DNA from: Singulisphaera sp. GP187
Lineage (GTDB): Bacteria > Planctomycetota > Planctomycetia > Gemmatales > Gemmataceae
Length of the DNA: 64,000 bases
Assembly (NCBI GenBank): GCA_945868575.1
Contig: CAMBMH010000001.1
Location: 1 to 64,000 of the forward strand
Direction: 5' to 3'
The notes beneath the pieces are model-generated. The model was not told the origin of the DNA. It did not search any database and worked only from the letters and a program-made list of their open reading frames with translations. Shown here piece by piece: positions 1 through 64,000 of the stretch; within the stretch, counting starts at the first letter, position 1, and each line of letters begins with the position of its first letter. The translations under genes were made by a program, and so were the position numbers.

Positions 1-10
1 GGAAAATGTT

Positions 11-1015
11 ATGGAATCCTTCAACCATCCGGAATTCCAACTCCAAGACCTGAAGACAAGCGATCCCATGAACATCGTTGTGACAGAAGCCCTCACCATG
101 GGCCCTGAAATTTCCTGGGAGCCGTTGAAGGCATTCGGGAACCTTACCATTCACGATTCGACCACTCCGGATCTGGTTGCGGAACGCCTGAGGCAAGCCG
201 ACATTGCCGTGATCAACAAGGCTCGCATCACCCCGGCCGTACTTGAGCAATGCGCCTCCCTCAAGCTGGTAACCCTGACCGCCACAGGTCACGATTGTGT
301 CGACAAAACAGCCTCAAAAGCCAAAGGAGTTCTGGTAGCAAATGTCCCCGAATATGGCACCCACACAGTGGCCCAATTTACATGGTCCCTGATTCTGGAA
401 CTGGCCCATAGAGTCGGTCACCATGGCCAACTAAGCCAGGATGGTTCCTGGAGCAAAAGTCCGGTTTTTTGTCTTTGGCGAACGCCGCAGGTGGAACTTG
501 CTGGAAAAACCCTTGGGCTTGTGGGAGTTGGACGAATTGGAGCCCAAGTGGCCCGTATCGCCCAAGCCATGGACCTGAAAGTGATCGCTTTGCCGGGCCC
601 CTCGGGAAAAGTCCCTGCGGGCGTCACGGCGGTAACCCTGGATCAATTGCTTGAGCAATCCGATATTATCTCCTTGCATTGTCCTTTAAACGATTCCAAC
701 AGACACCTGATCAATCGTGAAACCCTGGTCAAAATGAAGCCGGGAGCCTGGCTGATCAATACCGCCCGCGGCGGATTGATCGACGATTTGGCATTGCGTG
801 AGGCACTCATATCGGGCAAGCCCTCCCAGGCTGCGCTGGATGTGCTGTTGACGGAACCACCCTCGGCAAATCATCCACTTTTTGGACTTCCCAACTGCCT
901 TGTTACACCCCACATGGCCTGGACAACTCGCGAAGCAAGGCAACGCCTGATGAACGAGACCACCGAAAACATTCGGGGATTCCTTGCCGGAAAACCGCGA
1001 AACCTTGTTGGTTAA
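11..1015 (+). CDS. D-2-hydroxyacid dehydrogenase (NAD-binding)
   Basis: 334 aa ORF; Rossmann motif GLVGVGRIGAQVA, and LINTARGGLIDD / ALDVLLTEPP motifs typical of the family. Confidence 0.93.
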   Translation: MESFNHPEFQLQDLKTSDPMNIVVTEALTMGPEISWEPLKAFGNLTIHDSTTPDLVAERLRQADIAVINKARITPAVLEQCASLKLVTLTATGHDCVDKTASKAKGVLVANVPEYGTHTVAQFTWSLILELAHRVGHHGQLSQDGSWSKSPVFCLWRTPQVELAGKTLGLVGVGRIGAQVARIAQAMDLKVIALPGPSGKVPAGVTAVTLDQLLEQSDIISLHCPLNDSNRHLINRETLVKMKPGAWLINTARGGLIDDLALREALISGKPSQAALDVLLTEPPSANHPLFGLPNCLVTPHMAWTTREARQRLMNETTENIRGFLAGKPRNLVG

Positions 1016-1036
1016 AAGATTTTAAAGGGTAGAAAA

Positions 1037-1543
1037 GTGGCAGAAAAACCAATTGTAGGCGTAATAATGGGTTCTCAAAGCGATTGGGAAACCATGTCGC
1101 ACGCAAGCGCCATTCTCGACGAGATGGGGGTCCCCCACGAAACCCGGATTGTTTCCGCGCACCGAACGCCCGATTTGCTGTTTGAATATGCTTCCACGGC
1201 AGAGAAGCGGGGAATCGAAGTGATTATCGCTGGGGCCGGAGGCGCGGCCCACCTTCCGGGAATGGCGGCCTCGAAAACGGTTCTCCCTGTCCTGGGTGTT
1301 CCCGTTGAGTCCCATGCGCTCAGGGGTGTGGATTCCCTTCATTCGATTGTTCAGATGCCGGCGGGTATCCCGGTCGGAACTTTGGCAATCGGCAAAGCAG
1401 GCGCGATAAACGCTGCCATTTTGGCAACATCCATTTTGGGGATCAAATTTCCCCACTTTCGGGAGGCCCTAAGGAGTTTTCGGGAAAATCAAACCAGAAA
1501 AGTCCTTGCCACAAGTGATCCAAGAAGTGGTTTAGCGGGATGA
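1037..1543 (+). CDS. purE: 5-(carboxyamino)imidazole ribonucleotide mutase
   Basis: 168 aa; [13 protein letters not shown]...VSAHRTPD...[12 protein letters not shown] signature of class I PurE. Confidence 0.96.
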
Positions 1544-2503
1544 CCCACCGGTCCGGATCACAGGCAATTGCCCTGCCCTTCCGGCACCCGGAGCGAAATA
1601 ACCCTGTTGTTGAATTTGCCCTGGCGCCGTTCCAAGACTTGGGCCTTGGGTAGGAATGTTGTTTTGCCCCGAATTTGTGTTGGGAGCCATGTTTGCATTA
1701 GGCACTGACCCAGAACCAGGTTTGGGGAACGGAAGAGCCTGAACCGGTGGGCTGCCCATTCGGCCCCCCTGAATTGGATTTCCCATTTGGGTACCCTGGC
1801 CGGGGACTTCAGGTCCAGAAGCAGGTCCCTGCTTTGGGAATGGAAGCGCCTCTACAGGTTGACCGGAGCGAATCTGGGGCCCGGTATCCTTTTGGCCTTG
1901 GCTATTGAAAATGTTGGTCTTCACCCGGTTGACCCCTTCCGATTTTGCCTCGGCTGAATCCGGATGGGTCATGGTGATCGGGCCGCTATCGGTGTAAAGC
2001 GGATAACCGTTTGCGGGCTGGTACTTGACCTTTAACTGAACCCGGTTGACTTCCTCGGAGCAAGTGCCCCAAGGGAGGAACAATGTATACCCGAAACCAA
2101 TAGGGTCGAGCTTGCCCAGGCGGGCAAGGGTCACTGCATCAATTTGCCACTGTTCCAGGTGGATAGGATCTGGCCCCTTGTTGCCGCTGACATCGTAGAG
2201 GTCAACCACCAGGGTTCCTTTGCCCTTTAGTGGCTTGCCGATTTCGCTTCCAAAGAGGTAAAGCCGTCCGCCTATTCCGGCGGCGCTCATTCCACCACGA
2301 GCGGGATCTGGCGTGAAGATGACTTCAGGCTGCCAGGTTGTCACAATCTGACAAGCCACTTCCCGATTGGGGTGAAGGATGGATTCCGTTGTTGGGAGAG
2401 TCACACAACCCGTTTCGGATAAGGCCCCAGCAACCATCAAAGCCCCGGTGACTCCTCGCCAAAATGCCCGATTGACACGACCAAAACCTGTGTGCTTTTT
2501 CAT
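1532..2503 (-). CDS. Putative lipoprotein with Pro/Gly-rich C-terminal half; last gene of the T2SS-like operon
   Basis: N-terminal hydrophobic segment followed by GALSETGC (lipobox-like); same strand and directly downstream of the secretin; repeated P-V-[EQ]-A-L-P-F-P-K motif in the C-terminus. Confidence 0.7.
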
Positions 2504-2524
2504 GATGGCGACTCCTTCACCTGG

Positions 2525-2548
2525 ACGGGGCCGAATCCTTGGCCCCGT
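2525..2548 (-). promoter_or_regulatory. Intercistronic hairpin between the secretin and the downstream lipoprotein gene
   Basis: ACGGGGCC-gaatcctt-GGCCCCGT, perfect 8-bp stem, no downstream T-run on the minus strand. Confidence 0.55.
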
Positions 2549-2574
2549 TATTTAACTGTACTGGACGCTTCAGA

Positions 2575-5500
2575 CTATTGACCCGGACGGCGGGTATCCG
2601 CCCCGGGGATATTCTGTTGGGGATAAACCTGTCTAGGTTCACCACCCATCTGTTGCACATTGGGGACCCCAAGGCTCGGACCATCCACCCCTGCTGGCCC
2701 TTGCTGGGCGGGATAACCAGCCTGGCGAACACCGATCGTGCCACGATTGGCATCGATCTGGGCGGGATTTACCACGCCCCTGGTTGGAATTAGCGCTCCG
2801 GGAACCGCGCCACCCCTGGAAATTTCTTCACCCATTGGCCGACTGGGAAGCGGGTCTGGGAGGGACCGGGGAGCGGGAAGGAATTCGTCACCGCTAAGAC
2901 GATGCCGGGGTGGAATTTCTTCACCAGTGGGACGGCGCCCCGATTCCGGTGTTCCGGTTCCAGCAGGCGGCGTAGTTGTAGGCGCACCATTTACTGCGGG
3001 GGGTGCGAACAGGTTGGGGAAGTGACGCTTCTTGGTGGGTTCGGTGGGGATGACTCCATCCACATCTCCCGGAGGGGGAAGGATCGGCTGCAAACCGGAT
3101 GGTCCATGTGTTTTGATCACATCACCAACCACCCAGCTCATTCGGGAGGCTTCCATCGCGAGAACCCTGTCCGCCTCAAGCCGATTGCGAACCACATGGG
3201 GGGTCAGGATAACGAGAAGTTCCTGACGGTCCTTATATTGTTCGCGGTAGCGAAAGGCTGTTCCAACAAGAGGTAGATCGCCCAACCAGGGGATCTTGCG
3301 CTCGGATTTCTCATCCTGTTTCTTGATGAGGCCACCGATGGCAACCGTCTCCCCGTCCTGGGCAATTACTGTGGTTTCCACAGTTTGGGTATCGATCTGG
3401 AAGAGATCGATCGGGGCGGTTCCCGCAGAACCGGTCAATTGTTGACCGCTGGGGCTAGCCTTGGACACCTGGGGAGCTACCCGCATGATTACTTTGCCGT
3501 CAGGCGAGATCTTGGGGGTCACCACCAACTCCACACCTACCGGGGTGTAGGAGATGCTTTGTTGGGTTACGCCCACGGTCGCGTTGCTTGCGCCGATCAG
3601 GGGGAAGTTGGAACCAACAAACACGCGTGCCTGTTGGTTATCCAGAGTGGTTACCTGGGGGCGACTGAGAATATCCACCCTGCCCTGGGTCTTAAGGGCC
3701 CGAATCAGCAGGTTGAAGGAGTCCGAAGCGGCCGAGAATACCAGGCCACCCGCCCCAAGTCTGTTGCTTGTCCGTCCAACATTAAGCGAGTTCACACCCT
3801 GGAAACCAACTACACCCGATTGGTAGCTGCTATAAGGATAAGGAGCGGCTCCAATAAAGTTGGTACCCGGAGTGACAAAGTTGCCTGTGGTCTGGTTAAC
3901 CGTGACCCCTGCGGGCAACACAGTTGAAGGCGAGGCTCCACTCAGGCCAACCGTACCAGCCGAGCCTATGGAGGGGAGAATACCCCGCTGGAAAAGAACC
4001 GGACTTTGAAGACCGATCTCCATACCGAATTCTTCGCCACCGGTCAGCCTTACCTCGGCAATCATCACCTGAATAACGACCTGGGGCTGTTCCGAGTCCA
4101 GCTCATTGATTAGCTTGGTGATTTCACCAAACCATCGGGGAGTTGCGGACACAATCAGCTTGTTGGTGATCGGTTCCGGGATAATCACCACCTGACGGTC
4201 AACCTGTTGGAAGTTGCTGAGCTGGCCGCTGCTTTCATACACCTGCAATGAGCTGGTGATGAAGTTATTCAGGGCGCTGGCAAGGTCAGCGGCGGTAGTA
4301 TTCCTGAGAAGGAAGATCTCGTTTCGCCTTTGCTGAATATCAAATTCATCAAGGCGGGCAATAATTGCCTCGATCGCGTCGAGGTCGTTGCGGCTACCAG
4401 CAACAATAATGCTGTTGGTGCGCTCATCAGGCGAAATGCGCAGGTCAATCAGCGGAGCACCCGGTTGGGCAGAGCCGCCAAGTGCGATCTGAAGCGCACG
4501 ACCTGTGCTGCCCGCGTTGTTCCCCTGGTTACCTACGGCCAATCCACCAAAGGCGGGGTTTGCCCCACCGGCTTGTCCAGCCCGGCCCGTGGCTCCACCG
4601 GTGGTGGCCCCACCCAGGAACAGGTTTTGAATGGTGGTGGCGAGTGTTGTGGCATCGGCCTTCTTGAGGGGGAAGATATTGATTTCTGCCCGGGCAATCG
4701 GCGGAACATCCAACTCCTTGAGGAGGGAGACGATCAGGTCGACAGACTTTTCCGGAGCAGAGATGATCAGCCGGTTGGTCCTGGCATCGGCGGTGATGTG
4801 AACATCTTCAAGCACACCTGCCTCAACGGGCTTTCCGTCCTTGTCTTTCCCGACAATACGAAGGGTCTGGGCCTTGGTACCAGTGCCACGAACCGCCTGA
4901 TTGTTGGTGGCACCCTGTTGGCCGCCGCCACCAAAGAAGCCGCCACCAAAGAAGCCGCCACCACCCTGTTGTTGGGTGTTTGTACCAGGAATTGCGATTC
5001 CCTGTTGGATGGCGGTATTGATCAGGGTCGAAAGCTCATCGGCCAAAGCGTACTTGAGGGGCACAACCCGCAATTCATTAACCGCTTTGGAAACATTGGT
5101 GTCCACTTTTTCGATCAGTGCCTTGATCTCTTCAAGGTCTGCGGCAGAAGCCTGAACGAATACCGTGTTGGAAGCATCATCCGAGGTGACACGGATCTGG
5201 TTTTGGGTGGTGGTTTCACCAGGGAACCGGTTGGAGTAAAAGTTGGTGATGAGGGTTGCGACCCGGGAAGCAGGCGCCTTTTTCAATTGGAAGGGCACCG
5301 CGCGGGACGCCTCGGCGTTGGGCCGATCCAATTTTTTAAGGTCGGCCAGGACTTCTTCCATGCGACCCTTTGGAGCCGCGATGAAAATCGCGTTCTGACG
5401 GGGCACAGGAATAAGGATAACACTGCCCGTTTGCTGTTGGCCTTGCTGGCCTTGTTGTTGGCCGGGCTGCCCACCACCGAACAGTGCGCCGAAGGGAAAA

Positions 5501-8500
5501 CCACCCTGGGGTTGTTGGGGCTGGCCAGGCTGTTGGCCGGGTTGAGCTTGTGGTTGGATGGCTCTTGTATTGCCAACGGCACTGATCACAACGGCCCGGT
5601 AAAGCTGCGAGAAGGTCGCCGCAATGCTGGTCGGGTCGCCGTATTCCATTGGAATCAGCTTGATTTGGAAATCGGAGGCGACTCCGGTCTTTTTGATGAA
5701 CTCGATGATTTGCATCACCGCTTCAATGTCGGCGGCGTTATTGCCACTTAGGATGAGGACCCCAAGTTGGCTGAGAGATTCAACCACGACAGCTTCTTTG
5801 GGACTGGGCAAATTATCCGCTTTGTTGGAAGCGCCGGGCTGAATGGCCACGGGTGGGCTTCCAGGAATGTTTTGCCAAGTTACCTTCTGAATACCCTGTT
5901 CCGCAATCACGCTAGCCGGAGTTGGATCGAGTCGGGGATCATAAATGGAGTTTTGGATAAAACCCAGGTTCCCTTGGTTGATTTCCGCCCTAAGGTCATC
6001 CGTGACCGCGTTGGCGAAAAAATCCGGGTTTCCTTGATCGTTTTGCCGGACCTGAGGTGTTGCAGGTTCATCAGAGCGTTGGGGAGGTGAACCACCGCCC
6101 ATACCGCCTCGGCCTCCGCCCATACCGCCTCGGCCTCCGCCCATGCCGCCGCCACCCATACCACCGCCACGGCCAAAGCCGCCGCCACCCATGCCACCAC
6201 GGCCAAAGCCGCCGCCACCCATACCACCCATACCACCCATGCCGCCGCCACCCATGCCACCACGGCCAAAACCACCGCCACCCATGCCACCAAAAGGCGA
6301 GCCACCACCACTCGGCAAGGCTGAGCCTCCTCCACCAAAACCGCTTGATGTAGGGCGGGAAGAAGTGCGTCCCTGGATGGCGTCAATTGCTTGTTGGACC
6401 AAAGCAGGATCAATCCCGGAAACAGGAACGACACGAACCACTTTGGCGTTCGGCTTGGCCGAGTTTTCCATGTACTCGACCAACTTAGAAATATCATCGT
6501 AAAGCGTTTGAGGACAATAAAGCATCAGACTGTTGCTTTTTTCATCAATTCCAATGCTAAGTGATACGCGCGCTGTCGCAGTTCCACCACCGCCGCCGCC
6601 ACCACCACCAAAAGGGAATCCAATTCCGGGGAATCCACCTGCGTTGGTGCTTGCCCCGGAGGATCGGGTCAAATCGCGATAAACATCCTGAATGGTTCGG
6701 GAAGCATCTGCGGCGAGGATATTTTCCAAAGGCCCAATGACCCAGGTTTTTGGTACTGCCTGGGAATCGCTTTCGCCCGAGTCCAATGCCTTTTCAAGGA
6801 GTTTTTTGATTGTGACAATGTCAAGTTTGCTGGCGCGGACCAATAGCGTATTGCTGGTAGCATCAGCCACCACACGAATCCGATTGGCGGCAGGACTGGT
6901 CGGGGCTCCTGCTCCAAGTCCGGCAAAGGGCAAAAGAGCCCCGATACCGCCAAAAAGCCCACCGCGTCCACCACCTGCGCCACCCTGCCCCTGGGCTGGT
7001 CCATTAAAAGCTTCCTCAAGGACCTTGGCTACCTGGGGAGCGCTTGCGGTCTTGAGGCGAATGATTTCAAAATCGCCTTCATTTGTAGGAGCAGTAGTCA
7101 ATACCCGGACAAGTTCCTGCGCAAGATTGAGTGTCTCCTCATCATCACAGGAAAGGAGCACTCTATTTCCCAAAACAGATATCTTCAAAGGCGCATCTTT
7201 GCGACCGGGCAGATCCCGAGCAAAAGTGCGTGGTGCAACCGGAGGTCGCCCCTGTTCTGCTCCAGGGGAACCAGGAAGAATATCAGGAGGTTGGCCTACC
7301 TGGAGCGGGATTTGGGCAGAGACCTGAGTCAGGCCGTTTCCGTAAGGAAGCGAAGCTTCGGGCTGGTCGTTGCCGGTTGGTTTCTTGGGTTGCGTCTGGG
7401 GAATTCGTTGAATAGGTGCAGGAATATTGCCCGGAATTGTCGATGGCGTAGCCGTTGGGTTTACCACACGAACCGGATTGGCCCGCATTTGGGGCATCAT
7501 CCGTTCCAGGGATTCCGCCAGATCGGACGCGCTGCCTTTATCGATATTCAGGATGCGAAGGTTGCTGGTTCCGCCCATCGAGCTGGAACCATTGAGGGCC
7601 TTGATAATCTGTTCAACTTCGAGCACCTGGTCGGCCGGACCACGAACAATGATCGCATTTCGTTCAACAGATGCTTCAAGATAAGGAGCGCCACTCTTGG
7701 CATCGCCCAACATTCCCTTGAGGGTTTCAACCACCGTGGTGGGATTTAGTGCGCCTACCGCAAGGAGGGTGGTTCGAACACCCTTCTCCGTGCCGGAACC
7801 AAGTATCTGGCGGGCGATTTCCAACTGGTCATCCGGGGTCGCATAAACAATCACAGTGTTTGGATTGGCGGCGCTGATTCGGACAACCGGACTTGCCTTG
7901 TAAATTTCGGTGAGGGTCCGGGCCAAAGCATCGGCGGTTCCCGAGGGAACGGTGTATTGCTTGAGCAAAGGATTGCCTGGCAGGAATGGTTGCTGCCCGG
8001 GGGTGCCAACATCGATCCGTTTGAGCACATCGCGAGCCTGGGCGACCTTGTCCGCAGGACCGGTCACAAGAACGGTGTTTGTGCGGTCGTCGGTGGTGAT
8101 GCTGTGGGACCTGGAACGCCCGGTGGTAGCGGTGACCCGCCCCGTTCGGGGATCCATTACGGGCTGGCCACCCGCGGTTTGGGGAGTCAATTTGGGATCA
8201 CCCAAGAGGTCCTTGAGAATGCGTTCCGCATCACGGGCTTTGATGTATTTGCATTCGTAGGTGAGGCTTTCCGCCTGGACCTGATTTTCGTTCTGTTCAA
8301 TATCTTTGATGGTTTTGCGAATACGCTTGAGGTTGGCAACTGTGTCCTGCAGGATCAATTGGTTCGCCCGGGTCATGGGAACCACTTCACCAAAAGGCCC
8401 CATCATTTTCTTAATTTCAGGGGCGACATCCTCGGCCACCAGAGTGGTAAGCGGGAGGACAATCGACACCATTTCGGTGTTTCCCCGCTGGTCCAATTCC

Positions 8501-9120
8501 TCCATTGCAATGCGAGGCAACAGCGTGGGATCGATCTTTTCGTCGGCGGGAACCAGGGTGAATGATCGCTCACGACGGATGAGATAGAATTTTTGCGTCT
8601 CGCTATTGGCAAGAAGCGCCTCATTGATGATGTCAATCACCTCGGGAACGGTGTAAAGCTTCCCGGCAGGTCCCTGGAAGGTGAATGTTCCGGATGGTTT
8701 ATAGGTGGTGATAACGGGGAGGTCGGTCTGGTTGGTCAACCACTCGAAAACCCCGGCCCAAGGCTTGCTGTCAAAAGAAAAGGCTACCTTTTTTCCGCCA
8801 AAAGGCGCAGGAGAAGCAGCGGGAGGAGTCATACCCGATCCCGCAACGGACCCAAGCGGCCCAAGCGGCATTGGCGTCAGCCTGGGCTGAGGGAGTCCAC
8901 CGGGGGTGGCTCCTTGAATCGGAAGGGGTGTGGCTTGGAAAAACGCGGGTGCCTCCGCTGGAGCGGCAACAGGCTGGGCTACCCCAGAAACCGGCGGGAG
9001 ATTGGGAATCTGAGCCAAAGCCACAGGACCAAAATAGGCCAGCGCCCACGCTGCAACCCATGCCCTTTTGTTACCAAATACCCGATTGAACGGGCGACCC
9101 ATAGAATTTTGAAGGCTCAT
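2575..9120 (-). CDS. gspD: Giant type II/IV-type secretin (GspD/PilQ family) with about 13 N1-like modules
   Basis: Start chosen at MSLQNSMGRPFNR (ORF extends to 9153) with a signal peptide. C-terminal secretin signature VIAQDGETVAIGGLIKKQ...IPWLGDLPLVGTAFRYREQYKDRQELLVILTPHVV. Many repeats of the form (V)xxLKxAxAxxLAxxLxxxF...I..D.xTNTLIVxAxxxDLxxIxxLIxxLD. Confidence 0.95.
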   Translation of the reverse strand: MSLQNSMGRPFNRVFGNKRAWVAAWALAYFGPVALAQIPNLPPVSGVAQPVAAPAEAPAFFQATPLPIQGATPGGLPQPRLTPMPLGPLGSVAGSGMTPPAASPAPFGGKKVAFSFDSKPWAGVFEWLTNQTDLPVITTYKPSGTFTFQGPAGKLYTVPEVIDIINEALLANSETQKFYLIRRERSFTLVPADEKIDPTLLPRIAMEELDQRGNTEMVSIVLPLTTLVAEDVAPEIKKMMGPFGEVVPMTRANQLILQDTVANLKRIRKTIKDIEQNENQVQAESLTYECKYIKARDAERILKDLLGDPKLTPQTAGGQPVMDPRTGRVTATTGRSRSHSITTDDRTNTVLVTGPADKVAQARDVLKRIDVGTPGQQPFLPGNPLLKQYTVPSGTADALARTLTEIYKASPVVRISAANPNTVIVYATPDDQLEIARQILGSGTEKGVRTTLLAVGALNPTTVVETLKGMLGDAKSGAPYLEASVERNAIIVRGPADQVLEVEQIIKALNGSSSMGGTSNLRILNIDKGSASDLAESLERMMPQMRANPVRVVNPTATPSTIPGNIPAPIQRIPQTQPKKPTGNDQPEASLPYGNGLTQVSAQIPLQVGQPPDILPGSPGAEQGRPPVAPRTFARDLPGRKDAPLKISVLGNRVLLSCDDEETLNLAQELVRVLTTAPTNEGDFEIIRLKTASAPQVAKVLEEAFNGPAQGQGGAGGGRGGLFGGIGALLPFAGLGAGAPTSPAANRIRVVADATSNTLLVRASKLDIVTIKKLLEKALDSGESDSQAVPKTWVIGPLENILAADASRTIQDVYRDLTRSSGASTNAGGFPGIGFPFGGGGGGGGGTATARVSLSIGIDEKSNSLMLYCPQTLYDDISKLVEYMENSAKPNAKVVRVVPVSGIDPALVQQAIDAIQGRTSSRPTSSGFGGGGSALPSGGGSPFGGMGGGGFGRGGMGGGGMGGMGGMGGGGFGRGGMGGGGFGRGGGMGGGGMGGGRGGMGGGRGGMGGGSPPQRSDEPATPQVRQNDQGNPDFFANAVTDDLRAEINQGNLGFIQNSIYDPRLDPTPASVIAEQGIQKVTWQNIPGSPPVAIQPGASNKADNLPSPKEAVVVESLSQLGVLILSGNNAADIEAVMQIIEFIKKTGVASDFQIKLIPMEYGDPTSIAATFSQLYRAVVISAVGNTRAIQPQAQPGQQPGQPQQPQGGFPFGALFGGGQPGQQQGQQGQQQTGSVILIPVPRQNAIFIAAPKGRMEEVLADLKKLDRPNAEASRAVPFQLKKAPASRVATLITNFYSNRFPGETTTQNQIRVTSDDASNTVFVQASAADLEEIKALIEKVDTNVSKAVNELRVVPLKYALADELSTLINTAIQQGIAIPGTNTQQQGGGGFFGGGFFGGGGQQGATNNQAVRGTGTKAQTLRIVGKDKDGKPVEAGVLEDVHITADARTNRLIISAPEKSVDLIVSLLKELDVPPIARAEINIFPLKKADATTLATTIQNLFLGGATTGGATGRAGQAGGANPAFGGLAVGNQGNNAGSTGRALQIALGGSAQPGAPLIDLRISPDERTNSIIVAGSRNDLDAIEAIIARLDEFDIQQRRNEIFLLRNTTAADLASALNNFITSSLQVYESSGQLSNFQQVDRQVVIIPEPITNKLIVSATPRWFGEITKLINELDSEQPQVVIQVMIAEVRLTGGEEFGMEIGLQSPVLFQRGILPSIGSAGTVGLSGASPSTVLPAGVTVNQTTGNFVTPGTNFIGAAPYPYSSYQSGVVGFQGVNSLNVGRTSNRLGAGGLVFSAASDSFNLLIRALKTQGRVDILSRPQVTTLDNQQARVFVGSNFPLIGASNATVGVTQQSISYTPVGVELVVTPKISPDGKVIMRVAPQVSKASPSGQQLTGSAGTAPIDLFQIDTQTVETTVIAQDGETVAIGGLIKKQDEKSERKIPWLGDLPLVGTAFRYREQYKDRQELLVILTPHVVRNRLEADRVLAMEASRMSWVVGDVIKTHGPSGLQPILPPPGDVDGVIPTEPTKKRHFPNLFAPPAVNGAPTTTPPAGTGTPESGRRPTGEEIPPRHRLSGDEFLPAPRSLPDPLPSRPMGEEISRGGAVPGALIPTRGVVNPAQIDANRGTIGVRQAGYPAQQGPAGVDGPSLGVPNVQQMGGEPRQVYPQQNIPGADTRRPGQ
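6080..6345 (-). repeat. Imperfect ~30-bp tandem repeats encoding a Gly/Met/Arg/Phe-rich segment (GGMGGGGFGRGGMGGGG...) within the secretin
   Basis: Repeated ccgccgccacccatgccaccacggccaaag units visible on the + strand. Confidence 0.85.
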
Positions 9121-9316
9121 GGAAGAACCCTGACTTTCTGACGCCGCCCTCATTTAGCATGGATGTCAAGGACATAACATCAACGCAAAGAGGGTCCGGC
9201 AAGTTCATGCTACCCCTGCAATGGTTAAGATCGGCAGAGTTTGCCCAAATTCTTTTGCGAAAATACCGGTCGTTCCCAAAAAAAAGATTTTAACAATTAG
9301 GCAAGATAGGTAAGGA

Positions 9317-10549
9317 CTAGTTCCCGGTTGGCTTTCGCCCCTCTTTCTTTTGATCTCCCTTGCTTGATCCATCCTTTTTGGTTGGAGTTTCCGGTTTGGC
9401 AGGAACCAATTTTTCCAAACCAAGCAGTTTTAGCGCATCCAAATCCAGGGGAGTGTTCACTACCGGGAAAAAGGTTTCCCCACAACGCATCAGATACAAC
9501 TCTCCATCCGTTTGAAAAACAATATATGACGGATCTATATGAAGCAACTTGGCCTTCAACACAAGATTGTCATACTTATCTTTTATCGAAAAATCACTCC
9601 AGGCAGCTGAGGTCCTCAACTTCGTTTCCCGTCCCCCTCGATTCTGGTCATAAACATACGCTTCCCAACGGCGACCATCTCCGGAAATTGTCGTTAGTTT
9701 CACACCCGAGAGGACCTCTTCACGATCTTCTTCCGGGCCTCGAACCACCGCTGGGGGTGGTGCAGGAGGTTCCGGGGGTGCGGGAGGCGGATCGGGCTGA
9801 AAGAAGGGATTGGCCGAGGCCAGGATGGTGTAGTCCCTTTTTTGGGCCGCAAGAACCTTTTGGGGAGTTACCGAAGACTTGGCATCCGCAGAAAGTTTTT
9901 CAGGGACTAAGCGATTATTTTTCTCAGCACCGGGAACCATCAAACCCTCAACCGTTAAGACCATTTTCAGGTCCGATTTGCTTTGGGACTTCTTCAGGTT
10001 TTCAACCTTCAGGGTTGGAACATGATGCAACAGGGGAACCCGGTGAAGCATCTCCAAAAAATTCCCAAGGTCTTCGAGTTTTCCCTGCGTGCTGATTTCA
10101 AATGCAACAGGCTTGTAGGCGTCTTTCCGGCCTTCCTTGGTTTCAAGTTTGGGAATCGCCTGATTGGTAAAGCTCCTTCCAATCGTAACGATCGTGTTGC
10201 CAGGCTTGAAACCACTTGCGTTTAACAGGTCCCGAAGCAAGGTTGAATAATCGAGCCTCAGGGATGCCAAATGTGCGTTTTGGGCATCCGCATCGGGTTT
10301 TTGGGCAACCGGCAAACTCAGCTTTTTCCAATCCTTGAGACGAGGGTGCTTCTCGAGAACCTTTGTGATTTTGCCGCCTTCGTTTTCAACCTCTTCCTCG
10401 AGACGCCCTACCTCTGTTTCAAGGGTGTCGATTTGCGCGCGCATATCCGACCATGGGGAATAAAACCCATAATAGAAGCCGCCTCCACCCACACCAAACA
10501 CCATGATCGCGCCAAGGATCCAGGCTAGAGTTTTTTCTCTGGGTGTCAT
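9317..10549 (-). CDS. GspM/PilO-like inner-membrane assembly protein with extra C-terminal domain (possible GspC/PilP-like fusion)
   Basis: Short cytoplasmic N-terminus, one TM (LAWILGAIMVFGVGGGGFYYGFY), coiled coil, PilO-like segment, Pro-rich linker, then a small beta-rich domain; between gspL-like and gspD. Confidence 0.7.
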   Translation of the reverse strand: MTPREKTLAWILGAIMVFGVGGGGFYYGFYSPWSDMRAQIDTLETEVGRLEEEVENEGGKITKVLEKHPRLKDWKKLSLPVAQKPDADAQNAHLASLRLDYSTLLRDLLNASGFKPGNTIVTIGRSFTNQAIPKLETKEGRKDAYKPVAFEISTQGKLEDLGNFLEMLHRVPLLHHVPTLKVENLKKSQSKSDLKMVLTVEGLMVPGAEKNNRLVPEKLSADAKSSVTPQKVLAAQKRDYTILASANPFFQPDPPPAPPEPPAPPPAVVRGPEEDREEVLSGVKLTTISGDGRRWEAYVYDQNRGGRETKLRTSAAWSDFSIKDKYDNLVLKAKLLHIDPSYIVFQTDGELYLMRCGETFFPVVNTPLDLDALKLLGLEKLVPAKPETPTKKDGSSKGDQKKEGRKPTGN

Positions 10550-12165
10550 GACTTGCCCTCCTTGCCGCCAATACCTTCCCTGGTGTTGGACTTTTTATCT
10601 AAATTATCTTTGTTTTCTTTGGGCGACGCTTTTTCCTGAGCAGATGCGTCCCCAGCGCCAGATGCTTCACCAGGCTCAAGATCCATGGGACCTTTTGTTG
10701 CACCGGAAGTTTTCAACTCGGGCTTTGCGGCGGGAACCAACTTTCGGTTGTAATCGTTCGGTGGCCGCCTTTTCACATCGATTTCCAAGGTAAAGTCGGA
10801 GCCTTTTTGCTCCTCCTTTTCGATTTTGTAAACCCCGTCCTTGCGCAATTCATCCAGTAGCGACTTCAGGGCTTCACGCTTTTCGGGTCCGCCGGGAAGA
10901 GTTCCCTTGATCGTGAGGTGACTTCGAAAATCGGTTTCTTTCTCAGGATTGCGCCTTGGTGAAGCACTGATTTCAGTCAGTTGCAGATCCTTTGTGTTGG
11001 GGATCCGATGGGATATGTCATAGATCTCGTCCAACCAAACCACATCGTCCCAAGCTCCAAGGGCTTGATACCTTTTCGCAGTAACTTTGGAATCTTCAAA
11101 TTCCTTTTTCAGACTATCGCGACGCCTTGTAAGTGTATCCAGTTCGTCCATGGTCCGGCTTTTTACGCCCCAAAGGAACCACCCAGCCACTACAAACGCA
11201 ATGAAACCAACAAAAGCATAAATTGCGACCCGCTGCTGCTCCATTTGGGAGGGCGGAGGAGGTTGTTTGGGATTAAGGAAATCGGGCCTGTTTTTATGCC
11301 CCTTTTCCTCCACCCGGGCCAAACCAGACAAAACTCCCAAAGCGGCAACATAATCGCTACTGTTGATTGGCAAGCTTGGAGCATCCAAAACTCCATCAAA
11401 AGGAAGAATCCTTTGGAGGGGGAGTTTTGTGGCCGAGGCCAAGTCAGCGTCCTGATCCCATTTTGGTGGAGCCAACAGGAAAAGGGATTTGGGCGCGGTT
11501 TCCGGGTTCTGTGACCCATAAAGAGACAGGCTTCGCCGAATTTCCTGGACCAAACCGGTGGCGGGGTTTAATGAGCGGCTGAAAAGGGGTTTACCATTAA
11601 GGAGGACCACCAATTCCGACCACGCTCCACCAACAGCGACCACGGCCACAGGCTCATCCACTGGGCCAAGGTCCGACATCAGGCCAACGAGACCAGACAA
11701 TCTGGGACTAAGGCCCCCCAGTTTCAGTTGGGAACCGGTCGCTATGGTTTTCCAAGTGTTGAATAGCTCGATCCGCAAAAGGAGAGCCAGAACCCGGCGA
11801 TCGGCCGCTCCAGGCAAATCCGCGGTTTCATAATCCAGCTTGACTTCATCCGGAGATTCATTGAGATCACGCATCACCTGGAAGCGGACCATTCCCGGCT
11901 CTTCTGCCGGTCCCACACGGGGGATGGCCAATTGGCGTGCAATGAGTCTGTCGCGCGGCAAGGAAACAACAAGTCGGGCACCCGCAACGGCGAAATCTTT
12001 TAGAAAAGCCTTGAGCTGTTCGGCCTGCTCCTCGGCCATCACCGGATTCGGACTGCCTTCGGTTTCAATGGTAAGTACCTTGCAACCCGCAAGGCCTTTC
12101 CGGGCGGTCAAGCCCAGAACGCTTAAGCGACCATTATCCCAATCGATGTATACCTTACGGATCAT
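10546..12165 (-). CDS. GspL-like protein (PilM-like actin fold fused to PilN-like segment)
   Basis: 539 aa; N-terminal PilM/GspL-like domain, TM helix IYAFVGFIAFVVAGWFLWGV, coiled coil, periplasmic domain; operon position. Confidence 0.75.
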   Translation of the reverse strand: MIRKVYIDWDNGRLSVLGLTARKGLAGCKVLTIETEGSPNPVMAEEQAEQLKAFLKDFAVAGARLVVSLPRDRLIARQLAIPRVGPAEEPGMVRFQVMRDLNESPDEVKLDYETADLPGAADRRVLALLLRIELFNTWKTIATGSQLKLGGLSPRLSGLVGLMSDLGPVDEPVAVVAVGGAWSELVVLLNGKPLFSRSLNPATGLVQEIRRSLSLYGSQNPETAPKSLFLLAPPKWDQDADLASATKLPLQRILPFDGVLDAPSLPINSSDYVAALGVLSGLARVEEKGHKNRPDFLNPKQPPPPSQMEQQRVAIYAFVGFIAFVVAGWFLWGVKSRTMDELDTLTRRRDSLKKEFEDSKVTAKRYQALGAWDDVVWLDEIYDISHRIPNTKDLQLTEISASPRRNPEKETDFRSHLTIKGTLPGGPEKREALKSLLDELRKDGVYKIEKEEQKGSDFTLEIDVKRRPPNDYNRKLVPAAKPELKTSGATKGPMDLEPGEASGAGDASAQEKASPKENKDNLDKKSNTREGIGGKEGKS

Positions 12166-12262
12166 GGATTTCCCAAAGCCACAATGCGGCGGCTAAGTCT
12201 CCTTGGGGTGGGAATCCATTCCCGTGTTTCATTAAGCCAAGGACTGGGACCTTGGCCAATCC

Positions 12263-13798
12263 TTACAGGCCAGCCAATTTCGCCGGGTCGGCCCCCGCAT
12301 CCCTAGCTTGGCGTGCCTTTTCCGAAAGGTCGCGGAAGTATACCACACGGGGGCGAGGACCGCTGATATCCACTACAACTTCCATCAGTCCCATTGGTCC
12401 GCCCTGATCGAGTTTACCCATTATCCGGACACGATAAGCCGTGGACCGCCCGGTAACATACCGTTCGAGTGATCGAATTTTGTTCGGATCAAGCTTGGCC
12501 TCGGTGAAAAGCCACGTCGGACTCTGATAGAGCGGGTCATCAGAAACCATCGAGGAAGGCCTTGTCCCCACAATGTTTTGCAGGTCCGACTCCTGAAGGG
12601 ATGGGAGTCCAGCCAGCAAAACAGGGTCAGCCGTAAGCAGGTTGAGTTTGCCAGGCAAATCGACATCCTGACTGGTGGTGTAACCCTGATAAAGCGAGGG
12701 GAGATATTGCTTTGCCAACATGGGATCCTTGAGCGGACTCGGAAATGTCACGGTTTTTTGGGTTTTCCCCGAGCCCACGCTGATATCCACATTTTTGGAT
12801 ACCAAATCCATAATATTTGTGATCTTGTTCAGTTTGGCCATCCCTGTGGAAGCCTGCTGCATTTTGTTGCTGATTTCAGTGGAGACCAGAGTGTAATCAT
12901 TGGAATTCATTCCTGATACACCACCACTGGATCCCTTTCCCGAAGCAAGGTTGGCAAGGACAGTGACTGTGCTAACAGGCTGCTTGGACGCGCCATACAA
13001 CCTGTAAGCCATCACAAAATTACTAACTTGCTCCCCTGCAACCGTATTGAGTTCCTGCTGGAGCGTAGGAAGATCAGCAGAATTCAGGTTTACCTTGGCG
13101 TTCCAGGCGTTGGTAGAGGCGTTTGAAGGTGGAACCAGATTCTGTTCCCGGCTGTAAACGGTAAAATACTTCGACAAGCCGGGATTGGAGGAATCCCCAA
13201 AGAGTACCTCGGGGGTAACACCTTTGACCAGAAGCAATTCATCAATCGTATCGAGTGGACCATTTTTGCAATAATAAGGAGGCTGCAAGGTGTTGTAGTA
13301 TTCACTTTCCGCACCGGCATCACCTATCGTGTCATCGTTGTCCACCCAATCGACCACCGCATCGATGATCGCATCGCCAAGGACCGGGATCTGGGGCTGC
13401 AAACGCTTGAGGGTGTCTTTCAGGGTCTTTCCAGTTGGATCAACCTGCAACAGGGCGTTGATGTTCCATTTCGAGGACTCATCGTCTACAGTAAGGATCT
13501 CAAAAGTGGCCGACTGGGAGCCATTGACCAGGGAAATCGACTGGACCGTTCCCGCCTGGGGAATATTCCCCTGGGCAAGTTCCGACAATACAAACGCAAC
13601 ACCCGAATCCGCGATTGAGCGTGCCTGGGCTAGCCGAACGGCGGAGTCAGTTGCCCGGTATTCCGCCATCATGTTGTCATTAAATCGATAAGCCGCAAGT
13701 GAAAGAAACGCAACAACCATCAACACCGCAAGCAACACCACACCCCGGCGGGTTTCGCCGGAGGTTGGCAGTCGATTTGGTGTCAATCTGAGTTTCAT
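12263..13798 (-). CDS. gspK: Type II secretion minor pseudopilin GspK
   Basis: N-terminal RRGVVLLAVLMVVAFLSLAAYRF...; large GspK-type protein located next to gspJ. Confidence 0.85.
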   Translation of the reverse strand: MKLRLTPNRLPTSGETRRGVVLLAVLMVVAFLSLAAYRFNDNMMAEYRATDSAVRLAQARSIADSGVAFVLSELAQGNIPQAGTVQSISLVNGSQSATFEILTVDDESSKWNINALLQVDPTGKTLKDTLKRLQPQIPVLGDAIIDAVVDWVDNDDTIGDAGAESEYYNTLQPPYYCKNGPLDTIDELLLVKGVTPEVLFGDSSNPGLSKYFTVYSREQNLVPPSNASTNAWNAKVNLNSADLPTLQQELNTVAGEQVSNFVMAYRLYGASKQPVSTVTVLANLASGKGSSGGVSGMNSNDYTLVSTEISNKMQQASTGMAKLNKITNIMDLVSKNVDISVGSGKTQKTVTFPSPLKDPMLAKQYLPSLYQGYTTSQDVDLPGKLNLLTADPVLLAGLPSLQESDLQNIVGTRPSSMVSDDPLYQSPTWLFTEAKLDPNKIRSLERYVTGRSTAYRVRIMGKLDQGGPMGLMEVVVDISGPRPRVVYFRDLSEKARQARDAGADPAKLAGL

Positions 13799-13810
13799 GG
13801 CTTTTCCTTG

Positions 13811-15112
13811 CTATTTGGATTTTCCGGAGGAGCCGCCGTTTGATTTCGACGACCCTGAAGGTATGGTTGCGCCACTTCCCGAACCACCGCCGGTAGATTT
13901 TGAGCCACCCCCACTTGTCCCGGAGGATTTGGATCCCGAGGAATTGGATCCGCTTGGAGTAGATTTCGAACCAGCCCCTGAACTCGAACCTCCCGAGGAG
14001 CTTGAACCCGATGATGATGAGGATCCGGAGGAGGAAGAGGAGGAAGATGAAGTCCCACTATCGGGGGAGTTTGCACCAGGGTCCACAACCTTGCCAAGCG
14101 CAATGGAATTAGCCGTCGGAAGCGCCACAATTTGTGAATAACGACGAATGGTTTTGCCGTCAGCTCCCTCCATCTCCACTTCAATTTTCACAGCCCTTGG
14201 AGGACCCTGAGGCGTGGAACTGTCATAGCTGAGAGATCGGCTATCCCAGAAATCCGTCCAGTATCCTGGCGTGCCGTCGTTGTAGCTAAAAGTGATCGAG
14301 CGCACCTCGGGTGCAATAATGAGGTTTTCAACATCTGCGGGAAGGCTGGATGTGTTGACACTATCAGGCGATGAGACCTGGCTTGATTCCCAACGGGCGA
14401 GCCCCTGTCCCTCCCCGGGAACCCAATAAGTTACCCGCTTTACATCACAAGCAGGCCCCTCGAAATCGGTTGGAGATTGTGATCCCGAACCGGTACTCGA
14501 AGTTGCTCCGCTAGGGGCTCGAAGAGTTCCTGCCTGGAAGGCAGTCAACTGATCCTGATAACCCACCACTCCAGGAATAAAAAGTACCCTTACCTGGGCT
14601 TGTGTGCTAGTGGTTGAAGAGGATGAAGAAGAGGATGAACCGGTGCTACCCGAAGAGGAGGAGCCGCTTGAACTTCCGGATTTGGATGCGCTGCCCGAGG
14701 AGGAACCGCTTGTGGAGGAACCGCTTCCAAGGCCTGTACCACTCCCCGAACTTGACGATGAACCGGTGGAGCCTGATGCTGTTCCACTTGAGTCACCCGT
14801 TGTGGAGGACGAGGAGCTACTGTCCTCCGTGGGGTAATACAAATCACCCGTGCGAAAGGGACCGGGATTGTTAATGGTAATGGCGCCTACCATGTCCCGG
14901 GCGATCCGGTCCATTAGGGCCCGGGCCAAGGTTGCCTGCGCAATGGCATCGCGACTATTTTGGGTGGTAAAGACCTGGAGCTCAACAACCACATAAAGTC
15001 CACCCAAAAGAAGCAAACTAATGGCGCTCGCCAACAGGGCCTCAAGAAGGGTGAAACCCTTGCGACCCCTTTTACGGTTTGGGACGGTTTGAAAATGGAC
15101 TCTATTTTCCAT
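13811..15112 (-). CDS. gspJ: Minor pseudopilin GspJ with Ser/Gly-rich internal insert and tail
   Basis: Start at MENRVHFQTV; prepilin motif KGFTLLEALLASAIS; long Ser/Gly/Thr tracts. The longer ORF to 15292 overlaps gspI and is unlikely. Confidence 0.85.
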   Translation of the reverse strand: MENRVHFQTVPNRKRGRKGFTLLEALLASAISLLLLGGLYVVVELQVFTTQNSRDAIAQATLARALMDRIARDMVGAITINNPGPFRTGDLYYPTEDSSSSSSTTGDSSGTASGSTGSSSSSGSGTGLGSGSSTSGSSSGSASKSGSSSGSSSSGSTGSSSSSSSSTTSTQAQVRVLFIPGVVGYQDQLTAFQAGTLRAPSGATSSTGSGSQSPTDFEGPACDVKRVTYWVPGEGQGLARWESSQVSSPDSVNTSSLPADVENLIIAPEVRSITFSYNDGTPGYWTDFWDSRSLSYDSSTPQGPPRAVKIEVEMEGADGKTIRRYSQIVALPTANSIALGKVVDPGANSPDSGTSSSSSSSSGSSSSSGSSSSGGSSSGAGSKSTPSGSNSSGSKSSGTSGGGSKSTGGGSGSGATIPSGSSKSNGGSSGKSK

Positions 15113-15134
15113 GACACTCACTCCTTTGCAAGTA

Positions 15135-15656
15135 TCACTTGGTTGTTGAACCGGAGGAGGATCCACCAGAAGAGGTGGATCCTGAACTACTTGATCCTGT
15201 GGTGCCCGAACTGGTTGAGCCGTCTGCCAATTCTTCAGGAATAGCATCCATGGTGCTGCCCAATGCTTGGGGATCAACAAGATATTGGACAAGATTTACC
15301 TTGGACCGTAGCGCCCCATCCCTTTGGGCTGTGGCGGTGACCTGAAAGAGGCTTGTGCCAACGGACTGCACATCGACCGACCAAGTATACCGATCATCCG
15401 TATCCCAAATTCCGCTGCTGCTCGAAAGGCCCACCACCCCTGCCTTCATTTCAGCGATTTTGGATTCGGCAACAAGGAGTGAAACGCTCCGCTGTTCGGC
15501 CTCTTCAGCACGCTCACGAGCCATGTCGACCAAGCTGGTAATGGCGACAATCGACATAAAAAATATGGCAAGAGAGATAAGCACCTCAAGAAGGGTCATT
15601 CCCTTTCGGTTTTTTCTTTTGCGATCCATTCGAGAAAGGCGATTGATTTTGATCAT
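15135..15656 (-). CDS. gspI: Minor pseudopilin GspI with Ser/Gly-rich C-terminal tail
   Basis: KGMTLLEVLISLAIFFMSIVAITSL prepilin motif; gene order H-I-J. Confidence 0.82.
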   Translation of the reverse strand: MIKINRLSRMDRKRKNRKGMTLLEVLISLAIFFMSIVAITSLVDMARERAEEAEQRSVSLLVAESKIAEMKAGVVGLSSSSGIWDTDDRYTWSVDVQSVGTSLFQVTATAQRDGALRSKVNLVQYLVDPQALGSTMDAIPEELADGSTSSGTTGSSSSGSTSSGGSSSGSTTK

Positions 15657-15657
15657 T

Positions 15658-16200
15658 TTAGCGCTCCACCGAGGAGGTCCCGGTCAAAGCCCGCAAATGA
15701 ATAACAGCGGGGCGCACTCCTAATCCTTCACAAAGGATGGTGACATCGAAATCGGCACGGCCATCAGGATAGAAAACCGCAACCTTCTGCCAGGAAGTGG
15801 GGTTCACCTCACCGATTTCCATCGCGGTTTGACGACTTCCAAAAGATACGATTTCGCCCGCCGAAACACCATTATCGATACTAAGGGCAACACCCTGGGG
15901 AAGCGCATCTTCGTGCTCTTCATCCTCATCCGATGCCCCACCATTCCAGGCATCATCCCGGTCCGGGGCGGCCTTCAGGTTGCCGCCTCCATCAACAATA
16001 GAAAGCCGGTAAGGTTCGCCCTCTTCTATGGCCAAATGGCGTGCCATCGAGATTGCAGCCCGAACCGTGTCCGAGGCAGATTTCATGGTCTCGCCACGAA
16101 ACCAACCGGTCATTGTGGGGTAAGCCATTGCGGCCAGCATGACAATCACAGCCAGGACAAGCACCATTTCCAGGAGCGTAAATCCACTTCTGCGTTTCAT
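15658..16200 (-). CDS. gspH: Minor pseudopilin GspH
   Basis: MKRRSGFTLLEMVLVLAVIVMLAAMAYPTM; GspH-like C-terminus (VAVFYPDGRADF...VIHLRALTG). Confidence 0.85.
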   Translation of the reverse strand: MKRRSGFTLLEMVLVLAVIVMLAAMAYPTMTGWFRGETMKSASDTVRAAISMARHLAIEEGEPYRLSIVDGGGNLKAAPDRDDAWNGGASDEDEEHEDALPQGVALSIDNGVSAGEIVSFGSRQTAMEIGEVNPTSWQKVAVFYPDGRADFDVTILCEGLGVRPAVIHLRALTGTSSVER

Positions 16201-16245
16201 GTCAACTCCCTCCGACCAAGTCAGCCACATCAATCCTTCAATGGA

Positions 16246-16662
16246 TTATTTCGGGGCTTCACCAAGAGGCTTGCCATTCTTGGTTGTCCAAACATAGCAA
16301 GTGGTATTGGTTTCACTATCCAGGGATTGAAATTGAAACTGCTGGCCCCAGGGATCAACAAGGGTTTCCTGCTTTTCGAGGTAGGTCGGGACCAATTCCT
16401 GGAGATTGCCAGGCCAGTTTCCTGTGTTCGTTTTAAAGGCCATCGCTGCCGACTTGATGGTTTTTGCGTTGATAGCAGCGGCCTTCTCTTTGGACTGCTC
16501 GAGCTGATTGAGTAGGGAAACGGTTCCAAGGCCTGCCAAAACAACAATGATCGCAACCACAACCAGGATTTCCATCAAGGTAAAAGCTCGGCGGGAAATA
16601 CGGCCAAGGTTACCAAGGGGACGATTAAGGGTGGTGTTTTGCAACGGAGCAAGCATTTTCAA
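16246..16662 (-). CDS. gspG: Major pseudopilin GspG
   Basis: RRAFTLMEILVVVAIIVVLAGLG...LQELVPTYLEKQETLVDPWGQQFQF, typical GspG. Confidence 0.92.
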   Translation of the reverse strand: MKMLAPLQNTTLNRPLGNLGRISRRAFTLMEILVVVAIIVVLAGLGTVSLLNQLEQSKEKAAAINAKTIKSAAMAFKTNTGNWPGNLQELVPTYLEKQETLVDPWGQQFQFQSLDSETNTTCYVWTTKNGKPLGEAPK

Positions 16663-16691
16663 ATCTCCTATCTGGGGTCTTGCACTAAGGT

Positions 16692-16716
16692 GGGTGCCTC
16701 AATTATGAGAGCACCC
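16692..16716 (-). promoter_or_regulatory. Strong hairpin in the gspF-gspG intercistronic region
   Basis: GGGTGC-CTCA-atta-TGAG-(a)-GCACCC: 10-bp stem with one bulge and a 4-nt loop, immediately 5' of gspG. Confidence 0.7.
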
Positions 16717-16737
16717 AGATTAGAGTGGGATGATAAA

Positions 16738-17943
16738 TCAATCAATGGCACTCGACATCTTGAACACGGGGAGCAAAAGTCCGGCTACAACCCCCAAAGT
16801 CAAACCCGCCATCACCAAAAGCATCATTGGTTCAAGGAGCCTGACAAAAAGGTCCAGCTCACGGGTGGTTCGTTTTTCCAGGCCGTTTGCAATGTCCAAA
16901 AGGACTTTTTCGAGGTTGTTGCTCTCTTCACCCACAGAAACCATTTCCACCAAATCCCTTGGAAAATATTTGCTGTTGGCGAGTGGGGTGGTAAGGCTAT
17001 CACCCGATTTGATATTTTCCGCACTCTTTTCAATAGCTTCGGCTATTACCTTGTTGCCCGTTGAATCTTTAGCAATCCTCAAGGACTGAAGGATCGGGAT
17101 TCCGTTTTTCAGTAGGGTTCCAAGAATTCGGGCAAACCTTGCGATGGACAAACTCAAAAAGATGCGCCCCATACCCGGAACGCTGATCTTGAAAAGATCC
17201 ACCGAGCGACGACCGGCCTCTGTCGCGGCCCATGAGGAAAACCAGTACCAAAGTCCAAACGCCGCCAACAGAAGCAAAACACCATAATATTGGAGGCCAT
17301 GGCTAAGACCGATCAGCGCCTCGGTGATCATCGGGAGTTGCCCCTTCTCTCGAAGCCGGACAAAGATCTGCTCGAACTGGGGGACAAAGAAAATGATCAG
17401 GATATTGAGAATGATGAAACCAATGATCCCCAAAAATACAGGGTAAGCCATGGCCCCGCTGACCTTGGACCTTAGCTCCTCCTGATGTTCAGTGAAATCG
17501 GCGATACGCCTTAGCACATCCTCCAAAAAGCCACCCTCCTGGCCGGCCAACACCATGCTGATTGCCAATTCACCAAAAACTTTCGGATGCTGCCCCATAG
17601 CCTGGGCCAATCCTGTACCATCCGCGACCTTTGCGCGAATCTCCTTGATAACGGCAGAAAATCCTGCGTTGGAGGCCTGTCGTTCCAAAATTTCAAGTGA
17701 CCTGAGAAGGGGCACGCCCGATTGGAGCAGATCCGCCAACTGGGAAAAGAATCCGGCAAGGATTCGGCTGGAAACGCGTTTGCCGCCCGCGGCCTTGGCG
17801 GCGTTTTGCATTGCCTCCAGCTTGATTGGCATCAGCCCTTTGGAATCCAACATCGAGACAGCTTCACGCTCGCTGTTGGCGGTAAGAACACCTTTGCTCT
17901 TAACCCCAGTAGAGGCCATTGCGATATAATTGTAATCCGGCAT
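16738..17943 (-). CDS. gspF: Type II secretion inner membrane protein GspF
   Basis: 401 aa; two GspF/PilC-type repeats (FFSQLADLLQSGVPLLRSLEIL; FARILGTLLKNGIPILQSLRIA). Confidence 0.95.
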   Translation of the reverse strand: MPDYNYIAMASTGVKSKGVLTANSEREAVSMLDSKGLMPIKLEAMQNAAKAAGGKRVSSRILAGFFSQLADLLQSGVPLLRSLEILERQASNAGFSAVIKEIRAKVADGTGLAQAMGQHPKVFGELAISMVLAGQEGGFLEDVLRRIADFTEHQEELRSKVSGAMAYPVFLGIIGFIILNILIIFFVPQFEQIFVRLREKGQLPMITEALIGLSHGLQYYGVLLLLAAFGLWYWFSSWAATEAGRRSVDLFKISVPGMGRIFLSLSIARFARILGTLLKNGIPILQSLRIAKDSTGNKVIAEAIEKSAENIKSGDSLTTPLANSKYFPRDLVEMVSVGEESNNLEKVLLDIANGLEKRTTRELDLFVRLLEPMMLLVMAGLTLGVVAGLLLPVFKMSSAID

Positions 17944-17976
17944 TGTTATGGCTTCCCTGTTTCCTGGGCCAAGTCA

Positions 17977-19677
17977 TTAGCCCATGATGTCGCCGGCGGT
18001 TACCCGGGCGACTTCCTCAATCGTTGTCTTGCCGGACAAAACCTTTCGGAATCCATCCATGCGAAGGGTAATCATCCCCTCTTTAAGAGCGACATTACGA
18101 ATCGCCATTGCATTGGTTCTCTGGATTACCAGCTCACGAATCGTGTCGGTGGCCACAAGCAATTCATAGAGACCAACACGGCCCCGATAACCGCTGTTTC
18201 GGCAGGACCGGCAACCAGTGCCCTTGAAAAGCTTCAATTCACCTTCCACTTTGGGAAAATCCGAGGGGACATCCCCAGGATCCGGAGTGTATTCGACCTT
18301 GCAATCCGAACAGATGGTTCGAACAAGCCTTTGGGCCATCACGCCTTCCACCGTGCTTGAAACCAGGAAAGGTTCGACCCCCATGTCGATCAGACGCGTG
18401 TAAGCGCTAGGGGAGTCGTTGGTGTGAAGGGTCGAGAAGACCATGTGCCCCGTGAGCGACGCCTGAATGGCGGCCTGTGCCGTTTCCATATCACGCATTT
18501 CACCGATGAGCACAACATCGGGGTCATGGCGAAGGATGCTTCTGAGTGATGCGGCAAAGGTCAAGCCGATTTTGTGGTGGACCTGAATCTGGCTGATACC
18601 AGGTTGCTGGTATTCGACGGGGTCTTCCACAGTGATGATTTTGAGTGTCTCGTCCTTGATTTCATTAAGGGCGGAGTAAAGGGTTGTCGATTTTCCAGAC
18701 CCTGTGGGCCCAGTCACAAGGATAATTCCGTGGGGCAGGTCCAAGAGCTTTTTGAAAAGGGCATGGGTATCGGGGAACATTCCAACAGCGGAAAGGTTGA
18801 AAACCATGCGCCCCTTGTCGAGCAGACGCATACATATCCCTTCACCATGCACCATGGGGATGATGCTTACGCGAACATCAATTTCCCGCCCCTGAACCCT
18901 CATTTTGATACGGCCGTCCTGGGGGAGGCGCTTTTCCGCAATGTTAAGCCGGGCCATAATCTTCAGACGGCTGATGATGGCCGATTGGAAACGGTTGATT
19001 TCAGGTGGAAGGTTCTGAAGTTGGAGCAAACCGTCAATTCGATAGCGGATCTTGAGCTGGCCCTCTTCGGGCTCGATGTGAATATCACTGGCCCGCTCAT
19101 TGGCCGCTTCGATAAGGATTTCGTTTACGAGCTTTACGACGGAAGCTTCCTGGGCCATTTTGGCCGCTTCGCTATCGTCAGCCTCAAGCCCTTCCAGCAG
19201 CTCAATGTCCTCTTTTTCCTCACGTTCCGCCATAAGCGCGGTGACCGTCTCGCCACCGACGCCATAGTTGGCCTTGATGAGGCGAGCGATTTCCCGGGGG
19301 CTACCGAGGACAGGTTGGACATGAAGTCCGGTTACGGTGTGGATTTCATCCAGGGAATATAGGTCGAATGGATCCGAGGTGGCGACCGTCAGCGTCCCGT
19401 TTTCTTTTCGAATGGGAAGCAACAGCTTGCGGTGAATCAATCTCAAGGGGACTACCTTGAGAACTTCAGGATCCAGCTGAACCTCAGAAAGGTCCACCAG
19501 GTCCAAACCGCATTCCGCTGCAAGTTGCTCCAAAACCGGAACTTCCTTGCCAAATCCCTTTTCAATGATGATTTCATGAATGGGACGAGTAGGGGCAAGC
19601 TTCTGGGCTTCGGCCAGTCGTGGCAGATCCGAAGAGGAAAGGATTCCCCTCTCCAAGAGGCGTTCCAAAAGAGCCAT
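17977..19677 (-). CDS. gspE: Type II secretion ATPase GspE
   Basis: Walker A GPTGSGKSTTLY, EDPVEYQQPGISQIQVH, GEMRDMETAQAAIQASLTGHMVFSTLHTND, CxxC...CxxC zinc module. Confidence 0.97.
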   Translation of the reverse strand: MALLERLLERGILSSSDLPRLAEAQKLAPTRPIHEIIIEKGFGKEVPVLEQLAAECGLDLVDLSEVQLDPEVLKVVPLRLIHRKLLLPIRKENGTLTVATSDPFDLYSLDEIHTVTGLHVQPVLGSPREIARLIKANYGVGGETVTALMAEREEKEDIELLEGLEADDSEAAKMAQEASVVKLVNEILIEAANERASDIHIEPEEGQLKIRYRIDGLLQLQNLPPEINRFQSAIISRLKIMARLNIAEKRLPQDGRIKMRVQGREIDVRVSIIPMVHGEGICMRLLDKGRMVFNLSAVGMFPDTHALFKKLLDLPHGIILVTGPTGSGKSTTLYSALNEIKDETLKIITVEDPVEYQQPGISQIQVHHKIGLTFAASLRSILRHDPDVVLIGEMRDMETAQAAIQASLTGHMVFSTLHTNDSPSAYTRLIDMGVEPFLVSSTVEGVMAQRLVRTICSDCKVEYTPDPGDVPSDFPKVEGELKLFKGTGCRSCRNSGYRGRVGLYELLVATDTIRELVIQRTNAMAIRNVALKEGMITLRMDGFRKVLSGKTTIEEVARVTAGDIMG

Positions 19678-19806
19678 GACCACTCCGGGGATAAACAACG
19701 GCCGCAACAGACCCCACCATCTGTTAACTTGACCCGCAAATTGGTTGGACCTGAGGAAGGTAAGTCTAATTCTGGCCGGTAATAGGTGAATTAATTATGA
19801 GAACAG

Positions 19807-20952
19807 CTAATCTTTGGTCAAATCTCCTAATCGGCCAACCTGCCCAATGCCCCAAATCGCTGCATCGGAAATACCTGGATCTTCATTTTCCAACCAAGGT
19901 TCCAAAACCTTTTTTGCTTTAAAGGCAAGGCTTAAATCTCGTTTGCGTTCAAAGGACTGGCGGGCAAAATGTACCAAAACCAAAATGGCATTTCGCCTCA
20001 ACCCAAACTCCCCCGCCCTTTCCCAGGCCCTGCCTTCCATTTGTTTTTTTATCTCAGCGGAACTGGCCCCAAGAACCCAAAATGGGTCCATAGACCGGAT
20101 CAACGGCATTCCTGAGTCATCTGTTGAGGTTGAGGGCGATTTTAGGGAAATGTTTCGGGCACCTTTCTGGTTCCATGGACACACATCCTGGCAGATATCG
20201 CAACCCAATAGCCAATCCCCAATCTTTTCTCTCAAGGCTTGATCCGCAGGGATAGCCCCTCTTGTCTCTAAGGTGAGGTAGCTTATGCAAAGGCGGGCAT
20301 CAAGCTGCCGGGGTGCTTTAAGGGCACCGGTTGGACATGCATCAAGGCATGCGGTACAGGAACCACAATGGTCGGCCGCAAACGGGGGATCAGGCGGAAA
20401 CCATTCTGTTGCCAGAAGCCCGGCCAAAAGCAGGTGACTACCTCGGCGTGGATCAATTAGTAGCGTATTTTTACCGATCCACCCAAGGCCGGCCCGACGA
20501 GCAAAATCTCTCTCCAAAAGCGGTGCCGTATCAACAACACCCCGAGTTCGCATGGGAGGCCATCGCTCGTGGCACCACGAAGCCAATTCACCCAGTCGCT
20601 CCTTGAGGTGTTGGTGATAGTCCCTGCCCCATGCATAACGACCGATGCGGCCAAGAGGCTCCTGATCCGGGGAGTCGGGCAATTCGATTCCCGATTGAAA
20701 GGCATGGGAGCAATCCCAGGCTAGCATCCAAACAGACCGAACTTCATTGAGCAATGACCTGGGATGCCTTCGTGCCTCACGGCGACGGGCCATATAGCCC
20801 ATATCCCCATGCATTCCAGAATCCAACCACAATTCCAAGGCAGGAAATGTATCTGCATCCGAAGCGGGTGCCACCCCAGCATGAACGAATCCCAATTCCA
20901 TAGCCTTGGCCCGAATGGAATCCCGGGCCACATGGTCCAACTGGAGCGTCAA
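19807..20952 (-). CDS. queG: Epoxyqueuosine reductase
   Basis: RYAWGRDYH...WIGKNTLLI...CGSCTACLDACPTGAL...GCDICQDVCPWN (two 4Fe-4S motifs). Confidence 0.95.
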   Translation of the reverse strand: MTLQLDHVARDSIRAKAMELGFVHAGVAPASDADTFPALELWLDSGMHGDMGYMARRREARRHPRSLLNEVRSVWMLAWDCSHAFQSGIELPDSPDQEPLGRIGRYAWGRDYHQHLKERLGELASWCHERWPPMRTRGVVDTAPLLERDFARRAGLGWIGKNTLLIDPRRGSHLLLAGLLATEWFPPDPPFAADHCGSCTACLDACPTGALKAPRQLDARLCISYLTLETRGAIPADQALREKIGDWLLGCDICQDVCPWNQKGARNISLKSPSTSTDDSGMPLIRSMDPFWVLGASSAEIKKQMEGRAWERAGEFGLRRNAILVLVHFARQSFERKRDLSLAFKAKKVLEPWLENEDPGISDAAIWGIGQVGRLGDLTKD

Positions 20953-21380
20953 ATTTGCTCGTATTCCTTAAGGAGGGATCGAAACTGGGGATCCTGACGA
21001 ATTGAGGTGAGGTCCTGATCCTCGCGCAGGTAGCGAAAATCACGATATCCCATTTCCAACGCCCGGCGAAGGGTATGGATCGCTTGGTCAGATTTTTTCA
21101 GGAGAGCATAGGAACAGGCAAGATTGTAGTAGGCCAAAGGGTCGCCCTTGCGAAGTTGCACCAAGCGCTTGTCGACCAGCAAACCTTCAGCAAATCGCCC
21201 TTTAAGGGACAAAAGGTTTCCAATCACCCGCAGGACATCGACATAATCAGGCACACGACGCAGTACTGCGAGAAAAAACTCTAGCTCAAAATCCCGGCGC
21301 CCATGGCCACTTTGCGCCGAAGCCAACAGGGTCGGCTCATGGGGTGCGGATTCGATAACCGACTTGGAGGCACCAGTCAT
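20949..21380 (-). CDS. TPR-repeat protein
   Basis: LVQLRKGDPLAYYNLACSYALLKKSDQAIHTLRRALEMGY; 4-bp overlap with queG start. Confidence 0.75.
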   Translation of the reverse strand: MTGASKSVIESAPHEPTLLASAQSGHGRRDFELEFFLAVLRRVPDYVDVLRVIGNLLSLKGRFAEGLLVDKRLVQLRKGDPLAYYNLACSYALLKKSDQAIHTLRRALEMGYRDFRYLREDQDLTSIRQDPQFRSLLKEYEQI

Positions 21381-21501
21381 GCAACAACTCCGCTGGAATC
21401 AATCCCGCTTGTCACATTCAAACTACCAGAAGTTCCACCCAATGGGAAGTTGATCCATTCCAAACCTTCCAAACCAACTCAACCTTATAAGTAATAAACA
21501 T

Positions 21502-22959
21502 TTAGCGTTCGGTTTGACCCATTATTGGATCAAAGTTGCGAAGATCTTTTTGGTTTTGAAAGCATGCCCAACCAGCACAGCTTGCCAAAAGCACCACACT
21601 AACCCAATATCCCTGCAGGACACTCCCCTCCCATGGCCCCAAACAGGCTGCCCAAACGCCCACCCACAAACCAATTACCACAGAAATGGCATAAACCCTA
21701 AGCTTCCATCCCCCCTCGGTCACAAGGAATGAGGCCAAATACCAAAGGGGAATGCCCAACGGAACAAACCACCTTACGGACCGGCAAAGCCCGGATTGGT
21801 TGTTGGAACCCAAGGCATAGACCAGGACCCCAATGGCAAAAGCGACGCCTGATGCAATCCTCATTCCATTGGGAATATTTTTGGACGGTATGGAAACCAT
21901 CCGAAGAAGGACCAAAACCCCCAGCAATCCGACGCCTGTATGAAATAAAAATCCCTTTTTGCCAAACAGCATATCCCCCGTGTACAGTAAAAATTTGCCT
22001 ACATGGGGGTGTTTAAATCCTCCGGTCAAACTTTCCGGCGTGAACGGACAGCCAGGCCATTGAAAGAACGATGGATTGGCATTGATAGGGCCCAAGGTTC
22101 CTGCAATTTGAAAGCCCAGAGCATGGTGCGCCAGAACAAATGGAGCACCCCCAATAGCGAGCCCCAAGCCCCTTTGGAACCAGATACCCGGTTGCCAAAA
22201 GGCTACCGGATTCCAAATCATCCAAATTCCCACAGCGACAAAAAGCGCCGGCCCTATTCCCGAATCGGTCGCATAAGCCATTCCCAAACAACAACCCGCC
22301 ATAACCAGATCGGCAAAAGGATAATATGAGGCCGATCGGGACAATCCATCAAGGAAAACAAACAACCAGGCGCACTCTGCCCAAACCAAAATGTGATTGT
22401 TGACGAATCCGGAGTACGCGAGTGGCAAACCCGAAACGGCCCCACCAAGAAAAATCCAAATGGATTGGGTGAAGTTCCCCCCAAATCTCAGCGAAAGGAT
22501 CCAAACCGCAACAGCTCCCAAAGCAAGCGGAAACGCACCACCCAACAGATTCATGGTTCGGCAAAAAAATTGAGGATCCAGCTGGGCTTCGGCGGCACCG
22601 AGATATCGAAACACCTTCCACAGACTTGCCATTACAAGTGTGGGAAGGGGTGATTTGTCGGAATAAAATTTTCCATCTATCTGCATAAGGTCGAGCGTTC
22701 CCCGCTTGGCAAGAACCTCGCTACGGGGATCGTAAGGATTGGGAATTCCTGGTTTGGGACCATTCGGAAAGACAAACATCGAATCATCCATTGCCCATGT
22801 GTTCCGTTCGGCAACGGACTCCACAGAGGCCAATCGACTCCCGTCATTCCAGGAACCCGCATAAGGATGGCTCAAAATGCCTCCCACGAAGAATGTTCCC
22901 AAAAACACAATCGCAATCGATTTCAAGGAAGGATAAAGCGAGCGGGGTCTGTCATTCAT
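21502..22959 (-). CDS. Polytopic membrane protein, possibly GT-C-like
   Basis: 485 aa with many hydrophobic helices; overlaps the following phosphodiesterase gene by a few bp. Confidence 0.65.
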   Translation of the reverse strand: MNDRPRSLYPSLKSIAIVFLGTFFVGGILSHPYAGSWNDGSRLASVESVAERNTWAMDDSMFVFPNGPKPGIPNPYDPRSEVLAKRGTLDLMQIDGKFYSDKSPLPTLVMASLWKVFRYLGAAEAQLDPQFFCRTMNLLGGAFPLALGAVAVWILSLRFGGNFTQSIWIFLGGAVSGLPLAYSGFVNNHILVWAECAWLFVFLDGLSRSASYYPFADLVMAGCCLGMAYATDSGIGPALFVAVGIWMIWNPVAFWQPGIWFQRGLGLAIGGAPFVLAHHALGFQIAGTLGPINANPSFFQWPGCPFTPESLTGGFKHPHVGKFLLYTGDMLFGKKGFLFHTGVGLLGVLVLLRMVSIPSKNIPNGMRIASGVAFAIGVLVYALGSNNQSGLCRSVRWFVPLGIPLWYLASFLVTEGGWKLRVYAISVVIGLWVGVWAACLGPWEGSVLQGYWVSVVLLASCAGWACFQNQKDLRNFDPIMGQTER

Positions 22960-24352
22960 CAGCGCATCCCAATCCTTCTAGTAGATAATCCCGGAAACCA
23001 GTCATTGGGATTTCCGGACGATCGGTCAAACCTTTGCTGCCTATCCAAACAGGCCGATCCAAAGGGTCGGGACAAGCGATTCCATGGCTTCCCTTAACCA
23101 GGGAAGGATTTAGGGGAATGATGTCAAACAATGTTCGGAAACCCATTTTTTTGGCCAGCAGTCGCCTTACTATGCGCACCATGGGAAAGCGCAATTGGGG
23201 ATCAACAAAGAGTTCACATGGGTCGTAGCCCGGTTTGCGGTGAATGTCGATCGTTCTGGCAAAATCCGGGGCCCTTTTGTCATCCAGCCAATAGGGATAA
23301 GCGAACCAGCTGTCATTTTTGGCAATCAGCACGATTTCACCAGACCTTGGATGGTCGAGGCCAAGGGCTTTGCGATCCGAACCGACCAATGTCTGAGCAA
23401 CTCCGGGGATATTTCCCAAAAGATCCCGGGTCACGGGAATGTCCTCCGCATCCCGAACATAAACATGGGCCAGCTGATGGTCCACAACCGCAAAGGCGCG
23501 GCTCTGGTAGGTATCGAGCGTCTCCCCAAAGGGTCCATCACGAACTTCCAGCATTCCACGCTTTCGAAGTTCCAGGTTGGGAAGGCAATGATTTGGAGTA
23601 TCCAGATGCCCGTATTCTGAAATGACCCAAGGCCTTGCTCCCACCTTTTCGCAGGCATCGATCAGAATTCCAATGGTCCGATCCAGTTCCCCCATTAGCT
23701 TTGGCATATCGGAACCTGAAGGGCCAAACCTTTGCGGATCGTAATCAAGGTGGGGAAGATAGACAAACATGAGGTCGGGACGATCCCGCTCAAGGTGCCA
23801 GGCTGCGGCTCGGGCGATCCATTCCGTGGATGGGAGTCCGGCCCGGGGCCCCCAAAAACTGGGAAAGGGAAAAGAACCAACCGAGTTTTCTACCTCATCG
23901 GGAAATGGATTGGGAGAACCGGTTATGCCAAAGCGCTTGTCTCCATCAGAACCATACCAAGGCTTGGGTGTAAGCGAAAAGTTAACCTTTGCCCCCTGAT
24001 TAAACCACCAAAAGATCTTGCTTGTGCGTACTTTGCGACCCTGGATGGATGCCCGTTTTTTGAAGGTTTCGTAAACAGGTTCCGCCTCAATCAGGCGGTT
24101 GGATTGCTGCCAAAAGCGGACCTCGGCCGTGTCCCGGAAAAACCAGCCATTGCCGACGACTCCATGTTCGGAGGGGAGCTTGCCTGTTAACAGGGTGGCC
24201 TGGGCGGTGCAGGTTACCGCGGGCCAAACCTCCCCCATGCGAGTCAAGCCCTGGCTTGTTGCCAGTTTCTGGAGACTGGGAGCAAGGGAAAGCCACCTGG
24301 AGGTAAGCCCTACGGCGTTGATAACAACAATAGGAGCGACCGATTCACTCAT
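22952..24352 (-). CDS. Alkaline phosphatase superfamily protein (nucleotide pyrophosphatase/phosphodiesterase-like)
   Basis: IVVINAVGLTSRWL...WPAVTCTAQATLLTGKLPSEHGVVGNGWF; ...YLPHLDYDPQRFG...SEYGH. Confidence 0.85.
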   Translation of the reverse strand: MSESVAPIVVINAVGLTSRWLSLAPSLQKLATSQGLTRMGEVWPAVTCTAQATLLTGKLPSEHGVVGNGWFFRDTAEVRFWQQSNRLIEAEPVYETFKKRASIQGRKVRTSKIFWWFNQGAKVNFSLTPKPWYGSDGDKRFGITGSPNPFPDEVENSVGSFPFPSFWGPRAGLPSTEWIARAAAWHLERDRPDLMFVYLPHLDYDPQRFGPSGSDMPKLMGELDRTIGILIDACEKVGARPWVISEYGHLDTPNHCLPNLELRKRGMLEVRDGPFGETLDTYQSRAFAVVDHQLAHVYVRDAEDIPVTRDLLGNIPGVAQTLVGSDRKALGLDHPRSGEIVLIAKNDSWFAYPYWLDDKRAPDFARTIDIHRKPGYDPCELFVDPQLRFPMVRIVRRLLAKKMGFRTLFDIIPLNPSLVKGSHGIACPDPLDRPVWIGSKGLTDRPEIPMTGFRDYLLEGLGCADE

Positions 24353-24888
24353 TCGCCGATTCCTTTGGTTGAGCTTTGTTGCAGTTTTAACGAAAGGGCA
24401 TCAAGCCCCCGATGAATTAGCTTGGGAACCCGGTCCGCGGGAATCTTTAATCTGGCCGATATTTCCAAATGGGACAGTCCATCTACCAACTTTAGAGCAA
24501 GAACCTGACTTTGGGCCGGGGACAGATCATCGAGGATGGATGGAGTTTCGCGTACAAGCCTTCGAAGGTGATCCTGCTCCAGGAGGTATCCACCGTGACT
24601 TTGTTGGGAAGCCCTTGCCCGGACATATCGGTGGGCCAAACCAATCAGCCATGCATCAAGGCCCGAAGACCCATCAAACCGCCCAAGGAGTTCAAAATTA
24701 TCCCGGGTAAGTTCATGGAGAAAGCCCGCAAGCCGTTGGATTCCCTTCTGGGAGTTTGGCGGCGGGGCGGGGTCGAATTGATCCAAAACCTGGGTCAATC
24801 TTGGGGCGAAACGGACCAGAAAATCGTCCCAGGCGCCAATTTCGTGGCGAAGAATCCTTGGAATCAGGCCGTCTTCAACAGAGCTCAT
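24349..24888 (-). CDS. RNA polymerase sigma-70-family (ECF-like) protein
   Basis: 179 aa; region 2-like FELLGRFDGSSGLDAWLIGLAHRYVRAR and region 4-like LSPAQSQVLALKLVDGLSHLEISARLKIPADRV. Confidence 0.7.
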   Translation of the reverse strand: MSSVEDGLIPRILRHEIGAWDDFLVRFAPRLTQVLDQFDPAPPPNSQKGIQRLAGFLHELTRDNFELLGRFDGSSGLDAWLIGLAHRYVRARASQQSHGGYLLEQDHLRRLVRETPSILDDLSPAQSQVLALKLVDGLSHLEISARLKIPADRVPKLIHRGLDALSLKLQQSSTKGIGE

Positions 24889-25046
24889 GACATCCGTTCC
24901 TTTGGATTCCCATTAGCCCGATCATCCATTTGCATCAAATGATGAGGCAAAAACCCGGACTTGGGCCACATCCTTTGATAAGTTTATCCTTTTGGCGGCA
25001 CAAGCCGGATTTGGCCCCTTGGGGGCGCTATAGGGAGTGATGGACC

Positions 25047-26291
25047 ATGAGTCTGGATACGGCGGGCGACCCTTGGTTTCAGGATCTTTTTGCGGAACGC
25101 ATTGGTGGGGCCAATTACGGCAAAGACACCAAAATCTACAAATTTGAAAAGATCAAAAGGGCCAAGCGCGCTGCCCTGGCCGCCCACCCCGAACGCCAAC
25201 TCCTCGATTTCGGCATTGGCGAAAACGATGACATGGCGGCGCCAATCGTCCGCCTATCGCTCAAAACCGAAGTGGACAAGAACGAAAACCGTGGCTATGC
25301 GGACAACGGCATCCAGGATTACAAACAGGCCGCTGCCGAATTCATGCAAAAAACCTTCGGGGTCACGCTCGACCCTGTCACCGAAATCAACCACGCCATC
25401 GGTAGCAAACCAGCCTACGCCATGCTTCCAGGTTGCTTCATCAATCCCGGCGATGTGACCCTCATGACCGTTCCGGGATACCCGGTGGCTGGAACCCATA
25501 CCCGTTATTTCGGAGGAACGGTCCACCCCTTGCCCCTTCGGGCGGAAAACGGGTTTTTCCCTGATCTCGACGGCATCCCAGAGGATATCCGCCGAAAAGC
25601 CAAGCTGATGGTGATCAACTATCCCAACAGCCCAACAGGCGCCACCGCCACCCGGGACTTTTACAAAAAGGTCATCGAATTCGCCCATAAAAACCGGATC
25701 CTCATCGTCCAGGATGCGGCGCACATCATGCTCAGCTATGATGGCCCCCCATTGAGTTTCCTTCAGGTCGAAGGGGCAAAGGAAGTTGGCGTTGAAGTCC
25801 ACTCCATGTCAAAGGGCTTCAACATGATCGGGTGGCGCCTTGGATTTGTCGCCGGTCACGCAAAGATTGTCCAGGCTTTTGCCGACTTCAAGGACAACTC
25901 CGACTCCGGCCAGTTCATGGCGATTCAAAAAGCAGCGGCGTTGGCACTGCGCAATCCGCAAATCGCGGATGATGTCCGTGAAAAATATCGCAGACGACTT
26001 CAAAAACTGGTGAAAGCCCTCAAGCAGGTCGGTTTTGAGGCAGAAATGCCTAATGGAACCTACTTTCTTTATGTGAAAACGCCAAAGGCATGTTCCACCA
26101 TGTCTTTTGCCAATGCGGAGGAAGCATCACAATTCCTGATCACCGAACAATCGGTATGTTGTGTGCCTTGGGATGATGCGGGTGCGCACCTTCGTTTTTC
26201 GGTGACCTATATTGCGGAAACGGAAGCGGCCGAGGATGCCCTAATGAAAGAGACAGTGGGTCGTTTGGGCGCCTTGGGACTCCGGTTTTAG
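25047..26291 (+). CDS. dapL: LL-diaminopimelate aminotransferase
   Basis: 414 aa; GIGENDDMAAP...GYADNGIQDYKQAAAEFM...SMSKGFNMIGWRLGFVAG, closely DapL-like. Confidence 0.93.
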   Translation: MSLDTAGDPWFQDLFAERIGGANYGKDTKIYKFEKIKRAKRAALAAHPERQLLDFGIGENDDMAAPIVRLSLKTEVDKNENRGYADNGIQDYKQAAAEFMQKTFGVTLDPVTEINHAIGSKPAYAMLPGCFINPGDVTLMTVPGYPVAGTHTRYFGGTVHPLPLRAENGFFPDLDGIPEDIRRKAKLMVINYPNSPTGATATRDFYKKVIEFAHKNRILIVQDAAHIMLSYDGPPLSFLQVEGAKEVGVEVHSMSKGFNMIGWRLGFVAGHAKIVQAFADFKDNSDSGQFMAIQKAAALALRNPQIADDVREKYRRRLQKLVKALKQVGFEAEMPNGTYFLYVKTPKACSTMSFANAEEASQFLITEQSVCCVPWDDAGAHLRFSVTYIAETEAAEDALMKETVGRLGALGLRF

Positions 26292-27838
26292 TCTCTTTGC
26301 ACCTTCAGATATTTTGCCCCGTCGATAAGAGGCATTAAGAGCTCCCTAAGGGAATGGTCCGGGTACAGAATCCAAGGCCATTCCCTGTTTGTTGCCAAAC
26401 GGTTGGAGGCGCGAGCCAAAACAGAACCGCGAATTAAATTATCCAGTTCCCGATAGCGTTCCGCCGCTTCCCCATGAATTTGCCAGAGTAGATTTTTTGC
26501 CCGGATCCGTTTTTGGGCCCCGTCCAATTCTTCCGACCGGCGAAGGGCAAGCCACTCCCCAAGCAACCCGCTTTCAATTCCTGTTTCCCCGGTGAATCGG
26601 TCCGGGTTCCACCAGAGCTGTCGCATTTTCATTCGCAGGTCTTTTTCATCTTCATGAGCCACCCTTGGCAGCGGAAGGCGCAAGGTTGCCGTAACCAGCG
26701 CATATCCCGGCGGCTCCATTCCTATCCAATCCCTACCCACCTGATCGGTGACCTGATCGTAGATCGCCCCACCCAATCCATGAACAAAAATGTCGCACAA
26801 AAACCATCGCATATAAAGCGTGTTTGTGAGGGCCCTTGGCCGCAATCCCAATCCCGAGTCCCGCAAAAGATCCAACCAATTGTCCGACCTGTCAGGATCC
26901 AGCTTGATTAAATCTTCGCCGGCGGCGCCCCCAAGAACCAAAACGCCGTTGCGCAGGGCAATCCAGAGGGGCCGCCTGAAATTTTTTCCCTTTTCAAGGA
27001 TCCAAAATGGGGCCTCTTGCCAATCTCCCTCATTTTTTAGATCGGCCATCGGCTGTCCGGGATTGGATATCCCGTTTTTGTCCCTGTAGGAGCGTAGCGC
27101 CCTATTATGGAGGGTGGCAAAGCGGCCAATATCGCGGAGCATACACCCGACAAATTTGTAAAATGATGGGGTTTGAACCAGCGCGGACTGGAAGATATCC
27201 GGGAGTTCCAGTCCCAAAGCCATTTGCCCTTTTTGTCTGAGGTCCGTGTTGAAACGGCTTAAGGAATTGGATTCTCCAGATAATGAGGAGCGCATTAAAG
27301 GCAATATCAATTTCTCGCCAACCGGCTCAATCCCCAGTCCATCCCTGAGACTTTTCCAAACTGGATTCCAATCGGCTTGGGAAACAGCCGTTTTGACCCG
27401 CTCCCAGGGAGCGGCACCCAAACCAAAACCGACTTTGATCCCTGTCCGGGAAAGGTGTTGTCCCGTTCCCATTTCTGGGAACGGAATCCACATTTGTCGA
27501 CAAAGGTCACCATCCGCCACCAGGTTGAAGGAAAACCCTCCCACCGCATTGCCAATTCCCTTGGTGGCAAAATATTTCGCCCAAACTCCCGGATGGCACA
27601 TTTCTGGCTGGTGACCGGAAGCCACCCAAGGCCGAGCCAAAAAAGCAGGTTCAAGACCCAAAAGCCCCAAGACTTCCGCTCGCGCCTTGGACCGAATTTC
27701 GGCCCAGGGGTGCGTAAGCCGGTTAAGTGCCAGCTGATTCTTTTGCAACACCCCGGGGAGGTCCTGGCATCCTGGAATGCAAAGTACCTCTCCATCGTCT
27801 TTTGGGGCGCGGACACCGATCATCCGCAAAATCCGCAA
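26288..27838 (-). CDS. Conserved hypothetical protein
   Basis: 516 aa continuous ORF between dapL and a GT2 gene; no family recognised. Confidence 0.6.
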   Translation of the reverse strand: MRILRMIGVRAPKDDGEVLCIPGCQDLPGVLQKNQLALNRLTHPWAEIRSKARAEVLGLLGLEPAFLARPWVASGHQPEMCHPGVWAKYFATKGIGNAVGGFSFNLVADGDLCRQMWIPFPEMGTGQHLSRTGIKVGFGLGAAPWERVKTAVSQADWNPVWKSLRDGLGIEPVGEKLILPLMRSSLSGESNSLSRFNTDLRQKGQMALGLELPDIFQSALVQTPSFYKFVGCMLRDIGRFATLHNRALRSYRDKNGISNPGQPMADLKNEGDWQEAPFWILEKGKNFRRPLWIALRNGVLVLGGAAGEDLIKLDPDRSDNWLDLLRDSGLGLRPRALTNTLYMRWFLCDIFVHGLGGAIYDQVTDQVGRDWIGMEPPGYALVTATLRLPLPRVAHEDEKDLRMKMRQLWWNPDRFTGETGIESGLLGEWLALRRSEELDGAQKRIRAKNLLWQIHGEAAERYRELDNLIRGSVLARASNRLATNREWPWILYPDHSLRELLMPLIDGAKYLKVQRD

Positions 27839-28587
27839 GGGGACGAGGGAACAAGGATCCCGGAACAGGATTCGATTGCAAAAGGACTACAAGCTCCCAT
27901 TTCAAGGTCGAGAATTTGCCGGTAGTAGGCCATTCGGGCCTCTGCCTGATCAAGATGGGCACCAAAACTTCGGTTTGGATCGAGGTAAATTCTTGGTACC
28001 GCAACCTCTTTTATGGACAACCCGGCACGCACAGCCTGTACCCAAAGCTGGATCGGCATCGCATATCCCAACTCGGTAATATTCAGGCGTTTGAGCCCTT
28101 CCACACGATACGCCTTGAACCCGCAAAACGCATCAGAAAGAGAAAGCCCCAACTTTTCATTGAGTTCCTGGGTGATTATGTGGTTGATCCGTCTTCGATC
28201 CCCGGGAACCAATGTGTCCTTTTCATGGTGCCTTAGATAGCGGCTCCCCGAAGAAATGTCGCAGTTATCCAGGGCATGGACAAGCTTGGTAAGGTAGACC
28301 GGGTCGTGCTGACCATCAGCGTCAATCGTGATGAGCGCCTCATAGCCCCCGGAAATCGCATGATGAAATGCCGTCGCCAAAGCTGCCCCGTACCCCATGT
28401 TTTTCGGGTGCGTAAGGATGCCGATGGAGGGAACTTTCAAAAGCTCGGAGGCTGTTTCATCCGTTGAACCATCATTTATGGCAATTATGTCCACATCCCG
28501 ACCCGGAAGGTGTTCGCGGATTCCGCGAACCACCCCATCGACCGATGCCCCATCGTTATATACCGGGAGAGCCACCAGAGTTTTCAA
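27820..28587 (-). CDS. Glycosyltransferase family 2
   Basis: LVALPVYNDGASVDGVVRGIRE...IIAINDGSTDETA...GYGAALATAFHHA...ITIDADGQHDP. Confidence 0.93.
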   Translation of the reverse strand: MKTLVALPVYNDGASVDGVVRGIREHLPGRDVDIIAINDGSTDETASELLKVPSIGILTHPKNMGYGAALATAFHHAISGGYEALITIDADGQHDPVYLTKLVHALDNCDISSGSRYLRHHEKDTLVPGDRRRINHIITQELNEKLGLSLSDAFCGFKAYRVEGLKRLNITELGYAMPIQLWVQAVRAGLSIKEVAVPRIYLDPNRSFGAHLDQAEARMAYYRQILDLEMGACSPFAIESCSGILVPSSPCGFCG

Positions 28588-28656
28588 AGGAAGTCTCCCG
28601 TCCTAAAGGGTTCCGGATTGATCACAATAGTTCATTGGAATTCGACTACAACCATG

Positions 28657-29508
28657 TTAAGAGCCACCGAGGGGAATGTTGTCAATGAGTCTGGTTTTTC
28701 CCAAACGGATGGCACCAAGCACGGTGCAAGGACGCTTTATAACGGCCAAAGGCTGAAAATTGAATGAATCTGCAAAGCCCAGGTAATCTATTGATGCTTC
28801 AGGAGCCAATTCCGAGACCTTTGCCCGCATGGATACTTCCAAAACGGAAGCATTAGTTTCACCTTTTTGAAATAGGTCGACCCCAAATTCCAATGCGCGA
28901 ATCAGGGCAGTTGCTTTGGACCGATGGGCTTCGGACAGATATCGATTGCGCGAACTCATCGCCAAACCATCCGATTCCCGGATTGTCGGACAAATGACCA
29001 TTTCCAGGTCAAATCTTAGGTCCCGAACCATCTTGCACAAAAGGGTTGCCTGTTGGGCATCTTTTTGTCCGAAGTACGCCTTGTTAGGTTCGACCATTAA
29101 AAACAATTTTGTGACAACCGTCGATACGCCCCGAAAATGCCCCGGGCGGGATGCTCCACACCAATAGTTTCCAACCATACCCACATCGACCCAGGTATCT
29201 GCAGCTTCTGGATAAAGCGTTTCCACCTCGGGGACAAAAATCAGGTTTGCCCCGCGTTCCCGGCATAATTTCAGATCGGCTTCCAATGTTCGGGGATAAC
29301 GGGCAAGGTCCTCATTCGGGCCAAATTGCGTGGGATTAACGAAAATGGAGACTACCGTCCGGGGATTTTCCTTGGCGCTCTGAACCACCAACGCTCCGTG
29401 ACCCTCGTGAAGAGCCCCCATTGTGGGAACAAATCCAACATTTTCCCCGCGCAAACGACAATCCGCCCTCCAGCTTCGCAACTCCCTTAGCGTTTTAACC
29501 ACTTCCAT
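28657..29508 (-). CDS. panC: Pantothenate synthetase
   Basis: VGFVPTMGALHEGHGALV...VVSIFVNPTQFGPNEDLARYPRT...YFGQKDAQQATLL...SSRNRYL. Confidence 0.97.
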   Translation of the reverse strand: MEVVKTLRELRSWRADCRLRGENVGFVPTMGALHEGHGALVVQSAKENPRTVVSIFVNPTQFGPNEDLARYPRTLEADLKLCRERGANLIFVPEVETLYPEAADTWVDVGMVGNYWCGASRPGHFRGVSTVVTKLFLMVEPNKAYFGQKDAQQATLLCKMVRDLRFDLEMVICPTIRESDGLAMSSRNRYLSEAHRSKATALIRALEFGVDLFQKGETNASVLEVSMRAKVSELAPEASIDYLGFADSFNFQPLAVIKRPCTVLGAIRLGKTRLIDNIPLGGS

Positions 29509-29626
29509 GCTTGGTCCCTGACTTGGAGGCTACTTCCCCCAAACGGTATGCCTAACCAATGTGTCTGGCAAAATTATTGGCAAAGCCTAAGCCTCACCCC
29601 ACCCCAATGGGTGACCCATTGGCCAG

Positions 29627-30286
29627 TTATCGGCATTTTTCCAACTGCATCCTTAGATAGGAGCGTTCCTCCTTTTCTCCGAGGCCCAATTGACCTGCCA
29701 AATCCAAAACCCTGGCCTGGGCCTCTTCGCGTTCTTCAATCTTGGCCACCACCTCAAGCTCAACAAATTTCCCCAGACCGTGCGCCTCATCCAGGCAAAT
29801 CACGCAGATTTTGCCATCCTTACCCAATCTCCATGATTCTCGAGTTTTGGAAATCGTCAGCACTGGCAAGAATCCAACGGCCTCCAGCAAAGGCTGAATT
29901 TCTTCACCAACCACATCGGTTTCTATTTCACGACGAACTTTTGCAGGCCCGGAAAGCTTGGGCCCCTTGTAACAAAGGACCGATCGGCCGTTTGGGGAAG
30001 TCGCATTGGCCAAGTGAGACATTTGATGCGCCACCCCAGTTATGTTTTGGACATCCGTATCGAGTGATCGGGAATTGCTTTGGGTGCGAATACGCAAGGC
30101 CTCCCCGGTCTCGGCAAAGTCGCGGCTGGGATGCCGGTAATAGGTGTCCACCTCCTCCCCTAGCCCCAAAAAGTCCCCGCCCATCTCCTTGATTTTTTCC
30201 CTTAAGGGAGAAAAATCCCCGCAGTGAAACTTCACCTCAACTTCCCAATTCGCACCACCATTGGGCGCACTTGTAGCAATCGCCAT
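29627..30286 (-). CDS. CYTH-domain protein (class IV adenylate cyclase/triphosphatase-like)
   Basis: WEVEVKFHCGDF...DTYYRHPSRDFAETGEALRIR...ICLDEAHGLGKFVELE. Confidence 0.88.
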   Translation of the reverse strand: MAIATSAPNGGANWEVEVKFHCGDFSPLREKIKEMGGDFLGLGEEVDTYYRHPSRDFAETGEALRIRTQSNSRSLDTDVQNITGVAHQMSHLANATSPNGRSVLCYKGPKLSGPAKVRREIETDVVGEEIQPLLEAVGFLPVLTISKTRESWRLGKDGKICVICLDEAHGLGKFVELEVVAKIEEREEAQARVLDLAGQLGLGEKEERSYLRMQLEKCR

Positions 30287-30409
30287 TTTTGTCTCCCAAC
30301 CCTATTTAGGAATGGATCCCGGTCAGAAATTCTTTGGCCCATTCACATAATTGCTTATGATGAGCATTATGGGAACCTATTTTGTTTGAGTCCAAATTGA
30401 GGAAAAGGC

Positions 30410-30721
30410 ATGTCGAATTGGGTGGATTTGTGTCCGGTCGATGAGATCCCGGAGGGCGAAGGAAAATCCTTCGAGCTAAAAGGAAAAACCATTGGGGTTT
30501 TCAATTCTGAAGGTCAAATCCGCGCCATCGATGATTTTTGTCCCCATATGGGGGCGCCACTTACGGGCGGCCATGTTGAGAATGGGGTGGTAACCTGCCC
30601 TTGGCATGCATGGCGGTTCCGTCTTGAAGATGGTGCATGGGCGGACAATCCGAAAATCAAGATTGGATGTCACAAAACCCAGGTGGTGGATGGTCGCATC
30701 CAAATTTGTGAACCAGGCTAA
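30410..30721 (+). CDS. Rieske [2Fe-2S] ferredoxin (NirD-like)
   Basis: CPHMGAPLTGG...VVTCPWHAWRF. Confidence 0.93.
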   Translation: MSNWVDLCPVDEIPEGEGKSFELKGKTIGVFNSEGQIRAIDDFCPHMGAPLTGGHVENGVVTCPWHAWRFRLEDGAWADNPKIKIGCHKTQVVDGRIQICEPG

Positions 30722-30774
30722 GCCCGAACCGGCCCCTTTGGATACCCTTTACAATTGGGAAAGGATGGTGCCTT

Positions 30775-31668
30775 GTGGATTGGACTTTTTTGATCTTTAG
30801 AAATAGCTACTATATTGCGGGAGGTGGGATCCACTGGATCCGCAACCTGATTTCCCCCCCGGCAAAAGACAAGCTGATCATTCGAAGCCACAATGAGTCC
30901 TTTTTCCTGTGGCCGATGGCCTACATCGGCCTGGCTTTCGCCCTGATCTCGGTGCTGGAAGGTGGACGGCTGGCTGTTGTGCCTTCTAACACCACAGTGG
31001 AAACGGTACAGTTGGACAAAAAAGACAGAATCGCGCTGGTTCTGCCCGAAGGTTCAAAGGAAACGCCTGAGGTCCCGAAACTTCACATAACCCACAGCAA
31101 ATCGCTTGGTACCTTTTATCTCATCTGCCTGTTTGTTTTTATCAATATCGCCTTCAACAAACTTCGCGGAGTTTTTTGGTGGTTTTTTTATAGCCTCCTG
31201 ATCCTGGGGGGAATTATCCTCTGGCAGTTTGGATGGCTTGACAACATTACAAAATATGTCGCGGGGTTGGACATTCGCCTCTCCGCTGGCTTTTACTTTT
31301 TCTTTTCCCTGCTCCTTCTTTTGAATTTCCTCCTCCGGATTCATGTCCTCGATTACCTGACCCTGGAGTGGGCGGAGTTTTCGCCCGGGCAAATTCGGAT
31401 ATGTGAAAATTTTGGCGAAGGTATAACCGTAAAGGATGCTTCGGGCCTGCACTTTGAGCGCGACAAATCCGACTGGACCCGCTGGCTTATCGGGTTCGGC
31501 ATGGGGGACCTTATCATTAAAACCGAAGGCGCACGACCAGAGGTTATTCGTTTGCGAAATGTGACCAACATTGACCACAAGGTTGCGATGATTGACAAGC
31601 TCCTCCGTATGCGGGAGATAATTCAAACTACCCCGGATGACACCCAGGAAAAAACCAACACCGGATGA
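30775..31668 (+). CDS. Hypothetical membrane protein
   Basis: 297 aa; four hydrophobic segments and a soluble C-terminal domain; followed by a terminator. Confidence 0.65.
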   Translation: MDWTFLIFRNSYYIAGGGIHWIRNLISPPAKDKLIIRSHNESFFLWPMAYIGLAFALISVLEGGRLAVVPSNTTVETVQLDKKDRIALVLPEGSKETPEVPKLHITHSKSLGTFYLICLFVFINIAFNKLRGVFWWFFYSLLILGGIILWQFGWLDNITKYVAGLDIRLSAGFYFFFSLLLLLNFLLRIHVLDYLTLEWAEFSPGQIRICENFGEGITVKDASGLHFERDKSDWTRWLIGFGMGDLIIKTEGARPEVIRLRNVTNIDHKVAMIDKLLRMREIIQTTPDDTQEKTNTG

Positions 31669-31701
31669 TTTTCAGCTTTACGGTATATTTTAATTATCAA
31701 G

Positions 31702-31739
31702 GGGCCTCGCGAAATTACACGATCGCGCGGCCCTTTTTT
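31702..31739 (+). terminator. Intrinsic terminator
   Basis: GGGCC-t-CGCG-loop-CGCG-c-GGCCC followed by TTTTTT. Confidence 0.85.
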
Positions 31740-31796
31740 CATACTAACGAACAAAAAAGCCTATGCCTCTTAGGCCAAAGACGCCATAGAAAGCAA

Positions 31797-31831
31797 AAAG
31801 TATAGTCATTACAATGTAATGACTATACTTT
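31797..31831. terminator. Near-perfect AT-rich 35-nt palindrome, candidate bidirectional terminator
   Basis: AAAGTATAGTCATTACA/A/TGTAATGACTATACTTT flanked by an A-run (left) and TGTT (right), between convergent genes. Confidence 0.5.
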
Positions 31832-31854
31832 GTTAAAAATTAAAAACCTAATGC

Positions 31855-32382
31855 CTATTTCTTGCCAGTAGTACCGGGGCGCTTGGCCTCAACCTCATCA
31901 GAAGACATGGCTTCCTTCACAGGTTGAACAAAGAAAGTGGCTTTCTTTTCCGTCATAAGACGCTTGGCATGCTCTTCGGCATCTTTGCGTTGATTGTGTG
32001 CGTAAACGGCAACCCTTTGATTTGAGTTGCTAAAAACGCCCCAAACCAGCTTTATTGGAACAACCTTGCCAGCTTTTTTCTTGGCCTTTGTTTCCTTGGC
32101 TACGGGCTCCTTTTTGGCTTTCTTCGCCTTTTTCTTTTTTGGCCCGTCCTCATCCTCGTCGTCGAGCACTTCTTCGTCTACGACTGGATCTTCATCGTCA
32201 TCAGATTCTTCGTCTTCGTCTTCATCCTCGTCTTCAAGGTCGGAATCGAGTTCGTCGTCTTCGTCCTCGTCTTCCTCCTCTTCCTCAAGTTCTTCTTCAG
32301 GTTCCTGCGCGGCCTTGGCCTTCTTCTTTTCGAGGGCTTCGGAGTCTTCGCGCTCCGCCTTTTTCTTCGGTTCTTTTGCCAT
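31855..32382 (-). CDS. Highly charged protein: acidic tract + Lys-rich tract + small C-terminal domain
   Basis: MAKEPKKKAERED...EEEEEDEDEDDELDSDLEDEDEDEDEESDDDED...GPKKKKAKKAKKEPVAKETKAKKKAGK...WGVFSNSNQRVAVYAHNQRKDAEEHAKRL. Confidence 0.75.
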   Translation of the reverse strand: MAKEPKKKAEREDSEALEKKKAKAAQEPEEELEEEEEDEDEDDELDSDLEDEDEDEDEESDDDEDPVVDEEVLDDEDEDGPKKKKAKKAKKEPVAKETKAKKKAGKVVPIKLVWGVFSNSNQRVAVYAHNQRKDAEEHAKRLMTEKKATFFVQPVKEAMSSDEVEAKRPGTTGKK

Positions 32383-32611
32383 GACCATTCCTATGGGATT
32401 GGGGTCCAATTTCCTTGGAAATCCTAGCCAGTTTGTCTCAGTTTTCAAGGCCGACCTCTACAGAAATCAGTGAGGTTGATAAGCAAAGCGCCCCTGGGCC
32501 CACCCTAAATATCTCCCCAATCGTGTTCAAGATATTGGTCCGATTATGCCGATTATGATTAATACCATAGCTCACCCAAGGTTCCCGGTCATGCCGATTA
32601 CGAGGCCCCTA

Positions 32612-33682
32612 ATGCTGAAATGCAAACTTCCTTTCTTGGGGGTTTTGCTTGCGTTGGCCCTCTTTTTCTTCTCCGGAGGACAAGTCTGGGCACAATTCAC
32701 CCAGTCCAATTTCAAAAAGCCACAGCAACTACAGGGAAAACCCAAAGATTTTTGGTCCTCGACCCCCAAGGTCCTTCCCGAGCCCGCCCCGGAGCCAGTC
32801 GATATCGATCCAACTGTTCAAATTGAGGATCCCGAAATCCAACAAACCGGTTTTTTTCCGCCAGAGAGATCCCTCTTCCCGGATACAAGCCCTGGTAGGC
32901 TGATGGGCAACGGAATGGCACTTTCGCCTGAGGACGATGCCGTAACGGGTGGCCTGCCTTGGGTTTGGGGTGGTGTTGGCGCCAGGGCGGTTCCCACCGG
33001 GCAAAAAATGGCGCCCAACGGGGTCATGTATAATCCCGTTTTTAGCCTCGACCTCGAATTGAATATGTCAATATGCAGTGATCGATCCATTTACCTTTTT
33101 ACAGCGGCACGATTTTGGGGCCAAAGGGCGATGCCCGGTTTCACAACAAACTCAAATCAGGGAAGTTTCGATTTCAGCAAAAGGCAACTGGATTTCACCA
33201 TTGGTGCCGCGTGGAATTATTGGCGCACCCTGGAAATTCGCGGTTTCGCATACTCCTATAACAACCTAAACCGCGGCAGCATGATCAACTCACCGATTTC
33301 CAACACCAAATCCTCAGGATACAACGACGGCGCAGCTGTTGAACACCGCTGGTACTACTTTGACAGTTGTTTCCTTGGTGTGGGCTATGCCCCCACAAAG
33401 GAACTTATCGGCAATGATGGTTTGACCTACAAACCGGGCTGGTTCCTAACCAGCTCCATTTGGGCACCAATTTGGAACGAACGAAATCAGGTGTATTGGA
33501 ACTCCAGCCTGATTGGGGAAAACACGGGTAGCGCAAGGATGCTTTATTGCGATGTAGGGTACGCCTGCGTCCCATTCCTTTGTCTACCCCGTCTGGAATT
33601 CCGGACCGGAACGGAATTGTGGTGTGACCTGACTTGCAAAACACTTGCCACTTACTACATAGGTCTCGATGTTCCTTTTTGA
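32612..33682 (+). CDS. Secreted/outer-membrane protein, probable beta-barrel
   Basis: Signal peptide (MLKCKLPFLGVLLALALFFFSGGQVWAQ); alternating aromatic strands; C-terminal TYYIGLDVPF ending in F. ORF extends upstream to 32546. Confidence 0.65.
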   Translation: MLKCKLPFLGVLLALALFFFSGGQVWAQFTQSNFKKPQQLQGKPKDFWSSTPKVLPEPAPEPVDIDPTVQIEDPEIQQTGFFPPERSLFPDTSPGRLMGNGMALSPEDDAVTGGLPWVWGGVGARAVPTGQKMAPNGVMYNPVFSLDLELNMSICSDRSIYLFTAARFWGQRAMPGFTTNSNQGSFDFSKRQLDFTIGAAWNYWRTLEIRGFAYSYNNLNRGSMINSPISNTKSSGYNDGAAVEHRWYYFDSCFLGVGYAPTKELIGNDGLTYKPGWFLTSSIWAPIWNERNQVYWNSSLIGENTGSARMLYCDVGYACVPFLCLPRLEFRTGTELWCDLTCKTLATYYIGLDVPF

Positions 33683-33690
33683 TCCTGGGA

Positions 33691-34404
33691 TCACTTCTTT
33701 TTAAACACGATAATGTGCTGCCAGGGAAGTGTCTCGATGGTTTCATCATGCTCCAGCATGGGATGATCCTTCATTTCTTTCCGAAGTTGCTTCTCCGTCA
33801 TTTTGTGCACCAGTTTGATGGGAACGGCAGGGTCCTCCAATCGAAATTCAACGAAGGCAATACGACCTCCAGGTTTAAGACTCTTGACCATCGATTCAAT
33901 CATCTCAAAGGGATAATTGAACTCGTGATAGACATCCACCATCACCACCAGATCGACTCTTGAATCACCCATGGCGGGGTCATTTTCCTTGCCAAGGACC
34001 AGCTCCACATTTTTAATCCCCGTTGCGGTTTTTCGCTTTTCCAGAAGTTCCAGCATCTCAGGTTGGATCTCCACGGCCAAAACTTTCCCCTTGGGAACCT
34101 TTGTTGCGAATCGAAAGGTGTAGTATCCACTTCCTGCGCCTATATCGGCCACCACCTCATCACCCTTGAGGCGTAGAGCCCGGATCAATTTGGCGGGTTG
34201 CTCTTCGATTTCCCGTTCAGGCCTTTCCAGCCACCCGGCGCCCTGGTGACCCATGACCTGGGCAATTTGGCGCCCATGATACCATTTCGGGATCCCATCG
34301 CGATCCCCTGGGCGAACCTGATAAACCGGCGGTGACTGAGCCTGTGTCCCATTCACCAAAACCACCAACAAAACCCAACACGCCAAATTTTGTGCAAGCT
34401 TCAT
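33691..34404 (-). CDS. SAM-dependent methyltransferase, secreted or membrane anchored
   Basis: VVADIGAGSGYYTFRFATKVPKGKVLAVEIQPEML...LVVMVDVYHEF; N-terminal signal-like segment. Confidence 0.87.
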   Translation of the reverse strand: MKLAQNLACWVLLVVLVNGTQAQSPPVYQVRPGDRDGIPKWYHGRQIAQVMGHQGAGWLERPEREIEEQPAKLIRALRLKGDEVVADIGAGSGYYTFRFATKVPKGKVLAVEIQPEMLELLEKRKTATGIKNVELVLGKENDPAMGDSRVDLVVMVDVYHEFNYPFEMIESMVKSLKPGGRIAFVEFRLEDPAVPIKLVHKMTEKQLRKEMKDHPMLEHDETIETLPWQHIIVFKKK

Positions 34405-34540
34405 GGGAAAGGATCTCTGATTGGGAATTTGGAGAAACTGTCAGGAAGGGATGTCAGGGAAACCGTTCGTTTTTTCAGGTTGGCCTGTCAGCACCATAGC
34501 CTCAATTCTTAAGATACCAATACTCAAACAGGATCCGAAC

Positions 34541-34996
34541 ATGGCAAGCCCGCTGAACTATCAAATCGATGTTTCCTCCTCTCTGACAAGCCCCGTAGGA
34601 TCACGACCTCCTTTGCCCGCCAATGCAGACACGAACGAACTTCTTCGTACGATGATTGAAATTCAAAGGGAGACCCTCCAGATTCAAAGAGCGGCGATTG
34701 CAAATCAGGATCACCTGGCAAGATGGAAGGGTTTTTTATCGCGCTGGAATGGAGAATTTCCGGACCTTGGCGAGCAATGCAAAAAGACCGTTCCGATTTT
34801 AGAACGAACCTTTGCTAGGATGATTCAGGAAGCCTTGGACAGATTGGCTGATGAGGAAACTGTTGATAACGATTTCGCCCTTCAGGATCTTTTGGAACGA
34901 TATGGTGTACGCCTAGCTCAGCTTGGGACTTTAATCAATCTCGTCACCCCCTTGGCCGATGCCACCCCCAACATGGACACGCCTCCCCAAAGCTAA
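34541..34996 (+). CDS. Hypothetical protein
   Basis: Start at MASPLNYQIDV (ORF open from 34421); helical, charged. Confidence 0.55.
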   Translation: MASPLNYQIDVSSSLTSPVGSRPPLPANADTNELLRTMIEIQRETLQIQRAAIANQDHLARWKGFLSRWNGEFPDLGEQCKKTVPILERTFARMIQEALDRLADEETVDNDFALQDLLERYGVRLAQLGTLINLVTPLADATPNMDTPPQS

Positions 34997-35149
34997 CGCA
35001 TGGAAGATCAGCGCATTAACCTGATTCGGCGTACCTTTGGCTCCGCAGATCCATTTTTGTGTTCAAGTTTCCGGGGATGGGTCGGTTTTCTTAACTAATC
35101 CTTGGATTTATCCAATGCACTATTTACTGTTTTGCCTTCCTTTATGTGA

Positions 35150-35155
35150 TACAAT
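35150..35155 (+). promoter_or_regulatory. Candidate extended -10 element (TGaTACAAT) upstream of the NusG-like gene
   Basis: tgtgaTACAATaaa; no convincing -35 hexamer. Confidence 0.35.
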
Positions 35156-35209
35156 AAACTCAGGAAACTCAGGTTCTCCAGTTTCGATTCTTAGCAGTCT
35201 AGGCAAAGC

Positions 35210-35767
35210 ATGATTCAGGAATCTGAAGGCGATTGGGAATCCAAGGTTTTTCATGAATTTGACCCCCAAATCGATCAGTGGGTCGCACTCAAAACCTTGG
35301 CTCGGTGGGAAAAGAAAATCGCAAAGGAGCTCTCCATTCTGGAGATCCCCGTATTTCTTCCAACCATCAAACAACGAACTAAATATTTGAGCAAAACAAG
35401 CGAAGCCAATATCCCGCTTTTCTCTTGTTATATATTTACATCCACTGAACACTTCCTGGGAAACAAGCTCATATCCCCGTTTACCAGGGCCAAGATTTCC
35501 AAGGTCCTTCGGCCAGACAACCCCCAAAAGCTGAAAACCGAGTTGCTCGACCTTCGCAACCTGCTTTGCAGCCACGAACTTGTCCAGGAAAAGGTTTTTG
35601 GCAAACCTGGTGATAAGGTCCGAATTGTTCGGGGCCCTTTGACTGGTACGGAGGGAACCATCCTGCGATTAAAGCCCAATCAAAAAATTCTGGTTCTGGA
35701 AGTCGGTCTTCTGGGCCGCAAGCTCATCCTTGAAATCGGGGAAGAGCTTCTCGCAAGGGTTGTCTGA
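35210..35767 (+). CDS. NusG-like transcription antitermination protein (NGN + KOW)
   Basis: WVALKTLARWEKKIAKELSILEIPVFLPTIKQRTKYLSK...PLFSCYIFT...KVRIVRGPLTGTEGTILRLKPNQKILVLEVGLLGRKLILEI. Confidence 0.85.
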   Translation: MIQESEGDWESKVFHEFDPQIDQWVALKTLARWEKKIAKELSILEIPVFLPTIKQRTKYLSKTSEANIPLFSCYIFTSTEHFLGNKLISPFTRAKISKVLRPDNPQKLKTELLDLRNLLCSHELVQEKVFGKPGDKVRIVRGPLTGTEGTILRLKPNQKILVLEVGLLGRKLILEIGEELLARVV

Positions 35768-35821
35768 TTCTCGATTGCATTTTGAGGTCGTTTTTTTACC
35801 TAAATCCGGGCTTTTACACAA

Positions 35822-35850
35822 AAAGGCCCCTTGGAAAGGGGCCTTTATTT
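35822..35850. terminator. Bidirectional intrinsic terminator between convergent nusG-like and DHS-like genes
   Basis: AAAGGCCCCTT-gga-AAGGGGCCTTT followed by ATTTTT (+); preceded by A residues for the minus strand. Confidence 0.88.
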
Positions 35851-35875
35851 TTGATACCGGAAAATGGAATTCCAA

Positions 35876-37039
35876 TCAATCCGTTTCCGCATCGTTGTGT
35901 TTGGATTTGGCCAAATAAGTCTCTTTCAGCTTTGTCATAAGGGCAGGCAACCGGTCCATAAGCCTTTTGTGCTGTCGGGGTTGGCGATTCGCGAGGGCAT
36001 AAGCTGTGATCAAAGGCAAAGCAACCGTCGAGTCTAGGTAACAAGTCACGGTATCGGGTAATTGATCGGGATCCACTTTGCCCCAGGTCATAGCCTCCTG
36101 GGGGGTGGCGCCGCTTAAGCCGCCTGTGTCCGGACGGGCATCGGTAACCTGAAGGAAATAATCGTGTCCGGACTCGTCCAGGCCCAAAACCTCCTGGATC
36201 TGCGGCTCTGTCTGAAGCATGAAATTCTTGGGGGAGCCACCACCAAGAATGAACACCGCGCTGGATCCGTTTTGCTTTGCTTCCCAAACAATTCCCGCGC
36301 TCTGGTTTACATCCTGAAGAGGATCAATGGCCAGTTTGGATCCCTCAAGTTGAAGGGCGGCAAGATTCATTCCAATCGAGCTATCTCCCGGCGAGCTGGT
36401 AAATACGGGAACACCCGCCCGATAACATGCGGCCAAAAGGCTGGAGCCCTTTCGACCGATTTCCTCCTCGCGCGCGGCGATGTATTTACCGGCAAGATAA
36501 TGAAATTCCGCAGTGCTCATGGTTTTTTGGAATTCTTCGGTGCGGCATAGTTTGCGAAAGAATCTGTCGGTGCCCAAAAGATTCTCGTACTCAAAAACGA
36601 TGTCATAAATACGAATAATCTGGTTGTCGCGAAGCGCAAGATCATTAAGGCCCGGTCGACTCTGATAAAGGTCCATCCCAAGGGCAAAGTGCGCGTCATG
36701 ATAAAGATTGGCACCTGTGGAAGTTATCCAATCAATGAATCCCGCTTCAACCAATGGGACAAGGCACGACATTCCCAAACCTGCCGGCGTAAGCGCGCCG
36801 GATAAAGCCAAACCAACTGTCGAATCGTCCGCGAGCATTTTTCCCGAATAAAGCCTGCATGCCTCGCGAAGGCGGCCTCCATTGTAAGAGAGGAAAACCT
36901 CCTCCAAAAGCTGGGATACCCCCATGGTTGGGGTGACTGCCGGGGGGTGAATCCGTTTCTGGCTAATCGTTTTGAGCAGGTCGGTGGAGGCGATTTTGGC
37001 AGCCGCGGCAATGGCTTTGGGACAGTTTGGATTACTCAT
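35876..37039 (-). CDS. Deoxyhypusine synthase-family protein
   Basis: Start at [79 protein letters not shown] (conserved WGK lysine). Confidence 0.9.
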
Positions 37040-37154
37040 CGTTCTTTGATCCTGAAGATTCTTTGGTTCCAAAGGAAATTCTACAGAACCCAAAGGGAAA
37101 TACCTTTGGAGGACGCATGTTCATATGTACACTATACACAAGAAAGGGGTTTCC

Positions 37155-37442
37155 ATGAACCAACACGACCTGGAAGCCAGGTGCGACCGCCTTTTAGCAC
37201 TTTCCAAAGGTCTTGCCAGGGAAATTACCCTCTGGAGCGCACCGGATGCCCTGCTTCACTTTGATGAAAGGCAAAAATATCTCGATGCAATTTCCCAAGC
37301 ACTACGCGGCACAGAGAGCGCCCAGGTAATCCTTTACCGGGCGCTAATGGGACGGTCCTCAAGGAGAACCATCCCCCCTGACCCTTTATATTTTGGAAAT
37401 CAGAATGGGTCTGATTCACCAGGTGATGCTAGTTTTCTTTGA
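37155..37442 (+). CDS. Small hypothetical protein
   Basis: MNQHDLEARCDRLLALSKGLAREITLW...; RBS-like AGAAAGGGG upstream; 14-bp convergent overlap with the next gene. Confidence 0.5.
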   Translation: MNQHDLEARCDRLLALSKGLAREITLWSAPDALLHFDERQKYLDAISQALRGTESAQVILYRALMGRSSRRTIPPDPLYFGNQNGSDSPGDASFL

Positions 37443-39129
37443 AATCGATGGCGAAGGCCTTGGCGGAAAGTTTTTCCCCCGTGGCCTTCTGAATCAGGTC
37501 GTCCCAGCGAAAAAGGCGACCCGGACCGAAGATTTTAGCCTTGAGGAATTCTCCAACTCCCTTGGAGTTGACATAATCCACTTCATTAGGAGCTTTTCCC
37601 GCAAACACCTCACGGCAGATGGCGTGATGGACCTGCGACGCGAACAGTTCACCCATCATGTAGTTGTGGTAATAAACAGGAGCGCTAACGATGTGGATTT
37701 TGCTGGCATAATCAGGCTCGGATCGCCCTTCGGGTCGGGTCAATCCCTGATATTTCTCAACCAAATCCCACCATAGACGGTTGAGATCCTGATCGGGGTT
37801 TTCGTACATACCCTTCTCAAAGCGAAGCATTACCTGGCACCAACGCGAAAAAATCAACAATCTCCAGCGAAGGGATTTGGCGGCAGATTGGCCAAATGCC
37901 TGGGGATCTTCAAGGACAATCCCCATCGCCTGAAGAAAAGAAGGGCGCTTGGTGAGCCGCTCAAACATCATTGCGATCCCCTCCGTCGCCAGGATATGGG
38001 CTTCGGCGCGAAGGACATAAGGGAGTTCCGCGGGAATATTAAGGCTCGAATAGACCGCGTGGCCCAGCTCGTGAAGCATGGTGCTGGCCCAGTAATCGCC
38101 GGGAGTGATGTTGGCCAAAACGCGGACATCCCCCTCGCGGTTGATGTCGGTGCAAAAGGCGTGGGGACTCTTCCCCTTTTTCTCATAGAGATCGCTTTTA
38201 TCCAAAACGCGCTCAATGGGTAGCCCCACCCCACGATAGAAATCCCGGCAAATCCTTAGTAAATCCGCTTTCTTCCAAGGCTGATCCAGGTCTGCCGGAA
38301 GGACTGACGGGCTTTCCTGGAAAAAAGGATCATGATAATGCCAAGGCATAAGCCCATCTGGTTTGATCCCGCAATTTTTGGCGAGAGCCTGGTCCATTTC
38401 GGCTTTGGCCTTGAGGAAGGGCTCGCGGGTAAGGGCATCCAGCTCGTCAAAAAGCCGGACCAGGTCCGTTCCATTTTGCTCATTCAAATGGAGCATCAAG
38501 GCATGAAAATTATCAAAACCAAGTGACTTGGCCGCCTTGTTGCGCAAGGCCACAAGCTTCTTGAGGTCCGGTTCAAGAACCCGTCCAACCGCCTTTGCCC
38601 CCTCCCAGGCGGCTTTGCGTCGGGAAGAATCGGTCGAATTTTTGAGAACGCCCCGGACCTCATTGTCCGTCAATTCCTTGCCTTGAACCTGAGGGCGGAA
38701 TTCGTTGAAAGCTTTTTCCACCTTGTTGGAAAGGGCGACCATTTCCTTGAGAATTGCGGGATCCACCTGCTTTTCAAGATAGACCAGGTTCAACAGCTCT
38801 ATACTGCGCCTTTCATTGGGGTCATCGATCGATTTGAGGTTTCGTGCCAAATCCCGAAAGGGAATGTAACGATCCTTGCGTGAAAGCTCGGCATCAATCC
38901 GGTTTTGGGCTTCCTCTTTTTTCCTGAAATCTTCCTCGCGCCCCGAGGTGTTGGCGTCCCACCAGGCAATATTCGCCGTGATTTCGAGCGGTCGCATGCG
39001 ACCAACATGATCCGCGATCAAATCATGAGCCTGCTTGGTTGTGGCTTCATCACCCTTGCCGACAGATCCAGTGGCCATTGCTGCTGTCAGGGTTACACCC
39101 TGCCCCACAAATTCGCGTCGATTCATCAT
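37429..39129 (-). CDS. Zinc metallopeptidase (M2/M3-like, HELGH)
   Basis: 566 aa; NRREFVGQGVTLTAAMA Tat-like N-terminus; ANITPGDYWASTMLHELGHAVYSS. Confidence 0.82.
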   Translation of the reverse strand: MMNRREFVGQGVTLTAAMATGSVGKGDEATTKQAHDLIADHVGRMRPLEITANIAWWDANTSGREEDFRKKEEAQNRIDAELSRKDRYIPFRDLARNLKSIDDPNERRSIELLNLVYLEKQVDPAILKEMVALSNKVEKAFNEFRPQVQGKELTDNEVRGVLKNSTDSSRRKAAWEGAKAVGRVLEPDLKKLVALRNKAAKSLGFDNFHALMLHLNEQNGTDLVRLFDELDALTREPFLKAKAEMDQALAKNCGIKPDGLMPWHYHDPFFQESPSVLPADLDQPWKKADLLRICRDFYRGVGLPIERVLDKSDLYEKKGKSPHAFCTDINREGDVRVLANITPGDYWASTMLHELGHAVYSSLNIPAELPYVLRAEAHILATEGIAMMFERLTKRPSFLQAMGIVLEDPQAFGQSAAKSLRWRLLIFSRWCQVMLRFEKGMYENPDQDLNRLWWDLVEKYQGLTRPEGRSEPDYASKIHIVSAPVYYHNYMMGELFASQVHHAICREVFAGKAPNEVDYVNSKGVGEFLKAKIFGPGRLFRWDDLIQKATGEKLSAKAFAIDFKEN

Positions 39130-39214
39130 TTACTCCCTTTGGGTCTTGAATCATTGTCTTCAAAGGACGAATACGGACAATGGCAAAGACACCATTAACC
39201 CATGGATCCCTCTC

Positions 39215-40225
39215 ATGATTGGCTTTCTACTTCTAGGCTTGGCCACCATTGTCCCATCCCAAACACTCAAAATCGAATTTGTGGATTCGGAAGGGGGTGG
39301 CTCGACCCTGATTGTCACGCCAACGGGCGAATCGATCCTGATTGATTGCGGAAATCCCGGGAATCGCGACGCCGAACGGATTGCCAAAGCAGCCAAAAAA
39401 CTTGGTCTGGAGCGCATTGACCACCTTGTGGTTACGCACTGGCACCTGGATCACTATGGTGGCGCCGGAACACTTGTCCGCAAAATACCTGTAAATCATT
39501 TTTGGGATCGGGGAATTCCTGATAGCCTTCCAGATGATCCCACAAACTATCCGGTTTTAATCGCCGCTTACAAGGACGTCTCGAAGGGGAAGCGTAACAC
39601 ACTCAAGGCAGGCGATACCGTTCCGCTGCGTCAAACGGAATCTGGCCCTAGGGTACGCCTTTCGTGCGTATGCGGCTCAGGGGTTCCCAAAATCGATTCC
39701 AAAGCCCCGGCTGGAACTTCCGTGAAGCCCTCACAAATGGAACCGGATCCTTCGGACAACGCAATGAGTCTTGGCTTCGTACTCGAGTTTGGCGATTTTC
39801 GTTTTCTGGATCTTGGCGACCTCACCTGGAACAAGGAATCGATTTTGGTTTATCCAAGCAATTTGCTCGGTAAAATCGATGTGTACCAATCCACTCATCA
39901 CGGTCTAGAGGTAAGCAATCACCCCGACCTTATGAGACAAATTTCTCCTACCATTGCGATCTTCAATAATGGGCCAAGAAAAGGGGCGCACCCACGGGTC
40001 ATTCGCGATCTCAGAAGGCTGGATCACTTTGAACAAATTTTTCAGATACACAAAAACATTACAGCACCCGACTCGGACAACGCCCCACCTACCCATGTGG
40101 CAAATCCAGCCGAAAAATGCCAAGCGCTTGGAATCAACCTCGAAGTGGATCCCACCGCAAACCATTACACCGTAAAAGTGGGGGAGCAACCGAAAGAACA
40201 TCGCTTTACGGTTAGTAAAAAATAA
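39215..40225 (+). CDS. Metallo-beta-lactamase-fold hydrolase (ComEC C-terminal-like)
   Basis: IEFVDSEGGGSTLIVTPTGESILIDCGNPG...VVTHWHLDHYGGAGTL...VYQSTHHGLE; ORF open from 39035 but start at 39215 gives a signal-like N-terminus. Confidence 0.83.
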   Translation: MIGFLLLGLATIVPSQTLKIEFVDSEGGGSTLIVTPTGESILIDCGNPGNRDAERIAKAAKKLGLERIDHLVVTHWHLDHYGGAGTLVRKIPVNHFWDRGIPDSLPDDPTNYPVLIAAYKDVSKGKRNTLKAGDTVPLRQTESGPRVRLSCVCGSGVPKIDSKAPAGTSVKPSQMEPDPSDNAMSLGFVLEFGDFRFLDLGDLTWNKESILVYPSNLLGKIDVYQSTHHGLEVSNHPDLMRQISPTIAIFNNGPRKGAHPRVIRDLRRLDHFEQIFQIHKNITAPDSDNAPPTHVANPAEKCQALGINLEVDPTANHYTVKVGEQPKEHRFTVSKK

Positions 40226-40262
40226 AAATCACTGTTTTTAAAATTTCGCGAGATTCGCTATC

Positions 40263-41732
40263 TTAAAACTCGCCATGACCAATTTTGGTAAGGTGGCGCA
40301 ATAGTGCGTCACTTTCCAGGGGCCCGCCGGTTGCCGTTCGTGTAATTTCGAGTGCGGTGGCCAATCGGCCACGGTGATGGACCTTCTCCCTGAGCCAACC
40401 AAGGATAGGCGCGAATTCCCCACGCGAGACCATTTGGCTCATTCCGCCAAGGTCACGATCCATTGCCTCGCGCAGTTGGGCGGCAATCAGATTACCCAAG
40501 GTATAGGTGGGGAAATAGCCGATTCCTCCAGTGCTCCAGTGAACATCCTGAAGACAACCCTCCCGATCTGAAGTAACTTTCAATCCAAAAGCTTTTTCAA
40601 ACGCCTCGTTCCATGCACCCGGAAGGTCTTTGGGAACAAGGGTCCCCTCAATCATTGCTTTTTCGAGACGGTACCTCAAAAGGATATGCAGATTGTAGCA
40701 GGTTTCGTCGGATTCCACCCGGATAAAGGAAGGCCCAATCCGGTTGATCATTGGTACGAGGATTTCTTTGGCCGCAAGGGAAGGCCCCAAAACCCGGTGG
40801 GCCAAAGGCCAGCACCAATCCCAAAAAGCGGAGGAACGCCCGACCATGTTTTCCCAGAAACGGGATTGCGACTCGTGCATTCCAAGGGATGATGCGACAC
40901 ACCATGCCTGTCCGGCATGTTCGGCCGGGAGCCCCTGCTCATAAAGAGCATGACCGGTTTCATGAAGGATCCCATAAAAGGATTGTGTGAAATCGGTTTC
41001 ATCGTATCTTGTGGTGATACGACAATCGCCTGGTCCATGTCCCGAACAAAAAGGGTGCGCGGAAGTGTCAAGTCGGCCACCTTGTAAATCGAACCCAATC
41101 GCCTGGGATACTTCCAGCCCGAGTTTTTTTTGCGATTCCTCAGGATAATTGCCTTTGGGCGCCAACCCCTGTGGGCGTCCTTTCGCCTCGCGGATTAGCA
41201 AGGCAAGTGCCGGCTCCAATTTGTTAAAAATCGAGTCTATTTCCGAGGAACGACATCCCGGTTCATATTCGTCCAAAAGTGCATCATAAGGAGATTGCTC
41301 GTATCCCGCGCAGGCGGCCTCTTCCTGCTTTAGACGAACAATCGTCTGCAATTCGGGCAAAAATTTGGCAAAATCCCCTCGTGAACGGGCTTCCTGCCAA
41401 ATGTGCACTCCCCGGGAAGTGGCCCGAGCAAGTTCCTCGACAAGCCTTCCGGGGATTCGCCTGGCCCGAACAACACGCCGTTTCATCTCCCTGATATTGG
41501 CCCGTGATGCTTCAAGAACCGCATGGGACTCGGCATTTTGAATGGATTCCCAAACAAAGGGATCCGTGAGACGCTCATGAACCAGCCGGGCCAAAAGCGC
41601 ACCCTGGCTCCCCCGCCAGTCGGCACCTTTGGGAGGCAACATAACCTGTTCATCCCAACCCAAAACCCCCTGGACAGATTCCAGAAGGGTGATTTCTTTC
41701 CAGTGGGTGGACAATCCCGAGTTGCCTTCCAT
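40263..41732 (-). CDS. M32-family carboxypeptidase (thermostable carboxypeptidase 1-like)
   Basis: LGWDEQVMLPPKGADWRGSQGALLARLVHERLTDP; FYGILHETGHALYEQGLP (HExxH). Confidence 0.94.
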   Translation of the reverse strand: MEGNSGLSTHWKEITLLESVQGVLGWDEQVMLPPKGADWRGSQGALLARLVHERLTDPFVWESIQNAESHAVLEASRANIREMKRRVVRARRIPGRLVEELARATSRGVHIWQEARSRGDFAKFLPELQTIVRLKQEEAACAGYEQSPYDALLDEYEPGCRSSEIDSIFNKLEPALALLIREAKGRPQGLAPKGNYPEESQKKLGLEVSQAIGFDLQGGRLDTSAHPFCSGHGPGDCRITTRYDETDFTQSFYGILHETGHALYEQGLPAEHAGQAWCVASSLGMHESQSRFWENMVGRSSAFWDWCWPLAHRVLGPSLAAKEILVPMINRIGPSFIRVESDETCYNLHILLRYRLEKAMIEGTLVPKDLPGAWNEAFEKAFGLKVTSDREGCLQDVHWSTGGIGYFPTYTLGNLIAAQLREAMDRDLGGMSQMVSRGEFAPILGWLREKVHHRGRLATALEITRTATGGPLESDALLRHLTKIGHGEF

Positions 41733-41775
41733 AGCGATTTACCCAAATAAATGATCTTTAACTAATCAATTCCAA

Positions 41776-43305
41776 TTAGTTCACATTCAGGTTTTGGAGA
41801 AACTCGGCATTGGTCTTGGCCTTTTTGAGACGATTGACCAGAAGTTCCATTGCCTCGACCGGGTGCATATCGGCCAATACACGGCGAAGGGCGCGCATGT
41901 TGGTGATTTCATCAGGACCACAAAGGAGTTCCTCCTTGCGCGTTCCGGAACGGTTTATGTCAATGGCGGGCCATACGCGCTTGTCCACCAAGCGGCGGTC
42001 AAGGTGAAGCTCCATATTGCCTGTGCCCTTGAATTCTTCGAAAATCACCTCGTCCATTTTGGATCCGGTATCAATAAGTGCCGTCGCAATAATCGTGAGG
42101 CTACCACCTTCTTCGCTTTGACGGGCAGCACCAAAAAAGCGCTTGGGCTTCTGCATGGCATTGCTGTCCAAACCACCAGATAGGAGTTTTCCACCCGAGG
42201 GGGCTTCGGTATTGTGCGCCCGGGCAAGGCGCGTGATCGAATCAAGCAGGATGATCACATCCTTGCCATCTTCGACAAGACGCTTGGCCTTTTCCATCGC
42301 GATTTCGGAGACATGGCAATGCTCGGCGGAAGGTTCATCAAAGGTGCTGGCTGCAACCTCGGCATTGGGCCCAGTCACCTGTTTCATCATTTCGGTGACT
42401 TCTTCGGGCCGCTCATCAATAAGCAAAACGATGAGGTAAGCATCAGGATAATTGGCCTGGATAGCCTTGGCAATTTTCGCAAGCAGAACGGTTTTACCGG
42501 CACGGGGCGGAGAAACAATCAGGGCGCGCTGGCCTCGGCCAATCGGCGTCACAAGGTCGATAACCCTTGTTGACAATTCATCAGGGGCGGTTTCCAACCG
42601 CAGCCTTTTGCAAGGATGAAGAGGGGTAAGGTCTTCAAAAACAGGCGGGCGAACACGCTCGAGGGCGGGCTTGCCGTTTATGGTGTCCACCTGAAGAAGG
42701 GCAAAATTGTCCTGCCCTTCGATGGGCAAGCGGATTGGACCTTCGATAAGCAATCCAGTCTTTAGGCCCATACGCCGGATCTGGCTGGGAGAAACGTATA
42801 CATTTTCCGGCGATGCGAGATAGTTATGGGTTTGGCTGCGAAGAAATCCATAACCATCAGGAAGCACCTCGAGAGTTCCAGACCCGAGGACAGTTTCGCC
42901 TTTTTCGATGTAGCGACGAACAACCTGAATGATCAACTGAACCCGATTGAGGCCGGAGTGCTCCTGAACGCCTTCTTTTTCAAGAATTTCGAATAACTTC
43001 GGAATCGGCATCCGGTAGAGGTCATCCAATTTTGGAATGGGGCCGACCGACCTGGTTGCACTCCACTCCCCACCCTCTTGGGGCGCCCTTGGAGTGATTT
43101 GCATGGGGGCAGCATGTGCGACATCAGGAATTCTTCTGCCAACAATTCCCGTCTGGCCTCCAGCTCCAGGAGGAACCCGGCGACGGCCCATAGGCATATG
43201 ACCGTGATGACCTTGCCTTTCGCCATGGCCCCCCTGCCCATGGGCAGGACCGTGCGAGGGCCCATGATGAGGATGGTGTCCGTGACCTTCGTCTTGGCGA
43301 GCCAT
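41776..43305 (-). CDS. rho: Transcription termination factor Rho with His-rich N-terminal extension
   Basis: [74 protein letters not shown]. Confidence 0.98.
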
Positions 43306-43350
43306 TGAAAAAACACTCCGGCAAAAGATTCGAAGAGGATTTGGGTTTAA

Positions 43351-43380
43351 GGAAAAAGAACCGCCTACCCAAGCGGCTTC
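43351..43380 (-). promoter_or_regulatory. Terminator-like hairpin in the rho 5' leader (candidate attenuator)
   Basis: Minus strand AGCCGCTT-gggt-AGGCGGTT-CTTTTTCC, 46 to 75 nt upstream of the rho start codon. Confidence 0.5.
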
Positions 43381-43551
43381 GCGAACTCAAATCTTTGCTA
43401 AAACTTGTTTTTGGAAACGGTAACGGTTCAGATCGACCGGTCCGGGGGAAATCCATAACCCTCTAATTGGGGCGCTTCCGACTTTCCTTGTCGGTTCCAA
43501 AGGCATCATAACCGCCCCAAGGGCAGGTTTCCATGAAAAAAGGCCGAATTT

Positions 43552-45663
43552 TTGGGGATTCAACAGACTTTTTCGGCCAAACCTTGCTCAATTTATCCTC
43601 CAAGGCCAGGGATTGAGCAATTGAACAACCTTACTTGGGGTCGTGGAAGAGCAATTCCACTGGGATCCAGCTGGACCGGTGAGGGAATTAACTTCGCCGT
43701 TATTTCCAAACACGCAACCTCTGTAAACCTGCTTCTGTACCACCTCGAGAGTTCCGGTACCTCCGCAAAAATAGAACTTGATCCCGCCTTGAACCGTACC
43801 GGAGATCACTGGCATGTCCTCGTAAAAGGACTTCCTCCGGTTTTCCGTTATGCTTGGCAAGTCGATGGCCCAACCCGCTTAGGCCATTCCTTTTCCCCTG
43901 AAATTCCTCTGCTCGATCCCTCGGCAACCGCAATTACAGGTGGTGAAACCTGGGGCGAGATGGACCCCGAGGGAAGGTTTTCCCTGTTCCAAAGGCGCAA
44001 CTACCATTGGCAAGAGGATCGTCATCCAGCAATCCCTCCTGAAGATACGATCCTCTATGAACTTCATGTGCGCGGCTACACCAGGCACAGCTCGTCGGAA
44101 GTTGCTTATCCGGGTACGTTTCTGGGCCTCCTGGAAAAAATCAGCCACCTCAAATCACTCGGTATTACCGCCCTTGAACTCCTTCCCATTCACGAATTCG
44201 ATGAGACTGATTGCCCATTCATCAATCCCCAAACCGGGAAAAAAAATCTAAACCTTTGGGGATATAACACCATTGGTTTTGCGGCAGTAAAAGCTTCCCT
44301 CGCTGCCTCAGGTCCAGACCATGGACAAATGCACGAGTTTCGTGACCTTGTCGCGGGAATGCACCGGGAGGGAATTGAAGTTATTCTCGATGTCGTTTTC
44401 AACCACACAGGCGAAGGTGGGATCAATGGCCGAACCTTGTCCTTTCGGGGTTTGGACGATCCTCTCTTTTACATGATCGATTCCCAAGGGCGGTACCTCA
44501 ATTTCAGCGGGTGTGGCAACACAGTAAATTGCAATCAGCCCGTGGTTCGGGAACTTATTATTGATTGCTTACGATTTTGGATCCTTGATATGCATGTTGA
44601 TGGATTCAGGTTCGATCTTGCATCCGTTTTGGGTCGTGATCGTCATGGAAGGGTCATGGCCGATCCTCCGGTCGTGGAAATGATTGCAGAAGATGGGGTG
44701 CTGGCAAGTTCCAAACTGATCGCCGAACCATGGGACGCTGATGGCCTTTATCAAGTTGGCAACTTCCCTTTTGGGCGAAGATGGTCGGAATGGAACGGCC
44801 AATATCGTGACACTGTCAGGCGATTTTGGCTTACGGGAGGAGTCTCGGTGGGCGAGCTAGCCACCAGAATTTGTGGTAGCGCCGACCTGTATGAGCTTGC
44901 TGGGAGAACCCCATCCCATTCCGTAAATTTCATCACCTCACATGATGGATTTACGCTTTGGGATCTGGTCTCCTACTCCAAGAAACACAACCTTGCCAAC
45001 GGGGAAGGGAACAGAGACGGAACGGACCAGAATTATTCCAATAATTGCGGCGTGGAAGGGCCAACCCAGGATCCGGAAATCATGCGCTTGCGCCTGAAAC
45101 GGGCCAGAAACCTGATGGCGACACTGCTCCTTTCCCAGGGAATGCCAATGATCCTGGGGGGTGACGAAATTCTTCGCACCCAAAAAGGAAACAACAACGC
45201 ATGGTGCCAGGACAACGAAATTAGCTGGGTGGATTGGCGACTACAACCTTTCCAAACCCAATTTCTTCGATTCACAAAGGAAATGATCGCTTTTCGCAAA
45301 AGACATTCCGCCCTAAACCGGCGCGAATTTCTGAATCCGGAAGATGTTGCCTGGCACGGGCAGTTACCTTTGTTACCGGATTTCTCGCAATTTTCCGGGC
45401 ATATCGCTTTACAACTTTTTGGATCCCATACAGGAAGGGAACCCGACCAGGACCTCTATATTGCCTTTAGCATGGAGAAAAAGGAAACCTGGTGGGAATT
45501 GCCCCATCCTTCCAAGGGGAAATCCTGGGGCCGGTTCCTGGATACCACCCTTGAGGCTCCCAACGAGTTGGAACCATCCGAATCGCGTGAGATCTGCCTC
45601 CCGGGACAAACTTATCGATTGGGCCCCGAGGGCATCCTTGTCATGGTTGCCAAACCCGCTTGA
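43552..45663 (+). CDS. glgX: Glycogen debranching enzyme (GlgX, GH13)
   Basis: RGRAIPLGSSWTGEGINFAVISKHATSV; VILDVVFNHTGEGG; MHVDGFRFDLASVLGRD; SHDGFTLWDLVSYSKKHN; start uncertain (TTG). Confidence 0.95.
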   Translation: MGIQQTFSAKPCSIYPPRPGIEQLNNLTWGRGRAIPLGSSWTGEGINFAVISKHATSVNLLLYHLESSGTSAKIELDPALNRTGDHWHVLVKGLPPVFRYAWQVDGPTRLGHSFSPEIPLLDPSATAITGGETWGEMDPEGRFSLFQRRNYHWQEDRHPAIPPEDTILYELHVRGYTRHSSSEVAYPGTFLGLLEKISHLKSLGITALELLPIHEFDETDCPFINPQTGKKNLNLWGYNTIGFAAVKASLAASGPDHGQMHEFRDLVAGMHREGIEVILDVVFNHTGEGGINGRTLSFRGLDDPLFYMIDSQGRYLNFSGCGNTVNCNQPVVRELIIDCLRFWILDMHVDGFRFDLASVLGRDRHGRVMADPPVVEMIAEDGVLASSKLIAEPWDADGLYQVGNFPFGRRWSEWNGQYRDTVRRFWLTGGVSVGELATRICGSADLYELAGRTPSHSVNFITSHDGFTLWDLVSYSKKHNLANGEGNRDGTDQNYSNNCGVEGPTQDPEIMRLRLKRARNLMATLLLSQGMPMILGGDEILRTQKGNNNAWCQDNEISWVDWRLQPFQTQFLRFTKEMIAFRKRHSALNRREFLNPEDVAWHGQLPLLPDFSQFSGHIALQLFGSHTGREPDQDLYIAFSMEKKETWWELPHPSKGKSWGRFLDTTLEAPNELEPSESREICLPGQTYRLGPEGILVMVAKPA

Positions 45664-45712
45664 TTTCGCCAAACTCCCAGTCGCAAATACCAAACCTAAT
45701 GGTCAAAAAAAC

Positions 45713-45748
45713 AAGGCACCGGGAATCACCCCGATGCCTTTTCTCTTT
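45713..45748. terminator. Intrinsic terminator between convergent glgX and atpC
   Basis: AAGGCAcCGGG-aatca-CCCCGaTGCCTT followed by TTCTCTTTT; A-run on the left side serves the minus strand. Confidence 0.8.
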
Positions 45749-45765
45749 TAAGGTTTTTGCAAGTA

Positions 45766-46161
45766 TTAGGCTTTTGCGACCCGCAACATGATCTTGGCCC
45801 GTTCCCTTGCAGCCCGATTTTCTTCAAGAATTGCAGGGGACGCCGATCCAGGCGGAGAGGTTTCCACAAGCTTTTGAGTGGCAGGAATATCAATTTGAGC
45901 CTTGGGAACGGCTCGCCCAGTCAAAAGAGTGATGACCTCACCCTTCATCTGAACGATACCACCCTCGACATAAAATGTTTGTTCCTTGCCTGCTGATCGA
46001 ATAACCAGACTTCCCGGTTTCATGCGACCAACAAGCGGTGCACGACCCGGAAGAAAGCCGGACTGTCCATCAAACAGTGGCAGGGAAACATATTCCGCCG
46101 GAGTATCAATCACCGCTTTTTCAGGGGTGACGACCACACAACGGAGGGTTCGGTTTGCCAT
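45766..46161 (-). CDS. atpC: ATP synthase F1 epsilon subunit
   Basis: TLRCVVVTPEKAVIDTPAEYVSLPLFDGQSGFLPGRAPLVGRMKPG. Confidence 0.96.
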   Translation of the reverse strand: MANRTLRCVVVTPEKAVIDTPAEYVSLPLFDGQSGFLPGRAPLVGRMKPGSLVIRSAGKEQTFYVEGGIVQMKGEVITLLTGRAVPKAQIDIPATQKLVETSPPGSASPAILEENRAARERAKIMLRVAKA

Positions 46162-46164
46162 GGG

Positions 46165-47655
<1,491 letters not shown>

Positions 47656-47719
47656 CTATTATGCTTGGTTGATCTTTTCAGCCCGTCGGGGGATTGATAT
47701 TTGCCATTCCTGCGGGATT

Positions 47720-47735
47720 CCCGATTAAGATCGGG
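47720..47735 (-). promoter_or_regulatory. Intercistronic hairpin atpG-atpD
   Basis: CCCGAT-taag-ATCGGG immediately downstream of the atpG stop. Confidence 0.55.
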
Positions 47736-47738
47736 GTC

Positions 47739-48632
47739 CTATTCAAGCGCTGCCGCACCGCCAATAACCTCCGAGATTTCCTTGGTGATATTGGCCTGGC
47801 GGGCACGGTTGTATTGGCGGCTGATGGTCTTGATCATGCCATCCGCATTTTCGGTTGCCGCCTTCATTGTGACTCGGCGACCAATCTGTTCACTAACCGC
47901 GGCGTCAAGGAAGCATTTGAACAACCGTGTCCTGAAAGATTGCGGGAGCAATTCATCAAGGATTTCCGAGGCATTGGGCACAAACTCATAATCCACCGGA
48001 ACGGAGGTTTGTTGTGAGTCCTTCACTTTTTTGGTAGTGTCTTGCGGCAAGCCGGCCAGCGGAAGCAAGGTTTCAACCACAGGAGTCTGACGAGCTGCTG
48101 TTAGGAATTTCATGTAGGCAACATCGACCTGGTCCACCTCTCCGGCCAAGAAAGCGGCGAGGTATTTTCGGGCGACGGGCTCAAGATCTTCCCACTTGGG
48201 TTTGTCATCAAACTGGGTGTAGGTCGCTACGGTTACAACCTTTTGATATTTGAACGCGTTGATTCCGCGCTTTCCTGATGCTTCGACATCCAGGGAAATG
48301 TTTTGCTCTTTGGCCCGACGAATGCGCAGATTGGCCTCGCGGAGGATGCCTGCATTGTAACCGCCGCAAAGACCACGATTTGAACAGATCACCAAAAGGA
48401 TGGCTTTTTTGACAGGGCTTCGGGTTGCCAATAGTGGGTGTTGGCCGCTGGAGCCACTTCGAGCAAGATCCGCGGCAACTTCCGCTATCTTGCGGGTAAA
48501 GGCTTCCGCTTCGGTCGCCCTGTCCAGCGCCTTTTTGAAGCGCGCAGTAGCAATCAGCTCCATTGTCCGGGTAATTTTCCGGATGTTGCGGATCGCCTTG
48601 CGCCGACTGACTAGCTCACGCGTCTTGGCCAC
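47739..48632 (-). CDS. atpG: ATP synthase F1 gamma subunit
   Basis: KTRELVSRRKAIRNIRKITRTMELIATARFKKA...LVICSNRGLCGGYN...RARQANITKEISEVIGGAAAL. Confidence 0.98.
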   Translation of the reverse strand: MAKTRELVSRRKAIRNIRKITRTMELIATARFKKALDRATEAEAFTRKIAEVAADLARSGSSGQHPLLATRSPVKKAILLVICSNRGLCGGYNAGILREANLRIRRAKEQNISLDVEASGKRGINAFKYQKVVTVATYTQFDDKPKWEDLEPVARKYLAAFLAGEVDQVDVAYMKFLTAARQTPVVETLLPLAGLPQDTTKKVKDSQQTSVPVDYEFVPNASEILDELLPQSFRTRLFKCFLDAAVSEQIGRRVTMKAATENADGMIKTISRQYNRARQANITKEISEVIGGAAALE

Positions 48633-48677
48633 GACTCACCCTGTGCCTGTTAGGGGCCCCGGAACCTCCAGGGCCCA

Positions 48678-48694
48678 ACCCCAAAAAACGGGGT
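48678..48694 (-). promoter_or_regulatory. Intercistronic hairpin atpA-atpG
   Basis: ACCCC-aaaaaac-GGGGT just downstream of the atpA stop; adjacent GGGCCC...GGGCCC pair. Confidence 0.45.
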
Positions 48695-48699
48695 CCTAT

Positions 48700-50397
48700 T
48701 TACGGACGGAATTGAAGAGCAAAGTCCTTGATCGCTTTCTCAAGCCCCTTGGTAAGGTCCGGAGTAAGCTTCTTCTCCTTGAGGATACCGTTTCGGACCT
48801 CGGGAGTTTGCTCCTTAAAATAGCGAAGGAACTGCGTTTCCCAAGCCTGAACCTGATTCCGGGGCACGCTGTCAAGCATTCCCTTTGTCGCGGCAAAAAT
48901 GATTGCCACCTGATCTACAAAACTCATGGGAACATTGGCGCCCTGCTTGAGGACTTCAACAACCCTGTAGCCCCGATCAAGTTGACCTTGGGTGGCTTTG
49001 TCCAGTTCGGTACCCAGTTGGGCAAAAGCCTCAAGTTCACGGAAAGCGGCAAGGTCAAGACGAAGGCTACCAGCCACGCTCTTCATTGCGCCCGTTTGAG
49101 CTTTGCTGCCCACGCGGCTTACCGAGATACCAACATCCACCGCAGGACGCAAACCGGCGTTAAACAATGAACCCTGCAGATAAATCTGACCATCCGTAAT
49201 GGAGATCACATTCGTTGGGATGTAGGCCGAAACCTCACCCTCCAGGGTTTCAATGATCGGAAGCGCGGTGAGCGAACCACCCGACGCCACTACCCTTGCG
49301 AGCTTGTGGCCGGGGAATTTGGGAAGCACATGCTTGTGGGCGTGCTCTTTTTCCAAAGGTCCAACGTAAACCTTGGCTGCTTCACCTTGTCCGCGAGTTT
49401 GCTCGGCGGCATTGGTGGCACCAGAGTCATCCACGATTTTCGAATCGTCTGCGCCAGTGGGAACAATCACCCATCGCTCGGCCATTTTCACAGACCGCTC
49501 AAGAAGGCGGCTGTGAGCATAGAAAATATCACCAGGGTAGGCTTCACGACCTGGGGGACGACGCATAAGCAGCGAGAGCTGACGATAAGCGGCGGCCTGT
49601 TTGGAAAGGTCGTCGTAAACGCAAAGGGTGTGTTGCCCCTTGTGCATAAAGCCTTCCGCAATGGCGCAACCCGCATAAGGCGCGAGGTATTGCAAAGGAG
49701 CCGCAGTTGCCGAAGACGCAATCACAACGATCGTGTAGTCCATCGCACCATTTGCGCGGAGGATCTCGATCAGTTTTGCAACGGTTGATTCTTTTTGACC
49801 GATGGCAACATAAACACACACAACATCGCCACCCTTTTGGTTCAGGATGGTATCAATAGCGATGGTCGTTTTGCCCGTCTTGCGGTCACCAATGATCAGT
49901 TCGCGCTGTCCGCGACCAATTGGAATCATGGCATCAATAGCCTTGATTCCCGTTTGGAGGGGCTCTTCAACGGGCTGGCGAGCTGCAATTCCAGGAGCAG
50001 GCGCCTCGACAAAGCGGGACTCGCTGGTGATGATTGGGCCCTTGCCATCCATTGGGTTGCCAAGAGGGTCAACCACACGGCCAATCATCGCATCACCTAC
50101 TGGCACCTGCAGGAGGCGTCCGGTGGCTACAACTTCATCACCCTCGGTCAATTCGAGGTAGTTACCGAGGATGATAACACCCACGGAAGTCTCTTCGAGG
50201 TTGAAGGCGAGCCCGATCACCTTGGTGCGGGTGAACTCGACCATCTCACCGGCCATCACATTGGACAGGCCATGAACCCGAGCAATACCATCGCCTACCT
50301 CGAGGACCTTGCCGGTTTCCCGTGCCTCGAGACGATCCCGATATTTCTCGACCTCACTCTGGAGTACGGAAACGATCTCGTCCGGCTTGAATTTCAT
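48700..50397 (-). CDS. atpA: ATP synthase F1 alpha subunit
   Basis: Start at [27 protein letters not shown]; canonical alpha-subunit sequence; 44-bp overlap with atpH 3' end. Confidence 0.98.
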
Positions 50398-50989
50398 GAG
50401 TGCCTTTCTCCTCAAGTAACTGCGTCAGTCGGTTAAGCTTTGACTTGCTGCTCTGATCCCAAACCATATCACCCACTCGGACAACCATCCCGCCAAGGAG
50501 AGTTGGATCAAGCTTCTGGTGAAATCTTGGGACCTTGCCCAAACGATTGCGGATCACACCTTCGATATTCGCCAATTGCTCAGGCGAAAGGGAATAAACA
50601 GAGGTTACATCCACATCGACCCTGCCCTGCTTGGCATCGTCGAATTTTTGGTAGGCGACAAGAATGTCACCAAAAAGGTATAGCCTATCGTGATTGTTTA
50701 GAACCTGAACAAAGTTGGAAAGCAATTCGTCAACCTTGCCTTCGAAAACCTTCTTGAGGAGCTCTCCACGCTGGTCACGACTAGTTCCATTGCCCTCGAA
50801 AAAGAGCTTGATGAGCTCACCGCTTCGAATGGCTGTAGCCAACCCTTCAGCTTCCTCGCGAATTGCCGAGGAGCGTCCATGTGTGTTGGCGGCACTCCAG
50901 AGTGCCTCTGTATATGTATCGATCAGGCGACGGGAAGTATTATCAAAATATCCCTGCTCGGTCGCCTCGGTCAAATTATTTTCAACCAT
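50354..50989 (-). CDS. atpH: ATP synthase F1 delta subunit
   Basis: Operon position; C-terminal [29 protein letters not shown]. Confidence 0.93.
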
Positions 50990-50992
50990 GGC

Positions 50993-51679
50993 TTAGCGTA
51001 CCCCGGGAACGGCCATAGATCGGTCCAAATCCACAATCGCTTCGTCCAAAAGGCGGGCGTGATCAGGCTCCGAAACCTGTCGACCCAAAACCTTTGATGT
51101 AAGAAGGCTCGCCAATTTGACCGAACGAAGGGAAATTTCCTGAAGAGCCTGGTCCTTGGCCGTTTCCAGGTCGCGATGAAGACGCTCGCGCTCGGCGGCA
51201 ATTTCTTCACGGGCCCGCCCAAGCATCTCTTCACGGAGGTTTTGGCCATCGCGGCGAGCCTCATCAACCATCTGTCGAACCTGATCACCAGCCTGAGCCA
51301 GTTTTTCATCGAGTTCTGAACGAAGAGAGGCAGCTTCCGCACGAGCCTTGGCAGCATCGTCAGACGCCTTTTGGAGAGTTTTTTCCCTCTCGTCCAACGC
51401 TTCCATGATGGGCTTCCAAGCAAAGCGCTGGAGCACCAAAATCAAACCTGCAAAAACAAAAAAGGAAAACAGGGCCGTGTCAACAGACCAACCAAAGGGC
51501 TCAAACTCCCCTTGATGGGCTCCGTGGCCACCAGCCTCCCCCCCTTTGAGTTCGCCACCGGTTGAAGCAGTCACTACAGGTGCTTTCGCTTTGGAATCCG
51601 ATGTAGACTTTACATCAGCCTTGGCGGAACCTGATGCCATGACCAAGCTGGCAAACAAAACAAAAAGGAATGCGCGCAT
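50993..51679 (-). CDS. atpF: ATP synthase Fo subunit b with signal peptide-like N-terminus
   Basis: TALFSFFVFAGLILVLQRFAWKPIMEALDEREKTLQKA...; preceded by MRAFLFVLFASLVMASGSAKA and a Gly/His-rich segment. Confidence 0.93.
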   Translation of the reverse strand: MRAFLFVLFASLVMASGSAKADVKSTSDSKAKAPVVTASTGGELKGGEAGGHGAHQGEFEPFGWSVDTALFSFFVFAGLILVLQRFAWKPIMEALDEREKTLQKASDDAAKARAEAASLRSELDEKLAQAGDQVRQMVDEARRDGQNLREEMLGRAREEIAAERERLHRDLETAKDQALQEISLRSVKLASLLTSKVLGRQVSEPDHARLLDEAIVDLDRSMAVPGVR

Positions 51680-51768
51680 GCGTATAGACCCCGAGTAAAG
51701 GTCCGTTTCCGGGACCCCTGCCCATACCGCCCCAAACTTCCAAAGAAGAGGGGGCCACCCACACCAAG

Positions 51769-51795
51769 CCCGAAACCGGATCCACCGGTATCGGG
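51769..51795 (-). promoter_or_regulatory. Strong intercistronic hairpin immediately 3' of atpE
   Basis: CCCGAAACCGG-atcca-CCGGTATCGGG: 11-bp stem with one mismatch, no T-run. Confidence 0.7.
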
Positions 51796-51821
51796 CACCT
51801 AGCAGCGATCCACCAGTTCGG

Positions 51822-52103
51822 TTAGAACAGGGTGAACAGGAGGGCCAGAAGGGTTACACCTTCCAAAAGCGCCGCGATGATGATCGCGCCGGTTTGGATC
51901 GCAGGTGCAATTTCAGGCTGACGAGCCATCGATTCGGTCATGGATTTACCAATAAATCCAAGGCCGATACCAGCGCCCAAAAGAATAAGCCCCAAACCCA
52001 GGCCCTTACCGATGCGGACCAGGCCCTCATCGGCAGCCATGATTGGATCGGCCATAAGAGCAACGGCCGCAACTGCCAAAACCAGAAGTTTCAAAGACTT
52101 CAT
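51822..52103 (-). CDS. atpE: ATP synthase Fo subunit c with signal peptide-like N-terminus
   Basis: GLGLGLILLGAGIGLGFIGKSMTESMARQPE...AIIIAALLEGVTLLALLFTLF. Confidence 0.95.
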   Translation of the reverse strand: MKSLKLLVLAVAAVALMADPIMAADEGLVRIGKGLGLGLILLGAGIGLGFIGKSMTESMARQPEIAPAIQTGAIIIAALLEGVTLLALLFTLF

Positions 52104-52182
52104 CTTCCCAACTCCTCCTTCAAAATTGCGGCTTCAAAACCGCCCAAGAGAAAAAAACAACTTGGTTTGTTGATACCCGTCA

Positions 52183-53139
52183 CTAGTGCGCCGGATGAGG
52201 CGCATGGGTATTCCCATGACCGCCATCATGGGGATCATGTTCGCCATGTCCATGATCGTCATGGGCATGGCCGGAATGCGTCGCCATACCCATGAACAAG
52301 GCAGTCAAAAGGGTGAACACAAAAGCCTGCAGGAATGCAACAAAGAGTTCCAGACAGCTAAGTGCAATACAAATGCAAATACTTCCAATACCCACCGCTG
52401 GATGTAACCACCAACGCATGGAGTCAGGTGATTTAGCAGCGGTTAGAATAAAGCTCAAGAGGACCGCAAGTGCAACGTGGCCACCGTACATGTTTGCGAA
52501 CAGACGAATAGCCAAAACGGCGCTTCGAATGAACACCCCAAGGAATTCAATTCCGAAAAGCAAACCACTCACCAGGAAACCACCCGGAAGAGAGATGGGC
52601 ATCCAAAAACCCTTAAGGTATCCAACAACACCATTGGCACGAATTCCGTTGAAATTTATTGCGATACAGCTTACCGCTGCGATACCGACAGTTACAGCAA
52701 TACTGGCAGTCGGACTACCACCTAGCGGGGCAGGAATCATACCTAATAAATTACAAGTTAAAACAAAGAGAAACATTGTCCATAGCAGTGGAAGAAAACG
52801 CTCTGCCTGGTCACCCAAATTCGGCTTGGCGATGTTGTCCCTTATGTAAACAAGAATTAGTTCGAGGAAATTGTAGAAAGGCCCCTTGGGTAGCTTTCCA
52901 CCTTTGATAGCCCGGGCCATGGCGATACCGCAGAATGCAACAATTCCAGCAGCAATTAGTAACAAAACCATGAACTTGGTGACTTGAAACGAACCGAAGT
53001 GAGGAAGGTGATATTCAATACCTTCGGGGAAAATTCCCTTGGGCTCGAAAAGTGCCCAATGGTTTTTATCCTTTGGCTCTTCCAAAGCAGTCCGCAGAAT
53101 CGGGTCAAGGCCTCCGCCTTGTGCAAACAACAAAGACAT
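52183..53139 (-). CDS. atpB: ATP synthase Fo subunit a with His-rich C-terminal tail
   Basis: Start at MSLLFAQGG; VLAIRLFANMYGGHVALAVLL; tail HSGHAHDDHGHGEHDPHDGGHGNTHAPHPAH. Confidence 0.95.
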   Translation of the reverse strand: MSLLFAQGGGLDPILRTALEEPKDKNHWALFEPKGIFPEGIEYHLPHFGSFQVTKFMVLLLIAAGIVAFCGIAMARAIKGGKLPKGPFYNFLELILVYIRDNIAKPNLGDQAERFLPLLWTMFLFVLTCNLLGMIPAPLGGSPTASIAVTVGIAAVSCIAINFNGIRANGVVGYLKGFWMPISLPGGFLVSGLLFGIEFLGVFIRSAVLAIRLFANMYGGHVALAVLLSFILTAAKSPDSMRWWLHPAVGIGSICICIALSCLELFVAFLQAFVFTLLTALFMGMATHSGHAHDDHGHGEHDPHDGGHGNTHAPHPAH

Positions 53140-53158
53140 GCACTTAACCCTAACGGTA

Positions 53159-53572
53159 CTAGGTCTGACCGGATTCCTCACCGGGCAAAGCCTTCGCCGC
53201 AACCACAAACCACCCTAATGAAGAAACTACCAAATAGGAGAGAAACAGCCAGATGAGAAAGGAATTTTTGTCAGCAAACGGCACAAAAGCACGACGAACA
53301 ACGAGCACAAGGATCCCAATGGTTAACAACTTCGTAAGCGACCCACCCATTAGAATTAGCGCCCTTTTCCTGATTGACTCCTCTGTGGCCAAAGCAACCA
53401 GCACAACCGGAACCACCCCCATCAAAATAATGAGGTATGCCGTGACAGCTGCTTGAAGCTGATCTCCCCCACCAATTTCCAACGAATCCATAAGCCCGCC
53501 AATGATTGAAAAACCTCCCAAAACAAGGATCACCGGGGTCAAAAACAACTTTATAAACCGGGCAATCATCAT
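53159..53572 (-). CDS. Small membrane protein at the start of the ATP synthase operon (AtpI-like position)
   Basis: MMIARFIKLFLTPVILVLGG...; four TM-like segments; 4-bp overlap with the preceding AtpZ-like gene. Confidence 0.65.
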   Translation of the reverse strand: MMIARFIKLFLTPVILVLGGFSIIGGLMDSLEIGGGDQLQAAVTAYLIILMGVVPVVLVALATEESIRKRALILMGGSLTKLLTIGILVLVVRRAFVPFADKNSFLIWLFLSYLVVSSLGWFVVAAKALPGEESGQT

Positions 53573-53823
53573 GGGGCCTTGGGAACCGATTGGTTTTGGT
53601 TTTGGTTTGGATTGGCCATCGGGGCCTTTGACACTGGGTTGAGCATTTTGATCAGATGAACCCCTACCGATATAAATCCCAATACGGCTCCAACAATCGT
53701 CCAGGCAGGCAGGGTTTGAAAATAAAAATCCGCCAGGATACCCAAAACCGCCGGCGAGGCCATTTCCCCTCCCAAAGCTACGAACTGCATGGGCTGAGGC
53801 CCGGAAACCGGCTTTTTTTGCAT
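53569..53823 (-). CDS. AtpZ/AtpI-like protein
   Basis: MQFVALGGEMASPAVLGILADFYFQTLPAWTIVGAVLGFISVGVHLIKM, a two-TM AtpZ-type pattern; ORF open to 53898. Confidence 0.75.
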   Translation of the reverse strand: MQKKPVSGPQPMQFVALGGEMASPAVLGILADFYFQTLPAWTIVGAVLGFISVGVHLIKMLNPVSKAPMANPNQNQNQSVPKAP

Positions 53824-54049
53824 CCCGACTTCTCCAAATCGCCATTTTAACCCAGTCAACGCAAAAGGCCGAACAAATGACCTTCCCTTTTCAGCCAAAG
53901 GATGTCATAGGGCGAGATGTGGGACTTTCCGCTTGGTTGGATTCGTCCAGCAGGATTTGTGAACCATCCTGGTTTGGCAAAAACCAATTGCCAATAAAAC
54001 AATTTTCCGGTCGGCAATAGTCCGGCCGCTTGAGGATTCGCTGAAAGCC

Positions 54050-56101
54050 ATGGCAGCCTCGAAAACCTTTTCCGATGACAAATCCCCAACGATCACCGGG
54101 GCGGTTATGGAATGGCAATCGGGCCCCGGTCGCACATTCCGATTTGCGGTGACTGAGGATGGCCTTATAGTCGGGTCGGCCCCGGGTGCGGATATTCGTT
54201 TGGGCCAAAAAGACCCACCACTCCTTGCCTCATTTCGTTTGTGCGCTGGCAAAAGTGGCGAGGAAAACCAACTTCACTATCGCATATTAGCTCCGCATTG
54301 CCCCTTGCTTGTAAATGGGCAGCCGGGCAAAATCCAATCAGACCTCAAGGCCAGGGATCGGATAGAGATTGCCGGTTATGTGGGCCTGGTCCTCCAAATC
54401 CAGGGGGCTCCCCTAGCCCCACTTTCCGAACGAATTGGCGCTCCGGAACTTGTTGAATATGCCAAAGCTTTGGAAGCGCACGCAGCCCTGGTAGATCAGT
54501 GGCATAAATCCCTTGAAGAGCGTCAGGAAGACCTGGAAAAGCGCGAATTGGAACTGCAGAAGTTCCTTCAGGAAGTTATCCAACGAAACGAAGCCGGTCC
54601 GGAAAAGGAATGGCCTGAGGTTACCGGGGAAACACATTCCGATGTGGCACCTACTGCCAACCAAATTTCGCAAGGCCAACCCTATGACTTTGTTCCGGAT
54701 AAAAATCCTGATAGTAAACCGCTCTCATTGATGGATTCCGGACCCGAAGCCCTTTCCAACTGGGATAAAGAAGGGGATTCGTGGGATTTTCTTACCCACC
54801 CGGAAATAGACTTGGCGGTTGCGCAAATAGAGACATCGGCCCAGTATTGGCCTCCTGCGGAGGAGGCTGAATTTTCCGGGGAAACCAGCCCAACAATTGA
54901 TCCAATTCCGCTTCTTGAACCAGAATCCACGCCCTCCTTTATTGCAAGAGATGCGGAGGCGATCCCTTATTGTCCAGATTTTGCTCCGTTAATCGGCATA
55001 CTAACCGCGGAGTCAATCGATGAGAATTCGGCTGTTGATGCGGAAATAACCCCGAACTTACAAGAAAAAAACCAAACCCTTCGGCCCATTCAGGATGAGT
55101 TGGACAAAAATCACCAAGTTAAAGAGGAATGGGAGCAAAATGCATTTTCTCCCCAAGCAATATTGAATACCGCCCCATTATTGGACCCGGTCGAACTGGA
55201 AGAAAGCGCCGATTCCAATTTGTCTGGTATTGAAGGTGAAGCTTTTTCTGAAATCAAGGCCACCGAATTCCCCAGGACAATTGAGGAGATATCCCGGGAA
55301 CTTGGGAAAAATCACCAAAATCCGATCACTAAATCGCTAAATCATGAAAGCCTTGATCCTGAGGAGGATTGCCGCGTGCAATCACCCCCGGAATCCTGGA
55401 CATTTCCCCTAGGGGAATACATTTGCTCAAAAGATTTAAATAGTGATGGCCCAGTTGAGGCTATTCATATTTCCGGTGCGCCAAAAGTTTTTGTGGAAGC
55501 CATTTCCCCGGAGGATCCTGTCGGAGGACATACCCCGTGGGAGCATGAAAATCTTCCCCGTGAAATGGAAAGACAACAAGCCAATGAAAGGGATTTTCGG
55601 GTTTGGGAAATCCCCCAAGGGCCAGGATTAATGGCTTTGGAACTCCCTCCCGTTCTTGGAATATGGTATCGGCTTTTCCTCCAAACTGTTTTGGGTATCC
55701 GGGCTTTGCATTCCGCGGGAAGAAGTCTTGGGGGCAGGTCCCAACAACAAGGCCTGGATTGGGCAACATTGGAACCTTCCGGCCTGGTGAAACTCTATGG
55801 TCCTGGAAATCCCGGGAATAATCAGGCTGCCGACTTACAGCGAGTGGGACATTTAGCCCAAAATCTATGGAATAAGGCTTTTGGACAAAACGCACCACAG
55901 CCTGAATTTATTAAAGATCTTTTGGCAAGATTAATAGGCCAAGGTGGAACATCCTCACCAATGGAAAGTTTGGACCAACTTGCCGTGGAACTGGATCGTG
56001 TTGGCTTGAGAATCAGGGCCAATCCCTATGCATGGGCTGCATTGCTTCAAAAGACATTTCCAGGCTGGACATCACCTCCAACCAAGCGGATTTCTGCCTG
56101 A
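54050..56101 (+). CDS. FHA-like protein with acidic linker and degenerate kinase-like C-terminal region
   Basis: N-terminus DGLIVGSAPGADIRL...CPLLVNGQPGKIQSDLKARDRIEIAGYVGLVLQIQG; C-terminus GIRALHSAGRSLGG...LDWATLEPSGLVKLYGPG...ADLQRVGHLAQNLW. Confidence 0.6.
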   Translation: MAASKTFSDDKSPTITGAVMEWQSGPGRTFRFAVTEDGLIVGSAPGADIRLGQKDPPLLASFRLCAGKSGEENQLHYRILAPHCPLLVNGQPGKIQSDLKARDRIEIAGYVGLVLQIQGAPLAPLSERIGAPELVEYAKALEAHAALVDQWHKSLEERQEDLEKRELELQKFLQEVIQRNEAGPEKEWPEVTGETHSDVAPTANQISQGQPYDFVPDKNPDSKPLSLMDSGPEALSNWDKEGDSWDFLTHPEIDLAVAQIETSAQYWPPAEEAEFSGETSPTIDPIPLLEPESTPSFIARDAEAIPYCPDFAPLIGILTAESIDENSAVDAEITPNLQEKNQTLRPIQDELDKNHQVKEEWEQNAFSPQAILNTAPLLDPVELEESADSNLSGIEGEAFSEIKATEFPRTIEEISRELGKNHQNPITKSLNHESLDPEEDCRVQSPPESWTFPLGEYICSKDLNSDGPVEAIHISGAPKVFVEAISPEDPVGGHTPWEHENLPREMERQQANERDFRVWEIPQGPGLMALELPPVLGIWYRLFLQTVLGIRALHSAGRSLGGRSQQQGLDWATLEPSGLVKLYGPGNPGNNQAADLQRVGHLAQNLWNKAFGQNAPQPEFIKDLLARLIGQGGTSSPMESLDQLAVELDRVGLRIRANPYAWAALLQKTFPGWTSPPTKRISA

Positions 56102-56122
56102 AATCGGTCACGCAAAGTGTGA

Positions 56123-56902
56123 TTATTCCAATGGAATGAAGACCCGTGAAATGCTTTCTGCCAGGCAGGTATCCTGGTTAATTCCAACCAGCGCACCACA
56201 AAGGACAATATTCCCGCGTGCAAGATCGTATGGGTGCTGGACACCGGTCAACACGGTTGGAAGTATGGACTCGTATTTTCGTCCAAGAACTCCCTTGGAA
56301 GGACCCGACATTCCAACATCCGTTTGAAAAGCCGTTCCTTTGGGCAAAATCCCCTCGTCGGCGGTGACAACATGCGTGTGTGTGCCCAATGCCGCCGCGA
56401 CCCTACCATCGAGCCAATGCCCCATAAGGATTTTTTCCCCGGTGGCTTCCGCATGGATGTCCACCAACCAGGGTCCATCTCCTGGGCCCTGAAGGATTTT
56501 GTCCAAGGCAACAAAGGGACAATCGACTGGTTTCGTAAAAGTTCTCCCCAAAACCGTGGCTATTCGCAACGGTTTGCCTGCGGGACTTTTGGCCTCTGCC
56601 CATCCCTTTCCCGGGGCTCCTGGGGGGAAATTGGCTGGACGGCAAATGGTCGTTTCGTTATCCAGGATTTTTGAGATTTCGCGCTTTCTGAGGGCGTGAT
56701 CCCCCAATGTGATCCCATCGACTCCACTATCGCGCAGTTTTCGAAACTGGGCTGGGGAAAGACCTGATCCGTTCGCCGAATTTTCCGCATTGACGACAAC
56801 CCAATCGACGCCAAGTTTCGTCCGGATTTTTCCAAGACGCCAAGCGATCAGATCGATCGTTTCCTGGCCCACAATATCACCCAGAAAAAGCAATACAGGC
56901 AA
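56123..56902 (-). CDS. YmdB-family metallophosphoesterase
   Basis: LFLGDIVGQETIDLI...VVNAENSANGSGLSPAQFRKLRDSGVDGITLGDHALRKREI...GTHTHVVTADEGILPKGTAFQTDVGMSGP. Confidence 0.95.
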   Translation of the reverse strand: MPVLLFLGDIVGQETIDLIAWRLGKIRTKLGVDWVVVNAENSANGSGLSPAQFRKLRDSGVDGITLGDHALRKREISKILDNETTICRPANFPPGAPGKGWAEAKSPAGKPLRIATVLGRTFTKPVDCPFVALDKILQGPGDGPWLVDIHAEATGEKILMGHWLDGRVAAALGTHTHVVTADEGILPKGTAFQTDVGMSGPSKGVLGRKYESILPTVLTGVQHPYDLARGNIVLCGALVGINQDTCLAESISRVFIPLE

Positions 56903-56943
56903 AGTAAACCCCCCAGTATTGGAGCGGGTTGCATAATGAGCAT

Positions 56944-56971
56944 AAAAAAACCGGCCCGGAAAACCGGCCGG
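56944..56971 (-). terminator. Intrinsic terminator for the 57005-57424 gene
   Basis: Minus strand CCGGCC-ggttttccg-GGCCGG followed by TTTTTTT. Confidence 0.82.
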
Positions 56972-57004
56972 CTTGTTTGGTTCCCGAGGGAAATCCTATG
57001 AGCT

Positions 57005-57424
57005 CTAGTTCTTTCCGCCCGGCTTGTAGGACCGGTAATGGAAATAGGTCCTGAGAGTATTCACTCCAGGCATATCCTTTTCCTTGGGAAAGTCGCTGTA
57101 TCCAATAACGCGATTACCCATCAATTGGGTACCGCTGGTGCTCTGATTGAACACGCTGGAAAGATTTTGAGTCGCGTTTGAGGTGTTCAGAAACTGCCAC
57201 CCACCAACGCGTAAATTGCTTGTGTCCACGGCTTTAGGCGTGGCAACATTGTTAGGCGCAAAAAGCTGCTGATCCGGTCGAGACGACGAGGTCGAGGACA
57301 GCTTGCCGCCTGTATTCTGGCCAACACCGCTAAAAAGATTAGCGATATTGAATTGCGCACTAGCCTTGCCAGATGGCAAAACCAGAAGCGCCAGGGCTGC
57401 TACATATAGCCCAATTCGGTACAT
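57005..57424 (-). CDS. Small secreted protein of unknown function
   Basis: MYRIGLYVAALALLVLPSGKASAQFN signal peptide; followed by a terminator. Confidence 0.65.
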   Translation of the reverse strand: MYRIGLYVAALALLVLPSGKASAQFNIANLFSGVGQNTGGKLSSTSSSRPDQQLFAPNNVATPKAVDTSNLRVGGWQFLNTSNATQNLSSVFNQSTSGTQLMGNRVIGYSDFPKEKDMPGVNTLRTYFHYRSYKPGGKN

Positions 57425-57583
57425 AAATCCCCCCATTTCCAAGACCTAACCCACGGTCTCGAGAAGGGTCTATGCCAAGACCTGCTCGCCATGTCAACAA
57501 AATAACCAGGATTTTTTCCAAAAGGTGCAAATCCATCACAATTGGGCGAAAATTGCAAAAATTGGAATTAGACCAATCTGTGT

Positions 57584-58627
57584 TTACCCCAAGGTAAGCA
57601 ATCCGGCCGTTTCTGTTTGTCCCGTCATCAGGTTGAAGTTTTGCACAGCAACCCCACTGGCCCCTCGAACCAGGTTGTCAATGGTAGCGAGGACAACAAT
57701 CCTGTCTTCAAATGAGATCGGGTGCAAATCGGCAAAGTTGCTGTGGGCAGTGAATTTGGTTGCGGGGAGGTGTTCCACCACCCTCACAAACGGGTTGCCC
57801 CGGTAATAGTCCTGGAACGCCTCTCGAAGATTTTTGGTGGAAAGACCCTTTTCCATTGGTGTGGCGTAGATCGTCGAAAAAATCCCACGATCCATAGGCG
57901 TGAGGTGGGGGCTGAAAAAGACCGAGACCGGGATTCCTCCCACATCCGACAAAACCTGTTCCATTTCAGGAGTGTGGCGATGAATTCCCGTTTGGTATGC
58001 GGAAAAGTTTTCATTGCATTCGGGGTAAAGCGTTCCCAATTTGGGTGTGCGGCCCGCGCCTGAAACCCCGCTTTTGGAATCGGCAATAATGGATTTGGGA
58101 TCAATCCATCCTTTTTGTATCAGGGGCATCAGGCCAAGTTGAACACTTTGTGGATAGCAACCAGGGTTGGCAACGATTCGGGCCGTTTTGATTTTTTCCC
58201 TGTAAACCTCGGGCAGGCCATAAACGGCCTCCGCCAATAAATCAGGATAATGATGATCCTCCTTATACCATTTTTTGTGGGCCTCGGGAGTCCTTAAACG
58301 AAAATCTGCGCTCAAATCAACCGCCCTGATTCCATTAGCGACCAAATCGGCCACAGCTTCCTGGCTGGCACCATGGGGAAGACAGCCAAAGGCCACCTCC
58401 ACACCAAGATCCTTAAGCATTGTGGAATCAAAAGGCGCACACGGAATGTCCAAAAGGCCAGTGAATTGCGGATGGAGTTGGCTGAAACGGGGTGATTCAT
58501 CCTGGCGCGAGGTGGCGGCTACAATTTCGGCACCCGGATGCCTGAGGAGAATCCTTGCCAACTCCGCGGCTGTGTAACCCGAAGCTCCAAGAATTGCAAC
58601 TTTTACCCGCTTATTCATTCCTGCCAT
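57584..58627 (-). CDS. argC: N-acetyl-gamma-glutamyl-phosphate reductase
   Basis: VAILGASGYTAAELARILLRHPG...ARIVANPGCYPQSVQLGLMPL...GVSGAGR. Confidence 0.97.
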   Translation of the reverse strand: MAGMNKRVKVAILGASGYTAAELARILLRHPGAEIVAATSRQDESPRFSQLHPQFTGLLDIPCAPFDSTMLKDLGVEVAFGCLPHGASQEAVADLVANGIRAVDLSADFRLRTPEAHKKWYKEDHHYPDLLAEAVYGLPEVYREKIKTARIVANPGCYPQSVQLGLMPLIQKGWIDPKSIIADSKSGVSGAGRTPKLGTLYPECNENFSAYQTGIHRHTPEMEQVLSDVGGIPVSVFFSPHLTPMDRGIFSTIYATPMEKGLSTKNLREAFQDYYRGNPFVRVVEHLPATKFTAHSNFADLHPISFEDRIVVLATIDNLVRGASGVAVQNFNLMTGQTETAGLLTLG

Positions 58628-58710
58628 TTCCAGTCCTCGTTATTCTTGCACCATTTGCCCGCTTTTATGGCAAAATCACTCAAGAAAAAATCATTTACCA
58701 ATGACTTATC

Positions 58711-58745
58711 CTGAGATCGTATTCTGAGATCGTGATCGTATTCTG
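58711..58745. repeat. Short overlapping direct repeats in the argC/amidase divergent intergenic region
   Basis: GATCGTATTCTG at 58715-58726 and 58734-58745; CTGAGATCGT at 58711-58720 and 58724-58733. Confidence 0.8.
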
Positions 58746-58795
58746 GCCTTCAGGGCTGATTTTATGATTTCCTTTTCCAGCCGGAGTATTTACCC

Positions 58796-60145
58796 ATGGG
58801 CATCCCAACTTTAAATGATGCCCCCTGGCAGGAAACACTTAAAATTAGCGAAACAACCTCATTATCCTGGGAAAACTTTATTGGTGATCAACTGGACCAC
58901 ATTCGGTCCAAGGAACCTTTTCTGCAAGCCTGGGCGCACCTCGATGCGGAGGGGGCCCTCCTTCGAGCCCGCCAAATCGACCACATTCCAACCCAAAATG
59001 GTTTCCCCCTTTTGGGCATGCCGATTGGAATCAAGGACATCTTTGACTTGAAGGGTTTTCCCACCCGGGCAGGAATTGATGCCTGGACAGACTTGCCTGC
59101 CTTGGCCGATGCCCCGTTGGTTGCCCGCCTGAAACAAGCCGGGGCAATTGTTTTAGGCAAGACGGTAACAACGCCTTTGGCTTGTTTCGATCCACCTCCC
59201 ACACGCAACCCATGGAACACCAGCCACACACCCGGCGGATCCAGTTCCGGATCCGCAGTTGCCCTTGCCGCATCTCAGGTTGCTGGGGCACTGGGAAGCC
59301 AAACTGGGGGTTCCCTGTGCCGACCCGCATCCTATTGCGGGGTTTGTGCCATGAAGCCTACCTTTGGCCTTTTGCCAACGGGTGGAATGTTACCTGTCTG
59401 CACGGAACTTGACCACCCTGGCCCGATGGCCCGAAACCTGGAGGATTTGTCGCTACTTTTTGAGGTCTTAACCGGACAAACCCGGAACCACCAAAACAAT
59501 AAACGACCAGCTCCCAAGAATTGCGATTTTCAAAATGGCTCCGAACCAACTTTGAAGCTGGGAATCCCTTTGGGAATATTTGTTACCGAGACTGCTGGTC
59601 CGCTTCGGGACTTTTTCCTTTGCCATATCCGGCGGCTTGGGCTAACGGGGATTCTATTCGAGGATGTGGAGCTTCCACCAGACTTTGCCTCGCTGTTTAT
59701 GGCCCATTACACACTCATGGCCCGGGGAGCATTTCTCACCCATAAAGACCGATTCGAAAAAGAACCGCATATGTTTCCGCCAAAGGTATCCGGGTTGATT
59801 TTGGATGGGGAAAAACTTCACTCCAAGGAAATTGATGAGGCTCGTTTGATCGCTTTTCGGCTAATGCAAAAACTGATCCGCCTGATTGACCAACAGGATG
59901 CCTGGATCCTTCCGGGCTTCCATGAGTTTCCCCCCGGAACGGAATCAACTGGGGTACCCAGGTTTCACGCCCCCTGGAGCTTTCTTGGCTGGCCTGAAAT
60001 CTCGTTTGGGGTAGAAGTTGCAACCAATGGACTTCCACTTGCACTTCAAGTGGTGGGGCGCCCACACGGCGATTCGGCACTCTTGAAAATTGCCCGAAGG
60101 CTCTCCCAAATCCTGGGTCGGCCAAAACTACCACCAAATATTTAA
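58796..60145 (+). CDS. Amidase signature family protein
   Basis: GMPIGIKDIFDLKGFPTRAG...GKTVTTPLACFDPPPTRNPWNTSHTPGGSSSGSAVALAASQVAGALGSQTGGSLCRPASYCG. Confidence 0.95.
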   Translation: MGIPTLNDAPWQETLKISETTSLSWENFIGDQLDHIRSKEPFLQAWAHLDAEGALLRARQIDHIPTQNGFPLLGMPIGIKDIFDLKGFPTRAGIDAWTDLPALADAPLVARLKQAGAIVLGKTVTTPLACFDPPPTRNPWNTSHTPGGSSSGSAVALAASQVAGALGSQTGGSLCRPASYCGVCAMKPTFGLLPTGGMLPVCTELDHPGPMARNLEDLSLLFEVLTGQTRNHQNNKRPAPKNCDFQNGSEPTLKLGIPLGIFVTETAGPLRDFFLCHIRRLGLTGILFEDVELPPDFASLFMAHYTLMARGAFLTHKDRFEKEPHMFPPKVSGLILDGEKLHSKEIDEARLIAFRLMQKLIRLIDQQDAWILPGFHEFPPGTESTGVPRFHAPWSFLGWPEISFGVEVATNGLPLALQVVGRPHGDSALLKIARRLSQILGRPKLPPNI

Positions 60146-61384
60146 CTAAGGTTCAACAAGGTAACGGAGTCGGATGTCAGGCCCGCATATTTGGCCTTCC
60201 ATAAGCCGGAGCATCCGGGCATAGAGCATCTTTGTGATTCCAGGGTCCCCCACTGGGCCCGGGGCGGCCAATCCCCCCAAAATTTTTGGCGCTACGAACA
60301 AGTGGACCTCGTTGACCAATCCCACGGCAAAAGCAGATCCAAGGATGCCACCCCCGCCCTCTATTAGGATTTCCGTCCAACCCCTACTTTGGGCAATTTC
60401 AACAAGCACATTGAGTCCGTCTTCCGCCTCAACAACCTCGACCCCTTTTGAACGCCAACCCTGCTTCCAATGTTTGGGTGCCTTGGGATTTGTAATCAAA
60501 ATGACCTGGCCTTCGAGCACCGATTGCGCCAGGTTGCAAGAAGAAGGGGTCCGCCCCTTACGATCCAAAAGGATCCTTACTGGGGTGCGATTACCCCAGG
60601 GACGCGGATTGAGCATGGGATCATCCGCCAAAACGGTACCGCTCCCAACCACAATTGCATCCATGCCTCCGCGAAGTCGATGAACCCAGGCCCTGCTCTC
60701 AACCCCGGAAATCCACCTGGAATCGCCTGATATTGACGCGATTTTTCCATCGGCGGACATGGCCCATTTGGCATGGACCCAAGGACGGCCTGTCTTCATT
60801 CGCCAGGCAAAAGGACGAATCAGGTCCAGGCAGGTCTCTTCCTCCACCCCAAGGGACACCTCAACACCCGCATTTTTCAATAGGTCGATCCCTTTCCCCG
60901 CAACAAGGGGATTAGGATCCAATGTGCCTATTACCACCCGGGAAACCCCTGCATCAACAAGAGCCTGGGCGCAGGGGCCCGTCCGCCCCTTGTGAGAACA
61001 GGGTTCCAGGGTGACATATGCAGTGGTGCCCCTGAGTGCTCCCTCCAAGCCTTTCAGGGCCACCTTCTCGGCGTGGGAGGAACCAACCCCGTTGTGATAC
61101 CCTTCGCTTATCCATTGGCTATTGCGAACCAAAACCGCCCCAACCATGGGATTGGGAGCGGCCCTTCCCCAACCTTTTTTTGCAAGCGCCACGGCATGAA
61201 GCATCCAGGAACTGTCCACACCCTGCTGATCGGGTGAAAATCCATTCGGTTTTTGGTAGTTCAAATCGGCCAAGGGGCCCCCTTGGAAAAAATGGGGTGA
61301 GGCCTTTTGGGAAGACCGTGCAGGTTGGGATATTAAAGCCGCTTCCCATAAGATTATCAGTTCAAAACGAGGGAGACCCCTCAT
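60146..61384 (-). CDS. ribD: Riboflavin biosynthesis deaminase/reductase
   Basis: HAEKVALKGL...AYVTLEPCSHKGRTGPCAQALVDAGVSRVVIG; C-terminal reductase; start may be internal. Confidence 0.94.
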   Translation of the reverse strand: MRGLPRFELIILWEAALISQPARSSQKASPHFFQGGPLADLNYQKPNGFSPDQQGVDSSWMLHAVALAKKGWGRAAPNPMVGAVLVRNSQWISEGYHNGVGSSHAEKVALKGLEGALRGTTAYVTLEPCSHKGRTGPCAQALVDAGVSRVVIGTLDPNPLVAGKGIDLLKNAGVEVSLGVEEETCLDLIRPFAWRMKTGRPWVHAKWAMSADGKIASISGDSRWISGVESRAWVHRLRGGMDAIVVGSGTVLADDPMLNPRPWGNRTPVRILLDRKGRTPSSCNLAQSVLEGQVILITNPKAPKHWKQGWRSKGVEVVEAEDGLNVLVEIAQSRGWTEILIEGGGGILGSAFAVGLVNEVHLFVAPKILGGLAAPGPVGDPGITKMLYARMLRLMEGQICGPDIRLRYLVEP

Positions 61385-61398
61385 AAGGAGCGTGGATC

Positions 61399-62424
61399 GT
61401 GGTGAAGGTGGCGGTTGTGGGTGCGACCGGGGCGGTCGGCGAAGTCATGCGTCAGGTGCTGGACGAGCACAAGTTCCCCTATTCGGAAATCCGGTTCCTC
61501 GCATCCGAAAAAAGCGTCGGCAAATCCCTTTCCTTCCAGGGAAAAACTTATCAAATTCTCCCTATCGCTCCCGAGTCTTTCGAGGGGATCGATGTAGTTC
61601 TTTCCAGCACTCCCTCTTCGGTCAGTCTTGTTTCAAGTCCCATGGCTGCGGCCAAAGGGGCAATCGTTGTGGATAATTCGAGTGCCTGGCGAATGGATCC
61701 GGAGGTTCCGCTGGTGGTTCCCGAGGTGAATCCCCACCACCTCGATTCCATACCCAAAGGGATTGTGGCCAATCCCAACTGCAGCACCATCCAGATGCTT
61801 GTGGCACTCAAACCACTACACGATGCCGCCACCATCAAGCGGGTTATCGTTTCCACTTATCAGGCCTCCTCGGGCAAAGGAGCAAAGGGTCTCGAAGACC
61901 TTGATGGCCAGGTTGAAGCCATTGGCCGTGGGATTGCCGTTCCTGATGCCAAGGCCCACATCGCCCGCCTCGCCGGAAATGTCCTTGCCCATGACTGGAA
62001 ACTCGCGGAAGAAGGCTACTCCGAGGAGGAGTGGAAAATGGTCCGGGAAACCCAAAAGATTTTGGGTGTGCCTGACCTCCCTGTCTGCCCCACAACAGTT
62101 CGGGTTCCGGTCCGGACCGGCCACTCGGAATCGGTGAATGTGGAACTGGTTCATCCTTTAAGCCCGGAAAAGGCCAAGGAAATCCTTCGCAACGCACCCG
62201 GAATCATACTTTCCGATGAGCTCAAAGGAGACATTACCCCCCAGCCTCTTATGTGCGAAGGTCGCGATGAGGTTTTTGTTGGAAGGGTTCGGCGCGATCC
62301 GACTGTTGCCCACGGTTTAACACTTTGGGTGGTAGCGGACAATCTTCGAAAGGGTGCGGCCACCAACGCGGTGCAAATCGCCGAAACCCTGCTCAAGCGC
62401 GGTATAATCCCAATTAAGCGCTAA
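61399..62424 (+). CDS. asd: Aspartate-semialdehyde dehydrogenase
   Basis: VAVVGATGAVGEVMRQVL...VVDNSSAWRMDPEVPLVVPEVN...GIVANPNCSTIQM. Confidence 0.97.
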   Translation: MVKVAVVGATGAVGEVMRQVLDEHKFPYSEIRFLASEKSVGKSLSFQGKTYQILPIAPESFEGIDVVLSSTPSSVSLVSSPMAAAKGAIVVDNSSAWRMDPEVPLVVPEVNPHHLDSIPKGIVANPNCSTIQMLVALKPLHDAATIKRVIVSTYQASSGKGAKGLEDLDGQVEAIGRGIAVPDAKAHIARLAGNVLAHDWKLAEEGYSEEEWKMVRETQKILGVPDLPVCPTTVRVPVRTGHSESVNVELVHPLSPEKAKEILRNAPGIILSDELKGDITPQPLMCEGRDEVFVGRVRRDPTVAHGLTLWVVADNLRKGAATNAVQIAETLLKRGIIPIKR

Positions 62425-62443
62425 GGCCTCGCTCGGGGCATTC

Positions 62444-63190
62444 ATGTATACGCGGGCAATCAAGTTCACGATCCAGTACGACGGAACCGATTTTGCGGGC
62501 TGGCAATGCCAGGAAGGCCACAGAACGGTCCAGCAGGTGATGCGCGAAGCCATCGCCCACCTGGGAGACCCGCGTGCCACACTCCTTGCGAGTGGCAGAA
62601 CTGACGCGGGCGTCCATGCCCTTGGGCAGGTGGTTGGCTACCGGTGCAATCTTTCCCATGAATTGGACACCATTCACAAAGCGGTCAACTACTATTTGCC
62701 TCCGGATGTACGAATCCTGAAAACCGAAGAGGCGCCTCTGGAATTCCGGGCGACCAGCGATGCAATTGGCAAGCTCTACCGATATGTGATACATAACGCA
62801 AGCTACATGGATGTAATAGGCAGACGCTACAGTGCGTGGGTCAAAGACAAGCTTGATCATGAACTCCTTCGGGAGGCGACACTTCCGATTTTGGGGACCC
62901 ATGATTTTGCCTGCTTTGAATCCGAGGGACCCAACCGGGCATCCAGCGTCCGGACAATGAAGCGCCTTGAGGTATTCCATGAGGGCCCCTGGATCAAAAT
63001 TGAGCTTGAGGCGGATGGATTTCTTTACAACATGGCAAGAGCCATAGTTGGAACCATGGTGAAGGTTGCCCGAAGGAAAATGCCGCTTTTGCAAGTGTCG
63101 CAGGCAATCGAAACCAAAGACAGGGAATTGGCGGGGCCCACCATGCCTGCCCATGGTTTATTTTTAGTGAGGGTCGATTACCCGACATGA
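62444..63190 (+). CDS. truA: tRNA pseudouridine(38-40) synthase
   Basis: IQYDGTDFAGWQCQEGHRTVQ...ASGRTDAGVHALGQVV...FLYNMARAIVGTMVKV. Confidence 0.96.
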   Translation: MYTRAIKFTIQYDGTDFAGWQCQEGHRTVQQVMREAIAHLGDPRATLLASGRTDAGVHALGQVVGYRCNLSHELDTIHKAVNYYLPPDVRILKTEEAPLEFRATSDAIGKLYRYVIHNASYMDVIGRRYSAWVKDKLDHELLREATLPILGTHDFACFESEGPNRASSVRTMKRLEVFHEGPWIKIELEADGFLYNMARAIVGTMVKVARRKMPLLQVSQAIETKDRELAGPTMPAHGLFLVRVDYPT

Positions 63191-64000
63191 GCCGTAACTA
63201 CCCAAAAAACATCGAAATCATCCCCGTTTCGGAACCTGTCACAGGTATCGCGAAGGTTCCCGGCTCGAAGAGCATAGGCAACCGGGCCCTGGTCCTTGCC
63301 GCATTGGGTACGGACCAGGGGCCATGCACCCTGACCGGGCTTCTTGATTCCGAAGACACCCGGGTCATGGTTGACAGCCTCCAAAGGCTCGGTTTTGAGG
63401 TTTTGGTTGACTGGGAAGCATGTTCTGCAACCCTTTCGCGCCCAAAGGATTCGGATTTTTCCCGGATCATTCCCGCGGAAAAAGCGGACCTCTTTGTGCA
63501 AAACTCGGGCACAACAATGCGGTTTGTCACCGCCATGTGCGCCTTGGGTCATGGGGCTTACAGGCTGGATGGCAATGCCCGAATGCGTGAAAGGCCAATT
63601 GCCGACCTTTTGGACGCTTTGCGGGGACTTGGAATTGAAGCGAATGGCACGCAACCCAACGATTATCCCCCTCTGGAAATCTCCAGCCGGGGAATGCCCG
63701 GCGGCAAGGTTTCCATGCGCGCCAATACCTCGAGCCAATTTCTCAGCGGTTTGCTTTTGTCCGCTCCCCGATCGCTTTCACCTCTTGAGATCACCCTCGA
63801 AGGGACCATGGTCTCCGAACCCTATGTGGAAATGACCGTGAGGATGCTCCGTGAATGGGGCTATCAGATAGAAAAAACCAATAGCTATTGGCATATTCCC
63901 GCTCCCCAAAAGACACAACTCTCCCAATACGCTATCGAACCCGATGCCTCCGCCGCGAGCTATTTTTGGGCCGCTGCCGCCCTCACCGGGGGCGACATCA
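63187..64000 (+). CDS. aroA: 3-phosphoshikimate 1-carboxyvinyltransferase, truncated by window end
   Basis: ATGA overlap with truA stop; VPGSKSIGNRALVLAALG...NSGTTMRFVTAMCALG...ANTSSQFLSGLLL. Confidence 0.95.
   Translation, partial: MSRNYPKNIEIIPVSEPVTGIAKVPGSKSIGNRALVLAALGTDQGPCTLTGLLDSEDTRVMVDSLQRLGFEVLVDWEACSATLSRPKDSDFSRIIPAEKADLFVQNSGTTMRFVTAMCALGHGAYRLDGNARMRERPIADLLDALRGLGIEANGTQPNDYPPLEISSRGMPGGKVSMRANTSSQFLSGLLLSAPRSLSPLEITLEGTMVSEPYVEMTVRMLREWGYQIEKTNSYWHIPAPQKTQLSQYAIEPDASAASYFWAAAALTGGDI

What the first reader, a model, noticed from the sequence alone, without database searches (positions are those of the whole stretch)
2575..9120. Giant secretin with about 13 N1-type modules instead of the usual three or so
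Seen: one uninterrupted ~2180-aa ORF with a signal peptide, an N0/STN-like domain (KVAFSFDSKPWAGVFEWLTNQ...), then about 13 repeats of the secretin N-module pattern (e.g. LTYECKYIKARDAERILKDLL...DRTNTVLVTGPADKVAQARDVLKRID; AVPFQLKKAPASRVATLITNFY...DDASNTVFVQASAADLEEIKALIEKVD), and one canonical secretin domain (~3190-4090). Established: classical GspD/PilQ secretins have N0 plus roughly one to three N1-type modules stacked as rings in the periplasm. Inference: this secretin may form an exceptionally long periplasmic channel, possibly matched to the enlarged or invaginated periplasm of Planctomycetota. My module count is by eye.
Basis: partly seen in the sequence, partly recalled or inferred. 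Interest (0 to 1): 0.82.

Follow-up and report, generated by a model that had tools for sequence, protein, structure and literature searches.

The report
Giant many-ringed secretin of planctomycetes
This gene encodes the outer-membrane pore of a bacterial protein-secretion machine with about 13 ring-forming domains instead of the usual three, and its relatives in neighbouring groups have 6 up to about 50, so the machine's length may be written into the gene as a count of rings.

Summary
On the minus strand (2575-9153; 2192 aa, or 2181 aa from the ATG at 9120) lies one open frame with a signal peptide, an N0 domain, 13 N1-type modules and one secretin domain. Pfam and a home-made HMM find 10-11 modules. 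AlphaFold shows beta-alpha-beta-beta-alpha in each of m1-m9, including the two that sequence alone misses. It passes NCBIfam's GspD cut-off and ends a type II secretion operon (E-F-G-H-I-J-K-L-M-D). The gene is conserved (86% over the secretin region) in a second genome of the genus and its modules are under purifying selection, so it is not a misassembly.

Thirteen is a mid-range value. Orthologues have 6-9 modules in other Planctomycetia, 11-13 in Gemmatales, about 30 in one family, 43-47 in some Verrucomicrobiota and 50-52 in many Phycisphaerales. Counts are nearly fixed within clades, modules are colinear, linkers are a constant ~7 residues. All form one clade apart from proteobacterial GspD (3 modules). 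I found no published description.

Best reading: a stacked-ring channel whose ring number sets its length, roughly 45-50 nm here and over 130 nm in the longest. Ring stacking, length and the match to periplasm width are inferred, not shown.

The parts
2575..9153 (-). giant GspD secretin, 2192 aa (2181 aa if started at the ATG at 9120)
   Evidence: NCBIfam TIGR02517 458.9 bits against cut-off 351.35
9010..9120 (-). signal-peptide-like N terminus (residues 12-48, ...AWVAAWALAYFGPVALAQ)
   Evidence: read by eye from the translation; not run through a predictor
8539..8793 (-). N0 domain (residues 121-205)
   Evidence: AlphaFold E-H-E-E-H-E-E; residues 173-341 match XcpQ N0N1N2 4e9j E=1.5e-5; Foldseek 5mp2 E=6.5e-10
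8287..8469 (-). N1-type module m1 (229-289)
   Evidence: HMM 4.8e-9; EHEEH
8005..8271 (-). module m2 (295-383)
   Evidence: HMM 1e-10; EHEEH
7792..7968 (-). module m3 (396-454)
   Evidence: HMM 3.3e-8; EHEEH
7588..7776 (-). module m4 (460-522)
   Evidence: HMM 1.5e-9; EHEEH
7090..7566 (-). module m5 (530-688), 98-residue insert
   Evidence: first half only by HMM (0.008); fold EHE-EEH by AlphaFold; core 95% identical in G195
6778..7077 (-). module m6 (693-792), Gly/FG-rich insert
   Evidence: HMM 2.8e-14; EHEEH
6457..6747 (-). module m7 (803-899), Gly/FG-rich insert
   Evidence: HMM 2.8e-8; E-HH-EEH
5683..6444 (-). module m8 (904-1157) with a 190-residue Gly/Met/FG-rich insert (residues 930-1119)
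   Evidence: not significant by HMM; EHEEH by AlphaFold at moderate confidence; core 87% identical in G195
5323..5670 (-). module m9 (1162-1277), Gln/Gly/FG-rich insert
   Evidence: HMM 1.8e-8; EHEEH
5095..5307 (-). module m10 (1283-1353)
   Evidence: HMM 1.1e-18; Pfam
4699..5079 (-). module m11 (1359-1485), Gly/FG-rich insert
   Evidence: HMM 9.5e-15; Pfam
4345..4689 (-). module m12 (1489-1603), Gly-rich insert
   Evidence: HMM 1.1e-19; Pfam
4081..4326 (-). module m13 (1610-1691), next to the secretin domain (N3 position)
   Evidence: HMM 1.6e-15; Pfam
3169..4080 (-). secretin (outer-membrane pore) domain, residues 1692-1995
   Evidence: PF00263; PulD 6hcg E=2.3e-40
1532..2503 (-). downstream protein with a lipoprotein-like N terminus (...LSETGC); a homologue sits beside the secretin gene in nearly all relatives
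   Evidence: no Pfam/NCBIfam hit
9317..10549 (-). GspM/PilO-fold inner-membrane protein with a C-terminal all-beta domain (possible GspC HR/PilP-like, unproven)
   Evidence: Foldseek PilO 2rjz 7.7e-5, 5uvr TMt 0.66
10546..12165 (-). GspL/PilM-like
   Evidence: TIGR01175 E=1.2e-4, below cut-off
12263..13798 (-). GspK
   Evidence: T2SSK_1st 2.5e-18
13811..15292 (-). GspJ-position pseudopilin (true start probably ~75 codons inside the listed ORF)
   Evidence: N_methyl at residues 75-100
15135..15656 (-). GspI
   Evidence: TIGR01707 1.5e-10
15658..16233 (-). GspH
   Evidence: XpsH/GspH models
16246..16662 (-). GspG major pseudopilin
   Evidence: PF08334 5.4e-6
16738..17943 (-). GspF
   Evidence: TIGR02120 3e-105
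17977..19707 (-). GspE ATPase
   Evidence: TIGR02533 629.8 bits, cut-off 630.25

Best explanation
This is the GspD secretin of the organism's type II secretion system, lengthened by serial addition of N1-type ring modules. SHOWN: N0 + 13 N1-type modules + one secretin domain, at the end of a T2SS operon, in a PVC-restricted clade whose members have 6 to about 52 modules, with clade-specific, colinear, selectively maintained counts. INFERRED: about 15 subunits assemble so that each module makes one ring, as in PulD and Thermus PilQ. The stacked rings form a periplasmic tube running from the outer-membrane pore towards the cytoplasmic membrane, where the PilO/GspM-type proteins of the same operon meet the N0 ring, so ring number sets how far the channel reaches. 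From PulD (20 nm with 3 N1-type rings) and an assumed 2.5-3 nm per extra ring, this one would be about 45-50 nm long and the 50-module forms about 135-160 nm. The alpha1-beta2 inserts of m6-m9, m11 and m12, disordered and Gly/FG-rich in Gemmatales, may narrow or filter the lumen, like the Gly-containing N1 loops of Gate 2 in Thermus PilQ.
For: TIGR02517 GspD 458.9 bits against 351.35. Complete T2SS gene order around it, kept in all Gemmatales loci that cover it. N0 and m1-m9 folds; Foldseek top hits XcpQ N0N1N2 (6.5e-10) and PulD (9e-10). Linkers between modules median 7 residues in all the very long forms, IQR about 6-8, against 4 and 6 in proteobacterial GspD: same packing geometry. P0001 modules share only ~33% with each other, but 11 of 11 are reciprocal best hits in order with another genus; 50-module Phycisphaerales match 43 of 50 in register at mean 49% identity. 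After adding modules missed at ~85-residue gaps, counts are 50 in eight Phycisphaerales genomes, 52 in two, 43 in four Verrucomicrobiota. One clade, SH-aLRT 98, apart from proteobacterial GspD and from short secretins of the same phylum. Thermus PilQ: six rings span most of a wide periplasm, and glycine-containing N1 loops form Gate 2 (PMC5745081). Planctomycetes: greatly enlarged periplasm, and crateriform structures joining the two membranes (PMC5394234).
Against: No oligomer was modelled; the AlphaFold model says nothing reliable about module-module arrangement (pTM 0.31, mean pLDDT 58). A ~50 to 160 nm tube needs an equally long pseudopilus or another way to push substrates, for which there is no evidence. 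Counts are not perfectly fixed: within Gemmatales the detected number varies between 10 and 13. No GspC was identified and the proposed HR-like domain is unproven. No periplasm width is known for this uncultured organism.
Confidence: 0.7

Rival explanations
1. It is the T2SS secretin, but only the last three or so modules (m11-m13) form rings; the others are a flexible string of domains that hangs in the periplasm and captures substrates, binds peptidoglycan or ties the pore to the cytoplasmic membrane.
For: m5 and m8 are degenerate by sequence and carry long disordered inserts; predicted relative placement of modules is uncertain (pTM 0.31). Rings N0/N1 of known secretins are often flexible (PMC6882859).
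Against: Linkers are short and constant (median 7), module number is conserved over deep divergence, and N1-type modules are ring-building folds in solved secretins. A mere tether would not need exact numbers.
Confidence: 0.2
2. The channel serves mainly as the exit of a pilus-like fibre, and is part of the crateriform structures with their ~12 nm fibres, rather than protein secretion.
For: Only one secretin domain was found in this ~90% complete genome, which also carries several PilB/PilT-type ATPase genes on other contigs. Crateriform structures link outer and cytoplasmic membrane and bear fibres in P. limnophila (PMC5394234).
Against: Scores GspD over cut-off but PilQ under cut-off (252 against 284) and SctC under cut-off; operon has the GspG-K pseudopilin set and GspF. 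Related genomes have additional short secretins, so PilQ may lie in the missing part here.
Confidence: 0.15
3. Module number grows and shrinks neutrally, as in many tandem-repeat proteins, and has no functional meaning.
For: Counts vary several-fold between orders; one Verrucomicrobiota lineage has a local gain of about 4-5 modules.
Against: Modules within a protein are old (about a third identical) yet each is kept in place across genera; counts 50, 52, 43 and 30 recur in independent species; module cores dN/dS about 0.02-0.09 against G195.
Confidence: 0.05

Closest known systems
GspD/PulD/XcpQ, the type II secretion secretin (Pseudomonadota)
   Same: N0, N1-type modules, C-terminal secretin domain, T2SS operon, TIGR02517 over cut-off; similar inter-module linkers (4-6 against 7)
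   Different: 13 N1-type modules instead of 3; Gly/FG-rich inserts; in 150 Pseudomonadota genomes the listed GspD-model matches had open frames of at most 1185 aa, and 488-1072 aa for those over cut-off on their own
Thermus thermophilus PilQ (N0-N5)
   Same: More rings than usual, explained by its authors as spanning a wide periplasm; glycine-containing N1 loops form a second gate (PMC5745081)
   Different: Five N1-type domains, a type IV pilus secretin of 757 aa; not a T2SS component
Planctopirus limnophila locus Plim_0410-Plim_0401 (PMC10632474)
   Same: A ~10-gene operon whose first four genes are annotated type II secretion and whose last six are Planctomycetes-specific proteins of unknown function; probably the same kind of operon
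   Different: The paper does not mention a giant secretin or module number; correspondence with this operon was not checked here
FG nucleoporins
   Same: Disordered FG/GLFG-containing, Gly/Gln-rich segments that would sit at a channel
   Different: Only 12 FG in the inserts against 6.2 expected from composition (p=0.007); no homology; location in the lumen is not shown

Membership tests
Type II secretion secretin GspD | Passes the curated GspD model (TIGR02517, cut-off 351.35 bits) | tested here: met
   458.9 bits
Type II secretion secretin GspD | C-terminal secretin domain (PF00263) | tested here: met
   156.5 bits, cut-off 27.5
Type II secretion secretin GspD | N0 domain followed by N1-type ring-building modules | tested here: met
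Type II secretion secretin GspD | Encoded with GspE, GspF and pseudopilins G-K | tested here: met
   GspE misses its model's cut-off by 0.5 bit, and GspF, H and I also fall under theirs
Type II secretion secretin GspD | GspC partner with HR domain binding N0 | tested here: inconclusive
   No T2SSC Pfam hit; C-terminal beta domain of the PilO-like protein gives only PilP at E=1.1
Type II secretion secretin GspD | Forms an outer-membrane oligomeric channel that exports folded proteins | not testable with these tools
   needs experiment
Type IV pilus secretin PilQ | Passes TIGR02515 (cut-off 284.35 bits) | tested here: not met
   252.1 bits
Type III secretion secretin SctC | Passes TIGR02516 (cut-off 238.45 bits) | tested here: not met
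   179.3 bits

The most novel reading that the evidence does not exclude
PVC bacteria encode the length of their secretion channel as the number of stacked secretin rings, from about 6 to about 52, making a molecular ruler that spans envelopes up to about 150 nm and may be part of the membrane-joining crateriform structures. In Gemmatales the channel is also packed with disordered FG/Gly loops that act as a permeability mesh.
Probability: 0.3. Interest if true: 0.93.

Novelty: new variant of a known kind. Interest (0 to 1): 0.8.

Why it matters
Solved secretins have one to five N1-type rings. A family with 6 to about 52, with counts kept constant inside clades, would be the most extreme periplasmic channel known by sequence and a natural series for testing whether ring number is a ruler for envelope width. 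It bears on an old puzzle: how planctomycetes, with their greatly enlarged periplasm, move macromolecules across it and what their membrane-joining crateriform structures are made of.

Tried and rejected
Misassembly or a split gene: rejected (same length and gene order in G195 and other genera; long forms also occur in single-contig genomes such as G097 and G272). Spurious module counting: rejected (0 hits in 95 shuffles; 3 in proteobacterial controls). PilQ or SctC identity: under their cut-offs. Strict GspC HR homology of the PilO-like protein: weak sequence signal (Pizza designs dominate the hits; PilP at E=1.1), and Foldseek matched only its PilO half; left open. FG-nucleoporin parallel: enrichment is modest, so kept only as a speculation. 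A first tree lost all long proteins to a length filter and was redone. A Verrucomicrobiota survey found the giant form in only one of 116 genomes, so it is not general there. Literature searches found no account of giant secretins; subscription papers are not covered.
Full report
Observation. The window's ORF at 2575-9153 is on the minus strand and encodes 2192 aa; the finder's upper limit 9120 is an in-frame ATG 11 codons in, just before a signal-peptide-like stretch. Pfam finds Secretin_N in 10 significant stretches (E=5.6e-98 for the whole protein) and one Secretin domain (6.4e-46). In the whole genome every Secretin_N match falls in this ORF. I built a 64-position module HMM from 13 hand-cut modules and iterated it over relatives. 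It finds 11 significant modules in the protein, with m5 half-detected and m8 not significant. Because the seed came from this protein, three checks follow: 0 hits in 95 shuffled proteins, exactly 3 in two proteobacterial GspD proteins as expected for N1-N3, and independent structure prediction.

Structure. AlphaFold2 of residues 115-1290, with 7 homologues aligned, has low global confidence (mean pLDDT 58, pTM 0.31) because nearly half of the residues are disordered inserts, but the modules are mostly at 70-90. Mapped back, N0 is E-H-E-E-H-E-E and each of m1-m9 has the E-H-E-E-H core of the ring-building motif, m5 and m8 included; m5 and m7 have one extra element. Foldseek against the PDB gives XcpQ N0-N1-N2 (6.5e-10) and PulD (9e-10) first. 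By sequence, residues 173-341 match XcpQ N0N1N2 at 1.5e-5 and the C terminus matches PulD at 2.3e-40. So the count of 13 stands: 11 by sequence, 2 by fold.

What it is. The protein passes NCBIfam's GspD equivalog model (458.9 against 351.35) and fails the PilQ and SctC cut-offs. Upstream on the same strand lie GspE, F, G, H, I, a GspJ-position pseudopilin, GspK, a PilM/GspL-like protein and a PilO-fold GspM-like protein; downstream lies a protein with a lipoprotein-like start. Several of these, GspE, F, H and I among them, fall under their models' strict cut-offs, GspE by half a bit. This order is kept in other Gemmatales, and parts of it in other Planctomycetia, Phycisphaerales and Verrucomicrobiota. 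The own genome shows a single secretin domain, but it is about 90% complete.

Relatives. A survey of the class found orthologues in nearly all genomes. Named relatives place the window in Gemmatales. Module counts: 6-9 in Pirellulales, Planctomycetales and relatives, 10-13 detected in Gemmatales, about 30 in family f71, 43-47 in some Verrucomicrobiota; in Phycisphaerae they range from about 15 in one complete gene to 50-52 in many Phycisphaerales. The longest open frames reach 5073 aa. On the secretin-domain tree all 94 multi-module sequences form one group (SH-aLRT 98) apart from proteobacterial GspD and from short secretins of the same phylum (a quick tree without bootstrap). In 150 Pseudomonadota genomes no listed GspD-model match had an open frame above 1185 aa. 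In 116 Verrucomicrobiota only one had the giant form, and the verrucomicrobial sequences sit near Phycisphaerae on the tree, so transfer is likely.

Why the number looks functional. Modules inside this protein resemble each other at only about 33%, yet 11 of 11 aligned modules are reciprocal best hits in order with a different genus. Two 50-module Phycisphaerales proteins match 43 of 50 modules in register at a mean of 49%. After allowing for modules missed at ~85-residue gaps, eight Phycisphaerales genomes have 50 and two have 52, four Verrucomicrobiota have 43 and one 47. Linkers between modules have a median of 7 residues with a very narrow spread in the long forms, close to the 4 and 6 of proteobacterial GspD. 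Against the same-genus orthologue, dN/dS is about 0.08 overall and about 0.02-0.09 in the module cores where it can be computed; dS is near saturation, so these are rough.

Mechanism. In solved secretins each N1-type module forms one ring of the periplasmic tube. PulD, with three, is 20 nm long (PMC6882859). Thermus PilQ, with five plus N0, is described as one of the largest and as spanning most of a wide periplasm; glycine-containing N1 loops form its second gate (PMC5745081). Planctomycetes have a greatly enlarged periplasm with crateriform structures joining both membranes (PMC5394234). The simplest explanation is a longer tube with one ring per module. My length figures assume 2.5-3 nm per ring and are estimates. 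The Gly/FG-rich inserts all fall between alpha1 and beta2 of their modules and are a Gemmatales trait (12-14% Gly and 0.6-1.1 FG per 100 aa in the N region, against at most about 6% and 0.2 elsewhere). FG enrichment over composition is modest (12 against 6.2), so a nucleoporin-like mesh is only a speculation.

Literature. Ten full-text searches found no account of secretins with this many modules. A transposon study of P. limnophila shows a probable counterpart operon (Plim_0410-0401), with six genes called Planctomycetes-specific and of unknown function (PMC10632474); I did not verify the correspondence.

Verdict. Observation confirmed, interpretation partly supported, new variant of a known kind, with the wider series of 6 to about 52 modules being the more surprising result.

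Noticed in passing
window 1532-2503: Small protein with a lipoprotein-like start, no known family, directly downstream of the giant secretin; homologues sit beside the secretin gene in nearly all relatives, including Phycisphaerae and Verrucomicrobiota. Possible pilotin-like partner.
   Followed up: partly
window 9317-10549: PilO/GspM-fold protein with an extra C-terminal all-beta domain; in some relatives an Ig-like domain is inserted between the two. It could be a GspM-GspC fusion.
   Followed up: partly
window 5797-6366 and other alpha1-beta2 inserts: Disordered Gly/FG-rich inserts are a Gemmatales trait, absent from the 30- to 52-module forms.
   Followed up: partly
L083 (G247): Here the orthologous gene is broken into three ORFs with secretin modules (1738-1873, 771 and 595 aa), by mutation or assembly error.
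   Followed up: no
L159: A record titled Cyanobacteria bacterium CYA carries a Phycisphaerales-type giant secretin, very close to a planctomycete sequence (L164) on the tree; probably a mislabelled genome.
   Followed up: no
L136, L138, L142-L144, L150, L155: Several Verrucomicrobiota MAGs carry 43-47-module secretins although only 1 of 116 surveyed genomes of the phylum does; likely horizontal transfer.
   Followed up: partly
G000 contigs C22, C159, C196, C151: Further PilB/PilT-type ATPase genes, but no second secretin domain was found in this draft genome.
   Followed up: no
window 35879-37093: A deoxyhypusine synthase family protein (PF01916, E=2.3e-69) in a bacterium.
   Followed up: no

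What the first reader, a model, noticed from the sequence alone, without database searches (positions are those of the whole stretch)
4440..7010. Gly/Gln-rich loops inserted at the same position in successive secretin modules
At least six modules carry a low-complexity insert between the first beta-alpha unit and the following strand: GQGGAGGGRGGLFGGIGALLPFAG; NAGGFPGIGFPFGGGGGGGGG; the long GGMGGGGFGRGG run; QPGQQPGQPQQPQGGFPFGALFGGGQPGQQQGQQGQQQ; QQQGGGGFFGGGFFGGGGQQ; GGATTGGATGRAGQAGGANPAFGG. This recurrence looks architectural rather than random. Inference: a series of flexible Gly/Gln/Phe loops could line the lumen or the outside of the stacked rings, acting as FG-like gates or a selectivity mesh.
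Basis: partly seen in the sequence, partly recalled or inferred. Interest (0 to 1): 0.72.

Follow-up and report, generated by a model that had tools for sequence, protein, structure and literature searches.

The report
Giant secretin with flexible ring-seam loops
A planctomycete's outer-membrane secretion channel is built from an unusually long stack of 13 ring modules, and eight of those rings carry long floppy loops (six of them glycine-rich, most with phenylalanine) at exactly the spot where ordinary channels of this kind have one short floppy loop; whether the loops act as a gate is untested.

Summary
The gene at 2575-9153 (-) encodes a 2192-aa GspD-type secretin, last gene of a T2SS operon in a Gemmataceae-like planctomycete. 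It has N0 plus 13 ring-building modules (M1-M13). Every low-complexity stretch inside the modules lies in one loop, alpha1-beta2. AF2 puts all inserts between helix 1 and strand 2 and predicts them disordered. All 23 family orthologues have the same eight inserts, while M1, M3, M4, M10 and M13 keep short loops.

The site is not new: it is the known variable N3 loop of secretins (InvG, PulD). New here are its repetition over a long stack and a Gly/Phe-rich composition specific to Gemmatales (FG 1.9-2.1 per 100 aa versus 0.16-0.30 elsewhere), kept by selection on the protein. M8's insert ends in a conserved motif, DFFE..VMDDP...LYDP.

The FG-gate reading is possible but unproven. FG pairs exceed local composition only modestly, and volume arithmetic says the loops cannot all sit in an open lumen. 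Best guess: seam loops that clog the lumen at rest and are pushed aside by the pseudopilus.

The parts
2575..9153 (-). gspD-type secretin gene, 2192 aa
   Evidence: TIGR02517 458.9 bits (cut-off 351.35), PF00263 156.5 bits, PF03958 in 10 stretches
8524..8796 (-). N0 domain (aa 120-210)
   Evidence: AF2 secondary structure and PDB matches to GspD/XcpQ/PulD N0-N1-N2
8284..8478 (-). module M1 (aa 226-290), loop 4 aa, no insert
   Evidence: module HMM
8008..8271 (-). module M2 (aa 295-382)
   Evidence: module HMM
8104..8199 (-). M2 alpha1-beta2 insert, 32 aa; G/P/D-rich, often with DPRF motifs in orthologues
7798..7968 (-). module M3, no insert
7594..7776 (-). module M4, no insert
7096..7563 (-). 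module M5 (aa 531-686)
7189..7494 (-). M5 insert, 102 aa, Pro-rich, not Gly-rich
6784..7074 (-). module M6 (aa 694-790)
6880..7005 (-). M6 insert, 42 aa, Gly-rich with GLFGG
6463..6750 (-). module M7 (aa 802-897)
6562..6669 (-). M7 insert, 36 aa, GFPGIGFPFGGG
5689..6447 (-). module M8 (aa 903-1155)
5791..6369 (-). M8 insert, 193 aa, the longest; Gly/Phe/Met/Arg tract, then motif, then Pro/Gln-rich stretch
6095..6292 (-). imperfect DNA tandem repeats (21, 30, 63 bp units) in the M8 Gly tract
   Evidence: TRF
5935..6024 (-). conserved motif in the M8 insert (aa 1044-1073, DFFANAVTDD...YDP; orthologue form DFFE..VMDDP...LYDP)
   Evidence: present in Gemmataceae and sister-family proteins, absent in other orders
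5323..5673 (-). module M9 (aa 1161-1277)
5422..5598 (-). M9 insert, 59 aa, Gln/Gly/Pro-rich
5098..5304 (-). module M10, loop 13 aa, no insert
4705..5082 (-). module M11 (aa 1358-1483)
4804..5007 (-). M11 insert, 68 aa: Gly/Phe/Gln tract plus a conserved TK..LRF...(V/I)E(S/A)G.LED element (weak hairpin in AF2)
4342..4686 (-). module M12 (aa 1490-1604)
4444..4617 (-). M12 insert, 58 aa, Gly/Ala/Thr-rich
4093..4323 (-). module M13 = canonical N3, loop 22 aa
3163..4086 (-). secretin core (aa 1690-1997)
   Evidence: PF00263
9317..19707 (-). rest of the T2SS operon: gspE 17977-19707, gspF 16738-17943, gspG 16246-16662, gspH 15658-16233, gspI 15135-15656, gspJ-like from 13811, gspK 12263-13798, gspL/pilM-like 10546-12165, gspM-position ORF 9317-10549

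Best explanation
Shown: a GspD-type T2SS secretin with N0 and 13 ring-building modules, in which the family's one permissive site, the alpha1-beta2 loop, carries long, predicted-disordered inserts in eight modules; the choice of modules, and the Gly/Phe-rich make-up in most of them, are conserved across the Gemmatales. Inferred: this loop comes out at the seam between neighbouring rings, as InvG's does, so each insert forms a ring of 12-15 flexible tethers around a seam of a stack roughly 35 nm long plus the core. At rest part of them fall into the lumen as a loose, weakly sticky (Gly/Phe/Arg) filling that narrows the tube, an amplified form of the N3 constriction of GspD. When the pseudopilus and cargo enter, the loops are pushed out through the seams into the periplasm. 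The M8 insert, the longest and the only one with a conserved linear motif, probably also docks a partner or a neighbouring ring through that motif.
For: Module HMM finds 13 modules; family calls GspD; operon E-F-G-H-I-J-K-L-M-D. All inserts lie between helix 1 and strand 2, pLDDT about 25-40. Loop lengths in 24 proteins: inserted modules always 25 aa or more and variable (M8 120-249); M1, M3, M4, M10 and M13 nearly fixed. Inserts keep 71% aa identity to the congener although 57% of identical residues use a different codon, close to the modules' own 53%, so selection acts on the protein. Phe 4.9% in Gly-rich inserts against 2.7% in the core, Tyr 0.4 against 1.6%; FG 1.9-2.1 per 100 aa in Gemmatales against 0.16-0.30 in other groups. 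[quoted passage not shown] PulD's unmodelled residues 288-303 fall at the same site and PulD has N3 constriction sites (PMC6882859).
Against: No ring model was available, so inward or outward direction is not shown; InvG's ordered loop points outward. The excess of FG over local composition is small. Inserts at homologous modules in other planctomycete orders are Pro/Ala/Gln/Glu-rich, so a Gly/Phe gate is not needed for such a secretin. The M8 Gly tract contains imperfect DNA repeats, so length at least is shaped by slippage. All inserts together overfill the lumen.
Confidence: 0.4

Rival explanations
1. Outward-facing tethers: the inserts leave the seams toward the periplasm and act as spacers or docking arms holding the long tube to peptidoglycan or periplasmic and inner-membrane partners, with no role in gating.
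For: Volume: lumenal packing of all inserts gives 54-120% occupancy. InvG's loop threads outward between rings. M8 carries a conserved motif typical of docking. No GspC homologue was found in the 90%-complete genome, so another link to the inner membrane may be needed.
Against: Phe enrichment and low charge are unusual for solvent-exposed tethers. Only M8 and M11 have conserved linear elements; M6, M7, M9 and M12 conserve composition more than sequence.
Confidence: 0.3
2. Tolerated expansion: alpha1-beta2 is simply the one loop that can grow without disturbing ring packing; Gly-rich DNA repeats expand there and are only weakly selected.
For: Tandem repeats in M8 and M11 DNA; large length variation; inserts at the same site in N2/N3 of ordinary GspD, including an unrelated Gly-rich case without Phe (L145).
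Against: In 24 proteins none of M1, M3, M4, M10 or M13 gained a long insert and none of the eight lost one. Synonymous turnover with retained residues shows protein-level constraint. Gly-rich segments are rare in a related genome sample (9 of 304 predicted genes, several of them probably spurious). Conserved motifs in M8 and M11.
Confidence: 0.25
3. One reading: all inserts line the lumen and form an FG-nucleoporin-like selectivity mesh.
For: Phe is nearly the only aromatic residue and is mostly followed by Gly (262 cases); few acidic residues or lysines; FG-rich only in Gemmatales.
Against: Overfilled lumen; modest FG excess over local shuffles; half of the orthologues lack FG in M9 and M11 and more than half in M12; no known transport-receptor counterpart.
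Confidence: 0.05

Closest known systems
T2SS secretin GspD/PulD/XcpQ (N0-N1-N2-N3-core)
   Same: Family score over cut-off, same N0 and betaalphabetabetaalpha modules, secretin core, T2SS operon; short disordered loop at the same site in N3 (PulD 288-303)
   Different: 13 N1-type modules instead of 3; long inserts in eight of them; no GspC found in the genome
InvG (SPI-1 T3SS secretin) N3 variable insertion, residues 217-267
   Different: One insertion in one ring; not Gly/Phe-rich repeats over many rings; T3SS-type secretin
Thermus thermophilus PilQ (six stacked N rings)
   Same: Lengthened stack of betaalphabetabetaalpha rings
   Different: Six rings, pilus/DNA-uptake secretin; no comparable inserts reported in the passages read (PMC5745081)
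FG nucleoporins
   Same: Disordered, Gly-rich, Phe nearly the only aromatic, low charge, anchored in a ring
   Different: No homology; short loops fixed at both ends rather than long tails; FG not regularly spaced (median F-F distance 7); gating untested

Membership tests
T2SS secretin GspD | Secretin core domain (PF00263) | tested here: met
   156.5 bits, cut-off 27.5
T2SS secretin GspD | Whole-protein GspD equivalog score | tested here: met
   TIGR02517 458.9 bits against cut-off 351.35; PilQ and SctC models below their cut-offs. Repeated modules add to the score
T2SS secretin GspD | N0 followed by N1-type modules | tested here: met
   AF2 and Foldseek to PulD 6hcg E 3.9e-11; module count 13 is outside the usual 3
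T2SS secretin GspD | Encoded with gspE/F/G/H/I/J/K | tested here: met
T2SS secretin GspD | GspC partner | tested here: not met
   No PF11356 in the 90%-complete genome; GspC is not conserved in all T2SS-like systems, and a divergent one could be missed
Secretin alpha1-beta2 variable loop (as in InvG N3) | Insert between first helix and second strand | tested here: met
Secretin alpha1-beta2 variable loop (as in InvG N3) | Forms a lumenal constriction in the closed state | not testable with these tools
   Needs a ring structure
FG-nucleoporin-like barrier | FG motifs beyond composition | tested here: inconclusive
   z about 3-4 with 10-15 residue block shuffles in related sequences
FG-nucleoporin-like barrier | Faces the channel and is cohesive and selective | not testable with these tools
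   No oligomer model, no experiment

The most novel reading that the evidence does not exclude
Gemmatales have turned the secretin variable loop into a multi-layer, phenylalanine-based permeability barrier inside a periplasm-spanning tube, a bacterial analogue by convergence of the FG phase, possibly within the crateriform outer-membrane complexes of planctomycetes.
Probability: 0.08. Interest if true: 0.9.

Novelty: new variant of a known kind. Interest (0 to 1): 0.5.

Why it matters
Secretin gating is understood from short secretins with one N3 loop. This family repeats the same loop over a long stack, with module-specific and conserved presence, which makes the loop's role testable module by module. 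It may also bear on how planctomycetes, with their wide periplasm, link the two membranes and exchange macromolecules. I found no paper in the searched library that describes these long secretins.

Tried and rejected
Chance placement of inserts: rejected. Genome-wide Gly-rich habit: rejected on a 400-kb sample of a related genome (ORFs by length only). Pure DNA slippage without protein constraint: disfavoured. Annotation artefact or frameshift: rejected, 2192 aa open without stops and conserved in many genomes. Antisense ORFs such as 4330-5751 (+) were taken as mirror frames and not pursued. Lumen direction by ring modelling: no oligomer prediction or coordinates available. Survey of 199 genomes of the phylum: output ranked by score, so it says most top GspD matches are 600-1100 aa but does not count giant ones. 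Literature for planctomycete giant secretins: nothing found. L057 (G051 C3) was left out because the frame fetched was shorter than reported.

Full report
What is there. The ORF at 2575-9153 on the minus strand encodes 2192 aa. It scores above the GspD cut-off (TIGR02517, 458.9 bits against 351.35) and below those of PilQ and the T3SS secretin, and holds one secretin core and repeated Secretin_N domains. Upstream on the same strand are gspE, F, G, H, I, J, K, an L/PilM-like and an M-position gene. Relatives are planctomycetes of the Gemmataceae.

Modules. I aligned 24 family members, cut the modules into their two conserved halves, and built a profile. It finds 13 modules in the window protein, M1-M13, after an N0 domain. 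The last, M13, is the canonical N3. Because the profile was trained with long insertions allowed only at alpha1-beta2, it could hide inserts elsewhere; the entropy scan, the plain MAFFT alignment and the AF2 models do not share that bias and agree.

Inserts. Eight modules carry inserts, all between helix 1 and strand 2: M2 32 aa, M5 102, M6 42, M7 36, M8 193, M9 59, M11 68, M12 58. Six low-entropy segments in modules all fall in this loop. AF2 models of N0-M5 (mean pLDDT 71) and M6-M13 (mean pLDDT 53, shallow alignment of seven sequences) show strand-helix-gap-strand-strand-helix for the modules, with the gaps at pLDDT of roughly 25-40. Foldseek ties both models to GspD, PulD, XcpQ and ExeD N domains. 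The global arrangement of modules in these models is not reliable (pTM 0.35 and 0.23) and I draw nothing from it.

Conservation. In all 23 orthologues of the family the same eight modules have inserts of 25-249 aa, while M1 (4-5), M3 (2-6), M4 (5-9), M10 (12-14) and M13 (21-28) stay short. A sister family keeps the pattern from M5 to M13 with 11 modules in all. In other planctomycete orders the homologues of M8 and M11 have inserts too, but rich in Pro, Ala, Gln, Ser or Glu rather than Gly and Phe. In ordinary proteobacterial GspD the same loop is 12-119 aa long in N2 and N3. So the site is a family trait, presence in M8 and M11 is older than the order, and the Gly/Phe make-up belongs to the Gemmatales.

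Composition. Gly-rich inserts hold 30% Gly, 4.9% Phe, 0.4% Tyr, 0.1% Trp and few charges apart from Arg; the rest of the modules 6% Gly, 2.7% Phe, 1.6% Tyr. FG occurs 1.86 and 2.07 times per 100 aa in the two Gemmatales families and 0.16-0.30 elsewhere. Much of the FG count follows from Phe sitting in Gly-rich stretches: 262 observed against 164 +/- 10 when whole inserts are shuffled but 222 +/- 10 with 15-residue blocks. M8 has FG in 24 of 24 proteins, M12 in only 10. Against a congener, inserts are 71% identical while 57% of identical residues use another codon; the rest of the modules gives 82% and 53%. The residues are therefore held by selection although the tracts change length and contain imperfect tandem repeats. 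This is one species pair and not a dN/dS analysis.

The M8 motif. After its Gly/Phe tract the M8 insert has a conserved stretch of the form (P/R)DFFE..VMDDP...LYDP in Gemmataceae, with variants, and in the sister family, absent in the other orders examined. A conserved short motif in a disordered loop suggests binding; its partner is unknown.

Known parallels. [quoted passage not shown] it was first linked to a closed-state periplasmic constriction and, with the needle in place, is seen threading out between N3 and N1 (PMC6155069). MxiD has an unconserved, unmodelled insertion, residues 231-258, in N3 (PMC7058355). PulD residues 288-303 were not modelled (PMC6882859); by the alignment they lie at the same site, assuming chain numbering matches.

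Geometry. Taking PulD's 20 nm for four N rings plus core as a guide, I assumed 2.5 nm per ring, C15 symmetry and a 7-9 nm lumen. The stack would then be about 35 nm plus the core. The 590 insert residues per chain, times 15, would occupy 54-120% of the lumen, and the M8 inserts alone 334 nm3 against 126 nm3 for one ring slice. An open lumen lined by all inserts is thus not possible; a filling at rest by some of them, displaced outward on use, is. These are assumptions, not measurements.

Judgement. The mechanism is open between seam gate (0.4), outward tethers (0.3) and tolerated expansion (0.25), with the strong FG-mesh form at 0.05.

Noticed in passing
L058, L059, L084, L099: Secretins of 3089-3305 aa with 29-32 ring modules in other planctomycetes (one family of the same class, and contigs labelled Phycisphaerae or Planctomycetia). 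In L058/L059 the added N-terminal modules have 5-10 aa loops and the long inserts stay in the outer-membrane-proximal modules. ORFs were taken stop to stop and starts were not checked.
   Followed up: partly
window 5935-6024: Conserved motif DFFE..VMDDP...LYDP in the disordered M8 insert across Gemmatales; binding partner unknown.
   Followed up: partly
whole genome G000: No GspC (PF11356) match although the T2SS operon is otherwise rather complete.
   Followed up: partly
window 13811-15656: GspI- and GspJ-like minor pseudopilins carry long Ser/Gly runs in their C-terminal parts.
   Followed up: no
L166:12909-17720 (-): A VWA protein of 1604 aa in a related genome has a Gly/Phe-rich stretch following what looks by eye like an N0/STN-type domain, so such loops are not confined to the secretin.
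   Followed up: partly
window 1532-2503 (-): Lipoprotein-like ORF of 323 aa directly downstream of gspD with no Pfam or NCBIfam match; a candidate pilotin or partner by position only.
   Followed up: no
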